Shown piece after piece: positions 1 to 49,995 of a DNA stretch of 49,995 bases. The notes under the pieces were generated by a model. It ran no database searches. It was given only the letters and a program-made list of their open reading frames with translations, and had not been told where the DNA came from. The stretch comes from an uncultured Eisenbergiella sp. (GTDB taxonomy: Bacteria; Bacillota; Clostridia; Lachnospirales; Lachnospiraceae): assembly GCA_947626995.1 (NCBI GenBank), contig CANQUI010000010.1, forward strand, positions 1-49,995. The letters run 5' to 3'. The stretch's first letter is position 1; each line of letters opens with the position of its first letter. Both the position numbers and the translations under genes were made by a program.

Positions 1-94
1 ATTTGACAGGGATGATGACTGCACATATAGGGAGAATGCTTCTTCTATAGCGGGAGGAAGACTGCAGAGTAATAAGAAGGAAATGGAGGAAGTT

Positions 95-787
95 ATGAGT
101 TATAGGATGGATTTTACAGACAAGAATCTTACAAAGGTATATCTTGACCTGTCAGAAGAAGTGAAAAATGCGTACCAGACTTTTATAGAAAGCGCTCGAG
201 AAATATGTGCAATGCATGCATATAAACCCATGGTGGACTTTACAAATGCAGTGCAAGAAAAATATCATGGGGATTTTAAGGATTGTATTCTGCGTCTTTA
301 CAAAGAGTGGAGAGACAGTGACAGCAGTTTGGAAGCTTTGGCAAAAAGAACTGGATCTGGAGAAGATGCCATTCAAACTGCCAGGTCATATATGGAAGAA
401 CTTGAAGATAGTTTGATGGGAATGTTTGATCAAAGTTTTGATACAATCAAAGTTGACTTGTCAGCTCCAGCACTTACGGAGTTGGATATACTAAAACTTA
501 ATAATGAAATCAGCGGATTTATGCAACGTGTGGAAGGTGCAAGAATAAATTCTGAGCAGGCCTGTGATTCGCGATCTGATGATAATGTTCTTTATACATT
601 AATAAAGCCGGTGATTTCGTCTACAGGAACTACTCTTGAAGAATGGTTGAAAGTGAATATGAACCAAGTCATAGAAGGATCTCAACTATATGCCCAGGGA
701 GTAGCAGCTGTTGTCAGTAATATACAGACGACACGAGATTCTACTATAGGTGCGGCAAGATGGGGAGATGCAAACTCATTTATGTAA
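95..787 (+). CDS. Helical protein of a T7SS-like locus (paralogue A)
   Basis: Family not recognised. The protein of about 230 residues is predicted to be mostly alpha-helical and acidic, without signal peptide or membrane segment. It is clearly paralogous to the next gene: both begin with a short Y-x-(I/M)-D-F motif, share a K-P-(M/I)-x-D-F segment near residue 50, an E-W-(R/K)-(D/E)-S segment near residue 75, and an L-I-K-P segment in the last third. The frame is open upstream to base 2, but I chose the ATG at 95 because GGAGGAAGTT lies just before it and because it aligns with the start of the paralogue. Lying directly upstream of an FtsK/SpoIIIE-type ATPase, it could be a substrate, chaperone or structural partner of a type VII secretion-like machine. 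That role is inferred from position only. Confidence 0.75.
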   Translation: MSYRMDFTDKNLTKVYLDLSEEVKNAYQTFIESAREICAMHAYKPMVDFTNAVQEKYHGDFKDCILRLYKEWRDSDSSLEALAKRTGSGEDAIQTARSYMEELEDSLMGMFDQSFDTIKVDLSAPALTELDILKLNNEISGFMQRVEGARINSEQACDSRSDDNVLYTLIKPVISSTGTTLEEWLKVNMNQVIEGSQLYAQGVAAVVSNIQTTRDSTIGAARWGDANSFM

Positions 788-828
788 AGAACTCAAACTT
801 TTGTTATAAGAATATATAATTAAATGAT

Positions 829-1521
829 ATGGATACATATAAAATTGATTTTTCAGATCCCACATTCCCTGATGTATTCGAAAAATTTTCTTCTGATTTA
901 GGGGATGCGTTTTATCAATTTATTGAAAATATGAGATGCTATAGCAAAGAAATTGGCTATAAACCAATAAACGATTTCCTGAATAAAGTCAGAACCTCTT
1001 TTTTTCAGGAATTTAAAGAATATGTTGAAAAAACTATTCGGGAATGGAAAGAAAGCGAATGTTGTCTTTCAAAATTAGCAAGTAGGATAGATGGAGGACA
1101 GGAAGCTGAACATTATGCGCTTACTTATGTAGAACGCATTGAAAACAGCGTTGTCGGTATATTCAGTAAAGATATTCCCGAGATTCACGAAAATACTTCT
1201 ACCCCCGATGTAAGTAAGGATAGTATACTCAAGATAAATGATGAGATAGATATTCTTCTCCAGAAATTAGAAAATACAAAGAACCAAGCGGAGCAAGAAT
1301 GTGAGAGTAGAGGTAGGGAGAACCAAATATTTAACCTCATAAAACCGCTCCTTTCAGAGATTGCTCAGGGATTATATGACTGGATGAAATTAAATAAAGA
1401 ATCCGTTATTGAAGGGGCAGACATGTTTGAAGAGGAATTAGAACATTTGCTTTCTACTAGAAACCTTCACGATGATCTGACATCAATAAATTCCGAAGCC
1501 GTTATCTGGAATATGGTATAA
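829..1521 (+). CDS. Helical protein of a T7SS-like locus (paralogue B)
   Basis: Second member of the tandem pair, 230 residues, divergent from its neighbour but collinear along its whole length. It starts M-D-T-Y-K-I-D-F, has the K-P-I-N-D-F segment near residue 50, an E-W-K-E-S segment near residue 78 and L-I-K-P near residue 170. The middle and C-terminal parts look like helices with heptad character. No signal peptide or membrane span is seen. The gap to the upstream gene is 41 bases and to the downstream ATPase 51 bases, so the three are probably one operon. The ribosome binding site is weak, so translation may depend on the upstream gene. Keeping two diverged copies suggests a hetero-oligomer, like the paired small helical proteins of WXG100 systems, but no W-x-G motif is visible. 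Confidence 0.75.
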   Translation: MDTYKIDFSDPTFPDVFEKFSSDLGDAFYQFIENMRCYSKEIGYKPINDFLNKVRTSFFQEFKEYVEKTIREWKESECCLSKLASRIDGGQEAEHYALTYVERIENSVVGIFSKDIPEIHENTSTPDVSKDSILKINDEIDILLQKLENTKNQAEQECESRGRENQIFNLIKPLLSEIAQGLYDWMKLNKESVIEGADMFEEELEHLLSTRNLHDDLTSINSEAVIWNMV

Positions 1522-1572
1522 GTTTTTGGATAAGAAATCTGCAATGTTTAATACAATCGAAAGGGAAAAAAA

Positions 1573-3771
1573 ATGGCAATTTTACCACATAGTAAGTTCT
1601 TTTTTAATATGTTTTCTAAATATGTGAGAGCAATTTCAGAGAAAACAAACCAAGAGGAAATCGACACGAATCCTTATAATGGCAGCGATGAAATAATTCT
1701 TTGTCCTGAACCACTTCAATTCCTAAAATTATTTGGATCGATTGGGGCAAATAAAACTAAAACGAAAGAACTTTTTGAACAAATATCTGTATGCGAGGAT
1801 ATAGGATTTAAAAAGCTTAATATTTCAGGGGAAAATACAGGAATATGGTTTAATACAACAAAAAGGGGGATTAACTTACGCCTTGGTATTGAGGAATCTA
1901 CTAAAGAGCCTACACCGATCGCGTTGGGGGACAGGTGTGTACATGGTTTAATCGCTGGCCAAACAGGATCAGGGAAATCTGTATTGATGCATAATATTAT
2001 TTTTAATCTTATTGGAGAATATGCACCATGGGAATTAGATTTGTATCTTGCGGACTTTAAACGGGTGGAGCTTTCAAAATACATGACTAGTTGTACAACA
2101 CCACACGTTTGCGCATGTGCAGCTACTAGTGAAATCAGGTATGTATTGAGCCAGATTAACTATATTGTAGATTGTATGAATGCCCGTGAAGACTTCTTTA
2201 AGAGGATGGGAATTGAAAAAATAAAAACATTTAGAGATTTTTATCCGAATATTGTTTTGCCTAGAATCCTTTTGATTGTAGATGAATTTCAACAAATGTT
2301 TTTGGAAGCAAGTCCAAAAGAATCAGAACTAATCCGCAAAATGTTGACGGCAATAGTAAAAAAAGGACGGGCAACAGGAGTTCATATTATTTTTGCGTCT
2401 CAGGAAATGAGTCATACTTTGTCAGCCTCAGATTTAGCAAATTTTCGGTTACGTATATGCTTAAATTGTAATCCGTCAGTTTCATTGGATATTTTGGGAA
2501 ACAAAAAAGCTGCTAATTGTCCCAGCGGATATGTACTTGCAAATTTTGATGATTATTCTGAGCGAACTAATCATTGCTACCAAGTTCCGATATGTGAAGA
2601 TAATGAAGTCTATTACTATAAAGGAAAAAAAGTGGATTATTTCAGTTATTATCTTCAGTATATTTCAGAACTAGCTGATAAATATGGATTCCATAAAAAC
2701 CCGAAATTTTATCAAGAGGATTTCCAGGAAGATATTACAGCATTAGATGCGATTTTAAACAAAATATATTTATATCGAAGTAACAATATGGTTTCTAACT
2801 TTGATATACTTACGTTAGGACGCTATGTTACATATAGTTCTAAGAAATATGATATTCAAACCCTCTTTATTGAAAAAGGGCTGAATAAAAATATACTTGT
2901 AATCTCTCCAAATGCGGAAGATGTTGCCTATTTGCAGATGTTATTATGGCGAAATTTCTCTACTTCACCTATAAAAGATGCTTTTGGAGAGAATTACAAG
3001 CATATAATTTTCGCATTGTCTCCTTCAGTCGAAAAGTTATTCCGTCTTGAGGAACTGATACCATCAGAAAATAAAACACTTTTTACAAATCCAGATGACA
3101 TTAACCAGCTGGAAATGATGTATAAAAAGCGTGAGTTTTTTATCCCTCTTTTTAAATTTGCAAAAACGCCTGCAGAATTTGCAGTACTGAATTATCGTAA
3201 AAATATTGAAATAGAATGTGCCAGACGACCTGATCTATTAAAGGAAAGGGAACAGAATATTCCTGAAATTGAACGACTGTTTTCCGGGTTTTCTATGGAA
3301 GACGCTTTTATTGAAGCTAATAGGATTATGTTGACAGTGGATGTTCCCATTTTAAAAAAGATAGCACGGAACCTTCAAGACTTTTATGTATATTCGAAAA
3401 ACCCAGCAAGTGTATTTCCCCGAACGATTGTATGGATCAATGGCATTGATGTGATAGAGAGAATACCTTCGTGGATCCAGATAATGATGAAAAATGCTAC
3501 AGAATATGATTTTCTGTTTGTTCTTATGGCAACATCAGAGTTTGATAATCTTAGTTCAGTAAGAAAAAACTGCGATTATATATTTACAGGTGGCAATAAC
3601 CGCCGGATATATGATAGACTCGACATTAATTATACGTACAAAGATGCCGGTTCAATCGTCCTTGATCTAAATATTAAAAGTAGCTCTGAAGAAAGAAGCT
3701 TTAAGAAATATTTATATGATTTTCAAATGAAACCAAGTAATCAAATTCCATTGGATGAAATTCTTGATTGA
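1573..3771 (+). CDS. FtsK/SpoIIIE-family ATPase, EssC-like
   Basis: A 732-residue P-loop motor. The Walker A motif GQTGSGKS is at residues 129-136 and Walker B (LLIVDEF) at about 233-239, followed by a region typical of FtsK domains (K-K-G-R-A-T-G-V-H, then F-A-S-Q). A C-terminal part of roughly 250 residues ends in a second, degenerate ATPase-like segment (I-V-W-I-N-G-I near 618-624) without a usable P-loop. This resembles the degenerate later ATPase domains of EssC/YukB. It lacks the N-terminal FHA domains and membrane helices of full EssC and is about half the length, so it would need another protein for membrane docking. Start by RBS AAAGGGAAAAA and ATG. Preceded by two paralogous helical proteins and followed by a secreted protein, it is probably the engine of a reduced T7SS-like system; a DNA-translocation role is not excluded. 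Confidence 0.85.
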   Translation: MAILPHSKFFFNMFSKYVRAISEKTNQEEIDTNPYNGSDEIILCPEPLQFLKLFGSIGANKTKTKELFEQISVCEDIGFKKLNISGENTGIWFNTTKRGINLRLGIEESTKEPTPIALGDRCVHGLIAGQTGSGKSVLMHNIIFNLIGEYAPWELDLYLADFKRVELSKYMTSCTTPHVCACAATSEIRYVLSQINYIVDCMNAREDFFKRMGIEKIKTFRDFYPNIVLPRILLIVDEFQQMFLEASPKESELIRKMLTAIVKKGRATGVHIIFASQEMSHTLSASDLANFRLRICLNCNPSVSLDILGNKKAANCPSGYVLANFDDYSERTNHCYQVPICEDNEVYYYKGKKVDYFSYYLQYISELADKYGFHKNPKFYQEDFQEDITALDAILNKIYLYRSNNMVSNFDILTLGRYVTYSSKKYDIQTLFIEKGLNKNILVISPNAEDVAYLQMLLWRNFSTSPIKDAFGENYKHIIFALSPSVEKLFRLEELIPSENKTLFTNPDDINQLEMMYKKREFFIPLFKFAKTPAEFAVLNYRKNIEIECARRPDLLKEREQNIPEIERLFSGFSMEDAFIEANRIMLTVDVPILKKIARNLQDFYVYSKNPASVFPRTIVWINGIDVIERIPSWIQIMMKNATEYDFLFVLMATSEFDNLSSVRKNCDYIFTGGNNRRIYDRLDINYTYKDAGSIVLDLNIKSSSEERSFKKYLYDFQMKPSNQIPLDEILD

Positions 3772-3965
3772 TGAGTCCGCACTGTGTTTGATAGTTTTGT
3801 CTAACAAAGATAAAGAGACGAAGCCAGATCAGATGTGGAAGCTATGCCGGGCATAAACATTCATTTAAAAAAACATAGTACAAATTCGGAAATAGGAGTA
3901 AATATAGTTCAGACAATAGCAGACTGCTATGCTTTTTCTATAGAAAAAAATGGAGGTAAAAGAAA

Positions 3966-4568
3966 ATGAAAAAAAGACGATTGTTGAGTATGTTAGCTTG
4001 TGTAACGACAGCCGTAACGATTTTGAGTACAACGGCAGTGGCAGCAGCAGAACAGGATCTCGGTGTGGTGGTAATCAGTGGAGATGAAGAAGAAGGTTCA
4101 TCAGAACCGGTGTCGTTGGATGATATTAAAATCGGAGAGGAGGTTGAGATACCGGATTATGCAATCTTTACACCGACAGAGTGTGCTGTGTTGGATGAAT
4201 TTAAAAAAAAGAAACCTTCGGGGTGGGAGACGCAGAGATCGGGTAATACGGCAGAATATGTTATTTTGTATTTATCTTTAATTAATCAAAAAACCAAAGC
4301 AGTAGATTTCAATGCCGATATATCGTCAGTTGTGGTGACTTATAATGAAAAATATCAATATGCGGGATGGAATTTTCAACGAGATGCAGATAGTGGAGAG
4401 CCTAAGGGGGCAATTTCTTCAGATAGTCAATTTAGTATCGATCCAATGTATGAGGGCCTCTACATGGTCGGCTGTACACTGCCTAATGCTGTGATTGAAG
4501 GGACAGAACCGTTGGCTTTAACTTTTAAATTGGGTGAGAATGACATTACTTATAATATTAGAAAATAA
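3966..4568 (+). CDS. Secreted protein of unknown function
   Basis: A 200-residue protein with a classic Sec signal peptide: K-K-R-R at the N-terminus, a hydrophobic stretch to about residue 25 and a probable signal peptidase I site after A-V-A-A-A. There is no lipobox cysteine. The mature part begins with an acidic linker rich in D and E, followed by a predicted beta-rich domain with a strand like that of DUF4352/immunoglobulin-like extracellular domains (Y-V-I-L-Y-L-S-L-I-N near residue 100). It has a strong ribosome binding site (GGAGG) and is separated from the ATPase gene by about 195 bases, so it may have its own promoter. Whether it belongs to the T7SS-like locus is uncertain, because it carries its own Sec signal. 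Confidence 0.75.
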   Translation: MKKRRLLSMLACVTTAVTILSTTAVAAAEQDLGVVVISGDEEEGSSEPVSLDDIKIGEEVEIPDYAIFTPTECAVLDEFKKKKPSGWETQRSGNTAEYVILYLSLINQKTKAVDFNADISSVVVTYNEKYQYAGWNFQRDADSGEPKGAISSDSQFSIDPMYEGLYMVGCTLPNAVIEGTEPLALTFKLGENDITYNIRK

Positions 4569-6829
4569 ACTGAAAGAAAATAAATAATTTTACATCTTAG
4601 AATCAAAAAATATTATGAATAAGGTTTATTGTTTCTTGGATGATATTAGTATTCAAGATTCACTTAAGAACCTCTGTGTATTAGGCCTACCTGGGCAAAT
4701 ATTTTCAGACAAGTTGAAACCTGCTGTGATTGTTTCACTCGTTGCCATGGCGTGTTCGCGAACGGTTGTGTGCTTCTCGCAGTTACGAACGGTATTTATG
4801 TTTGCTTCGCAGAATTGCTCACATGTGAAAACAATTGTTAGGGAAAGAACCGAAGGTGGGTTGAATAAAGGTCAGATTTAGTACCTGTATTCGGCACACT
4901 TTCGGTTTTTTGAATTGAACAAAATCGCGTCAAGTATGAAGATTCTATAAGGCTTGCTTATCATTGGCTATCAATCGTCAATCCAATAGAGCTTTTATGA
5001 TAGGAAAAGTCAGGGTCTTTCCACAACATGAGCATATCGTAATATCTTATTCTGTAAGGAATCTGAATGAGTTGTACTGTATCATCCGTTTTGATACACT
5101 TCAAAAATTTGCTGCAGCCCGATCAGGTTTTTGCACGAAGAATCTATTTTCGTTTGTTCTGATTGCAGAGAAGCTTATAGTGTCGGCTCCTGAAATGTTT
5201 GTTGCTTCATTTTCCTTCATGTGTAAAATTAACGTCCGTATATCGGCATAGGTAATAAAGATGGTATTCTTGTTTGGGAATTCCGGAAAACTTTTCGTAA
5301 AACGGCAATAATTCTGGTATGTATTTTGGGTGAAGTTTTTGGTTGTAGATTTTTCTGTGGGTTAAATAATTCTTTTTCGTTTACGAGAAATTCCTTCGTA
5401 ATCAGTCGTTATTGACAATAGAAGCAGCTCAATTCGGAGGAGCATTGGCATTACAAATTTGCTTGTAGAAAATGCGAGGAAGTGCTATCTAATTCATAAG
5501 CAGTGGATGTCTCCGTAGATTTTTGTTTTGTGTGGAAACTTAACAATACTGTATTACGGATGATTTTTTCACTGCATTTTTAATGGAAAAAAATATGTCA
5601 TAGCTTCAGTAGGCCATCGCACAGCGATTTTGTGCAGTTTGTCAGCTGTCATTATCGTAACAAGCCAAGTGATTCTGGCAGGCAGTAAGTCCGCATGGAT
5701 GGTTTTTCATTCTGTGTTTTACGCTTTGTAATGCATGAAGCTATCTTTAAAATAGTCCATGGATTTTTTTTCACGTTCACACGGATTTTACAGATGGAAT
5801 TCCATTCCTGTGTGCCGCGGACTGTTCCGGGGCGTGCAGAGAGGTTTTTGTTCCGGATATATAAGTCATCCTCCCACATGAAGATGAAGTGAAGAGATTG
5901 TTACAATGGCATATACGTTTGGATTATTTTGTGGCATTGTCCTATTCCTAATTCATTTTTGCGCAGATAAATTTTATGATTGGAAGCTGTAGCGTAAATG
6001 GAAACTGTTTCCGCCACGCTTCATTAGAAGAAAAGTATTCTATGGACAGCAGGGGACATTATCTTTATTGGCTGTATATTCAGTTCCTTTGATTTTTATC
6101 TTGTTTTTTAGAGGAATATATGGTTTTTCAAGGAAGGTTTCCTGTAATAAATATTTATAGATTTTAATGGAATCGAAACCTGCATCTCCAGGAAATGTCG
6201 TTGGATTGATAAGTGAATGTTTCGGGAAGAAATCTGTCAGTGTGGCGACCAGCGTTTTGGAATCTGCAGAGAATTTATTTTCATTTGGCGAATCTGAATT
6301 CTTTTAAACAACAATTTTTGGGGATGGGATTTGAGGAAATCCCTGTTGTAAAGAGACATGTTCCTGATAATCCTAAGGTTGTTGGGGAGAATACCAAATT
6401 TACAGGCATAGCAGAAATGGTCGTTGATGTACATCTGGTTAGAATGGAAGAATGGATTGCAATAAGAATGCCATGAGTGTTGGATAAAGAAGTTATTTGC
6501 AGGGTCTGCCGGTGGAATATGGAAATGTGAGATAAAAGACACCGGTACAATTTTACCCAAGTCAATAGTTTCTTTGAGAATCTGAAGGGATTGATATCTG
6601 TCGTTATCATATTTATATTCGGTAAAAAACTGCCAAAGAAAGCCGCTTATGTTTTATCATATAGGTACATCTCCTTATTGATGGATCGGTTAATACTTTC
6701 CAGGCAATTCTATTATACCAGAAAACAGTGATGAAATGCTTTATTTTGTAACAAAAGAACGTTATGTTTATATGGCTTCTGGCGTTTCGCAAATGCTTAC
6801 AAAACATTTTATGAAGAGAGGTGAAAAAC
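4569..6829. other. Gene-poor decayed region
   Basis: No convincing gene is seen in these 2.2 kb. Short open frames on both strands are interrupted, lack good ribosome binding sites and do not resemble families I know. An AT-biased stretch with many stops in all frames suggests remnants of old insertions. Around 4848-4912 the arms AACCGAA and TTCGGTT followed by T6 could form a weak terminator with a long loop. Nothing else was supported. Confidence 0.5.
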
Positions 6830-6901
6830 ATGAATTCACTTACTATTATTGTATTGCTTGTTATTTTACTCATTATAATTTTTAAAATTCTCCGTTTTTA
6901 A
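6830..6901 (+). CDS. 23-residue hydrophobic peptide
   Basis: A very short gene: ATG at 6830, TAA at 6899-6901. It is preceded at good spacing by GAGAGGTGAAAAAC, a plausible ribosome binding site. The peptide starts M-N-S-L-T, then has a run of about 14 I/V/L residues and ends with F-K-I-L-R-F, so it is a single membrane span with a short basic tail. This size and shape is seen in type I toxin peptides and in small membrane peptides attached to larger complexes. No antisense RNA promoter or second gene was established. It sits alone in a decayed region, which makes a self-contained unit possible. It could equally be a chance ORF in AT-rich DNA. Confidence 0.4.
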   Translation: MNSLTIIVLLVILLIIIFKILRF

Positions 6902-7514
6902 GATTAAGTAACATATATTATTATTATTATGAAATAGTATATATTTTATAGTACAGTTAAAAGATGGTTGCGATAAAAGAATAATTAAACAATACTTTTG
7001 TTGTATAAGTGTAGATCTAATAATTTGTTAAAATGGCAATGGAGATATATCCATAGTTCGTCAAAGCATATCATATAGTTGTTATAATTGTATTTATCGT
7101 ATTGCATTCTATTTCAAAAGAGAAATATCGTCGAAAAATGTGGTAAAAGCTGGTAGGATGTGCCAACGGGAAGAGTATACGTGAATTTTTTCTATTACCA
7201 TCTAGACTACAAAATTGAAACTGCTATCATTTCAGGATAAGATAGATTGCTGTAAGATCCGTAGTAATTTGAATGGAAAAATTCAGATTTTGTTTTATTG
7301 AAGGTAGTAGGAGACTCTATATGAATAATACAGAAAATTGTATAGACTTGTTTGAAATTTTGCTTGTGTGTATATGATTTTCTGATAATAACTTTTCAGA
7401 GGTGAACGAAAGAAAAAAATAGAAGATATTCATTTTTAAATAATAGTAAATATTATTGCTAGTGAATCTATATCGAAAAAATAATTGGCTAAAAAATGAA
7501 AGAAAGAGAATAAA
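6902..7514. other. AT-rich intergenic region
   Basis: No gene was recognised. The sequence is very AT-rich, and the short open frames have neither start signals nor recognisable products. It may hold the promoter of the membrane protein that follows, whose start is preceded by GAAAGAGAATAAA, but no clear -35/-10 pair was picked. Confidence 0.5.
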
Positions 7515-8066
7515 ATGAATATAGTAAATATAATAAATAAAATCGGACGCGGTTTTTTTAAATTTATTTTTGGAATGATTATTACAGCTTTTGTACTAAC
7601 ACTTACATCATCACCAGAACAGGGAGGTGTTAATTTAAATGGTTTTCTTGCCTTTTTGATTTGGGCTGGATTGATGTTTCTGTTAATAAAATATTCTACT
7701 ATATTGTCTCTTGCAATATGTTTTACTTTATATTTTATTGCAATTTATATAACTCAGGGAATGAGTGATTCATTTTTATATTCGCTGATGTCATGTGCTA
7801 TTCTTATCATTTTAATGATTAGTTGTCAACATGAGAAAATAATACGTGGGAGGATTAAAGATAATCATAGTAAAGGATTGAATTGTTGTCCACGCTGTGC
7901 AAGTACACGAATTCATTATGTGCAAGGACATACTGAAGTATCAAGTAATATCGAGTGGAATTATGATTACATAGATGGACGGAGACACAGGGATAATGTG
8001 ATTTCGAGTAAATTTAGGGAAGGGTATTGGAAATGTGATAACTGTGGTAAAATCTTTAAATCGTGA
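7515..8066 (+). CDS. Membrane protein with C-terminal zinc ribbon
   Basis: A 183-residue protein. Residues about 13-33 and 43-103 are hydrophobic and make three to four membrane segments. The rest, from about 105, is a cytosolic domain with two cysteine pairs, C-P-R-C near 124-127 and C-D-N-C at 174-177, spaced as in zinc-ribbon domains. Between the knuckles lie a His/Asp/Tyr-rich stretch and a basic segment. No catalytic motif is seen. It stands alone, and its low GC content matches the surrounding region rather than the SOS locus to the right. A sensor or nucleic-acid-contacting membrane protein is possible, but function is unknown. Confidence 0.7.
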   Translation: MNIVNIINKIGRGFFKFIFGMIITAFVLTLTSSPEQGGVNLNGFLAFLIWAGLMFLLIKYSTILSLAICFTLYFIAIYITQGMSDSFLYSLMSCAILIILMISCQHEKIIRGRIKDNHSKGLNCCPRCASTRIHYVQGHTEVSSNIEWNYDYIDGRRHRDNVISSKFREGYWKCDNCGKIFKS

Positions 8067-8852
8067 TACTATGAAACAATAATTTGAAATACCTTTATCT
8101 GGTAATGAAAAAATATTGTATTAAAAGGATATCTGATATATTTGAGAAAATGCATAATAAATGACGTTATTATTTCTATTTTGTTTGGGAAAGGTAATGA
8201 GAATTATAATTAACACAATAAACTAAAAGAAAACTTTAAAACTCACTTACTTTAGATTAAAAGAAATTGATGTACTAATCTTTACAACATCAAATTAGAA
8301 AAATATCAAAAAATATTTTTGACTTACTTTTTTGCTTTTATTAGGTATTTCAACTAATGTAGATGCGTATAATACTGTTGCAAAATTAATTATTTATGCA
8401 TAGAGAATTCATTGTCGGGCTCATCGGATGGAAGTCGGGGATATGCTTTTTTCATAATAAAAAAATCATAGTAATTCTATACTGATTTTTTAAAATTATC
8501 CAATAGAACCTAATGGAATGATAATCGTATTTATTTGGTTTGATTTAATGGGCTATAGTGGGGTATAATATATCAATAGAGAGAGGATAGTTAGTAAGGG
8601 TAATGTAACTACATCTGCATCCATAGATATAACTCAAAGTTAAGATGTTCCAAATAATGATTGTTCGTAAACTGAGTATTCCGGACGATTTTAGTAAAAA
8701 CTGCAAAAGATAGTGTAATGTTATCTTCGGTTTTTTTGCTGTACTCGAGAAAACTATCAGAAGGGAAATCATTCATATGGATAATCGAAAACAATAGGAA
8801 AGCACGGCATTCTATACCGAAATTAAGAAAACGTATGAATATTTTAACAATT
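8067..8852. other. Intergenic region without recognised genes
   Basis: About 790 bases, AT-rich, lying between the convergent ends of the zinc-ribbon membrane protein and the SRAP gene. Small open frames on both strands overlap each other and lack ribosome binding sites. I see no terminator strong enough to name and no RNA element. Confidence 0.5.
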
Positions 8853-9437
8853 TTATAGTAATAATGTTTGCTGCTCATATTCCTGAAAACGTTCCAAAAC
8901 AGGTATCTGTTTATGAAGCGCATATTCCAGGAATTGGTTATCATATATCCAGCTTTGTATTTCACTGCTTTCCAGGATTAGAGGCATACGATCGTGTATT
9001 GGACGGACAGACTGATTTGCCCCAGTGGTAATTATGATGAAATGATCATTCTCTTCAAATTTGTTATAAAATCCTGCCATATATAATACAGGAGCATCTT
9101 TGCGCTGGAAGGCTATTTTATTTTTGGCAGCATCCCATTCATAAAAATGTTTTGCTGCAATGATGCAGCGTCTGTGGAGTACGCTCTCTCGGAACATTTT
9201 ACGTTCTAATACGGTTTCAGATCTAGCGTTAATGAGCAGTCCCTTCTTTTGATATTGAGGGAAGCCCCATTGCATTTCTGCCAGAGAAAGTTCTCCATTT
9301 TTTTCGAAGAGTACTGCAGTTTGCTGAGATGGGTATACATCTCCAGTGTGTCTTTTGCTTGTGGTTTGCTCTATTTTTCTGACTATTTTTTCGATTTCTT
9401 TTGTTGTCTCATCGTCTACATAATATCGTCCGCACAT
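8853..9437 (-). CDS. SRAP-domain protein (YedK/HMCES family)
   Basis: A 194-residue SOS-response-associated peptidase-family protein. The family forms a covalent thiazolidine crosslink with abasic sites in single-stranded DNA through Cys2 and so shields them from cleavage. All key residues are visible: M-C-G-R-Y at the start (Cys2 exposed after Met removal), N70-A-R72 in L-I-N-A-R-S-E-T, E100 in H-F-Y-E-W-D, and H148 in H-D-R-M-P. The length is slightly short for the family, but the fold core is complete. It starts three bases after the stop of the WYL regulator, so the two form a leftward operon. Its place beside dinB, with a LexA-type box between, fits a DNA-damage role. Confidence 0.93.
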   Translation of the reverse strand: MCGRYYVDDETTKEIEKIVRKIEQTTSKRHTGDVYPSQQTAVLFEKNGELSLAEMQWGFPQYQKKGLLINARSETVLERKMFRESVLHRRCIIAAKHFYEWDAAKNKIAFQRKDAPVLYMAGFYNKFEENDHFIIITTGANQSVRPIHDRMPLILESSEIQSWIYDNQFLEYALHKQIPVLERFQEYEQQTLLL

Positions 9438-9440
9438 AGT

Positions 9441-10454
9441 TTATATCTCCTTTTTGCAGTTTGTTCCCAGATATTGGTCTGACAGGCGTCTTGCTTCTTC
9501 TCTCATCTTTTCTACGACGGATTCCGGAGCAGTAATTCGGATATCTTTTCCCAACGCAATCACCCATCCAATGAACTGCTGGCTCACCGCTACGTCCACA
9601 TGCACAGAAAAGCTGTGCTCATCGATGGGTGATATGGAAATATCTTTCCCGAATCGATCGATCAGTATTCCGGCCATGGAGTTACTTGCTTCAAATGTCA
9701 CACGAGTAATCTCTCCTCCGAACATTCCGAAGACGCTTCTGGCATAGCGGGGGATATCGAATTGCTGAAAATCCATCTGTCCTTCCCGTGTATCACCTGT
9801 GATGGAGATATTCAGCATTTTATCTACCCGGTAATGCTTGATTTTTTTTACAGAGGAGTCATATGCTACCATATAATAGTTTTCATCATCCCACATGAGA
9901 CACCAGGGGGAAGCAGTATACCAGGCCCCGTTCCGCCTGAACTGCATCTCCTTTTTTATGTTCCATTGAAAATATCGAAACCGGATCTGCCGATCAGAGC
10001 TGATCGCTTCGTGAAGCCGGTCCACATTGTAATATATGTTTTCATTGATGGATTTCACGCGTCCGGAAATAATCACCTGTCGCTGAAGATACTTTGCGTC
10101 GTATTTACTGACAAAGCTTTCCAGTTTCCTGATGAGGACACTGGATTTTTTTTCTGTAATAAACTTTGCACTCTGTACAGAATCCACCAGGAGCTTTAAC
10201 TCAGGCAGCTCAAAACTTCTGCATCCAAGGTGGTAGTATACATTTCGGCTAATCTGTTCACTGATGATATCATAACCGAAAATTTTCAGTTCTTCCAAGT
10301 CGCGATAGATGGCTTTTCGTTCTGCACTGATTTCATAGTCTTTTAAACGGTCTATGAGCTCCTGTACAGTGAGGGCATGCCTGTCATCTGTCTCCTCGGA
10401 TAAGATTTTTATCAGATACAGCAGCTTTAATTTCTGATGTTCTCTTTTGGCCAA
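9441..10454 (-). CDS. WYL-domain transcriptional regulator (YafY-like)
   Basis: A 337-residue regulator. The N-terminal winged helix (about residues 8-65, K-L-K-L-L-Y-L-I-K-I-L, then A-L-T-V-Q-E-L) is of the DeoR/HTH_11 type. The middle and C-terminal parts make a WYL domain, with Y-x-A-S-P-W-C-L and Y-Y-M-V-A-Y near residues 175-195, and a WCX-like extension at the end. WYL domains bind ligands, often nucleic acids or nucleotides, and many such regulators control DNA-damage or defence genes. It is divergent from dinB and co-directional with the SRAP gene. It may control either or both; this is inferred from position. Confidence 0.9.
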   Translation of the reverse strand: MAKREHQKLKLLYLIKILSEETDDRHALTVQELIDRLKDYEISAERKAIYRDLEELKIFGYDIISEQISRNVYYHLGCRSFELPELKLLVDSVQSAKFITEKKSSVLIRKLESFVSKYDAKYLQRQVIISGRVKSINENIYYNVDRLHEAISSDRQIRFRYFQWNIKKEMQFRRNGAWYTASPWCLMWDDENYYMVAYDSSVKKIKHYRVDKMLNISITGDTREGQMDFQQFDIPRYARSVFGMFGGEITRVTFEASNSMAGILIDRFGKDISISPIDEHSFSVHVDVAVSQQFIGWVIALGKDIRITAPESVVEKMREEARRLSDQYLGTNCKKEI

Positions 10455-10671
10455 CAGTTATCGCCTCCGCATTGTTTCGTTCCCTGCGCCGGAGACAGAC
10501 AGCTGATCTGTACCGGACAGCTCATTGTTCTGTAATGAAAGTAGTTATTTTCCTAAAGAACTTATTTTTCATATTATATCAGAATTGCCCTGAAACTAAA
10601 AGATATTACAAAAACCGAGTACCAAAAACGGAACAGGAAGCTGCAGACAGGAGATTTCCACAAAATTACTA

Positions 10672-10700
10672 TTGTGAATCGAATATATGTTCGATATAAT
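10672..10700 (+). promoter_or_regulatory. dinB promoter with embedded LexA/SOS box
   Basis: A -35 element TTGTGA (10672-10677) and a perfect -10 TATAAT (10695-10700) are separated by 17 bases. Inside the spacer, at 10680-10693, is the near-palindrome CGAATATATGTTCG, which matches the Gram-positive LexA box (CGAAC-N4-GTTYG-like); the reverse strand gives the perfect half CGAAC. LexA bound here would block RNA polymerase, so dinB should be SOS-inducible. The AGGAGG for dinB follows at 10711-10716. Confidence 0.8.
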
Positions 10701-10727
10701 TAGTGAATAAAGGAGGCGAACATACGT

Positions 10728-11990
10728 TTGAAACATGTGATCTTTCATATAGACGTTAATTCTGCGTTTCTTTCCTGGGAAGCGGTATACAGAATTCATC
10801 ATCTCGGCTCTAGGACTGACTTGCGGAATGAAGTATCTGCAGTGGGCGGAGATATGTCAAAACGTCATGGAATTATATTAGCAAAATCCATACCCGCAAA
10901 AAAATACAGGATTCAGACCGGGGAGAGCATTGTGGAGGCAAAGCAGAAGTGCCCTCATCTGAAGCTTGTGCCTCCCAATTATGAATTGTATGATCGGTGT
11001 TCAAAAGCTTTTATGGAAATTCTGCGGCAGTATTCTCCGGATGTGGAGCAGTATTCCATTGATGAAGCATTTGTGGACATGACAGGTACACGCAGACTGT
11101 GGGGAGAACCTGTAGACGCAGCGAACCATATCCGGGAACAGATTCGTGATGAACTGGGCTTTACTGTTAATGTGGGTATATCAGAAAATAAGCTGCTGGC
11201 AAAAATGGCAAGTGATTTTTTGAAACCGGATCGTGTGCATACGCTCTGGAGAGAGGAGATTCCATATAAGATGTGGCCCCTGCCGGTGTCAGATCTGTTT
11301 TTTGTTGGCAAAGCTACTGCCCGGAAACTGACAGGATCCGGAATAAAAACTATTGGTGATCTGGCGCATTCGGATCCTGCTTTTCTGCGCAGTCTTTTGA
11401 AAAAACATGGAGAAGTCATCTGGGGCTTTGCAAATGGTATGGATGTTTCACCTGTGCAGACGGCTGCTCCGGATAATAAAGGTTATGGAAACAGTACAAC
11501 GATTGCATTTGATATTGTGGATGCTTCTACAGCCAGGCTGGTGCTGCTTGGTCTGGCCGAGACGGTGTCGGCAAGGCTTCGGGCAGCCAATGTGCGTGTG
11601 GAGGTGATTGCTGTCGGAATCAGATTTTTTGATCTGCGATATGTAAGCCATCAGATGACTCTTGGGAATGCGACAAATATTACTGCTGAACTCCATCATT
11701 ACGCCTGCGTGCTTTTCGATGAACTTTGGGATGGAACGCCGATCCGCCATTTGGGTATACACACCAGCCGAATAAAGGATGGTTGGGATATGCGTCAGAT
11801 GAATCTGTTTGATACGACGGATTACGAGAAACTGGAAAAGATGGATGCCGCTGTGGATTCCATACGCCGCCGGTTTGGGAAGGATTCCGTTATGCGGGCG
11901 GCTTTTCTGGGAAGCAGAGTGGATCATCTTTCCGGAGGAATCAGCAGAGAAAAAAGGACCGTAGATTACAGCAGAGTGGAAATTGAGTAA
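10728..11990 (+). CDS. dinB: DNA polymerase IV (Y family)
   Basis: A 420-residue error-prone translesion polymerase. Catalytic acidic residues are D9 in H-I-D-V-N-S-A-F and D112-E113 in S-I-D-E-A-F-V-D. The fingers/palm region is followed by helix-hairpin-helix-like segments (V-G-K-A-T-A-R-K-L near 195-203) and a little-finger domain ending near residue 385. The start is a TTG at 10728, chosen because AGGAGG lies 11 bases upstream and M-K-H-V-I-F-H-I-D is the normal N-terminus. It is longer than E. coli DinB and close to the Firmicute type. No classical beta-clamp motif was assigned with certainty at the C-terminus. It is expressed from an SOS-type promoter and followed 13 bases later by a small partner gene. 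Confidence 0.96.
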   Translation: MKHVIFHIDVNSAFLSWEAVYRIHHLGSRTDLRNEVSAVGGDMSKRHGIILAKSIPAKKYRIQTGESIVEAKQKCPHLKLVPPNYELYDRCSKAFMEILRQYSPDVEQYSIDEAFVDMTGTRRLWGEPVDAANHIREQIRDELGFTVNVGISENKLLAKMASDFLKPDRVHTLWREEIPYKMWPLPVSDLFFVGKATARKLTGSGIKTIGDLAHSDPAFLRSLLKKHGEVIWGFANGMDVSPVQTAAPDNKGYGNSTTIAFDIVDASTARLVLLGLAETVSARLRAANVRVEVIAVGIRFFDLRYVSHQMTLGNATNITAELHHYACVLFDELWDGTPIRHLGIHTSRIKDGWDMRQMNLFDTTDYEKLEKMDAAVDSIRRRFGKDSVMRAAFLGSRVDHLSGGISREKRTVDYSRVEIE

Positions 11991-12003
11991 AGGGGGAGTT
12001 TTT

Positions 12004-12321
12004 ATGTTGTACGCTATGGATACAGGGAAAGAAAAAACTCATGAACGCGCGATCAAAGGGAAATACATGAAAGCAGCTGTAGAATGCTGGTTTACCTCAT
12101 CAGGAAGGACGATTCCACAAAGACTTAAATATGAGGATGATGATGGGATTTTGCATACTCTGGATAAGATTCGTCTGATCAGGATGGAACAGAAGCATTA
12201 TGCCGGAGTCTATCTAAAAAGGTACGATTGCTGTGCGATGGTGGAGGAGCGTATGCAGGGGTTTACGCTGGTGTTTAATCCGGAGAGTGGGGTGTGGAAA
12301 ATTGTTATGCAGAAAACATGA
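12004..12321 (+). CDS. Small protein co-transcribed with dinB
   Basis: A 105-residue protein with no recognised domain. I prefer the ATG at 12004, since GGGGGAG precedes it, over the upstream TTG that would overlap dinB. It has a lysine-rich N-terminal half and a predicted beta-strand-rich C-terminal half (alternating hydrophobic residues in F-T-L-V-F-N and V-W-K-I-V). The position, 13 bases after dinB and before a terminator, implies the same SOS control. It may be a polymerase accessory protein, comparable in place though not visibly in sequence to YolD-like partners of Y-family polymerases. Function unknown. Confidence 0.75.
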   Translation: MLYAMDTGKEKTHERAIKGKYMKAAVECWFTSSGRTIPQRLKYEDDDGILHTLDKIRLIRMEQKHYAGVYLKRYDCCAMVEERMQGFTLVFNPESGVWKIVMQKT

Positions 12322-12430
12322 TTTATTGAAGAAAGTAATTAGCTGGCATTGGTGCAGGCCAGTGTGATTTTGAAACCGTAAATAAAAATTACGGGATCTG
12401 TCTAAAGGGACAAGGTTTGATACAATCCCC

Positions 12431-12457
12431 GCCCTCCGATTTGGAGGGCAGTTTTTT
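12431..12457 (+). terminator. Intrinsic terminator of the dinB operon
   Basis: A 7-bp perfect stem GCCCTCC / GGAGGGC with loop GATTT is followed after AG by seven T residues. It lies about 110 bases after the small partner gene and before the transposase remnant. Confidence 0.9.
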
Positions 12458-12797
12458 TATGGAGCCGGAAAAAGGCGCATTTTAAGGCATTTCTTGAGCA
12501 ATGGATCATTTTCATTTCTTCGCAGGAATGATTCATAGACCGGGAAAATTCATTTGATATTATGAGTAGCGAGGGGCGATTTGGGTGGATGTACCCACCC
12601 TCTCAAAAATGAACAGAAAATTGCCTGCCGCAAAATTCTTTGATTGCGTCCGGGAGCTCGATGTGAAAGCTAATTCTATATTATGATGTCGGGGTCCCCC
12701 CAGCGTTCTTTGAAAATTTAATATTTTACAGTAAATGTGTGCTTTCTGCTGCATGTAGGATTATAATGGAACCAGTTTATGAAAGGTGGTATCCAGC
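12458..12797. other. Region before transposase remnant, probable IS left flank
   Basis: There is no gene here. The stretch probably contains the left end of the insertion sequence whose transposase begins at 12798. A GC-rich motif GGGGTCCCCCC at 12691-12701 could be part of its terminal inverted repeat, but the right end is missing and no pair can be matched. A ribosome binding site AAAGGTGG at 12782-12789 serves the transposase. Confidence 0.45.
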
Positions 12798-13850
12798 ATG
12801 TCATTTAAAACGAACAGCTGCCAGCAGATCTCTCTGGAGGACAGCTTTTTGAACCTCACCGCACGGGAGAAGAAGGCACTGGAAAATTCATGGGCACAGG
12901 TCTTTGCTGATGAGATATTTCCTTCGATCGATGAGGAGAGGTTCTCCGTCCTTTACAGTGAGAAAGGCTCCAGACCAGACACTCCGGTCAACGTGATCAT
13001 CGGTGCACTGATCATTAAGGAGCTCTTTGATTATTCAGATGATGAACTCGTTGAAAACCTCATGCTGGACCTGCACCTCCAGTATGCACTTCATACGACA
13101 AGCTGTACGGAACAGCCCCTTTCCGATAAGACGCTGAGCCGTTTCAGAAAACGGTGTTATGATTATGAAACTTTCCATAATGTGGACCTTTACCATGACT
13201 GTGTAAAAGACCTCAGTGCAAAGATCGCCCGGGAAATGAAGCTCAACGGACGCATACGCCGGATGGATTCCATGATGATCGAATCCAACATCCGGTTCTT
13301 AAGCAGGATGGAGCTTATCTATACCTGTATCGCCAAACTGGTCCTCCATATAAAAAAGGAAACTCCGGAAAAGATACCGGAAGAGCTGTCCCATTACGCA
13401 GATCCGAATGATTACAACTGTGCCTTTTACCATCAGAGGAATGACGACATGCAGGGGACTATCCGGATGCTCCTTAAGGACAGTGACCTCCTGGCATCCA
13501 TCTGTGGAACAGATTATGAGGAAGTTACGGAATACCAGTTTTTTGTCAGATGCCTTTCGGACCAGAGCGTCGTGGAAAACGGGGAAAGACGTCTGAAGAC
13601 CAAAGCGGACGGCACCATGAACTCTTCTGTCCTGCAGAACCCGTCCGACCCGGATGCCACATATCGGAACAAGGCGGGGAAACAGCACCGTGGATATGCG
13701 GCCAACCTGGAAGAGACCGTGGGAAAGAACGGCTCGGTGGTGACCGATTACCAGTATGACCGTAATACCAGAAGCGACAGTGAGTTTCTTCGGGACAGTC
13801 TTTCCCGGATAGGAGGAAGGGACAGTCCTTATTACAGACGGCGGTTATGA
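12798..13850 (+). pseudogene. IS1182-type transposase, truncated and frameshifted
   Basis: N-terminal two thirds of a DDE transposase of the IS1182/DUF772 type. The N-terminal DUF772-like region runs from about residue 40 to 130 (D-T-P-V-N-V-I-I-G-A-L-I-I-K-E-L). The first catalytic Asp is in R-M-D-S-M-M. Near 13810 the frame shifts: the ORF ends in a short nonsense tail, while the neighbouring frame gives the expected continuation G-T-V-L-I-T-D-G-G-Y carrying the second Asp. The C-terminal domain with the catalytic Glu is absent and replaced by glycosyl hydrolase sequence. The gene cannot make an active transposase. It is preceded by its own ribosome binding site. Confidence 0.85.
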
Positions 13851-13854
13851 CGGT

Positions 13855-14655
13855 GTGATCTATGTCCTGGATACGAACGAGGAAGCGGGACTTCACGCCG
13901 TCAGTGCGGACTGCCGGGTCGTGATCTGTGAAGGAAGGCTGATCGCCAGGCCGGAGAAAAACGGTATATACAGGCTCCTCCTTTCGGACGGAACCGAGCG
14001 GACGATTACCGCAGACGTGGCAGATGATATCGAGATCCCCGTATGGAACCTGACCGTGGAAGACTGGAATGAAGGAGAGCGCAAAGAGATCATCGAAGAC
14101 CGTTGGCTCAGCATTGTCACCCACGAGTTCTATTATGAGACGGAGAAAACACCCATCGAGGCAGGCGAAACGGAGCTGAAATCCTGGAGAGAGATCCCGA
14201 CGGTGGGAGAGAAGGTATCCGGCGTCGGCTATTACACGGCGAAGGTTTCGCTTCCGGAGACCTGGAGCGGATCAGACGGCGCTTATCTGAAGATCGGTTT
14301 TGCCAATAAATGCAGTGTGGCTGTCTATGTAAACGGACAGAAGGCCCGGGCTGTCGATATTGATGAGCTGACCGCTGATGTCTCCGAGCTTCTGGTTCCG
14401 GGTGAAAATGAGATCCGGATGGAGGTTTCCTCTACATTGAATGACCGTCTGATCGCCAGAGGCTACTATGAAATGGGACAGAAGATCTCTATGCAGGTGG
14501 CGAAGAATGCGAACAATGCCAACATGGAGCAGGACGCGGACAGAAGCGGCGATTTCAATACGCCTTCTCCGCTGTTCAATATCACTTACCGGGTGAGAGA
14601 TTACGGAATTACCGGCGGTGTGAAACTTGTAACCTATAAGAAGATGAAACTGTAA
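13855..14655 (+). pseudogene. C-terminal fragment of a large glycosyl hydrolase
   Basis: About 266 residues with the look of the tail of a large multidomain glycosidase. After an immunoglobulin-like stretch there is a jelly-roll domain of the galactose-binding type (Y-Y-T-A-K-V-S-L near residue 128, then A-V-Y-V-N-G-Q-K-A and L-L-V-P-G-E-N-E-I). This resembles the C-terminal sandwich of GH2/GH106-like enzymes. It has no catalytic domain and no start signal: its frame runs in from the broken transposase reading frame, so the beginning of the gene was lost at the junction near 13850-13860. The stop at 14655 and the following glycerate kinase gene are in normal operon spacing (24 bases), suggesting the original hydrolase and kinase were neighbours. 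Confidence 0.75.
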
Positions 14656-14679
14656 AAAGATGGATGGCAGGGAGATTCT

Positions 14680-15876
14680 ATGAAAGTTGTAGTTGCAGTC
14701 GATTCGTTTAAAGGCAGTCTTAGTTCCCTCGAAGCCGGAAATGCGGTGAAGGCGGGGATATTAATGGCGCGCGATGCCCAGGTGGTGGTAAAGCCTCTTG
14801 CGGATGGCGGAGAGGGTACGATGGAGGCACTGGTAGAAGGTCTGGGCGGAAGTTATGCGGAAGTCGAAGTGACCGGCCCGATGGGAGAACCCGTTTCCGC
14901 GAGATATGGAATTCTGGGGGACGGCAGGACCGCCGTTATGGAGATGGCTCAGGCGTCCGGGATCATTCTGGTGGCCCAGACGAAATTGGATCCCTGGAAA
15001 GCCTCAACTGTGGGAGTGGGAGAAATGATTCTGAACGCGGTAAAAAGAGGCTGCCGTGAGTTTATCATGGGTATCGGAGGCAGCGCCACCACGGAAGGCG
15101 GGATCGGGATGCTGCAGTCTCTGGGCTGCTGCTTTTATGATGAGAAGGGGGAAAAACTGCCTCCTGTTTTTGACAGTCTGGGCAGAATCCACCGGATTGA
15201 CAGCGCGGGGATGTCGGAAGAATTAAAAGAGTGCCGTTTCCAGATCGCCTGCGATGTGACGAATCCGCTGTGCGGAGAAAACGGCGCCGTATATGTTTTC
15301 GGCCCGCAGAAAGGCGTAAAGCCGTGGGAGCGGGAGAGGATGGATGCCGCCATGGCGCATTATGCGGAGAAAACGAGAGAGTTTACCGGAAAGGACGTAA
15401 GCGGGACGGCCGGGGCCGGAGCCGCAGGCGGTCTGGGCTTCGCGTTTTTAAGTTTTCTTCCCGGCGTGGAATTAAAGTCCGGGATTGAGATCGTTCTGAA
15501 AGCAGTTGAACTGGAAAAAGAGCTGTCTGACGCGGATATTGCGGTGACCGGAGAAGGGCGGCTGGATTTTCAGACTGCAATGGGCAAAGCGCCGGTAGGC
15601 GTGGCCCGTCTCGCAAAAAAATATGGCTGTAAGGTAATTGCTTTTGCAGGGGAAGTAACGGATGATGCAGGCAGATGCAACAGGGAGGGAATCGACGCAT
15701 TCTTTCCTGTCGTGCGGGGCGTTTGTACCCTGGATGAAGCTATGCACCCCGTTGCCGCAAAAAAATCTGGCTCTTGCGTCAGAACAGGTATTTCGTCTGC
15801 TGTGATTCTGTTCAGTGATCATGTCAGCTCCGGCTTCACAGCCGGAGCGCCCGCCATAGTTTGCAGCATGGTATAA
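14680..15876 (+). CDS. Glycerate 2-kinase (GarK/GlxK family), tail frameshifted
   Basis: The enzyme phosphorylates D-glycerate with ATP, feeding it into glycolysis. The sequence is a full family member: D-S-F-K-G-S-L-S at residues 8-15, A-D-G-G-E-G-T (about 42-48), G-I-G-G-S-A-T-T-E-G-G (about 131-141), and E-G-R-L-D (about 289-293). RBS GGGAG precedes the ATG. Near the end, an A7 run at 15759-15765 puts the ORF out of its expected frame. With six A residues the protein would end N-L-A-L-A-S-E-Q-V-F-R-L-L at 15805, as usual for the family; as given, it reads into an unrelated 38-residue tail to 15876. It may be a one-base sequence error or a real, probably tolerated, change. Confidence 0.88.
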   Translation: MKVVVAVDSFKGSLSSLEAGNAVKAGILMARDAQVVVKPLADGGEGTMEALVEGLGGSYAEVEVTGPMGEPVSARYGILGDGRTAVMEMAQASGIILVAQTKLDPWKASTVGVGEMILNAVKRGCREFIMGIGGSATTEGGIGMLQSLGCCFYDEKGEKLPPVFDSLGRIHRIDSAGMSEELKECRFQIACDVTNPLCGENGAVYVFGPQKGVKPWERERMDAAMAHYAEKTREFTGKDVSGTAGAGAAGGLGFAFLSFLPGVELKSGIEIVLKAVELEKELSDADIAVTGEGRLDFQTAMGKAPVGVARLAKKYGCKVIAFAGEVTDDAGRCNREGIDAFFPVVRGVCTLDEAMHPVAAKKSGSCVRTGISSAVILFSDHVSSGFTAGAPAIVCSMV

Positions 15877-16199
15877 TCACTGCAACGAAGAAGAGGGTCG
15901 GAATCTATACTTTCATTTTTTTCCAAAGATAACTGTGACGATATCCAAAACTGCTTTAACGATCATGGTTATTCCGGTAAAGATCCAAAGAGCTGCTGCC
16001 GCGGTAAAGGGATTCACCATCATGGGACAGAAGGAAACGCGCGTCCAGATTTGGGACGCGGCGCGGACTTTGTTACTTTTTGGACACGGCGGGCTGTTTG
16101 TCCCTTGTGTGAGCCAGGAAGCGCGCGTATGATTCAATTTGAAAGCAGCTTTAAGGACATCTTCGTGGATGTCTGTCTGAAGGAGGTGCGCAAAGTAGT
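15806..16199 (-). pseudogene. Remnant of a DUF308/HdeD-like membrane protein
   Basis: On the reverse strand, 15913-16023 encodes a hydrophobic segment, V-N-P-F-T-A-A-A-A-L-W-I-F then T-G-I-T-M-I-V-K, ending V-T-V-I-F-G-K-K before a stop. It resembles the last membrane helices of HdeD-like (DUF308) proteins. The sequence further upstream on that strand does not continue the family, so only about 36 residues survive. The rest of this 390-base stretch has no gene I can support. Confidence 0.45.
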
Positions 16200-16590
16200 A
16201 TGAACAGAGACAAAATCGGTTTTGGAAAGCAGCTTTCCCAAACCGACATTGACTGGAGACAGATAGAGGTTAGTTTAGACGGGTGGATCAAGAAGATGGG
16301 TACATCTGTTATGAATACTGCCGCCAGTACACTGGGTACTATTACTTCTTCTATGGACGGTAAGGTAATATCGGCTTGTTTTTTGCGATTTATATTATGG
16401 AAAATAAAGAAAAATTAAAACGGCAGGTCCAGTGGGTATGCTGCTTGGTGTTTCGGCTGCTTCCGCTGTTTATGCGCTGCTGAAAAAGGCAACTGATGAC
16501 TGGGAGTCCAAAATGGGCATCTCACACGTCAAATATCATCGGTCTGTAGCTGCTTCATTTACCGGTCCGGGATCAGACCATGCAGATTGA
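16200..16590 (+). pseudogene. Small frameshifted gene of unknown function
   Basis: An AGGAGG at 16181-16186 precedes ATG 16200, giving a hydrophilic stretch M-N-R-D-K-I-G-F-G-K and then D-I-D-W. The frame goes bad near 16370. A second frame (16417-16590) carries a hydrophobic segment G-M-L-L-G-V-S-A-A-S-A-V-Y-A-L-L followed by K-K-A-T-D-D-W-E-S-K-M-G. Together they look like one small protein with a cytosolic N-terminus and one membrane anchor, now interrupted by one or more frameshifts. The family was not recognised. Confidence 0.35.
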
Positions 16591-16663
16591 CATGGTTTGG
16601 CTGATTTGCTATCATATTTTCAGCAAAAAGGTTCCTGTTAAGCAAAGTGAGGAGGCAGCCTGA

Positions 16664-17857
16664 ATGACATTTTCGGAGAAAAAGGATATTATTTTAAATG
16701 CGCTGATCGAAAGAAAGGGACTGCAGTATCTTACGGATATGATATCCAGGACGTTGGAAAATCCGTTTTTCCTCTATGATATCAGTGGGAAAATTTTAGC
16801 GAAGAGCCAGAACGAGATTAGCCGGGATGTCTGGGCAGAACTTATTCCCAGCGGGCATCTGGATGCGGAATATATGAGGATTACGGAGCAGGCGGGGATC
16901 ATGGAGCGGATTATGAGCGATGACACGCCGATTCTCGGGGAACTGCCATACAGCCGTTTCCGCTTTCTCGGCTGTCGGGTGCGGGATAAGGACGGCCCGG
17001 TGGGCGTGGCCACGATTGTGGAGGAAAATCCGCTTCAGGACGGTGATTCGGAGCTTCTGTTAATCGCGTGCAAGGCAATCCTTTTTGAGATGCTGTACCG
17101 GGAACGGACGGCGATGCAGACCATTCCGTATTTCAGTCTGTTTAAAGATATCATTGAAAACAAGGCGCCGGAAAATGAAATCAGAGAGCGCTGCCGGGTG
17201 CTGCATCTGATATTTCCAAAATCCATGCGGCTTCTGGGCGTCAAGTTCCAAAATATTTATAGAAACAGCCTGTCCCTGTATTTTATTCGGGAGAGGCTGC
17301 TGGCCTCCGTCCCGTCGTGCTTTTGCATCTTGTATGATGAAAGCCTGCTCCTGGTCCTGGAGGAAAAGGATGTGAATGATGCGCTGCTGAATACGATTCG
17401 GCACATTTTTCCCAATGAAGATACGCGGATAGGAATCAGCAGGACGTTCACAGATATCCTTGGGCTTCGCAGGGCGTTCGGAGAAATGAGAGCGATACAG
17501 AGCGTTTACCAGAAGCTGGGTATTGAGAAGCCGCTGACCTATTATGAGGATATTCTTTTATATCATTTTATGGAACTGGCGTCAAAGGATAATGATCTGA
17601 GCCTGTTCTGTTCTCCGATCGTATATCAGCTGGAACGGTATGACCAGGAAAACGGAACCCTGCTGAAACAGAGTCTGGAGGCTTTTGTGGAATCCAGCAG
17701 GAATATTCAGAGGGCGGCTCAAAAGCTTCATGTTCACAAGAATACGCTCTATTACCGTCTGAAACGGGCAGAAGAGTTATTCGGCCTGGATTTAGAGGAT
17801 GAAAATCTGTGTTTTACGCTTCAGTTTTCATTTCGTATGCAGCGTATGATCAGGTGA
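16664..17857 (+). CDS. PucR/CdaR-type transcriptional regulator
   Basis: A 397-residue regulator. The N-terminal 140 residues look like a PAS/GAF-like sensing part (F-F-L-Y-D-I-S-G-K-I-L-A-K-S). The middle part resembles the GGDEF-like domain of CdaR/PucR proteins. The last 60 residues form the PucR helix-turn-helix (S-S-R-N-I-Q-R-A-A-Q-K-L-H-V-H-K-N-T then L-Y-Y-R-L-K-R). Such proteins respond to small carbon or nitrogen compounds and usually activate adjacent catabolic genes. RBS GAGGAGG is well placed. It lies 107 bases upstream of the demethylase cluster in the same direction, and an inverted repeat in that gap may be involved in regulation. Confidence 0.9.
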   Translation: MTFSEKKDIILNALIERKGLQYLTDMISRTLENPFFLYDISGKILAKSQNEISRDVWAELIPSGHLDAEYMRITEQAGIMERIMSDDTPILGELPYSRFRFLGCRVRDKDGPVGVATIVEENPLQDGDSELLLIACKAILFEMLYRERTAMQTIPYFSLFKDIIENKAPENEIRERCRVLHLIFPKSMRLLGVKFQNIYRNSLSLYFIRERLLASVPSCFCILYDESLLLVLEEKDVNDALLNTIRHIFPNEDTRIGISRTFTDILGLRRAFGEMRAIQSVYQKLGIEKPLTYYEDILLYHFMELASKDNDLSLFCSPIVYQLERYDQENGTLLKQSLEAFVESSRNIQRAAQKLHVHKNTLYYRLKRAEELFGLDLEDENLCFTLQFSFRMQRMIR

Positions 17858-17919
17858 TTTGTGAAAAAGTTCAAAATACAGCATAATATTTGGAAAAATA
17901 AACGTATAAATACTTCTGC

Positions 17920-17948
17920 CTGTTAAGTAAAATAAAGATACTTAACAG
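17920..17948 (+). promoter_or_regulatory. Perfect inverted repeat before demethylase cluster
   Basis: CTGTTAAGTA (17920-17929) and TACTTAACAG (17939-17948) are perfect complements separated by 9 bases, ending just before the GGAGG of the first demethylase homologue. It could be an operator for the PucR-type regulator or another factor, or a leader hairpin modulating ribosome access. It lacks a T run, so it is not a terminator. Confidence 0.55.
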
Positions 17949-17964
17949 ACGGAGGTATTTTTTT

Positions 17965-19293
17965 ATGGAGAATGAAAAGAAACAGTTAAACTTTGCGCCA
18001 TACATACCCAACAATGTGCCGGAGAATCAGGTTCTGGTTGCGCCGGAGGGCGTATGGCATCCCATGGATGACGGAACCTGGCCTCTTCACCCGTTTTCTT
18101 ATGACCGCTGGGAAAAAGAGGAACTGAGCTGGTATGACGGCTGTTATATTCACGCGGGCCTGAATCCATTTATGTTCTATGACGTGAAGGGAAAAGAACT
18201 GCTGGATCTCATGGAGAGAATCAGCGTCAATACATTCCGGGTTTTCCCGGTTGGCAAGGCAAGACATACCATTATCTGCGGAGAGGACGGAAAGATTATC
18301 TGTGATGGAATTATGATCCGCAGATCAGAAGACGAATTTATCTGCGCAAATTTGCCGGATCCGGCCATGTTCAATCAGCAGATGGGCAATCCGTTTCATA
18401 TCGTCAGTGAAGATACATCTTGTAAACGCTTCTTTTTCCAGCTCTGCGGTCCGTCCTCGCTGCAGATCGCAGAGGAAGCAGCGAGAGCGGATCTGCATGA
18501 TCTGAAGTTTATGTACATAAAAGATACTGAGATTGAAGGAAAAAAGGCATTTATCCTGCGGACCAGCATGGCCGGAACCTTAGGATATGAGGTGCATGGC
18601 GCTCTGGAAGATGCCCATGTGATTTATAATAAGCTGTTGGAGGTCGGCGAAAAATATGGGATTCAGCGTCTTGGCCGCTATGCTTATGTCAATGCACACT
18701 GTGAGGGGAGCATTCCACAGCTCTGCGAGCATTTCTCTTCGCCGTTTATCCCGCAGCCGGTCATTTCCGGAAGTATTCCGCGTGATTCTGAGTTAATCTT
18801 CCGCAGCCCCATAGACCTTGGCTGGGAAAACCTGATCAGGTTTAACCATGAATTTGTGGGAAAGGATGCGCTTCAGAAAGAACTGGCCGGACATCATAAC
18901 ACCTGTGTGCATCTGGTATGGGATAAGGCTTCCGTTCTAAATGTGATTGCCGGTACCATGGATAAGGAAAAACAGTATGATACCCTGGATATGGTCGGAG
19001 ACTATGACCATGTGCGTAATAATGGGGGTATGCATATAGATGCCGTATATGACGGAGATAAAATGATCGGTGCATCATCCGGCCGTATGCTCTCTCCAAA
19101 GACGAGGGAAATGATCTCCATCTGCACCATTGATACGGATTATGCGGCGGAAGGAAAAGAAGTTGAGGTTCTCTGGGGAAATCCGGGAACCAATCAGGTC
19201 CGCATCAAGGCGGTTGTCACCCTGTTCCCTTATATCAAAGAGGGCAGAAATGCGGATTTTGATATCGAATCCATCCCGCATCCGGAGTTCTGA
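17965..19293 (+). CDS. LigM-like (GcvT-fold) O-demethylase homologue 1
   Basis: A 442-residue protein of the aminomethyltransferase/GcvT superfamily, resembling LigM, the tetrahydrofolate-dependent aryl-O-demethylase (vanillate/3-O-methylgallate type). Family features seen: an N-terminal W-H-P and W-P-L-H-P-F segment, L-N-P-F-M-F-Y-D-V-K-G-K-E-L, G-M/T-L-G-Y-E-V-H-G near residue 205-215, F-N-H-E-F-V-G-K-D-A-L near 294-304, and V-L-W-G-N-P-G-T-N-Q near the end. The length matches LigM. It is very close to the third homologue at 25126 and more distant from the second. The presumed reaction is transfer of a methyl group from a methoxylated or methylated substrate to tetrahydrofolate. Substrate unknown. 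GGAGG lies 9 bases before the ATG. Confidence 0.82.
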   Translation: MENEKKQLNFAPYIPNNVPENQVLVAPEGVWHPMDDGTWPLHPFSYDRWEKEELSWYDGCYIHAGLNPFMFYDVKGKELLDLMERISVNTFRVFPVGKARHTIICGEDGKIICDGIMIRRSEDEFICANLPDPAMFNQQMGNPFHIVSEDTSCKRFFFQLCGPSSLQIAEEAARADLHDLKFMYIKDTEIEGKKAFILRTSMAGTLGYEVHGALEDAHVIYNKLLEVGEKYGIQRLGRYAYVNAHCEGSIPQLCEHFSSPFIPQPVISGSIPRDSELIFRSPIDLGWENLIRFNHEFVGKDALQKELAGHHNTCVHLVWDKASVLNVIAGTMDKEKQYDTLDMVGDYDHVRNNGGMHIDAVYDGDKMIGASSGRMLSPKTREMISICTIDTDYAAEGKEVEVLWGNPGTNQVRIKAVVTLFPYIKEGRNADFDIESIPHPEF

Positions 19294-19296
19294 GCC

Positions 19297-19719
19297 ATGG
19301 AAAAGGTCGGGGTATTGGTAAATCTTCTGATCAACATCGTCATGGGTATCGTTCTGGGTGTGACCGGGCAGCTTCTGCAGGGAGGTTTTTCGCTGTTGGC
19401 CTTTTGCCAGAGCTTCCTCCTCAGCATGGGCGTGGGATACCTGATCGGGAGTTATATCCCGGTCATGTCGATCGGAAAATCTGTCGCGCATGCGTTGGGC
19501 GCAAAAAAAGGAATAGCGGAATATGTCCTGTCAACACTTGTGATAGCGGTGATTATGGTTGTCCTGATTACTTTTTGCTGCATGTTTGTTCAGGCGGGGG
19601 CAGCTGTGTTTACAGTATTCGGGAAAATGATCGTACCGTTTCTGATTGTTGGAAGTATTGCAATTGAACTTTCTTTATACTGGCTTATGCAGTTTGCTGA
19701 AAAATATTATTCAAAATAA
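19297..19719 (+). CDS. Small multi-spanning membrane protein
   Basis: A 140-residue protein with four predicted membrane helices (about residues 6-26, 32-52, 75-98 and 104-128), a Gly-rich second helix and no catalytic residues. It begins 3 bases after the stop of demethylase homologue 1, so the two are translationally linked, and precedes homologue 2 by 10 bases. I do not recognise the family. The place in the cluster suggests a role in uptake or efflux of the substrate or product, but four helices is small for a transporter unless it oligomerises. Confidence 0.75.
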   Translation: MEKVGVLVNLLINIVMGIVLGVTGQLLQGGFSLLAFCQSFLLSMGVGYLIGSYIPVMSIGKSVAHALGAKKGIAEYVLSTLVIAVIMVVLITFCCMFVQAGAAVFTVFGKMIVPFLIVGSIAIELSLYWLMQFAEKYYSK

Positions 19720-19729
19720 GGAGGAAAAA

Positions 19730-21097
19730 ATGATGACACAGACACTTGATTTCACACCGTTCTGCCCCGTACCGGATCATGCATCTTTATTTGCACCCAC
19801 ATTTGTGGGCGTTTCCGCGTATGAGTACACAAACTGGAGGGATGAAACGATTTCGTGGAAAACCACAGCATATCTTCACGCCGGTCTGAATCCCACCGAT
19901 ACTTATAAACTGAAAGGGCCGGACGTTATCAAATTCCTGTCGCGGGTATGCGCTACTAACTTTGACATTTTCCCGGTAGGAAGGATCAAACACGGTCTTG
20001 TGGTCGATGAGAAGGGCCGTATCATGCAGGACGGCGTGCTTGTCCGCACAGCAGAGGATGAGGTTATGACGTACTGGATGGTGCCCATGCTCAACTATTA
20101 TCTGGACACTAAGAAATTCGGGGATTTCGACGTGACCGGAGAGATTCTGACTGGAAAGGTTTTCCTGTTTCAGATCGGCGGTCCCGTATCTATTGATATT
20201 GTAGAGCGGGCAAGCGGAATGGATCTTCGCGGTCTGAAATTCCTCCGTTCCGTGGAAGGTACGATCGCGGGAAAGCCTGTCCGCATTCTTCGGATTGGTA
20301 TGGCGGGAACGATTGCCTACGAGGTTCACGGCGCGATTGAAGATGCGCACGAGGTCTATAACGCCCTGTATGAAGCCGGCAAGCCGCTCGGCATCCGAAG
20401 GCTTGGCTCGCACTGCTATCCCATGAACCACGCGGAGAACGGATTCCCGCAGTACGGTGTACATTTTATGGAGCCCAGGGGAGAAAATGCGGATCTTATG
20501 AATTATCTGAAATCCACGCCGGGCATGGAATTCCATGTGTTCACGGCGACTGCTATGAATCCGCAGGGCAGCGCCTCTGACGATCCCAGCCTGTTCTTCC
20601 ATGACCCGTATGAATTTGGGTGGGGAAAGATGATCCATTTTGACCATGAATTTGTGGGGAAAGAGGCCCTTGAAAAGATTAAAGCAGAAAATAAACGGCA
20701 GATCGTGACGCTGGAATGGAATGTGGATGATGTGGCCGAGGTATACGCCTCCCAGTTTAAAGACGATGAGCCCTACAAATATATTGATACGCCAACCGAT
20801 TTGAATTTCTGGCCGGATATGACAGGCGCGGTTTTCCATGACCGTGTATTGAACGGGAAAGGGGAAAACATCGGTGTGAGTTTCGGGCGCCAGAATTCCG
20901 CTTATTTCCACCGCATGATCTCCATCTGCTGTCTGGATACGGAGTATACCGAACTGGGCACGGAGGTCTATGTGCTCTGGGGCGATCCGGGGAAGAGGCA
21001 GAAGAAGATTCGGGCCAGGGTTGTCAGATTCCCCTATAACAATGTGCTTCGCAACGAAACGACAGATGTTTCCAAGCTGCCGAAGGCAGAGGGATAA
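19730..21097 (+). CDS. LigM-like (GcvT-fold) O-demethylase homologue 2
   Basis: A 455-residue LigM-like protein, the member of the trio closest to classical LigM. It shows N-W-R-D-E near residue 31, a G-M-A-G-T-I-A-Y-E-V-H-G segment near 190, L-G-S-H-C-Y-P-M-N near 226, H-F-D-H-E-F-V-G-K-E-A-L near 305, V-T-L-E-W-N-V-D-D-V-A near 327 and V-L-W-G-D-P-G near 420. I chose ATG 19730, preceded by AAGGAGGAAAAA; a second ATG follows at once. Compared with homologues 1 and 3 it has a different substrate-side middle region, so the three probably act on different methyl positions or substrates, or as partners. Confidence 0.82.
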   Translation: MMTQTLDFTPFCPVPDHASLFAPTFVGVSAYEYTNWRDETISWKTTAYLHAGLNPTDTYKLKGPDVIKFLSRVCATNFDIFPVGRIKHGLVVDEKGRIMQDGVLVRTAEDEVMTYWMVPMLNYYLDTKKFGDFDVTGEILTGKVFLFQIGGPVSIDIVERASGMDLRGLKFLRSVEGTIAGKPVRILRIGMAGTIAYEVHGAIEDAHEVYNALYEAGKPLGIRRLGSHCYPMNHAENGFPQYGVHFMEPRGENADLMNYLKSTPGMEFHVFTATAMNPQGSASDDPSLFFHDPYEFGWGKMIHFDHEFVGKEALEKIKAENKRQIVTLEWNVDDVAEVYASQFKDDEPYKYIDTPTDLNFWPDMTGAVFHDRVLNGKGENIGVSFGRQNSAYFHRMISICCLDTEYTELGTEVYVLWGDPGKRQKKIRARVVRFPYNNVLRNETTDVSKLPKAEG

Positions 21098-21109
21098 AGG
21101 AGGCACGGC

Positions 21110-23068
21110 ATGAGAAAATACCCTCATTTATCAAGTCCCTATACGATCCGGAACGTTACGTTCCGGAATCGTATTGTGACGACGCCGACCGGACTGACTT
21201 ATCCGGACGAATACAGCGGGGCTCCCGACTTCAGGACAGTTTTATTTTACGAGAAGAAAGCGCGCGGCGGGGCCGCCGCCGTGACTTACGGGGAGACGCC
21301 GGTAAACAATGTGGATGCGGTCCGGCGGCCGAACGTAGACGTGATCCGGCCGGATTTCTCCAGAATGATCCTGCCCAATAAGGACTGGGTAAAATATACG
21401 GATGCCATCACCCGCCACGGGGCGGTTGCCTCCATTCAGCTGGCCCATGCGGGGCTCTTCGCGGAGCCGGTTTTCAATGCGGGCCGGGGAACGCCGATCG
21501 GCCCGGTCTCTTTTGTGAAGGAAAACGGGACGCAGGTTAAGGGCATGGACGAGGAAGATATGGCGCGCATCGCCAACGACTTTGCGGAGGCTGCCCTTTG
21601 CGCCAAGACAGCGGGGTTCCAGGAAGTGATGGTGCAGTGCTGCCATGGCTGGCTGCTGGCGCAGTTTCTGTCTCCCGTATGGAATACCAGAACGGACGAG
21701 TACGGCGGGCCGATTGAAAACAGGGCAAAATTTCCGCTGCAGGTGCTGAAGGCCGTCCGGGAAAAGGTTGGTAATGACATGGTGATCGAGATCCGGATCA
21801 GCGGAGATGAGCATCAGAAGAACGGGTGGCCGATAGAGGATGTGATCCGGTTTTCCCATATGGTGGAAGGGATCGTGGACATCATTCAGATTTCCTCCGG
21901 GGATTACCATAATTCGGAGCATTACTGCTTTTCCGATATTCTGATGCCCCACTTCTGCAACGTGCCGGTAGCCAAAGCGCTGAAGGAAGCCGGCGTAAAG
22001 ACGGCGATCTCCGTTGTGGGCGCCAACGACGACCCGCAGGAGATGGAGCGCCTGGTGGCGGAAGGGATCGTGGACTTTATTGCTATCGGACGCGGGGCTC
22101 TGGCAGACAGCGATATGCCGAGAAAGATCCTTCAGGGGAAAGAGGAGGATATCCGCCCCTGTATCCGCTGCGTGGACTGCATGGGCCGCATTTACGGGGG
22201 ATTCTATGCCTGCAATGTAAACCCGATGGCAGGGCAGGAGGCCTATCTTCTGAATACGCCGCCCGCGGAGGAGAAGAAAAAGGTTCTCGTTGTCGGCGGC
22301 GGGCCGGGCGGGATGCAGGCAGCCATCACGGCGGCAGATCGCGGGCATGAGGTAATCCTTGCGGAACAGAAGGATCGTCTGGGCGGGACGCTGCTTTTCA
22401 CGGACATCGACGTTCACAAAAAGGACCTGAAGCGGTTCAAGGATTATCTGGTTCGTCAGGTCGGCAAGCGGAAGATTGACGTAAGGCTGAATACCACAGC
22501 GGATATCGGACTTTTGGAGGAGCTGCAGCCGGAGGCGATCATCGTGGCAGCCGGGGCGACCCCGCGTGTTCTCAGGGCGGAGGGAAGCGAACTTGCCTAT
22601 CATGCGACCGCAGCTTACTACCAGCCGGAAAAGGTCGGCCGCAGGGTCGTGCTGATCGGCGGCGGGCTGATCGGCTGTGAAGTCGCCCTGCACATGGCCG
22701 AGTTTGGGAAGGATGTCACCATCCTTGAACTGACGGACCAGCTGGCAAGGGACGCGAATATGTTCCACAGGCCGACGATGCTTGAGCTGATGAAGGAAAA
22801 GAAAGAACAGATCCACAGCATCTTAAATGCTTCCACAACCGCAGTCCAAAAAGACTGCGTTGTCTATAAGGACGCTAAAGGGGAAGAACATTTCATCGAG
22901 GCGGATACCGTGCTGTATGCCGTTGGCAGCGCCGCCAATACCTCTGTGGTGGAGGAACTGCGCGCCTGGGACGGTTGGGAAATGTTCCGGCCCATTGGGG
23001 ACTGCACGGGAGCAGGCATTGTCCGAAAGGCTGTCCACGGCGGGTATTATGCCGCTTTGGATATTTGA
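21110..23068 (+). CDS. Old-yellow-enzyme/dienoyl-CoA-reductase-type flavoprotein
   Basis: A 652-residue FMN/[4Fe-4S]/FAD oxidoreductase of the FadH/BaiCD/BaiH type. The N-terminal TIM barrel carries Q-L-A-H-A-G (about 107-112) and R-T-D-E-Y-G-G-P-I-E-N-R. Cysteines at about 351, 354, 357 and 368 form the cluster site. A FAD-binding motif (V-G-G-G-P-G-G) starts near 394 and a second nucleotide-binding motif (I-G-G-G-L-I-G-C-E) near 515. Family members reduce activated C=C bonds of enoates, steroids or aromatic side chains with NAD(P)H. The cysteine spacing C-x2-C-x2-C-x10-C is slightly tighter than the usual x2-x3-x11. AAAGGAGG precedes the ATG. Likely partner of the demethylases in breaking down plant-derived phenolics; substrate unproven. 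Confidence 0.9.
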   Translation: MRKYPHLSSPYTIRNVTFRNRIVTTPTGLTYPDEYSGAPDFRTVLFYEKKARGGAAAVTYGETPVNNVDAVRRPNVDVIRPDFSRMILPNKDWVKYTDAITRHGAVASIQLAHAGLFAEPVFNAGRGTPIGPVSFVKENGTQVKGMDEEDMARIANDFAEAALCAKTAGFQEVMVQCCHGWLLAQFLSPVWNTRTDEYGGPIENRAKFPLQVLKAVREKVGNDMVIEIRISGDEHQKNGWPIEDVIRFSHMVEGIVDIIQISSGDYHNSEHYCFSDILMPHFCNVPVAKALKEAGVKTAISVVGANDDPQEMERLVAEGIVDFIAIGRGALADSDMPRKILQGKEEDIRPCIRCVDCMGRIYGGFYACNVNPMAGQEAYLLNTPPAEEKKKVLVVGGGPGGMQAAITAADRGHEVILAEQKDRLGGTLLFTDIDVHKKDLKRFKDYLVRQVGKRKIDVRLNTTADIGLLEELQPEAIIVAAGATPRVLRAEGSELAYHATAAYYQPEKVGRRVVLIGGGLIGCEVALHMAEFGKDVTILELTDQLARDANMFHRPTMLELMKEKKEQIHSILNASTTAVQKDCVVYKDAKGEEHFIEADTVLYAVGSAANTSVVEELRAWDGWEMFRPIGDCTGAGIVRKAVHGGYYAALDI

Positions 23069-23212
23069 ATGTTTTTCTAAAAGTCTGCCCTTTTCCTCGA
23101 AGGCCGGATGTGCCGTAACAACAACAATTTTACTGCTCGGAGGGAGCGTAAAATAAGTGCAGGTTTTTTTATATCCTAAATCTATAATGGGAGAAACGCA
23201 GGGAGAATCATT

Positions 23213-25028
23213 ATGAAAGAAGTAAAGCACCCTAAAAAACCATTACTGTATTATTACGGTATTGTTATGCTTGTACTTGTTCTTTTTAATCTAATCGCCA
23301 TGCCATGGATCGCGCAGCGTCAGATTCAGGAGGTCGATTACGGCACATTTATGAACATGACAGAAGAAAGAAATATCGGCCTGGTGGAAATTCAGAGTAA
23401 TCAGATCCTGTTTATAGACAAAGAAGGAACTGTTGTATACAAGACAGGTCTGATTGCTGATCTGGATCTTGTCAACCGTCTGCACGAGGCCGGGGCGCAG
23501 TTCTCAGGTGAAATTGTAGAACAATCCTCGCCGCTGCTCAGCCTGATTTTGTCCTGGATTCTCCCGATTGCATTCTTCTTTATCATTGGTCAGATCATTT
23601 CCAGGAGAATGATGAATAAGGCCGGCGGGCCGAACTCTCTCATGTTCAATGCTGGGAAAAGCAATGCCAGGGTTTATGTGAAATCCTCAGACGGCATTAA
23701 ATTCTCCGATGTGGAAGGCGTAGACGAAGCTGAGGAAAGCCTGCGGGAGATCGTGGACTATCTGCATGACCCGGACAAATACAAAGAGATCGGCGCGTCC
23801 ATGCCAAAGGGAATCCTGCTGGTCGGCCCTCCCGGCACCGGCAAAACGATGCTGGCAAAGGCGGTTGCGGGCGAGGCCAGTGTTCCGTTCTTCTCCATGT
23901 CCGGTTCCGAGTTTGTGGAAATGTTTGTCGGCATGGGCGCTTCCAAAGTCCGGGATCTGTTCAAACAGGCCAAGGAAAAAGCCCCCCTGTATCGTTTTTA
24001 TTGATGAGATCGATGCCATCGGACTAAAGAGAAACAGCGGAAATATGGGCGGCAACGATGAACGGGAGCAGACGCTGAATCAGCTGCTCACGGAAATGGA
24101 TGGATTTGAGGGTAACAGCGGCGTCATGATTCTGGCGGCGACCAACCGTCCTGAAGCGCTTGATCCCGCGCTGACAAGACCCGGCCGTTTTGACCGCCGT
24201 GTCCCTGTGGAACTCCCCGACCTGAAAGGCAGGGAAGCGATTTTGAAGGTTCATGCTCAAAAAATAAAAATCACTTCCGACGTTGATTTACTGAAGGTGG
24301 CGCGCATGGCATCCGGTGCTTCCGGCGCGGAGCTTGCCAATATAGTAAACGAAGCCGCCCTGCGCGCTGTACGGGCAGGCAGGAAAGCTGCGACTCAAAG
24401 CGATCTTGAAGAAAGCATTGAGGTTGTGATCGCCGGTTATCAGAAGAAGAATGCGATTCTGACAGACAAGGAAAAACTGATTGTCTCCTATCATGAGATC
24501 GGTCATGCACTGGTAGCCGCCAAACAGACAAATTCCGCACCTGTGCAGAAAATTACAATCATTCCGCGCACTTCGGGTGCTCTGGGTTATACCATGCAGG
24601 TGGATGATGGCAACCATTATCTGATGAGCAAGGAAGAAATCGAAAACAAGATTGCCACTCTTACCGGCGGCCGGGCGGCGGAGGAACTTGTTTTCAGCAG
24701 TCTGACAACAGGCGCTTCCAACGATATCGAACAGGCCACCAAGCTGGCTCGCGCCATGATCACGCGGTTCGGCATGAGCAAAGAATTTGATATGGTGGCG
24801 ATGGAAAACGTGACAGGGCAATATCTCGGCGGCGATACCACGCTCGCCTGTGCCGCCGAAACACAGGCCCAGATTGATCGGCAGGTCGTAGAGCTGGTGA
24901 AAAAGCAGCACGAGAAAGCGGCAGGGATCCTGATGGAAAATCGCGGGAAACTGGACGAACTTGCGAAATACCTTTATGAGCATGAAACGATCACGGGAGA
25001 GGAATTTATGAATATTCTGAATGACTGA
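23213..25028 (+). pseudogene. ftsH: FtsH membrane AAA+ zinc protease, frameshifted at C6 run
   Basis: The two frames together give a complete ~605-residue FtsH. There are two N-terminal membrane helices (about residues 9-30 and 106-127); AAA+ Walker A (G-P-P-G-T-G-K-T) near 204-211 and Walker B F-I-D-E-I-D at the start of the second frame; the zinc site H-E-I-G-H (24492-24506; usually H-E-A-G-H); and the third ligand region near T-T-G-A-S-N-D-I-E. The first frame ends at 24004 with a short wrong tail. A C6 run at 23982-23987 carries one base too many: with C5 the frame continues [10 protein letters not shown]. It may be a sequence error, programmed slippage or a real break. It lies between the flavoprotein and the third demethylase, and is probably a second, specialised FtsH rather than the housekeeping one. 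Confidence 0.88.
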
Positions 25029-25125
25029 GCTTTGTTTCAGTACAATCTTGCCAAAGCCGGCAGGGGCGTTTCTGAAAATAATCTTATAACAAAGCTGTTA
25101 AAAATACAGAACGGAGGAAAACAAA

Positions 25126-26493
25126 ATGGCTGGTATTGACAATTTATTCGCGGGTAAAGTGGATGGGACCCCGATCAAGCTTTCTCCTTATATTCCGGGA
25201 ACAGTCCCGAAAAATAAGGTGTATGTGTCGTCAGAAGGTGTATGGCATCCGGATTCAGACGGCGCATGGCCGCTTCATCCCTTTGCATTTGACCGCTGGG
25301 ATGTGGAGGATATGAGCTGGCATGATACGTGTTCGCTCCATGAAGGGCTGAATCCATTTTCCATGTATAAAGTCCATGGGAAAGAGTTCCTGGATCTGCT
25401 GGGCGTGGTGAGTGTGAATACCTTTAAGGTATTTCCGGTTGGAAAAGCGCGCCATACGATCATTTGTGACCAGAATGGGAAGATCATGCTGGACGGCATT
25501 GTTATCCGCAGAAGCGAGGAAGATTTCCTGGCGACCTGTTTCCTTGACCCCAATATGCTGAATCAGATGGTTGGAAACCGTTTCCATTTTGAGAGCAGCT
25601 TCGCAGGTGAGACCAATTTCTTTTTCCAGATGTGCGGGCCGAAATCGCTTTCCATCGTGGAGGAAGCGACCCGGCAGGATCTGCACGACCTGAAATTCAT
25701 GTACACTGCGGATGCCCGGATCGAGGGAAAAGATGTTTTCATTCTTCGTACCGGGATGTCCGGTACCCTTGGCTATGAGGTGCACGGAAATATAGAGGAT
25801 GCCCATATGGTGTACCAGAAGCTCCTCGAAGTCGGAAAAAAATATGGGATTCAGGAGATCGGCAGGCATGGATATATCAATGAGCACTGTGAGGGAAGCA
25901 TTTTCCAGATTGCAGAACATTTCGGCGTGCCGTTCGATACGCCGGAGGATCCGACCGTCTATACGGGAAGTCTTCCGCGCGACAGTGAACTGATCTATCG
26001 AAGCCCGTTTGACTGTGGCTGGGGGAATCTTGTGAAATTCAATCATGATTTCATGGGTAAGGAAGCGCTTATGGCGGAAGCTGCAAGACCGCATAATACT
26101 GCCGTCCACCTGATCTGGAACAGGGAAGATGTTCTGAAAGTGCAGGCCGGGGTGATGGATCCGGATAAGCGGTATGATTACATGGATATGGTCTGTGACT
26201 ATGATTACGTCAGGAACTGCAGCGGAATCCATATTGATGCTGTCTACGACGGAGACAGGATGATCGGCGCTTCCTCTGGAAGAACTCTGGTGGCAAAAAC
26301 GAGGGAGATGATCTCTATCTGCACGATTGCCGAAGAATATGCCGTGGAAGGGAAAGAAGTGGAAGTTCTCTGGGGGAACCCCGGCACAAATCAGGTGCGT
26401 ATCAGGGCTACAGTAACTTTATTCCCGTATATCAAAGAAGGGCGCAATGAGGATTTTGATACGGAAACAATTCCCCATCCGGTATTTGACTGA
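25126..26493 (+). CDS. LigM-like (GcvT-fold) O-demethylase homologue 3
   Basis: A 455-residue close paralogue of homologue 1 with the same motifs in the same order: S-E-G-V-W-H-P, W-P-L-H-P-F, F-P-V-G-K-A-R-H-T-I-I-C, G-T-L-G-Y-E-V-H-G, S-L-P-R-D-S-E-L, V-L-W-G-N-P-G-T-N-Q-V-R-I. It has a longer N-terminus by about 12 residues. ACGGAGG precedes the ATG. It follows ftsH by 97 bases in the same direction. Duplication of the homologue 1 type within one cluster, separated by four genes, suggests specialisation. The presumed cofactor is tetrahydrofolate, as in LigM; no corrinoid protein or activase gene is found nearby, unlike most acetogen O-demethylase loci. Confidence 0.82.
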   Translation: MAGIDNLFAGKVDGTPIKLSPYIPGTVPKNKVYVSSEGVWHPDSDGAWPLHPFAFDRWDVEDMSWHDTCSLHEGLNPFSMYKVHGKEFLDLLGVVSVNTFKVFPVGKARHTIICDQNGKIMLDGIVIRRSEEDFLATCFLDPNMLNQMVGNRFHFESSFAGETNFFFQMCGPKSLSIVEEATRQDLHDLKFMYTADARIEGKDVFILRTGMSGTLGYEVHGNIEDAHMVYQKLLEVGKKYGIQEIGRHGYINEHCEGSIFQIAEHFGVPFDTPEDPTVYTGSLPRDSELIYRSPFDCGWGNLVKFNHDFMGKEALMAEAARPHNTAVHLIWNREDVLKVQAGVMDPDKRYDYMDMVCDYDYVRNCSGIHIDAVYDGDRMIGASSGRTLVAKTREMISICTIAEEYAVEGKEVEVLWGNPGTNQVRIRATVTLFPYIKEGRNEDFDTETIPHPVFD

Positions 26494-26699
26494 TGGGCGA
26501 GGAAAATCTCTGGAATAAACGATATATACTGTTCTGAATTTTGGCAGGGCGGTTGTTGACTCAATCGCCCGCGTTATCTTATCTGGCGGAATCGGAGCGG
26601 GCTGCGGCAAAAACAGAACCGTATCCAGGGCGATGGCAGTGCGGCTGGTTTTAGAAGCCATGGTTTGCTATTATTGATATAAAGCTCAGGAGGTCATGT

Positions 26700-27017
26700 A
26701 TGAGTATTGGCAGAACAATAAAAGAGTTAAGACAGAAAAAGGGTATTACACAGGAGAACTTATCGGATGCGCTGCACGTGTCAGTCCAGACGGTCTCTCG
26801 CTGGGAAAACGGAGTAAATGTCCCTGATTTGTCTGTGCTCCCGGAGCTTGCCGTATATTTCAAAGTGACCGCAGACGATTTGTTGGGCTTTGAAAGGAAA
26901 GATACTATGGAAAAACTGATCAAAACCACTGAGTTATTTGAACTGGTATCTAAACAGGAGGCCGAAGAAATGGTACTGGGATTCAAAGATGAGAAATTTC
27001 CTGTACTTAAAGACTAA
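26700..27017 (+). CDS. XRE-family transcriptional regulator
   Basis: A 105-residue protein with a Cro/C1-type helix-turn-helix in residues 5-58 (I-T-Q-E-N-L-S-D-A-L-H-V-S-V-Q-T-V-S-R-W). A short C-terminal tail follows (D-D-L-L-G-F-E), then about 40 helical residues. RBS AGGAGG. Family members with this arrangement often continue into a longer domain, so this copy may be shortened. The 206 bases before it contain an orphan reading frame (R-A-V-V-D-S-I-A-R-V-I-L-S-G-G-I-G) that I could not assign. Confidence 0.75.
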   Translation: MSIGRTIKELRQKKGITQENLSDALHVSVQTVSRWENGVNVPDLSVLPELAVYFKVTADDLLGFERKDTMEKLIKTTELFELVSKQEAEEMVLGFKDEKFPVLKD

Positions 27018-27125
27018 AAAATTACTGCTGCTGGGGATAAGGTGATACATGAAGCTACTAGGGAATGAAACAGCGAAACTGAAGAATGGAATAAGATAAA
27101 GTATTGTCCGCTCACAACATACGGA

Positions 27126-27461
27126 TCATCTGTTCCTTAAGAAGGTTATAAATCCTGTTGCGGACAAAAATGCATAATCCGGATAATATTGGCCGGCGTT
27201 TTCTTCCTCAACTATCAGGCAGGATACCAGGTCAGGAATAAGGCCGGTATCATTTCCGGATTGCTTCCTGAGCATGGGGATCAGCCTGTACTCATCCAGT
27301 ACTTTCTGAATGACAATGCATGAACCGATCTCCAGGCAGCAGCTTCGGTAAGCGAAAGGAAGTTCCTCAGGAATCCGGGCATCAGGGAAGCAGACCTGAT
27401 ACTTCTCATTGGGATACATCAGCGCAGGATCTTCCGGAGATACTTTTCCAATAATGGTTCT
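27126..27461 (-). pseudogene. Transposase N-terminal remnant (IS1634/IS4-like)
   Basis: On the reverse strand a fragment reads R-T-I-I-G-K-V-S-P-E-D, M-Y-P-N-E-K-Y and, near its end, L-V-S-C-L-I-V-E-E-E-N-A-G-Q-Y-Y-P-D-Y-A, a motif typical of the N-terminal part of IS1634/IS4-type transposases. The rest of the gene is missing: the frame ends at a stop near 27126 and nothing downstream on that strand continues it. It is a scar of an old insertion between the demethylase cluster and the Rrf2 operon. Confidence 0.65.
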
Positions 27462-27545
27462 CAGTAAAGTGTGCCTTTGCGGTGCAATTTTCGCTTGTGG
27501 TGTAAAATGTGTGCCGGGTGATGCCCGGCTTTTCTTATGAGCCTA

Positions 27546-27574
27546 TTGACAGGCTTTTTGTTTTTATGTATAAT
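27546..27574 (+). promoter_or_regulatory. Consensus sigma-70 promoter of the Rrf2 operon
   Basis: TTGACA (27546-27551), a 17-base spacer and TATAAT (27569-27574): both hexamers and the spacing match the sigma-A consensus exactly. It should be a strong promoter unless repressed, and an operator-like repeat lies immediately downstream. Confidence 0.9.
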
Positions 27575-27577
27575 GTA

Positions 27578-27600
27578 CTTGTATTAGATACTTATACAAG
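27578..27600 (+). promoter_or_regulatory. Probable Rrf2 operator (inverted repeat)
   Basis: CTTGTAT and ATACAAG, 7-bp perfect arms with a 9-base centre, cover the transcription start just after the TATAAT. Rrf2-type repressors bind such imperfect palindromes over their own promoters, so autorepression is likely. AGGAGG follows directly at 27601-27606. Confidence 0.7.
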
Positions 27601-27612
27601 AGGAGGCGATTT

Positions 27613-28032
27613 GTCACGGACACTAAATTTTCTTCCGCCATTCATACGCTGATTTTGATTTCCGAATCCGAAAAGCCTCTCACTTCGGAGGAAATTGCCG
27701 CGAGTGTCGGGACTAACGCCAGTTACATTCGGAAAATTATCGGTCTGCTCAAGAAAAAGGACATCGTTGAAAGTCATCGCGGCGTCAGCGGGTTCACCTT
27801 AAAGCCGGATGCGGAGAAACTTACGCTCCTTCAAATCTATCAGGCTGTCAATGAAACGGAAACGCCCCGCATCTTTGACCTTCATCAGAATCCAAGCGAC
27901 GAATGTATCGTCGGGCGGCATATCAAACCGGTATTGACCGATATGTTCGCGCAGATCGAAGATACATTTTCCCGTGCGCTTGGGTCGAAAACGCTGGCCG
28001 ACTGTATCAGCCTGATTCGGAAAAGGCTTTAG
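27613..28032 (+). CDS. Rrf2-family repressor, start codon unusual or lost
   Basis: About 140 residues with a winged helix (K-P-L-T-S-E-E-I-A-A-S, then N-A-S-Y-I-R-K-I-I-G-L-L) and the Rrf2 core. No cluster-binding triple cysteine is visible (one Cys, in D-E-C-I-V-G), so it is of the YwnA/HypR-like class that senses small molecules or redox stress. The family-type N-terminus (D-T-K-F-S-S-A-I-H-T-L-I-L-I-S-E-S) begins at codon 27613, exactly 6 bases after AGGAGG, but that codon is GTC, not GTG or ATG. The first standard start in frame is TTG 27655, which would remove the first 14 residues, including part of helix 1. Operon with the EFR1 ferredoxin gene 60 bases downstream. Confidence 0.8.
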   Translation, partial: VTDTKFSSAIHTLILISESEKPLTSEEIAASVGTNASYIRKIIGLLKKKDIVESHRGVSGFTLKPDAEKLTLLQIYQAVNETETPRIFDLHQNPSDECIVGRHIKPVLTDMFAQIEDTFSRALGSKTLADCISLIRKRL

Positions 28033-28092
28033 GTGTATCGTTAAGACTGCTGAACATCTTATCCCATAAATCATCATCAAGGAGGATTTTTT

Positions 28093-28839
28093 ATGAACGT
28101 AGTAGAAATCGTATTCAGTCCCACAGGAGGCACTGAAAAAGCCGCCGATATCATCGGAAAACACTGGAACGAAAACCCGGCAAAGATCGATTTGAGCGAT
28201 GCAAAGAAAGACTTTAGCAAATGTGAAATCACGGGGCGGGACATGGTTGTTATCGCCATGCCATCTTTTGGCGGACGTGCGCCCGCCGTGGCAATCGAGC
28301 GGCTCAGGAAAATTTATGGAAACGGAGCAAGTTGTGTCCTTCTCTGCGTCTATGGAAACCGGGCATATGAGGATACGCTTGTTGAGATGGAGGACGCCGC
28401 AAAGAAATGCGGTTTTCAAGTCATAGCGGCGATTTCCGCTGTCGCTGAGCATTCGATCATGCCGCAGTACGCCACGGGAAGACCGGAAGCAGCGGATCGG
28501 AAGCAGCTGACGGATTTCGCCGACAAAATCGCCGGGAAAACCGGGCCCGTCTCCACGATTCCCGGTAACCGGCCCTATAAAAAAGCGGGCGGTGCAGGAC
28601 TTGTACCGAAGCCAGACAAGTCCTGCGTAAAATGTGGGTTATGTGCGAAAACCTGTCCTGTTCAGGCGATTGATTCCGTTCAATTCATAGCGGACTCTAA
28701 AAAGTGCATCTCCTGTATGCGCTGCATGAAACGGTGTCCGCAAAATGCAAGAAAGGTTAACGGGATGATGGTTTCCGTTGCGGCCCTGGCAATCAAAAAA
28801 GCGTGCTCTGTCCGGAAAGAAAACGAGTTGTTTCTGTAA
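28093..28839 (+). CDS. EFR1-type flavodoxin/2[4Fe-4S] ferredoxin
   Basis: A 248-residue two-domain electron carrier. Residues 1-150 make a flavodoxin-like domain (V-F-S-P-T-G-G-T-E-K near the start, phosphate loop of FMN). The C-terminal part has two [4Fe-4S] motifs: C-V-K-C-G-L-C-A-K-T-C-P near 177-188 and C-I-S-C-M-R-C-M-K-R-C-P near 205-216. Such proteins shuttle electrons between low-potential donors and reductases. Well-placed GGAGG. It lies between the Rrf2 regulator and the patatin gene, and the three appear to be one operon controlled by the repeat at 27578. Confidence 0.9.
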   Translation: MNVVEIVFSPTGGTEKAADIIGKHWNENPAKIDLSDAKKDFSKCEITGRDMVVIAMPSFGGRAPAVAIERLRKIYGNGASCVLLCVYGNRAYEDTLVEMEDAAKKCGFQVIAAISAVAEHSIMPQYATGRPEAADRKQLTDFADKIAGKTGPVSTIPGNRPYKKAGGAGLVPKPDKSCVKCGLCAKTCPVQAIDSVQFIADSKKCISCMRCMKRCPQNARKVNGMMVSVAALAIKKACSVRKENELFL

Positions 28840-28860
28840 GACAGAATGAGGTGGTTTGCT

Positions 28861-29700
28861 ATGAAAATCGGCGTAATCGATGTGGGCGGTGGATTCCGCG
28901 GGATTTATGCCTGCGGCGTGCTGGACTACTGTCTGGATCAGAATATTCGGTTTAACCTTGGGATCGGTATATCGGCGGGGAGCGCGAATCTCGCCTCCTT
29001 TGTTGCTGGTCAAAGGGGACGCAATTTTATCTTCTATACGGTATACGGCCTCAGAAAGCAGTATGCCAGCGCGGGAAATTTTATCCGAAAACGGTCCTTT
29101 ATTGACATGGACTATGTCTATGGAACACTCAGCAATCACGATGGTGAAAATCCTCTTGATTACACCGCTTTGCGTGATAATCCGATGGAATTTATCGTGG
29201 TGGCGGCAAATGCCGAAACCGGCGAGGCAAAGTATTTTGATAAGCGGGATATTCGGCAGGATGATTACAGCGTATTTAAGGCATCTTCGTCGATCCCCTT
29301 TGTCTGCAGGCCCTATTTCATTCAGGGGGTACCCTATTATGACGGGGCGCTTGGCGATCCTGTTCCAGTGGAAAAGGCGTTTGCTTCCGGGTGCGACCGT
29401 GTTGTCGTATTGCTTACCAAGCCGGAAAGTGTCCTCCGAACCTCGGAAAAGGACGAGAAGCTGGCGGCCCGCATCCGCAAAAAGTATCCCCATGCGGCGG
29501 AGAAGCTGCGGCAGAGGGCGAGCCGATACAACGAGGGCGTCGCACTGGCGCAGGAATACGCAAGGCAAGGGAAAGTTCTGATCGTCGCGCCGGACGACAC
29601 CTGCGGCGTCAGCACGCTGTCCCGCAACCCAGCAGATATGAAACGGCTTTATGACAAAGGCTATGCTGATGGAGAAAAAGTCAAATCTTTCATGTGTTAG
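28861..29700 (+). CDS. Patatin-like phospholipase
   Basis: A 279-residue patatin-family acyl hydrolase. The oxyanion-hole Gly-rich stretch G-G-G-F-R-G near residues 9-14 is followed by the nucleophile elbow G-I-S-A-G-S (about 38-43), and the catalytic Asp is in Y-D-G-A-L-G-D near 160. The Ser-Asp dyad is intact. It resembles the RssA/YjjU group. I start at ATG 28861 rather than the in-frame ATG at 28846 because the family N-terminus M-K-I-G-V-I-D-V-G-G-G begins there and GAGGTGG precedes it. It follows the ferredoxin gene by 21 bases. The substrate lipid is unknown. Confidence 0.88.
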   Translation: MKIGVIDVGGGFRGIYACGVLDYCLDQNIRFNLGIGISAGSANLASFVAGQRGRNFIFYTVYGLRKQYASAGNFIRKRSFIDMDYVYGTLSNHDGENPLDYTALRDNPMEFIVVAANAETGEAKYFDKRDIRQDDYSVFKASSSIPFVCRPYFIQGVPYYDGALGDPVPVEKAFASGCDRVVVLLTKPESVLRTSEKDEKLAARIRKKYPHAAEKLRQRASRYNEGVALAQEYARQGKVLIVAPDDTCGVSTLSRNPADMKRLYDKGYADGEKVKSFMC

Positions 29701-29777
29701 CCGTTATGCTTCGCCTTTTTCGAGAGTGTAATTGAGCCAGACGCATAGACACAGAACCGGTGATTTTGTGAGATACT

Positions 29778-30731
29778 TCACAGATCATCGACTCTTTCCG
29801 TTTGGTAAATAAAAGGACAGCCTTGCGGCTGCTTTTTCGCTGCGGTTCCCGAAACTGCTTTGGCGTCCAGTTCATCGTTTCCTATAGCGAATGGAACATT
29901 CATCAGTAAGCGGCATTCTTTCTCCACAGTACCCTTGAACATCCTGGAAGAATCCAGAAAGTTATATAGAATTTTCGCCTTATCAATATTGATCTTCTCC
30001 ATGGCCTCCAGCCCGCCGATGCTCTTGAGGTATTTGAACACCTTGCCGCAGACATAGATAGCCCAGCAGTTGGGCGTGTTATACATAGAGCCGTTGTCGG
30101 CGTGGGTCTTATAGCTCATGTAGACGGGAACACGGGGATCAAAGTCGTCTCGGATCAGATCCTCCCTGATGATAACAACCACCATACCGGCCGGGCTCGT
30201 ATTCTTCTGGACGCCGGCGTAAATCATGCCGTAATCGCTGACCTTACATGGCTTTGCCAGAAAGCTGGAGCTTTGATTGCTGACCAGTGTATACCCCTTT
30301 GTATTAGGGAGCGTTTGCCAGGTGAAGCCTCTATCCTTGCCGGGGGCCGCCACATAGACGTCGCCATACTTTCTGGCCTCGGCGATAGCCTTCCTGGACC
30401 AGGCGCCGGTTTCCACATAGCAGGCCACGCCGTTCTTCATCAGGTTCATTGGGATCATGGCAAACTGGAGGGTAGCGCCACCCTGGATAAACAGCACTTT
30501 GTAGTTGTCGGGAATGTTCATCAGGTCCCGCAGATCGTGCTCCGCCTCGTCAATGATCTGCTGGCAGACCCTGGAGCGGTGGCTCATCTCCATAACGCAC
30601 ATTCCGGAACCCCGGTAGTTCATCATCTCGTCGCGGATCTCCTCCAGGACGGGTTCCAGCATAATGGCGGGACCCGCAGAGAAGTTATAGATACGGTTAT
30701 ATTTTAATGCGGTCTTATTGGACTGTTGCAT
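29778..30731 (-). pseudogene. serC: Phosphoserine aminotransferase, decayed
   Basis: SerC makes phosphoserine from phosphohydroxypyruvate and glutamate using PLP. The N-terminal part is normal (Y-N-F-S-A-G-P-A, Q-G-G-A-T-L-Q-F), and the PLP lysine is kept in G-V-Q-K-N. But about 25-30 residues are missing between K-D-R-G-F-T and W-Q-T-L-P-N-T-K-G, where the normal protein has the E-N-N-T-I-Y-G loop. The last ~50 residues are replaced by an unrelated tail ending at 29778. Both losses touch conserved, functional parts, so I call it a pseudogene. It is divergent from the B12-controlled operon, and its start is close to that operon's promoter region. Confidence 0.82.
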
Positions 30732-30792
30732 AGTAGTATTCGCTTTCTCCTTGGCCTGGCCAAATTTCTTTATTTATTTTATGATTTCATCA

Positions 30793-30821
30793 TTGACAAA
30801 AAGTTAGCTGCATGTTACAGT
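30793..30821 (+). promoter_or_regulatory. Possible promoter of the B12-riboswitch operon
   Basis: TTGACA at 30793-30798 and TACAGT at 30816-30821 with a 17-base spacer. The -10 is only 4/6. A second TTGACA at 30859 has no good partner at the right distance. The leader would begin about 60 bases before the conserved aptamer. Confidence 0.4.
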
Positions 30822-30887
30822 TTATAAGGTAATGATAGACAATAATTTCACAATATGCTTGACAGAGTGTCGTATCTATAGGTTTCT

Positions 30888-31030
30888 ATAGGATACGGTG
30901 AAAAGGGAAACAGGTGAAAATCCTGTACAATGCCGTTGCTGTGAGAGCTGAGTTATCTCTAAAACGTCACTGGGAAACTGGGAAGACAGGGAATAGCGCT
31001 GAAGCTCAAGTCAGAATACCTGCTTTGTCA
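30888..31030 (+). ncRNA. Cobalamin (adenosyl/methyl-B12) riboswitch
   Basis: Conserved aptamer blocks appear in order: GGGAAACAGGTGAAAATCC (30905-30923), a GCCGTTGCTGTG block (30932-30943) like the usual CCGC-N-ACTGT, then GTCACTGGGAAACTGGGAAG (30966-30985), corresponding to the B12 box and following GGGAAG, and AAGTCAGAATACC (31008-31020). Downstream, at 31128, a terminator hairpin with a T run precedes the first gene, as expected for an OFF switch: B12 bound would favour termination. The exact ends and the anti-terminator pairing are not resolved by eye. Confidence 0.88.
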
Positions 31031-31127
31031 ATTTCTTCAGAATGCTGCGAGCTACAGTAGGAGGAAAAATTACGGAGGGTAAAATGCCAATGCTGCCATA
31101 AGGCGTGTTGGCTTTATCATCGTTGAC

Positions 31128-31155
31128 AAGGCATGCATTCGCATGTCTTTTTTTT
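31128..31155 (+). terminator. Expression-platform terminator of the B12 riboswitch
   Basis: Left arm AAGGCATGC, loop ATTC, right arm GCATGTCTT (one G-U pair), ending in eight T residues at 31148-31155. It lies 31 bases before the ATG of the nitrogenase-like fusion and about 100 bases after the aptamer. Confidence 0.88.
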
Positions 31156-31185
31156 GTCTTAATAAGAAATTCCAAGGAGGAAAAC

Positions 31186-33387
31186 ATGCAGATAGCGGTT
31201 TACGGAAAGGGCGGGATCGGGAAATCCACAGTCAGCGCCAATTTGTCGGCGGCGCTGGCAAAGAACGGCAAAAAAGTACTACAGATCGGATGTGATCCCA
31301 AGCATGATTCCACACGACTGATTCGCCACGGTCAAAAAATCCGGACAGTGCTGGATTATCTATTGCATACTCCCGTAGACGAACAGACAGTCCAGGACAT
31401 ATTGATGGAAGGGTATCTGGGTGTTGGCTGTGTGGAAGCCGGAGGTCCTCGTCCAGGCATGGGATGCGCAGGAAGGGGAATTCTCACTTCCTTTGAATTT
31501 CTGAATCGATTTGATTTGATATCCCACTATGATACGGTTATCTATGATGTGCTGGGTGATGTGGTCTGCGGCGGATTCGCAGTGCCTGTACGCAGCCAGT
31601 ACGCGGATGCCATATTCCTGGTGACCAGCGGAGAAGCCATGTCTCTCTATGCCGCCAATAACATTCTTCAGGGAATCCGAAATTTATCGCCTGGGCAAAA
31701 ACGCATCGCGGGTATTATCTATAACAGCCGGGGAAAGGGAGACACACCAGAATGCGTAGAGAACTTTGCGGCGGCTGCAGGGCTTCCTGTCTGCGTCCGT
31801 ATTCCCAGAAGCACAACCTTTGCCAGGGCTGAAATGGAAGCAATGACTGTAGTGGAACAGGATGAGAATAGTATAGAAAGCAGAATTTTTATGGAACTGG
31901 CCCGGCAGATTACCAATAAGCTGCCTCTTTATCCGGCACTTCCCCTGGATGAGGAACAGATAGAACAATTCCTCCGGGGCGAAGCCTGGACAAAAGCTGC
32001 AGGAGTGCCTGTTCAGCTGGAAAAGACGTCGAAGGCGGGAGAGAAAGCGGAAGTAACTGCCTTCCCATCGCCCATTCCGCAAAAACGCGCTCTGTCAGAT
32101 CCTTTCAGCAGAATTCCTCTCTACGGCTGCGCTTATCGGGGCGCTGTGGATCTGGCGGTTCATGTGAAGGATACCGCCGTTTTAGGGCATGCTCCCAAAA
32201 GCTGTACCTGGTACGCGGTCAATGGAATTTCCGGATACTCCAGAAGAGGACTTTATGAAAGAGGAATCCTCTATCCGGCCTTTATTCCGCAAAATTTCGA
32301 GAATACGGATATTACCATGCAGGATGCCATTTTTGGCGGAGTGAAGCATGCCAGGCGCAAAGCTCTGGAACTTGCAAAAAGAGGCGCAAAAAGCATAATT
32401 GCCGTGACTGCCTGCATTCCCGGTATGAGTGGAGATGATCTGACTCCCGTCAAAGAAGAACTGGAGTCATTGGGCTGTGAAATGTATATTGTCCGAACCG
32501 ATGGAGTGGAGGCCGGAGATTACAATGAAGGAATGGCGCTGTGTTACCGAACGCTGGCAAAAGAGGCGGTACGACGGGAAATAATGCCGGAAAAAGACAG
32601 CATAAACCTGGTCTACGAGCATACGATCTCATCGAAAACAGATGAGAATTACATCGCAGTGAAGAAAATTCTCGATGAGCTTGGCATCCGCATCAACTGT
32701 CGTTTTCTGTGCGCATCGTCTATGAAGGACATTCATGGTTTCCTCAGGGCGCCTTACAGCGTAATGGTCCGCGAGGACCAGCTTGGACTGGAACTGAAAC
32801 AGATATTTGAAACAGAATACGGCTGCCGTTTTCTTCCCGGTGTACTGCCCAGAGGCTTCCGGGAAACCGTCCGATGGACAGAACTTCTGGGAAAACTTTA
32901 TAAAAAAGAGGAAGAGGCGGCTTCACTGGTTCAGCAGGCAAAAATGGATTACGAAGCCCGGATCCGCAAACTGAAGCCAGTTTTTGCGGGGAAACGGGTG
33001 CTGATCTTTCTTACAGATACAAATTATGGGTGGCTTTTTGAACTGGCGCAGGATCTGGAGCTCCATGTGGAAAGGACGATTCTTCTGGGGATGAAGGGAG
33101 ACAGCAATCCCGCCTGGAATCGGAGATTTTCGGCAGACTGGGCGTCTGACAGGAGGAATCTGGAAGAGGCACTGGAAATACTGAAGCCGAATATTGTTCT
33201 CCTTAATGAGCCTTCGTCACTGGAGAGTGTTTCCGATTGCTGCCGCCTGATTCCGGTCATGCGGGATCCAGGCTGCGGATTTTTTTCCGGAGCTGAAAGA
33301 GCCGGCGAATGGGTAAGGCTGATGGACCGTAAAATTGAAGGCAGGTGGAAAAGTGATAAATCCTTATTTGAGAAATACTACAGCTGA
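31186..33387 (+). CDS. Fused NifH-like / NifD-like nitrogenase-family reductase
   Basis: A 733-residue protein that joins two normally separate subunits. Residues 1 to ~265 are an Fe-protein (NifH/BchL/CfbC-like): P-loop G-K-G-G-I-G-K-S at 7-14, and the two [4Fe-4S] ligands Cys94 (G-M-G-C-A-G-R-G) and Cys128 (D-V-V-C-G-G-F). After a linker (~265-305), residues ~310-733 form a NifD-like domain with cysteines 315 (Y-G-C-A-Y-R-G), 340 (P-K-S-C-T-W-Y) and 410 ([12 protein letters not shown]), the positions that hold the P-cluster-type iron-sulfur centre. The C-terminal segment D-P-G-C-G-F-F-S-G lacks the His expected for a FeMo-cofactor ligand, so nitrogen fixation is unlikely. Start at ATG 31186 after AAGGAGG. 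It forms a complex with the next gene product; substrate unknown. Confidence 0.9.
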
Positions 33388-34717
33388 TTATATTACAGGT
33401 CTTGTTTCCGCCTGTGAGGGGATAAAAGACAGCCTGGTACTGCTGAACGGCCCTCTTGGCTGCCGGTTTTATCACGGGTACGCTTCCGGACAGTCTCTTC
33501 TGAAGGCATCGGAACTGTGGGGGCTCAGGGGAGAACTTCGACTGGAAAACGCCATGGAGGATGCTCTCATACGAAGCCAGTATTTTGCTGGAACTCCCCA
33601 GATTCCCGGTACGAATCTGCGCTATGAGGACTATATTTTCGGAACAAGAGAGCAGCTGAACAGGGCTCTGAATGATATTTTGACAGAGCGGAAGTACAGT
33701 CTTCTGGCGGTGATCCAGACTCCGGGCACTTCTCTTTTGGGAGAAGGGCTGGAAGGAGATCTGGACAAGATTTCTGGGGAGTTCCATATTCCTTTCCTGT
33801 TTTTTGAAAATCCTCAATTCTCAGAAGATCCCTGCAGAGGGTACGATGACGCCATGGTACGGCTTCTGGAGCTCCTGGTCCCGGCCAGCAAATGTCAAAA
33901 AAAATCCGGCGGTAAACCGAAAGTGAATCTCTTCGGCTTTCATACCTATGAAAAATACCTGGAGGGAGACGTCGCTGAGGCAGAACGGCTGCTGGCTCTC
34001 TGTGGGATCGATGTGGGCTGTGTGGCCGGGGCAAATTGTACTTTGGAAAGCTTTCAGTCCATTTCCGATGGGGACGTTAATGTGGTTTTTTCACCGGAGC
34101 GATGCAGAAAGACAGAACGATTTCTCCGGAAACATTATAACAGTCCGGTATTCTGTACGAGTGAAATGCCTGTAGGACCGGATCTGACGGAAAAATGGCT
34201 GCGGGAAATTTCCGCTCTGCTGCATACAGACTGCGGACCGGCCCTTTTAGAAATCCAGAGGACAAGAGCTCGTATGTTTTATTATATTGCCCGGTTTATG
34301 GGCGGACAGGGGTTCCCGGGAGATCTCCGTTATGCTGCGGAAGGGGAATGTTCCCTGTTGTGCGGCTATGTGGATTTTTTATCCAATTACTTGGGTATCC
34401 GCCCTGTATGTATCCATCCCCTTTATGCTTCCAATGAAGAAGAACGGGAAAGGCTTACGGAAATGCTGAGACAGATCGGAGCCGAACAGGTTCTGGATTT
34501 CGATATTATGCAGGTGCGGGATTCGATCCTTTTGGGAAATGCCAATACTATTCTGGCTGTCACGGCTTACAGCAAAAATATTTATGGAATTGAGACAGCT
34601 TATCCCTCCTCGGGATACATTCATGTAACGCCCAAAACACATATCGGCTGTGCCGGCGCTCTGTATCTTCTGGAACAGATATTAAACGGGGTCAGGCTGC
34701 TGCGGGCATGGCGCTGA
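33353..34717 (+). CDS. NifK-like nitrogenase-family subunit
   Basis: About 454 residues, a component-1-type partner for the upstream fusion. The N-terminal Y-L-R-N-T-T-A-D-Y and C21 (V-S-A-C-E-G) and C37 (G-P-L-G-C-R-F-Y) match the first two cluster cysteines of NifK/NifE/BchB-like proteins. At the third position (residues 121-137, [12 protein letters not shown], then L-E-G-D-L) the cysteine is missing. I prefer GTG 33353 with AGGTGG upstream over TTG 33335. Either way the gene overlaps the end of the fusion, showing tight coupling. C-terminal features include a G-C-A-G-A-L segment near 436. It would form an alpha-beta complex like the DK or NB pairs. Confidence 0.88.
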
Positions 34718-34761
34718 ACCGGGAAGGAAATAAATGAACTCTGGGACAAAGGAGAATAATC

Positions 34762-35511
34762 ATGTCACATATTAACGAAATCAAGGATTACTGGAATCTG
34801 CGGGCCAGGGGATTTTCCATGGCAGTAGAAGAAGAATTAAGCGGCGGCGTAAGGAAGCGCTGGGAAAATATTTTCCGGAAACAGTTTCCGGAAGAGGGCG
34901 CTGATATATTGGACGACGGTACCGGTGCCGGATTTTTTCCGGTAATGCTGACCGCTCTGGGGCACCGTGTCACAGCTATTGACTACTCTGATCAAATGAC
35001 GGAACAGGCTAAAAAAAGATTTGAAAACCTTGGCATTTCTGTCCGGGTATTGCAGATGGACGCTCAGAAACTTCAGTTTCCAGATGAAAGCTTTGACGCT
35101 GTAGTATCCAGAAATGTACTCTGGAACCTGGACGATCCGGCAAAGGCTTATGCAGAGATGATGCGGGTACTGCGTCCCGGAGGAAAGCTCATTGTGGAAG
35201 ACGGCAATATGTATCTCTATCATCATGATAAAGAATATGCGGCCCTGCACGAAAAAGCAACCGCAAAATTTCAGGCGGACAAAAAGAACGATGGTGGACT
35301 TCATGGAAAATATAATACGGATAATGTGGATTTTTCCATCATTGAAGAAATTGCGAAAGATCTGCCCATGAGTTATAAAAGAAGACCGCAGTGGGATTTT
35401 CAGACACTGATCGAGCTGGGCGCTAATGACATTCATGTGACTGTTCAGGGCGGCGTCCTGCCTATGGGCTTTCTGATTATTGCCGGAAAGGGAGGGGAAA
35501 GCCATGCTTAA
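34762..35511 (+). CDS. Class I SAM-dependent methyltransferase
   Basis: A 249-residue UbiE/Methyltransf_11-type enzyme. The SAM loop is I-L-D-D-G-T-G-A-G-F-F (about 49-59), the acidic tip is A-I-D-Y-S (near 76), followed by M-D-A-Q-K-L-Q-F-P-D (about 100-109) and the post-motif L-R-P-G-G-K-L. The C-terminal cap is helical and variable and probably holds the substrate. ATG after AAAGGAGAATAATC. It follows the NifK-like gene by 44 bases and overlaps the first permease gene by 8 bases. Within this operon it may methylate the compound that the nitrogenase-like complex reduces or that the ABC system imports. Confidence 0.88.
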   Translation: MSHINEIKDYWNLRARGFSMAVEEELSGGVRKRWENIFRKQFPEEGADILDDGTGAGFFPVMLTALGHRVTAIDYSDQMTEQAKKRFENLGISVRVLQMDAQKLQFPDESFDAVVSRNVLWNLDDPAKAYAEMMRVLRPGGKLIVEDGNMYLYHHDKEYAALHEKATAKFQADKKNDGGLHGKYNTDNVDFSIIEEIAKDLPMSYKRRPQWDFQTLIELGANDIHVTVQGGVLPMGFLIIAGKGGESHA

Positions 35512-36448
35512 GATGATCCAAAAGAGGCTGATCTCCCTGGTGGTCATCCTTTTCGGCCTCTCCATTCTTACCTTTGGCTTAACCTACCTTCTGCCTTCGG
35601 ACCCTATTGAAGAGCTGATCACCTCCATGGGAAGCGGCCATGATCCGGAGGTAATCGCAAGATTGGAAAAACAGTTCGGTACGAACCGCCCTTTCTGGGT
35701 ACAGTATACGGACTGGATCAAAGGAGTGGTTCTTCACGGAGATTTCGGTATTTCTGTCAAATATAACAAACCAGTGAAGGAAGTGATCGCTCAGAAGCTG
35801 CCATATACTGTGGAACTTGCCTGTACCTCTTTTCTGACCATGATCCTGATTTCCTTCCCGCTGGGAATTCTCTCAGCAGTGTATAAAGATCGGACAGCTG
35901 ATTATATTATTCGCTTCATGTCCTTTGTGGGAGTATCCATGCCCAGCTTCTGGTTCGGTATGATCCTGATCTGGATCCTGGCGGTAAATCTGGGATGGCT
36001 GCCGGTGGCCGGTTCCGGCTCCTGGAAGCATATCATTATGCCTACTCTTACGCTGTCGATAGGGATGAGCTGTTCCTATATCCGCCGGATCCGCGCGGTA
36101 ATGGTGGAGCAGCTGAGTGAGGAGTACATATCCGGCTGCAAATCCCGCGGTGTAGGAAAAGCACGGATCATCTTTCTTCATGTTTTGCCGAATTCACTGC
36201 TGGCGGTAGTGACCATGCTCGGTATGTCCTTCGGCGGAATGCTGGGAGGCACGATGATCGTGGAGATGATTTTCAGCTGGAACGGCATCGGGCAGGTATG
36301 CACAACTGCCATTTCGGCACGGGATTACGCACTGATTCAGGGCTATGTAATGTGGATGGGCTTTATTTATGTGATGGTGAATCTGCTGGTGGATATTTCC
36401 TATTCCCTGATCGATCCGCGCATCAGAAGGGGGATGGCACAGAGATGA
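35504..36448 (+). CDS. Opp/Nik-type ABC transporter permease 1 (OppB-like)
   Basis: A 314-residue permease of the dipeptide/oligopeptide/nickel importer family with six predicted membrane helices. It begins with the typical L-K-M-I-Q-K-R-L-I-S-L-V-V and has a large periplasmic-side loop after helix 1 (R-L-E-K-Q-F-G-T-N-R-P-F-W-V-Q-Y). The cytoplasmic EAA loop is near R-R-I-R-A-V-M-V-E-Q-L-S-E-E-Y-I and contacts the ATPase. I start at ATG 35504, which overlaps the last 8 bases of the methyltransferase gene. The next permease starts at an ATGA overlap with this gene's stop. Confidence 0.92.
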   Translation: MLKMIQKRLISLVVILFGLSILTFGLTYLLPSDPIEELITSMGSGHDPEVIARLEKQFGTNRPFWVQYTDWIKGVVLHGDFGISVKYNKPVKEVIAQKLPYTVELACTSFLTMILISFPLGILSAVYKDRTADYIIRFMSFVGVSMPSFWFGMILIWILAVNLGWLPVAGSGSWKHIIMPTLTLSIGMSCSYIRRIRAVMVEQLSEEYISGCKSRGVGKARIIFLHVLPNSLLAVVTMLGMSFGGMLGGTMIVEMIFSWNGIGQVCTTAISARDYALIQGYVMWMGFIYVMVNLLVDISYSLIDPRIRRGMAQR

Positions 36449-37284
36449 AACGAAAGATGAGTCCGGCGCGAACAAAAGCCTGGATTAAATTTGGCCTGAT
36501 CGCTTTTTTTGCATTGCTGTTTATTTCCTTTGCGCTGTTTGCCAGCTTTCTGGCACCCTATGATCCGCTGGAGAGTCATTACACACATATGCTGGAAGCA
36601 CCCGGCAGAAGCTTTTTCTTCGGAACGGATCAGCTTGGAAGAGATCTGTATTCACGCATTCTTTACGGCGGAAAAAGCTCCCTGCTCATTGCCTTTGCTG
36701 TGACAGGCATTGTATCTTTTACAGGCATTTTTATAGGAACGGCTGCGGGATTTTTCGGCGGCGTATTCGACAATCTGCTGATGCGTTTTTCTGATATGCT
36801 GATGGCATTTCCAGGATCCATTTTTACAATTGCACTGGTTAGCTTTATCGGTGTTGGTCTTCCAAATCTGATCCTTGCAATGTCCCTCACCGGATGGACT
36901 TTTTATGCCCGGATCAGCAGATCACTGGTACTGAGCATCAAAAATAATGTTTATGTAGAACAGGCACGACTGGGAGGCGCTTCCAATGTTAATATTCTGA
37001 TGCGCTATATTATGCCGAATGTCCTGCCCTCACTGCTGGTAAATATTTTCCAGGATATTGGCGGAAAACTGCTCACGATCTCAGGTCTGTCCCTTTTGGG
37101 ACTGGGATCTCCGCCCCCTGCTCCGGAATGGGGATTTATGCTCTCCGAGGGCAAAAATTATATGTATTCAGCCCCCTGGATGCTGATCTTTCCAGGCCTG
37201 GTGATACTGATAAGCGTAGTGATCTTCAATCTTCTGGGGGACAGCATTCAGGATCTGATGAACCCCAGGGAAAATGCGTGGTAA
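36445..37284 (+). CDS. Opp/Nik-type ABC transporter permease 2 (OppC-like)
   Basis: A 279-residue partner permease with about six helices. N-terminal half: G-T-D-Q-L-G-R-D-L-Y-S-R (near residue 60), the diagnostic motif of DppC/OppC proteins. The EAA loop is near R-I-S-R-S-L-V-L-S-I-K and Y-V-E-Q-A-R-L-G-G-A. The start codon shares the A of an ATGA overlap with permease 1. The C-terminus G-D-S-I-Q-D-L-M-N-P-R is usual for the family. The paired permeases form the membrane channel of an importer; the cargo cannot be read from them. Confidence 0.92.
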   Translation: MKRKMSPARTKAWIKFGLIAFFALLFISFALFASFLAPYDPLESHYTHMLEAPGRSFFFGTDQLGRDLYSRILYGGKSSLLIAFAVTGIVSFTGIFIGTAAGFFGGVFDNLLMRFSDMLMAFPGSIFTIALVSFIGVGLPNLILAMSLTGWTFYARISRSLVLSIKNNVYVEQARLGGASNVNILMRYIMPNVLPSLLVNIFQDIGGKLLTISGLSLLGLGSPPPAPEWGFMLSEGKNYMYSAPWMLIFPGLVILISVVIFNLLGDSIQDLMNPRENAW

Positions 37285-37370
37285 AGGCTTCTGCTGCGCG
37301 AAAAGAAACAGGATAGAACGGGGAAAGCCCTTCTATAAATAAAAAATAATATCAAGAGAGGAATGAAAGT

Positions 37371-38933
37371 ATGAGAAAAACATGGAAATCCTGTATGGCC
37401 GCAATGGCCGCATTTTCGCTGTTGACCGCAGGGTATTGCAGCACAGCTTACTGCGCGGATGCCGCAGAGGCGGAAACTGTGGAATCAAGCGAAGATTCCC
37501 ACCTGAACGTTGCCCTGTTTCTGTGGATGGAGGGACTGGATCCCGCTGACGGCTGGGCCGGCTGGACAAGCGCCCGCTGCGGTATCAGCGAAACGCTGCT
37601 GACTGCCGACGAGAATATGGATGTGGTCCCCTGCCTGGCGGACTCCTGGGAACAGGTGGATGATCTTACCTATAAATTTCACATTCGCCAGGGGGTGAAA
37701 TTCTCAAACGGCAATGATATGACACCCCAGACTGTAAAGGAATCTATTGAGCGTACCGCGGAATTAAACAGCCGGGGCGGCAACCTGAATTTGGAAAGCG
37801 TTGAGGTGGACGGTGAATATGTAATCTTTAAGACAACAGAACCGTACAGCGCCTTTCCTTATTATCTTACGGAACCCATGTGCAGTATCGTGGACACTAC
37901 AGTAGATACCAGCAATTTTGAAGCGGATCCCATCTGTACCGGACCTTACCGCTGTGTGGAATATGTACCGGAACAGAAGTATGAGCTTGTAGCAAATCAG
38001 TATTACTGGGGCGGAGTTCCTGATGTAGACAGTATCACTGTGCTGAACATCGCGGATGATACCAAGGTGAGCGCAATGCTGGCAGGCGATCTTGACGTTG
38101 CTGTGGGAGCCTCGGCAACCACATTGTCTCTGGTGGAAGGAAACGATCATATTCAGATGGTAAATGTAACAGGTACCCGTGAGTCCGATCTGGAGATCAA
38201 CTGCAGGGAAGGACGCCCCACAGCGGATCAGAACCTGCGCAAAGCTCTTTCCTACGCCATTGACCGTGACGTCATCGCGCAGATTTCCGGAAGCGGCTAT
38301 GCCGCCGGCCTGGGCAAGCCTTTCCCGGACAGCGTAGGCTACAATATGGATCAGGTACAGGGCCAGACTTATGACACAGAAAAAGCGAAGGAGTGCCTGG
38401 AACTGGCAGGGTATGCGGATTCCGACAGCAACGGATATGTAGAGAAGGATGGGGAGGAACTGGTTCTCACCATTGCGCTGCGCTCCAATGCTTCTACCGC
38501 CGTTTACCAGGCCATGCAGGATATGTGGAAGGAAGTCGGCATTCATGTGGAAATCGAACTGATGGAAAATACCAGTGATATCCGGGATACCGGAGAATTC
38601 GATTTCCTTGGCGGCGGCTGGCAGACAGTAAACAATGCGGATGGACAGTCTTATCTGAAAAACCGCTGGACTGACGGCGGCCCGGACAACTATACCGGTT
38701 ATCACAGCGATGCTTTCCAGGAGGTGATGGAGCGCCTTAACCAGGCATTCACCTATGAAGACCGCGTAGCCTGCTATGTGGAAGCCTCCCAGATCATTGC
38801 AGATGATTGTCCTACCATTTTCCTTTGCGCCAATGCCAATATCACTCTGGTGAATACAGACAAGGTAACGGATGTAACGGTCTTCCCCATCGACTATTAT
38901 ATGATCACAAACAAGTGGAAAGCTGTAAAATAA
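37371..38933 (+). CDS. Extracellular solute-binding protein (family 5)
   Basis: A 520-residue binding protein of the OppA/DppA/NikA family. Signal peptide M-R-K-T-W-K-S then a hydrophobic stretch to about residue 27. No canonical lipobox is present: cysteines at 23 and 28 (G-Y-C, A-Y-C) lack the usual L-x-(A/S/G) context, although lipid attachment at one of them is possible. SBP_bac_5 features: L-A-D-S-W-E-Q-V-D (about 86-94), Y-K-F-H-I-R-Q-G-V-K-F-S-N-G (about 99-112) and R-K-A-L-S-Y-A-I-D-R-D-V-I (about 288-300). Family cargo ranges from peptides to nickel chelates and haem, so this gene decides what the operon takes up. RBS AGAGAGG. Confidence 0.92.
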   Translation: MRKTWKSCMAAMAAFSLLTAGYCSTAYCADAAEAETVESSEDSHLNVALFLWMEGLDPADGWAGWTSARCGISETLLTADENMDVVPCLADSWEQVDDLTYKFHIRQGVKFSNGNDMTPQTVKESIERTAELNSRGGNLNLESVEVDGEYVIFKTTEPYSAFPYYLTEPMCSIVDTTVDTSNFEADPICTGPYRCVEYVPEQKYELVANQYYWGGVPDVDSITVLNIADDTKVSAMLAGDLDVAVGASATTLSLVEGNDHIQMVNVTGTRESDLEINCREGRPTADQNLRKALSYAIDRDVIAQISGSGYAAGLGKPFPDSVGYNMDQVQGQTYDTEKAKECLELAGYADSDSNGYVEKDGEELVLTIALRSNASTAVYQAMQDMWKEVGIHVEIELMENTSDIRDTGEFDFLGGGWQTVNNADGQSYLKNRWTDGGPDNYTGYHSDAFQEVMERLNQAFTYEDRVACYVEASQIIADDCPTIFLCANANITLVNTDKVTDVTVFPIDYYMITNKWKAVK

Positions 38934-38937
38934 AGAG

Positions 38938-39735
38938 ATGCATGTGCTTGACATTCAAAACTGTACCATAACATATCAAAATGGCATACCTGCAGTATCC
39001 GACGTCTCCCTCTCCGTTTCGGAGGGGGAGATCGTCAGCATTGTCGGGGAAAGCGGAAGCGGCAAGACCACGCTGATCCGTGCCATCCTGGGTCTTCTTC
39101 CGCCAGGCGGACGCATTGTGAGCGGCCAGATTCTTTTTGAGGGCATGGATCTCACAAAAGTCGGCGAGCAGCAGATGCAGGATATCCGGGGCCGCAGGAT
39201 CGCCATGATCTTTCAGGATGTAGGGGCCGCGCTGGATCCCATTCAGCGTATCCGTAATCAGTACAGAGAATCTATTGCGGTTCATGAAAAGCTTCCCCAA
39301 AAAGAATATGCGCCGCGTGCGCTGGACATGCTGAGGCGGATGCATCTGACAGATTCAGAGCGGGTAATGGACGCCTATCCTTTTGAACTGTCCGGAGGAA
39401 TGAAACAGCGTGTGGGAATTGCCATGGGCATGATTGCCAGGCCAAAGCTTCTTCTGGCGGATGAACCAACTTCTGCTCTGGACGTGACCATCCAGGCACA
39501 GGTCGTACATCAGATGAAAAAGCTTCGGGATGAATACGGAACCGCCATCATTCTTGTCACTCATAACATGGGCGTCGCTTCTTATCTTTCCAATCGGATC
39601 GGTGTGATGCGGCAGAGTAAAATGGTAGAATTCGGCACTCGGGATCAGGTTATCTATCATCCCAGAGAGCAATATACAAAGGATCTGCTGGGGGCAGTGC
39701 CGAAGCTGGGAGGGAAGCGCTTTGCAGAATCGTGA
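38938..39735 (+). CDS. Opp-type ABC ATPase (OppD-like)
   Basis: A 265-residue nucleotide-binding subunit. Walker A is G-E-S-G-S-G-K-T-T (about residues 37-45), the signature L-S-G-G-M-K-Q-R-V near 149-157 and Walker B L-L-L-A-D-E-P near 168-174 with T-S-A-L-D following. The usual C-terminal oligo_HPY extension is very short, so the protein is smaller than typical OppD (about 330). The start lies 4 bases after the stop of the binding protein with little of a ribosome binding site, so coupled translation is likely; a slightly different start is possible. It overlaps the next ATPase gene by 14 bases. Confidence 0.9.
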   Translation: MHVLDIQNCTITYQNGIPAVSDVSLSVSEGEIVSIVGESGSGKTTLIRAILGLLPPGGRIVSGQILFEGMDLTKVGEQQMQDIRGRRIAMIFQDVGAALDPIQRIRNQYRESIAVHEKLPQKEYAPRALDMLRRMHLTDSERVMDAYPFELSGGMKQRVGIAMGMIARPKLLLADEPTSALDVTIQAQVVHQMKKLRDEYGTAIILVTHNMGVASYLSNRIGVMRQSKMVEFGTRDQVIYHPREQYTKDLLGAVPKLGGKRFAES

Positions 39736-40702
39736 AATATTGCTGGAGGTCTCTCATGTAAACAAGACCTTCCCTGTAAAGAAACAGAAGCTTCACGCAG
39801 TTTCCGATATCAGCTTTTCTCTGGCCAGAGGAGAAATTCTCGGGATCGTTGGCGAGAGCGGATGCGGAAAGAGCACACTGGCCAGGATGCTGGTGGGTTC
39901 TCTGACACCATCTTCCGGTTCTATAGCCCTGGGCGGCGTGGAGTATCATCTGCTGAAAGGAAAAGAACGGCGCAGGTTCCGGCGAAAAATGCAGATGGTC
40001 TTTCAGGATCCCCTGAGCTCCTTTTCGCCCAGGATGAAGATTGGAACTTATCTTGCGGAACCTCGGCGGAATTATGACCGCATTCCTGCGAAGCAGGCTT
40101 TTAAGGAAACGGAAAAACTGCTGGAAATGGTGGGACTTCCCGGAGACTTTTTCGCCCGGTATCCTCATGAGTTATCCGGAGGACAGCTGCAGCGGGTAGC
40201 TATCGCAAGAGCGCTGGCTATTCATCCGGATTTTCTGGTCTGCGATGAAGCTACCGGCGCTCTGGATGTTTCTATACAAAATCAGATTGCCCAGCTTCTG
40301 GTGAAACTTATACGTGAGCAAAACATCGGATGCATCTTCATCGGCCATGATCTGGCTCTGATGCGCAGTGTAAGCGACCGCATAGCCGTTATGTATCTTG
40401 GACGGATCGTGGAACTGCTGGACAGTGAAGATCTTCTGGAAAAATGTGTTCATCCCTATACGCAGGCCCTTCTGGGCGCTGTATTTGACGTATACTGCGA
40501 TCAGAATGAAGAGATTATTCTGCTGGAAGGGGAACCGCCCAGCCCCCTGGATGTGGCGGAGGGATGCTCCTTTGCCGCGCGATGCTCAAAATGCGAGGAG
40601 AAATGCCGCCGGAAGCTGCCGGTTCTGACAGAATTGGAGGATGGACATCTGGTGGCCTGTCATCTGGCTGCAGGCGGATCCGCAAAATCCAGGCCAGAAT
40701 AG
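39722..40702 (+). CDS. Opp-type ABC ATPase (OppF-like) with Cys-rich tail
   Basis: A 326-residue second ATPase. Walker A G-E-S-G-C-G-K-S (about 44-51), signature L-S-G-G-Q-L-Q-R-V near 152-160, Walker B L-V-C-D-E-A with T-G-A-L-D-V. The C-terminal oligo_HPY domain contains a cysteine cluster, C-S-F-A-A-R-C-S-K-C-E-E-K-C, which in Opp ATPases can bind an iron-sulfur centre. The start is TTG 39722 inside the end of the previous gene. Last gene of the operon, followed by a strong hairpin. Confidence 0.9.
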   Translation: MQNREILLEVSHVNKTFPVKKQKLHAVSDISFSLARGEILGIVGESGCGKSTLARMLVGSLTPSSGSIALGGVEYHLLKGKERRRFRRKMQMVFQDPLSSFSPRMKIGTYLAEPRRNYDRIPAKQAFKETEKLLEMVGLPGDFFARYPHELSGGQLQRVAIARALAIHPDFLVCDEATGALDVSIQNQIAQLLVKLIREQNIGCIFIGHDLALMRSVSDRIAVMYLGRIVELLDSEDLLEKCVHPYTQALLGAVFDVYCDQNEEIILLEGEPPSPLDVAEGCSFAARCSKCEEKCRRKLPVLTELEDGHLVACHLAAGGSAKSRPE

Positions 40703-40740
40703 AAACAGTTCATAATGTGTTGTAATAATCTGTTGCAAAG

Positions 40741-40784
40741 ATTCCCTTGATCCTGCCCTTACAGGCAGGATACAAGGGAATTTT
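40741..40784 (+). terminator. Operon-end terminator
   Basis: A long near-perfect stem: left arm 40741-40757, loop CTTACA, right arm 40764-40781 with one unpaired A, followed by a short T tract (to 40784). It sits 38 bases after the last ATPase gene and closes the B12-controlled operon. The T run is short, so it may also act as a 3' stabiliser. Confidence 0.8.
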
Positions 40785-40946
40785 CAGGTTATTTAGTTTT
40801 CATCCGTTTGCTGCCCGGATCCGATACAGATCAGTTACCTATTAAAACGATCGTTTGGATAAAAATCGATACAAAGCTTCCAGTCACCGGATAATCTGAT
40901 CCGGTTTGCGCCTGTAGATTTACTGTAGCGGTCGCATATATAAGAG

Positions 40947-41285
40947 TCAAACAGACGGGCGCATTCCGGGCAGCGGGCTCCGGGTTTTCTTTACCTCGCA
41001 CATCTCTTCATTACTGCAATTATGATAGTAGTCAAAGAACTCGTTGCAGTCCATTTCCAAAGGTTTCGGCTTCGGGACCAGGCGGACAGAAATGCCGGTC
41101 TTACGGTTTTGGAAGGAAGACGCCTGTTTCCCCGTCATGTAAAATAATAGATTGCCTTTGCCGATGCTACAGCACAAAACCACCTGAATAGCGCCTACAT
41201 TACAGGTATCGTTTTCAGAAATACAAGCGACCTGCTCATCTTTCGAAAAAGTCAGTTCCAGCAAATCATAGTCAATCTGGAACAC
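40947..41285 (-). CDS. Hypothetical protein next to relaxase
   Basis: A 112-residue protein whose family I do not recognise. It has an N-terminal beta-strand-like half and a second half with F-F-D-Y-Y-H-N-C near residue 87, ending in a Pro-rich tail. Several cysteines are spread over the sequence. No signal peptide. It follows the relaxase gene on the same strand with a gap of about 50 bases, so it may be transcribed with it as part of the mobile element. Confidence 0.55.
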   Translation of the reverse strand: MFQIDYDLLELTFSKDEQVACISENDTCNVGAIQVVLCCSIGKGNLLFYMTGKQASSFQNRKTGISVRLVPKPKPLEMDCNEFFDYYHNCSNEEMCEVKKTRSPLPGMRPSV

Positions 41286-41337
41286 ACATGGCCCTCCTAC
41301 AGTATGGATCTAATGAGGAGTGCACGAGTCATCCGGA

Positions 41338-43062
41338 TTATGTAATATCCGAAATCTGTTTTTGGTTTTTTGTTGTTTTCTGCTCTTTAGAATGGGAAGA
41401 GGGGTCGCTCCCTAATATTGTGTCCACGTTGGAGCAGACTGTTTTTAGTTCTTTCAGGCAGATTCGAAGGTTTCGGCAGGATTCATATTGGGCGTGTTTC
41501 AGGGCAGTAAGCTTTTCCTTTTCTGCTTTCAGAACCTTCATGGAGGGCAGCCTGCCGTCGTCAGAAATATTCTTCAGTATTTTCCGTGCTTCTTCATAAA
41601 GAGTAATTTCTGCGGAGTGTTCCTGTCGAAAAAATTTTTTATTTCCTGACTCCAGATATTGCCGATAAATACCCTTGTTAGCCAGATATTGTCCGGTGAA
41701 ATGGATCTGTTCATTGATTTTTTTCAGTCCCTGTTCTGTTTCCTGCAGCGCAGTTTTTGCAAAACGGAATTGTTTCTGTACTTCAGAAAGTCTTTCGAAA
41801 AGAGTTTCTCGCGTACCATAACCATGTTCCTGGACATAGGCAATTGTTTTAGCCATTTGCTGCAGGTTTGCCAGTTTTATCTTTTTAGCGTATGCCTGAC
41901 TCTTCTGTGCCTTAACACATTTCTGGAGATCTGTCACAAGCTGAAGATCTGTCTGGATGAAAAGAAATGTTTCCAGGGCATTGGCAGCTGTTTCAGTGCA
42001 TGATGAAACCAGATTTTGAGCCGCAGCAACATTCTTTTTTTCTGAAGATGAAATAGTATTCGCATTTTGGAAAAACTTCTCGGACAGATAATTTTCCTGA
42101 TAGTGTACTCCCAGCATTCTGCCGGTGACTGGTTTTGTACGATCAGGATGGAGGTAACTAAATCTTCCCCGGCTTATTCTCAATGAAATTTTATATTTCT
42201 CTGAAAGGATTTTTTGAAATTCGTCCTTGTCTTTGGCGGTGGATACCGCTTCGTCAATAGCAGTCCTGAGATAATCTTTCTGTGTTTGATATACGGTTCT
42301 TCGTGGAGTAATCCCATCATTGGTCATCTGACGGTTTCGGGATTCCAGCTTCTGCTGGCCTCTGCGTCCGGCATGATATTCCCGATCTGTAATTTTCTGG
42401 TCAGCCTCTTTTTGCAGATCGACTTGATGGAGATGCTCTCTCTCACATATATCCATGATGGACAGTTTCAGCTGTTTCAGATAATCCTTTGTCAAATGAT
42501 GTTTATAACCAGCGCGGAAATCGCATGGGCGCAGGGAAAGCTTTCTTTCCGGTTCAAACGTTGAAAAAGATGGAAACAGTTCCGATAAATCCTGGGATTT
42601 TACATCATATTTCCGCAGGCTATTGATTACAATGTGGACGTGGATATTTCCGCTTTTGTTATGTCCATCGGTGTGCGTGCATATGAGTGTCTGGTGTCCG
42701 GGGAAATTTTTTTGGGCAAATTCAACTCCCAGCTGCTGTGCCTTTTCTCCGGTCAGACCGTTTTCTTTTGCGTCTTTCGGATCAAAACTGATGATGTAAT
42801 GATGGGACTTAATCTCATTGAAATTCTGGTTTTTATGATATTTGGCGTTCAGCTCCATGCATTCCACGTCAAAAGTGAAGGGATCACAATTCAGGCCATT
42901 CAGATAATATTCTTTGCGTGGGATCAATTTGCCGTCTGTATCCATAAGAGGTTTGTTGGTATACTCGTTGTGCTGGAAGACAAGATATCGCTGTGTTTCC
43001 CCGTAATCAGAATTCTTGCTTGCAATATGTTTCAGTATTGCCATGATGTACTCCGTTTTCAA
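41338..43062 (-). CDS. Relaxase/mobilization nuclease (MobA/VirD2-like)
   Basis: A 574-residue MobP-type relaxase. The N-terminal relaxase domain (residues 1-190) carries the three-histidine metal site: H-N-K-S-G-N-I-H-V-H-I-V-I-N near residue 130-145. Before it comes H-Y-I-I-S-F-D-P-K-D (family motif with the downstream helix). The C-terminal 300 residues are charged, helical and probably coiled-coil. It starts in an ATGA overlap with the MobC stop. It would nick one strand at oriT and pilot it to a recipient using a helper element's machinery. Confidence 0.9.
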   Translation of the reverse strand: MKTEYIMAILKHIASKNSDYGETQRYLVFQHNEYTNKPLMDTDGKLIPRKEYYLNGLNCDPFTFDVECMELNAKYHKNQNFNEIKSHHYIISFDPKDAKENGLTGEKAQQLGVEFAQKNFPGHQTLICTHTDGHNKSGNIHVHIVINSLRKYDVKSQDLSELFPSFSTFEPERKLSLRPCDFRAGYKHHLTKDYLKQLKLSIMDICEREHLHQVDLQKEADQKITDREYHAGRRGQQKLESRNRQMTNDGITPRRTVYQTQKDYLRTAIDEAVSTAKDKDEFQKILSEKYKISLRISRGRFSYLHPDRTKPVTGRMLGVHYQENYLSEKFFQNANTISSSEKKNVAAAQNLVSSCTETAANALETFLFIQTDLQLVTDLQKCVKAQKSQAYAKKIKLANLQQMAKTIAYVQEHGYGTRETLFERLSEVQKQFRFAKTALQETEQGLKKINEQIHFTGQYLANKGIYRQYLESGNKKFFRQEHSAEITLYEEARKILKNISDDGRLPSMKVLKAEKEKLTALKHAQYESCRNLRICLKELKTVCSNVDTILGSDPSSHSKEQKTTKNQKQISDIT

Positions 43063-43448
43063 ATGTGTTGTCTGTCAGCAGCAAAAAAATTTCCAGCCAT
43101 TTTCAGAACTGCGTGTTTCATTACATGCAGATCAGCAATACTCTGATCAATGGCGTTATGTACCGTCTGTGAGTGGTTCCCTCCGCTGTTGAAGTAACGG
43201 GCAATCTGGTTCAGGTTACTGCCGATCTTTCCAAGTTCTGCTGTGATTCTTTTTATTTCCGGAACGTCTGCTACAATCTCATATTTTGCAATGACCTTTC
43301 CGTCCATCAGCTGACGCCGGATGTATTCTGACAGCGTGAGTCCTGCCTGTGCAGCGGCTTCTGAAATGAAATCGTATTGAATATCTGTCAAGCGGAGGTT
43401 TATGTGGTGGGTGTAAGTTAATTTGTCTTGTTTTTTACGTTTTGCCAT
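43059..43448 (-). CDS. MobC-like relaxosome protein
   Basis: About 129 residues. It contains a ribbon-helix-helix-like N-terminal part (H-I-N-L-R-L-T-D-I-Q-Y) and the MobC motif L-G-K-I-G-S-N-L-N-Q-I-A-R-Y-F-N-S-G-G near residue 82-100. MobC binds oriT and helps open it for the relaxase. I start at ATG 43448 because AAAGGAGAAAAA precedes it; an upstream in-frame ATG at 43481 is less likely. It overlaps the relaxase start by 4 bases. Confidence 0.9.
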   Translation of the reverse strand: MAKRKKQDKLTYTHHINLRLTDIQYDFISEAAAQAGLTLSEYIRRQLMDGKVIAKYEIVADVPEIKRITAELGKIGSNLNQIARYFNSGGNHSQTVHNAIDQSIADLHVMKHAVLKMAGNFFAADRQHI

Positions 43449-43510
43449 TTTTTCTCCTTTTCCGTGATGGCCTGCCATCACACTGCGACTGTTTTAACAG
43501 GAGCCAAATA

Positions 43511-43604
43511 CACATTTGAAAAATGTGCATCCGAGGGTATGGGGAGCGGAATCACCATCAAGATTGCCGGAATACAGAAAACCACGAAAGTGGGTTTCTG
43601 TATT
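43511..43604. repeat. Two hairpins, candidate oriT
   Basis: Upstream of mobC lie two inverted repeats. 43511-43527 is CACATTT-GAA-AAATGTG, 7-bp arms. 43571-43604 has 15-base arms (left starts AATACAGAAAACCAC) with one mismatch and a GAAA loop. Hairpins of this kind just upstream of mobC/relaxase genes are common at oriT. No nic site was identified with confidence. Confidence 0.5.
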
Positions 43605-44169
43605 ACAGGGCGAATCTTGCTCTGCATATCCCGAACCCGGGATGACTTTGAAAAGAAAGAGATTTTCTCACATTTGCAATTTATGACCTTTTAACTATAA
43701 GCCGTTCCGGGAGGAGAAGTGCACAATCTTTTCTTAATCTTTTCGAAAGATGCAGCATCTCAAAAACCTTTAAATACCGGATGTTGAAAGGTCGCTGGGG
43801 ACAGGGCATATACTCTGCATTACAGACGCGGTCTATGTAAATGAGTGAACAGTCTTTATGTTCAGCCAGCACAAGACTGAATGAGGCTCGTTGATATTTC
43901 AATACATCCAGCTATTAAAATTTCTCATTTGTGATCATCAGGGCAACGCCTAACTACAAAAATATTCGGATGTTCATTGAAAACCTGGAACAGAAGCAAG
44001 GTTTTAATAATCGGCATGAGATTCAGCGCGGGTACGAGACGGGATGTCTTGGGGTTATTTTCTGTACGATGCGTGATTCTTGCCTCTACAATTATGTTGA
44101 CATAGCAGGCAACAAGGATCAAAACGAATGCAGGGGATGTCCGCATCATGTCCACAGTGCTATCCTATG
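43605..44169. other. Non-coding or decayed sequence
   Basis: About 560 bases without a supported gene. Short frames exist on both strands but have neither ribosome binding sites nor recognisable products. Likely the non-coding side of oriT plus decayed DNA at the edge of the IS110 remnant. Confidence 0.45.
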
Positions 44170-44780
44170 GAGGTTACCATGCGGTATATATATCCCCACG
44201 GAAGAGGATGCTGGCATCAAGGAATATTTCCGTATGTGTGATTGCCACAAGATGTCACTCAAAAAGGTAAAACAGCAGCCCAACGTATTCTGCTTTTCCA
44301 TGGGTACTACTATGAAAGGAAAAAATAGACAATGGCGCATCTGAAATGGCTGAAGAAGCTTGATATGAAAGAACTGTACCGTGAGACGATGGAAGAATAC
44401 AAGGTGTACTATGAAGAGCAGACAGCAAAGGTTGGGAGGTTCGACGAACGGATCAAAGAAATTACCGCACAGGCAAAGTACCGAGAGAAAGTAAAACAAC
44501 TCGTATACTTCCTGGGGGATCAGGACGCATACGGCGCTGTTTCTGGCCGTGGAGGCAGGAGAGTTTGAAAGATTGGCGAAAGGAAACACTTATGCAGCGT
44601 ATCGGGACTGGCGCAAAGAGAACATTCCAGTTTCGACATATTAAACGGCTGGGGATCACAAAAGCAGGGAACGGCCGTCTGAGACTACTGTTGGCAGAAT
44701 CAGAAGGGAGTATCTGTAAGGGCGTATATCTCAGTTGCTTGTCAGTTAAAGGTAAAATGCAGTGCGCCAGGAGAGGTCTC
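44170..44780 (+). pseudogene. IS110-family transposase remnant
   Basis: The C-terminal two thirds of an IS110-type transposase spread over several frames. The motifs I-P-T-E-E-D-A-G-I-K-E-Y (44190s), K-M-S-L-K-K-V-K-Q-Q, then A-H-L-K-W-L-K-K-L-D-M-K-E-L-Y-R-E-T and K-V-G-R-F-D-E-R-I-K-E-I, and finally R-L-G-I-T-K-A-G-N with L-L-L-A-E-S are recognisable in order. Frames change near 44190, 44340, 44530 and 44640. The N-terminal DEDD catalytic part is missing, so the element is dead. Confidence 0.75.
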
Positions 44781-45548
44781 TAACAGTCAGCTGTTTGTGA
44801 TGTGATGAGAAATCAAGCGGAAATACCGCGGTATTCTGCAGCTGTTTCTGCCAGCAAAAAAATGAATAAGCAAATAGCGACAGTACCGGAAAATGATTGT
44901 GATCACTGTAAAGTCTGGGAAACTTGTGTCATTGCTATGTGTGCACGTAAAATAGTAATCCTCGCTGTTAGATCATGTTCCCTTCAGTGAATCACTAACC
45001 TGCAGATAACCATTCCACGAACAACAGAGTACCAATTGCCGGGACTGTTAAATCAGAGCTCTTTTCCAATGATGTCAGAATATCAAAATGTGGGACTTGT
45101 CAGGAAAAAAGTTTATGGAATAAGGATTTATCACTGGATAAAAGTCGATTCATAACAATGAAGTATATTTCCTAAAGTTATGCGATGTAGAACCGTATGT
45201 TTTAGAAAATTAAGTTTCTGCTTCAAATTACTTTTTAACATGAGGCATAGAAGAGATTGAGGGGAATTGTACACTTAATGAATTTGAAGCAGTGCAGTTT
45301 TCATAGAAGATTTGTCGTGATTTAAGAGAAAGTTTGAAATATATTGTGCAAAATTCAAAAAACACTATGTGTTTATAGACGATGAACACTTTATTTAGTA
45401 CAATTTAAATTAGAAATGGCGTTAGCCCAATTTACTAAAGAATGAAGAGAATGTTTTTATGCAAGGGTGTTTCTTCATGAGTGGAGAAATAATTAAGATC
45501 AGGAATGAAAAAAATTGGTTGAAATCGGTATGGCTATATGCATTTGTC

Positions 45549-45575
45549 GCGGCTCTGAACAGAGTCGCTTTTTTT
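45549..45575 (+). terminator. Terminator-like hairpin 1
   Basis: GCGGCTCTG and CAGAGTCGC (one G-U pair) separated by AA, followed by T7. A compact intrinsic terminator with no established gene immediately before it; it may end a short untranslated RNA or an anti-sigma-like leader. Confidence 0.7.
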
Positions 45576-45684
45576 AATCGACTTTTTTCGAGAAAAATCT
45601 TCCAATATCGATATTTTATCTGATTTCCAGGATGTATTTTGAGTCGATAAAGTTTTCGGATCACTTGCGTTTGAAGTTTCATTA

Positions 45685-45720
45685 AAAATATATCTGCTTA
45701 TCTACAGGCAGATATATTTT
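45685..45720. terminator. Terminator-like hairpin 2
   Basis: Perfect 13-bp arms AAAATATATCTGC and GCAGATATATTTT around a 10-base loop. The stem has A and T tracts on both sides, so it could work in either direction. It lies 160 bases upstream of the sigma-like gene. Confidence 0.6.
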
Positions 45721-45878
45721 TGAATGGAATGGTCTCGAATTTGGTAGAAAGAAGTAGATTTATAACGATTTTAATTTAGACACGAAATTTAAGGGATTCT
45801 TGTTTGGCATATAAAGTAAGAGGACAATAAGGAATATTACTTTTATCAGTGATTTTAATGGAAGGAGGTGAAAATAGT

Positions 45879-46304
45879 ATGGAAAAAAATTCTTTTCAAA
45901 ATGAAATGGATGTAAGGCAGCGGTTTCATAAGTTGTGTTACTGGGCAATGAAGTGTTCTGCTATTAACTATTACAGATATAGTGATTATCTTAAGGAGCA
46001 TGAGATCCCTTTTTCTGATCTGTCAGAGAAAGAAATGAACAAATTATATACTCTGGATGAATACGCGGCAGAAAATTATTTATTTCAAGTATTACACTAT
46101 GATGTATATGTCAGAGATGCTTTGATTGCCGAAGCTTTGGGACACCTGACGAAACGGAAGCGTGAGGTGATTCTGCTATCATTTTTTCTGGATATGAATG
46201 ATAGGGAGATTGCGAAAGCGCTGCGGGTTGCACAGAGTACGATTCATGCTCACAAAAGACGATCACTTGAATTGTTAAAAGAACATATTGGAGGAAAAAT
46301 ATAA
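45879..46304 (+). CDS. Sigma-70-like factor of a Tn916-type element
   Basis: A 141-residue sigma-like protein. The C-terminal half is a region-4 helix-turn-helix (L-T-K-R-K-R-E-V-I-L-L-S, then M-N-D-R-E-I-A-K-A-L-R-V-A-Q-S-T-I-H); the N-terminal half is helical. It corresponds to the small sigma-like ORF next to the recombination module of Tn916/Tn5801 relatives and probably controls element genes. I start at ATG 45879 with GGAGGTG 10 bases before. It overlaps the next gene by one base (TAATG). Confidence 0.85.
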   Translation: MEKNSFQNEMDVRQRFHKLCYWAMKCSAINYYRYSDYLKEHEIPFSDLSEKEMNKLYTLDEYAAENYLFQVLHYDVYVRDALIAEALGHLTKRKREVILLSFFLDMNDREIAKALRVAQSTIHAHKRRSLELLKEHIGGKI

Positions 46305-46558
46305 TGAAAAAGAGAAATAAAAATGCCCATAGGAATCGTAAATATGATTTAATACCTTACCATGTTATCAAGGCAGCGTCAGAAGAGGACATCGATGCCA
46401 TTATGCAGATCGTAAAGCATTATGAGGGATATATCCGGAAATTGTCTACCAGGTACATGTATGATGAAAGTGGAACTTTGCGGCACTATATCGATGAAGA
46501 GCTCCGTCTCAGATTGAAAACAAAGCTGATTGAAAAAATTTTATCTTTTGAGATGTAA
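46304..46558 (+). CDS. HTH_16-type conjugative-transposon protein
   Basis: An 84-residue protein like the small helix-turn-helix conjugative-transposon family (PF12645-like) that follows the sigma-like gene in Tn916 relatives. The core includes I-P-Y-H-V-I-K-A-A-S-E-E-D-I-D-A-I and H-Y-E-G-Y-I-R-K-L-S. It begins at a one-base overlap with the preceding gene, so the pair is translated together. Exact function is unknown even in better-studied elements. Confidence 0.85.
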   Translation: MKKRNKNAHRNRKYDLIPYHVIKAASEEDIDAIMQIVKHYEGYIRKLSTRYMYDESGTLRHYIDEELRLRLKTKLIEKILSFEM

Positions 46559-47182
46559 AATATTCAGCTGATTTTCTTAAGAAAATGAACGGCTAAAGAG
46601 AATTTCTGCACCTTGACAATGTATGTTTTCAATGTCACGATAAAATAAAGTTTGATAAATGTAATATTCTGGAATTGTACAGTGGTATGTAAACTTATCG
46701 TGAATGTTGAAAACGAATAGATATATCCTGTGGGTTTTGAAACAACGGAGCCGTGTAATGGATACGCCATGACCGCCTGTGCAGGAACTTTATGCCATTG
46801 TGACGTAAAGTTTTGAGCATTGACTGTGATGAAATACTTAAATTTAGTGTTGAAACAAAGGCTCGAGCGGGAAAGATCCAGTTACAGACAGAGACGACAG
46901 ATCTGTGCCATGATGCTGTTTCAGACAATGATATTTAAGAAGATGTATGTTTTCATAAAGTGTCATTGTGGTTTAATAGGTGGCCCCTGCAGGATATATT
47001 GCAATTGTATTTAGTTGTTGTAAGAGTCATATCTATGAAATTGTGTATGGAAAGAAATAAAATACTCCGTAACATGCCTGATTGTATTAGATGAGCGGAG
47101 TTGGTTCCATGGCTACTTACTCATACATTTGTTGCGGGAAGATTAGAGTGAAATAGAAAGATACACAAGGAGGAAAATTAAG
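46559..47182. other. Intergenic region in the element
   Basis: About 620 bases without a supported gene. Short frames overlap on both strands with no start signals. A weak inverted repeat (ACTCCG...CGGAGT, 47068-47104) is present without a T run. The stretch probably holds the promoter for the excisionase-like gene. Confidence 0.45.
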
Positions 47183-47377
47183 ATGCAAAGAATAATTAAA
47201 ACAATTAATAAGAAAAGATTAGTGCGATATAAGGATGGCGCAGAAATGTACAGTATGGGTATGAATAAGTTTCAGGCACTGGCAAAAGATGCCGGTGCTA
47301 TTCTGAAGATTGACAGGTTAGTGCTGGTTGATTTAGATGTATTTGATAAATATCTTGAGTCTTTTCGTGTAATGTAG
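47183..47377 (+). CDS. Excisionase-like DNA-binding protein
   Basis: A 64-residue protein with a short winged-helix layout (R-Y-K-D-G-A-E-M-Y-S-M-G-M-N-K-F-Q-A-L-A then L-V-L-V-D-L-D-V-F-D-K-Y-L). It resembles the Xis/DUF6462 proteins that accompany tyrosine integrases in Tn916-like elements and bend DNA to favour excision. Strong RBS AAGGAGG. Lies 100 bases before the next small gene and 320 before the integrase. Confidence 0.8.
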   Translation: MQRIIKTINKKRLVRYKDGAEMYSMGMNKFQALAKDAGAILKIDRLVLVDLDVFDKYLESFRVM

Positions 47378-47478
47378 ATAGATTTAATGTGGAAAGATTT
47401 TTCGTAAGAGTTATATTTTACCTTGACCTTTGGTTAAACAGAAATTATAATGGTTATTAATGAATGGAGGTGCATATT

Positions 47479-47661
47479 ATGGCAAAGGCTGGCAGACCAA
47501 AATCTGGAAATCTGAAGAACAGCTTTATTGGGTTGAAGATGACGGAGGCGGAATCCGCAAGACTTAGGGAATATGCCTCCAAGCATGACATGACCATAAC
47601 ACAAGTGCTGCTGAAAGGTCTTGACAGGCAATATGCCGCTGAAAATACTGTAAGTGGCTGA
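47479..47661 (+). CDS. Small ribbon-helix-helix-like protein
   Basis: A 60-residue protein starting M-A-K-A-G-R-P-K-S-G, with the strand I-G-L-K-M-T and a helix E-A-E-S-A-R-L-R-E-Y-A. This is the pattern of Arc/MetJ-type DNA-binding proteins. GGAGGTG lies well placed before ATG 47479. It ends 34 bases before the integrase start. It may regulate int/xis or help excision. Confidence 0.7.
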   Translation: MAKAGRPKSGNLKNSFIGLKMTEAESARLREYASKHDMTITQVLLKGLDRQYAAENTVSG

Positions 47662-47695
47662 TACGAGATTTCTTTCCTTTAGGAAAGGAGCAGAA

Positions 47696-48937
47696 ATGGC
47701 AACAAAATCAAGAAAGGATAATAAAGGAAGGGTATTAAGAAAAGGCGAAACTCAACGCAGTTGTGATGGAAAATATGTATATACTTATACTGATCCGAAT
47801 GGAAAGCGCAGAAGCATATATTCCAAAGATATTACAGAGTTGAGAAAAAGAGAAGAAGAGTTGATTAAGGAGCAGTTGGCTGGGTTAGATACATATACAG
47901 CCTGCAGTATGACGGTTAATTCTGCTTTTGACAGGTATATTTCCACTAAGTCAGAGCTTAGAGGAACTACTATGAGAAATTATAAGTATCTGTATGATCA
48001 TTTTGTCAGAAATGGTTTTGGCAAGAAGAAAATTGGTTCAGTAAAATATTCTGATGTACAGTTATTCTATCTGCATTTGTTAAAGGACAGAGGGGTGCAG
48101 ATTGGTACGTTATGTAATACCATCCATGTGTTTCTTCATCCTACTTTTCAATTGGCTGTGAGAGATGCCATCATCCGCATTAATCCCAGTGATGGGGTAA
48201 TAGCACAAATTAAAAAGATGTATGGGAAAAGCCCAAATGTGAGGCATGCTTTGACGTTGGAACAACAAAGAGCTTTTATAAATTATGTGGAAAACACCCC
48301 AAGGTATTCCTGCTGGAGCTCATTGTTTAAGTTTTTGTTGGGGACGGGCTGCAGAATTGGCGAAGCGATAGCGATCCGATGGCAGGACGTGGATTTTGAG
48401 AAACGATTAATTAGTATTAATCATAGTCTGGTTTACTATCGTCGTAAAGACCATTCAAAATATTCATTTTATGTGTCATTGCCGAAGACCGAGGCAGGCA
48501 TCCGTACTATACCATTGATGGATGTAGTTTATGATGCACTTAAGACAGAACTTTCAAATCAGCAGGAGTATGGATTTAATGAAACGGAAATAGACGGAAT
48601 GAAGGGGTTCATTTTTATGAACCGACATGGAAATGTTCATATTCCGGCAGTGGTAAATCAAATTATTAAGCGTATAACCGAATCCTACAATGCAGAAGAG
48701 ATAGTCATGGCGGCAGAACAACGACGGGAGCCGTTGATAATACCACATTTTTCATGTCATCATTTGAGACACACATTTTGTACCAGGTTTTGCGAAAATG
48801 AAACAAATTTAAAGGTGATTCAGTCCATTATGGGTCATGCAAATATTTCAATAACGATGGATATCTATGCAGAAGTAACTGAGGCAAAAAAGCAGGAGGC
48901 AATGCAGAATTTAGCGCATAAATTAGATATATTTTAG
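47696..48937 (+). CDS. Tyrosine integrase (Tn916-like)
   Basis: A 413-residue tyrosine recombinase. The N-terminal part (residues 1-60) matches the arm-binding domain of Tn916 Int (K-Y-V-Y-T-Y-T-D-P-N-G-K-R-R). A SAM-like core-binding domain lies at about 75-165. The catalytic domain has Arg220 (G-T-G-C-R-I-G-E-A), His355-x-x-Arg358 (H-H-L-R-H-T), a His in M-G-H-A-N and the nucleophile Tyr391 (M-D-I-Y-A-E). All catalytic residues are present. AAAGGAGCAGAA precedes ATG 47696. It lies at the right edge of the element and would cut and rejoin the att sites. Confidence 0.93.
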   Translation: MATKSRKDNKGRVLRKGETQRSCDGKYVYTYTDPNGKRRSIYSKDITELRKREEELIKEQLAGLDTYTACSMTVNSAFDRYISTKSELRGTTMRNYKYLYDHFVRNGFGKKKIGSVKYSDVQLFYLHLLKDRGVQIGTLCNTIHVFLHPTFQLAVRDAIIRINPSDGVIAQIKKMYGKSPNVRHALTLEQQRAFINYVENTPRYSCWSSLFKFLLGTGCRIGEAIAIRWQDVDFEKRLISINHSLVYYRRKDHSKYSFYVSLPKTEAGIRTIPLMDVVYDALKTELSNQQEYGFNETEIDGMKGFIFMNRHGNVHIPAVVNQIIKRITESYNAEEIVMAAEQRREPLIIPHFSCHHLRHTFCTRFCENETNLKVIQSIMGHANISITMDIYAEVTEAKKQEAMQNLAHKLDIF

Positions 48938-48974
48938 GAAAGAGTCCTGTTTGGGCTGTAAGAGAGTAGAGTCA

Positions 48975-48993
48975 TACGACAAGAGTACGACAA
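48975..48993 (+). repeat. Tandem TACGACAA repeats after the integrase
   Basis: TACGACAA occurs at 48975-48982 and again at 48986-48993, an 11-base period, 37 bases past the integrase stop. Short direct repeats there are typical integrase arm-binding sites near the element end. Confidence 0.45.
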
Positions 48994-49092
48994 ATTTCAG
49001 TGTCTTAAGCGGTTTAAAGGTGTTTCTGCTAAGTATGGAAAGGCTTGAAAAGCCGCTTAATAAAGGAAAATACGTCATTATAAATAATATGA

Positions 49093-49641
49093 TGTCTTTT
49101 AAGCAGAAATACGATTGCGGAAGCGGCAGAACGGCTGAGAGAGCATTCCTTTCCGGAAAATATCAATGCCATTGTGTTCCTTCTGCATAAACCGGTGGGA
49201 CTTGGAACATATCGGAATGTGATTAGTCTGAAGGATGAAAAACTGTATGAATTCATTCGGCTGGCAGATTCAGGAAAAACAGGATATAAAATAGGCTTTG
49301 ATTCCTGTACAGTACCTGCGCTTGTCAATTTTGCCGATCATATCAGTTTGAGCAGTCTTGATACCTGTGAGGGCGCGAGATGGTCGGCGTATATTTCGTC
49401 GGATATGAAGATGATGCCCTGCAGTTTTGATAATCAGGAGAAGCGTTGGGCAGTTGATCTCAGGAGCCATACAATTGAGGAAGCGTGGAGAAGCAGTGAA
49501 TTCGAAGATTTCCGGACATATTTCAAAAAATCGTGCCCGAAGTGTACATTGCGGGCATCCTGTATGGGCGGTTGTCCGATTAAACCGGAAATAGTACTTT
49601 GTGATAAACGGCGTAATCAATGGCCGCAGGGCGGAATCTAA
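49093..49641 (+). pseudogene. Radical-SAM SPASM-domain protein, N-terminus missing
   Basis: A C-terminal piece of about 180 residues. It starts in frame after a stop at 49090 with T-I-A-E-A-A-E-R-L, passes F-L-L-H-K-P-V-G-L-G-T-Y-R, and carries the SPASM-domain cysteines: one in D-T-C-E-G-A-R, one in M-M-P-C-S-F-D, then C-P-K-C and C-M-G-G-C-P and a final C. These hold auxiliary iron-sulfur clusters in peptide-modifying radical-SAM enzymes. The radical-SAM core with C-x3-C-x2-C is absent, so the gene is truncated, perhaps by integration of the element just upstream. It has no usable start. Confidence 0.75.
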
Positions 49642-49680
49642 GCCTGATGTCTGCTTTTTTATTCTGTAAGGACTTTTAGA

Positions 49681-49824
49681 GTGACTCCGGCTGAAAGCTC
49701 TCAGGAACATAAATTTTGCGCCCTGACATCGGATGATGACGCACAGATCGCACTGGATGAAGGGGGGATCGCCGTGATCTGCCGGCACCTGTCAGAACTG
49801 GTGCAGAAGGGGGAGATCAATTAA
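49681..49824 (+). CDS. Possible 47-residue protein
   Basis: A GTG at 49681, preceded by AAGGAC about 7 bases before, opens a 47-codon frame ending TAA at 49822. The product is acidic then helical (T-S-D-D-D-A-Q-I-A-L-D-E-G-G-I-A-V, then C-R-H-L-S-E-L-V-Q-K-G). I do not recognise it. It follows the truncated radical-SAM gene by 40 bases; it could be a partner or the tail of a lost gene. Confidence 0.35.
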   Translation: MTPAESSQEHKFCALTSDDDAQIALDEGGIAVICRHLSELVQKGEIN

Positions 49825-49874
49825 GTATGTGCGAGGACAGAAGTTGAATTTGATGATAATGCGGAGGTGATTAA

Positions 49875-49916
49875 TATGTGCAAAGAAATCCAAACGTTTG
49901 GATTTCTTTACACATA
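49875..49916. repeat. Long near-perfect palindrome
   Basis: Arms 49875-49895 and 49896-49916 are complementary except for one mismatch (C881/A910). The centre CAAACGTTTG is itself a palindrome. Each arm read outward-in contains GGAG...ATGTG-AAAGAAATCC, like the start of a gene, so it may be an inverted duplication of a gene start. A 14-codon frame runs through it. Confidence 0.6.
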
Positions 49917-49930
49917 CTAACTCCTCGTAT

Positions 49931-49977
49931 AATAAGTTTGTAAGCAAGAAAAACAGCTTACAGACTTATTCTTTTTT
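49931..49977 (+). terminator. Intrinsic terminator
   Basis: 15-base arms AATAAGTTTGTAAGC and GCTTACAGACTTATT (one G-U pair), a 10-base A-rich loop and T6 after a C. A strong terminator directly after the palindrome. Confidence 0.8.
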
Positions 49978-49995
49978 GTGTATAAATGGTAAGGA

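Follow-up and report, generated by a model that had tools for sequence, protein, structure and literature searches.

The operon described here raises a simple question: what does a nitrogenase-like reductase do under a cobalamin riboswitch? It lies in a window of 49,995 nucleotides from an uncultured Eisenbergiella sp., the whole stretch that was analysed, in which eight co-directional genes follow the riboswitch on the + strand. They encode a NifH-NifD fusion (HD), a NifK-like subunit (K), a SAM-dependent methyltransferase and a five-part importer of the Opp/Nik type. The original prediction was that the operon imports, reduces and methylates a ligand when B12 is scarce.

Organisation of the operon

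The features of the operon are collected in Table 1. A cobalamin aptamer had been placed ahead of the operon at 30888-31030. RF00174 matches end to end, the whole model being covered (102.2 bits, E 1.6e-24, gathering threshold 31.5), which bears out the aptamer and corrects its position to that in Table 1. In a search of the whole host genome the same riboswitch scores 107 bits. The fold of 31032-31190 is equalled or bettered by 4 of 200 shuffles. The location of the match upstream supports the proposal that the operon is under B12-riboswitch control.

Table 1 Features of the leader and operon, with positions in the window
Feature	Position	Strand	Basis
Sigma-70-type promoter-like site (TTGACA, 17 nt, TG before TACAGT)	30793..30821	+	10/12 matches, by consensus alone
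Cobalamin riboswitch aptamer	30849..31041	+	RF00174, model 1-189 of 189
Terminator-like hairpin and T run (expression platform)	31128..31149	+	
NifH-NifD fusion protein (HD), 733 aa	31186..33387	+	Pfam
NifK-like subunit (K), overlaps HD	ORF 33335..34717	+	PF00148 (Oxidored_nitro) 137.2 bits
Class I SAM-dependent methyltransferase, 249 aa	34762..35511	+	PF08241 (Methyltransf_11) 97.9 bits
Opp/Nik-type permease 1 (BPD_transp_1), ATG 35504	35504..36448	+	NF045470 Opp2B 362.5 bits, above cut-off 350
Opp/Nik-type permease 2 (BPD_transp_1)	36445..37284	+	NF045474 Opp2C 280.4 bits, cut-off 300
Family 5 solute-binding protein (SBP_bac_5)	37371..38933	+	PF00496 268.5 bits
ABC ATPase 1 (ABC_tran)	38938..39735	+	PF00005 113.6 bits; NikD-type 236.7 bits, cut-off 318.7
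ABC ATPase 2 (ABC_tran)	39722..40702	+	PF00005 114.8 bits, PF08352 56.8 bits
Long hairpin then TTTT, operon end	40741..40781	+	Read from sequence

Every gene label of the original prediction is backed by Pfam. HD combines in a single ORF a Fer4_NifH domain (PF00142, 298 bits, residues 1-263) and an Oxidored_nitro domain (PF00148, 136.5 bits, residues 315-672); K probably starts at the GTG at 33353, judging from the sequence. The best NCBIfam match of the methyltransferase is NF043040 (CpaM), at 72.9 bits below its cut-off of 180. Pfam and NCBIfam together show that the importer set is complete, with a binding protein, two permeases and two ATPases.

The importer suggests one possible role for the operon, namely metal acquisition, in which cobalt or nickel chelates are taken up at low B12, and HD-K and the methyltransferase build or process a chelator or metal cofactor. 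The best matches of the solute-binding protein in the PDB are the nickel-binding 3t66 (165.4 bits) and 4ofj (114.5 bits), permease 1 exceeds the cut-off of the Opp2B 'nickel' model, and Fur- and ZnuA-type families are found among the operon-mates of related loci (the clusters point most probably to L113 and L127). However, the binding protein also matches a heme-binding protein (3m8u, 97.1 bits), and therefore its fold does not fix the cargo. The host genome has a single TP_methylase and thus no full corrin pathway that would consume cobalt, and among the family loci examined Opp-type gene sets occur near HD-K only in L120 and L123. We therefore regard metal acquisition as improbable. The host does possess CobS, an adenosyltransferase, B12-binding domains and BtuFCD, a B12-type importer present in addition to that of the operon.

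The reductase family

HD and K belong to a family, here called HDK, for which one genome scan yielded 207 relatives. Eighty of these were kept, spanning several bacterial phyla and methanogens. Three pairs of loci (L046/L119, L073/L140 and L075/L107) have identical sequences, and one of each pair was left out of the counts; L049, from a Urinicoccus relative, and L154, from Urinicoccus, come from different genomes and their HD proteins are 67% identical. K matched 7 of 72,556 plasmid records, none over more than 80% of the query and all at 21-28% identity, and plasmid carriage was rejected on these grounds.

In trees, each of H, D and K groups as a single clade, distinct from nitrogenase, DPOR and CfbCD, so that for the clades sampled the reductase does lie outside those already characterised, as had been anticipated. 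COR was represented in the trees by BchX only, and in the H tree BchX forms a long branch adjoining the family with weak support (47/74). The NCBIfam scores all fall below the cut-offs: for the DPOR models BchL 206.7 (cut-off 345.15) and BchB 57.9 (490.35), for CfbC 305.8 (402), and for the COR models BchX 184.8 (331.2) and BchZ 31.6 (529). The trees and these cut-offs rule out membership of DPOR or CfbCD.

The family has probably been met before. Dos Santos et al. mentioned in 2012 fused nifH-nifE and nifN-like genes in Archaea and Firmicutes (PMC3464626), which are probably the same; where that paper mentions them they are '(data not shown)', filtered out of the tree and given no function.

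Cluster and cofactor ligands

Nitrogenase has six P-cluster cysteines. HDK has three in D and one in K (14/14 aligned members each): the positions of NifD 62, 88 and 154 are Cys in all 73 full-length HD proteins, and that of NifK 95 in all 87 K proteins, with Asp and Pro at NifK 70 and 153 in 14/14 aligned members. The position of the FeMo-co ligand Cys275 is Arg in the D part of the window; of the 73 family HD proteins, 72 have no Cys there, the sole exception being Methanosarcina (L103). The column of the second ligand, His442, is a gap in 14/14 aligned family D sequences, and the window's D lacks this His. D and K would thus appear to form the catalytic part, holding a single [4Fe-4S] cluster and lacking a FeMo-type cofactor. 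Nitrogen fixation is ruled out by these ligands, together with the host genome (95.04% complete), which contains no second PF00148 pair and no match to NifB at E 0.001.

Several known systems can be compared with HDK. DPOR (BchL-BchN-BchB) also consists of an Fe protein and a two-subunit body, with three Cys in the D-type subunit and no FeMo-co Cys, but it forms separate clades, has no H-D fusion, functions in chlorophyll synthesis, and uses as its fourth cluster ligand an Asp in BchB, where K has a Cys. NifEN carries Cys at the positions found in D and K, three of them in E and a single one in N, but NifE keeps the cofactor Cys that is missing from 72/73 family HD, and its clades are again separate. 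CfbCD, the tetrapyrrole reductase of F430 synthesis, has a GPxGC motif resembling that of K, but has one catalytic subunit rather than two catalytic parts, and lies on a separate branch. The genome of Methanosarcina KYL-1 contains both a CfbC/CfbD-like pair (L188, a label assigned here) and HDK (L103).

The methylthio-alkane and isethionate reductases likewise have nitrogenase-like H, D and K components. The logic of a cobalamin riboswitch also suits B12-independent alternatives, and on this reading the operon would import and reduce a small sulfur or methylated compound, replacing what a B12 enzyme, methionine synthase for example, would otherwise make. The best solved relative of K is 9d9u chain C (132.8 bits; the next in the PDB has 84.8), and 9d9u_C/9fmg we take to be methylthio-alkane reductase. 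Isethionate reductase, as described in PMC11423573, is another relative that lacks both FeMo-co ligands, yet it acts on a sulfonate, and so missing cofactor ligands do not prove a tetrapyrrole substrate. On the other hand, its cysteines are reported there as one in D and three in K, the reverse of the HDK layout. NifB, expected in a genome with methylthio-alkane reductase as with nitrogenase, is not matched in this 95% complete host; at NifK 70 and 153 K carries no Cys, and Cys275 and His442 are both missing from the window's D. Corrinoid markers occur beside about a third of the relatives. The bypass of a B12-dependent step, which the original prediction had offered as an option, finds no support here, and we consider it very improbable.

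Genomic context of the family

The placement of the relatives beside corrinoid genes, B12-type transporters and cobalamin riboswitches is the new observation of this work. The Rfam scan of the named loci covered 40 of 80, and 35 of those have a genome background. A cobalamin riboswitch lies at most 1.5 kb upstream on the HD strand in 5/35 loci (L079, L082, L090, L101, L138), against 0.05 expected; the 1.5 kb cut-off was picked after the hits were seen, and the background may be too low, since its filters were stricter and no more than 40 candidates were scored in each genome. In L090 a gene on the opposite strand separates the riboswitch from HD, and excluding this locus leaves 4/35 (Poisson P 2.7e-7, against 0.051 expected). 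Anywhere in the locus, the count is 8/35 against 1.26 expected. Among the first seven family loci in the Rfam scan, only L049 and L074 have a cobalamin riboswitch, that of L074 being downstream of HD-K; 31 of the next 40 loci have none. A regular expression for the B12 box missed several Rfam matches, and the counts were made without it. In L049, the riboswitch (34.6 bits) is followed by an ABC ATPase, S-layer and DUF4430 proteins, HD, K and an ECF S component; DUF4430 is also carried in L154.

The neighbours of HDK include CobN, CobU/S/T, BtuR, CbiZ-like and PF01261 (CbiR-type) genes and B12-type transporters. In a Spirochaetaceae locus (L114), HD-K is followed directly by CobU, an ORF of 231 aa, CobT and CobS, and Treponema L148 carries the same protein clusters as this CobU/T/S set. 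In L146 the order is CobN, CbiZ-like, PF01261, HD, K, each gene overlapping the next. Searches with phmmer found BtuR/CobA in four loci (at a distance of 6-9 kb in two cases), CbiZ-like proteins in two, and, using the L146 protein, a PF01261-type protein in six. By Pfam, PF01261 is present in 6/110 operon-mates, including those of L146 and L079. The three PF01261-type neighbours that were scanned have no NCBIfam match; such neighbours fit the AP endonuclease 2 superfamily, which is that of CbiR, a member of pfam01261 according to PMC7733943.

These associations are not universal. By the phmmer markers, 56/84 loci, and 24/41 of those of at least 15 kb, have no listed corrinoid marker; these markers undercount, giving CbiQ in 2 loci where Pfam matches it 4 times among the control genes. 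Neither L120, whose gene content comes closest to that of the window, nor L118 (C. tetanomorphum), where genes for an FAD oxidoreductase and an ABC exporter lie upstream, has a marker. Corrinoid families also turn up in the control set, which consists of 110 genes lying 5 kb or more away (among the families listed, CbiQ 4, CobN 2, DUF4430 2 and BtuR 1), and therefore the operon-mate tally is not clean; the two tallies cover the best 25 families out of 112 and out of 137, respectively. Taken with the riboswitches, the neighbours nevertheless back the predicted link to corrinoids or tetrapyrroles.

A locus of comparable type is operon-2 of Dehalobacter restrictus (PMC4285132), which has a cobalamin riboswitch, a B12-type transporter, CbiZ and CobN, and whose first gene is repressed 346-fold by added corrinoid; no nitrogenase-like gene is named for it in the account of operon-2 given there.

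The same neighbours can be read in another way, namely that HD-K may reduce the macrocycle rather than the metal, so that double bonds of an imported corrin or tetrapyrrole are reduced or remodelled, perhaps with chelatase-driven metal exchange. Chelatases do adjoin the family: CobN in four loci (L088, L108, L142 and L146, above cut-off in both of those scanned), and CbiK in one (L150), accompanied by ChlI/VWA-type proteins in L108 and L146. However, chelatase loci are only 5/84, the salvage neighbours CobU/S/T and BtuR suit cobalt chemistry at least equally well, and we know of no natural reduced-corrin product. This reading draws on analogy with DPOR, COR and CfbCD, described as nitrogenase-like enzymes that reduce tetrapyrrole macrocycles (PMC7242693), and we think it unlikely.

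Proposed function

On the basis of these neighbours, we hypothesise, with about even confidence, that HD-K is an ATP-dependent corrinoid reductase that functions in salvage under B12 scarcity, most likely giving Co(I) for alkylation. Scarce cobalamin would let transcription proceed through the riboswitch, and the importer would then take in a corrinoid, or a cobalt or nickel chelate. The H part would act as the Fe protein and D and K as the catalytic body, handing low-potential electrons to the corrinoid, the cobalt of which would most likely go to Co(I). A partner enzyme would then alkylate it: the SAM methyltransferase in this operon, and a corrinoid adenosyltransferase in some relatives.

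The original prediction of import, reduction and methylation is therefore upheld in part. Riboswitch control, a separate reductase and the corrinoid or tetrapyrrole link stand, while action of the importer and the methyltransferase on one and the same ligand is less secure: no homologue of the methyltransferase was found in 86 other loci searched (phmmer, E 1e-4), the Opp-type sets are limited to two of the family loci, and nickel binders are the closest relatives of the binding protein. Conservation of the whole eight-gene order was not found among the family loci.

For the family as a whole, we slightly favour the proposal that HDK is a new functional class, an ATP-powered reductase of B12 or its precursors in fermentative bacteria, spirochaetes and methanogens, which either links alkylation with metal insertion and salvage or modifies the corrin ring. 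Roles for nitrogenase-like enzymes have so far been discovered singly, in chlorophyll, in F430 and in sulfur compounds. HDK, found in several bacterial phyla and in archaea, and apparently set aside in the 2012 census (PMC3464626), now has a substrate class that can be tested. If the proposal is true, it would name a reductase for the low-potential, Co(I)-making step which anaerobic salvagers of B12 have to carry out, and a corrinoid branch would join the chlorophyll and F430 branches of the nitrogenase superfamily. It would also give a role to nifH-like genes that, in gut genomes, can easily be counted in error as nitrogen fixation.

The operon in the window

The cobalamin aptamer and the gene set of the original prediction are both borne out, the former by a covariance match and the latter, part by part, by Pfam. 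The riboswitch strand carries eight downstream genes, mostly overlapping or almost touching. A single ORF, the NifH-NifD fusion HD, matches Fer4_NifH (298 bits) and Oxidored_nitro (136.5), and a second Oxidored_nitro protein, the NifK-like K, scores 137.2. Pfam assigns the other genes to a class I methyltransferase, a pair of BPD permeases, a family 5 binding protein and a pair of ABC ATPases.

Regulatory features of the operon
Feature	Position	Strand	Remarks
Promoter-like site	30793-30821		5' of riboswitch
Cobalamin riboswitch RF00174	30849-31041	+	102.2 bits, full model; sole one in window
Terminator-like hairpin with T run	31128-31149		3' of riboswitch
End hairpin	40741-40781		After gene eight

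Among the NCBIfam matches listed, no reductase model exceeds its cut-off: HD scores 315.4 for NifH (cut-off 394.35), 305.8 for CfbC (402) and 206.7 for BchL (345.15), and the best of those listed for K is BchB (57.9, cut-off 490.35). The top NCBIfam model for the methyltransferase is CpaM, the corrinoid protein-associated methyltransferase, below cut-off. The closest matches of the binding protein are nickel-binding proteins, at 165.4 and 114.5 bits, ahead of a heme-binding protein at 97.1; this counts against the corrinoid reading.

Directly past the operon is a putative relaxase-like protein (41338-43062, by inspection). The GC content is 0.34 at 1-9000, 0.39 at 44001-49995 and 0.50 in the operon; the low-GC ends and the relaxase-like gene make flanking mobile elements probable. 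Inspection also picked out three alike proteins of the putative GcvT/LigM folate-dependent demethylase family (17965-19293, 19646-21097, 25126-26493) with a flavin reductase-like gene among them (21110-23068), possibly a B12-independent O-demethylation locus. An FtsH-like AAA protease (23213-25028, by inspection) occupies two frames that overlap, 23213-24004 with 23766-25028; the split reads as a frameshift, in the gene or in the assembly.

Distribution and phylogeny of the HD-K family

Across 392 genomes of the order, HD matches (E 1e-20) came almost entirely through the NifH half, the D half matching weakly in one other place. The class (391 genomes) yielded four clear K relatives at 32-33% identity, and all four have a fused H-D gene alongside. 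A profile of these four and the window K, run on 398 genomes of the phylum, gave bimodal scores, with five genomes at 385-681 bits and the next at 151. Eight K queries against named genomes found 207 relatives, of which 80 were kept (L078-L157). Among them are Sporobacter, Anaerovirgula, Clostridium tetanomorphum, Urinicoccus, Ca. Formimonas, Treponema and other spirochaetes, coriobacteria, Labilibaculum, a Chloroflexi MAG, a SAR324 MAG and the archaea Methanosarcina and Methanolobus. On sufficiently long contigs K normally has the fused H-D gene as its neighbour; in one locus (L087) that gene is apparently split. Dos Santos et al. (PMC3464626) mention nifH-nifE fusions accompanied by nifN-like genes in Archaea and Firmicutes, probably this family, and exclude fused sequences from their tree. 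Among the papers listed in a literature search that covered mainly open-access articles, none visibly assigns a function to the fused family; earlier surveys of B12 regulons may include such loci.

Two other nitrogenase-like sets were seen. C. tetanomorphum has a second, distinct H-D-K set (L191, 5246-8512), and in L050 (281-9439) H, D and K genes lie 5' of a SAM riboswitch (9329-9439), a layout that might fit a methionine-related (Mar-type) system.

The H tree (45 sequences) unites the 23 family rows (96/92), separate from NifH, BchL and CfbC; BchX lies near this group on a long branch with weak support (47/74), and the window H groups with those of Lachnospiraceae L112 and L120 (99/94). In the D/K tree (50 sequences), family D and family K (14 rows each) are each one group (100/100). 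The phylogenetic check proposed for the reductase thus places H, D and K outside the nitrogenase, DPOR and CfbCD clades sampled.

Predicted metal cluster

All 14 aligned family D members have Cys at NifD positions 62, 88 and 154, and all 14 aligned K members have Asp at NifK 70, Cys at 95 and Pro at 153. In the family at large, 73/73 full-length HD proteins keep all three D cysteines, and K has C43 in 87/87 and D18 in 83/87. The position of the FeMo-co ligand Cys275 is Cys in 1/73 HD proteins, elsewhere mostly Tyr, and Arg in the window; the exception is from Methanosarcina (L103, HD gene 7602-9995). At His442, 14/14 aligned D sequences have a gap. As aligned, NifE/NifN has an equal three-plus-one Cys layout, and that of DPOR is close, but with Asp where K has Cys. 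On this ligand layout we predict that HD-K holds one [4Fe-4S] cluster and no nitrogenase-type cofactor.

Against the PDB, the D profile is nearest to nitrogenase alpha (137.6 bits) and NifE (135.5), and the K profile to 9d9u chain C (132.8; next 84.8). Entries 9d9u and 9fmg, labelled just 'Nitrogenase' in the database, are presumably methylthio-alkane reductase. Isethionate reductase is described as a relative that lacks the FeMo-co ligands and acts on a small sulfonate (PMC11423573); the missing cofactor ligands are therefore no proof of a tetrapyrrole substrate, a point against the corrinoid reading.

Gene neighbourhoods

In L049 (syntenic with Urinicoccus L154) a cobalamin riboswitch (34.6 bits) is followed by one unassigned gene, then a double ABC ATPase, an S-layer protein whose prenyltransferase-toroid match is sub-threshold, DUF4430, HD, K and an ECF S component; DUF4430 plus toroid is reminiscent of transcobalamin. 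In Formimonas L138, one of four cobalamin riboswitches lies 269 bp ahead of HD, and the locus also has CbiQ, BtuR/CobA, an ABC ATPase, and S-layer and DUF4430 genes. Chloroflexi L146 has CobN (978.3 bits, above cut-off), a CbiZ-like gene (CbiS model, 63.1 bits, below cut-off), PF01261, HD and K in successive overlap (gaps -3, -16, -3), and beyond them a B12-type transporter cluster in convergent orientation, along with a ChlI/VWA-type gene and another gene of the CobN cluster. The order in Spirochaetaceae L114 is HD, K, CobU, a 231 aa ORF, CobT and CobS, and Treponema L148 has the same clusters and order. Methanolobus L150 has CbiZ-like and BtuF-type genes upstream (by cluster or phmmer) and CbiK downstream. 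Labilibaculum L101 has four riboswitches; cluster labels give it FecCD and a PF01261-type gene, and it also carries two genes of Peripla_BP_2 type, an ATPase and a TonB receptor. CbiR, the enzyme that initiates cobamide remodelling, is a pfam01261 member (PMC7733943); the PF01261 genes beside HD-K are CbiR candidates at the family level.

Other neighbours recur. In two Syntrophomonas MAGs the genes directly 3' of HD-K are probably those of a Fur-type regulator and a ZnuA-type metal importer (L113, 5033-8019; L127, 11375-14441; cluster labels and family tally). A PLP-dependent enzyme (PALP) cluster is found near HD-K in L047, L048, L106, L109 and L143, with no corrinoid marker seen in these five. 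A DUF3786-cluster protein lies upstream in L120 (5786-6436, family scan) and directly before HD in L140 (5824-6426, by cluster).

Operon-mates (same strand, gaps of at most 150 bp) number 113, in 53/83 loci. Pfam on 110 of them gave PF01261 6, CobN 4, Peripla_BP_2 3, DUF4430 3, CobU, CobS and CobT 2 each and FecCD 1, among 25 of 112 families listed. The control, 110 of the 188 genes that lie 5 kb or more from HD-K in these loci, gave CbiQ 4, CobN 2, DUF4430 2, BtuR 1 and FecCD 1, among 25 of 137 listed, so that the comparison is blurred by wide corrinoid regions.

Cobalamin riboswitches were counted with the window excluded. Rfam found at least one in 9 of 40 loci scanned (from the 80 named) and none in 31; earlier batches gave 1/4 and 1/3. 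For the 35 scanned loci with a whole-genome count (background 258 riboswitches in 141.5 Mb, 50 genomes), 8 have one anywhere (1.26 expected), and in 5 a riboswitch lies at most 1.5 kb upstream of HD on its strand (0.05 expected); removing L090, where an opposite-strand gene intervenes, leaves 4.

A corrinoid-specific marker occurs in 17/84 loci (phmmer, window included), rising to 23/84 with riboswitches and 28/84 with PF01261 and BtuC/BtuF types. The two thirds with none of these (56/84), long loci included (24/41 of at least 15 kb, 32/43 shorter), count against the corrinoid reading. So do C. tetanomorphum L118, whose long flanks hold ABC exporters and an FAD oxidoreductase in place of corrinoid markers, and L120, the relative closest in gene content, where Rfam found no cobalamin riboswitch in 20 kb.

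The host and its B12 economy

The host genome (2.50 Mb, 125 contigs, 95.04% complete) has one PF00148 pair, the window HD-K, and no match to NifB. With a single TP_methylase gene, it lacks a complete corrin pathway. It has CobS and four B12-binding-domain matches, three above cut-off. Contig C62 carries BtuF-type, FecCD permease, ABC ATPase and PF01923 adenosyltransferase genes in that order (L166, 1-3729). Just 5' is the second of the host's two cobalamin riboswitch candidates, at 25.2 bits, below cut-off; that of the window reaches 107 bits in the whole-genome search. From these genes the host seems to use and salvage B12 and to have a B12-type importer already, which weakens the case for the Opp-type importer as its sole corrinoid importer.

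Proposed function

We favour formation of Co(I) as the HD-K reaction, because the reactions that flank cobalt reduction are those of the family's neighbours: chelatases act earlier, BtuR/CobA and CobU/S/T later. The review PMC7242693 places cobalt reduction between CobNST insertion and adenosylation. The main rival is that HD-K reduces the ring and not the cobalt.

With Co(I) as product, the operon would work as follows. At low cobalamin the aptamer of a cobalamin riboswitch is empty and the terminator does not form, so that in the window the importer, HD-K and methyltransferase would be produced. ATP hydrolysis by the H part would drive electrons into the D-K cluster, and from there into a corrinoid sitting between D and K, whose cobalt would be taken to Co(I); the SAM methyltransferase (best model CpaM, below cut-off) could serve as the alkylating partner.
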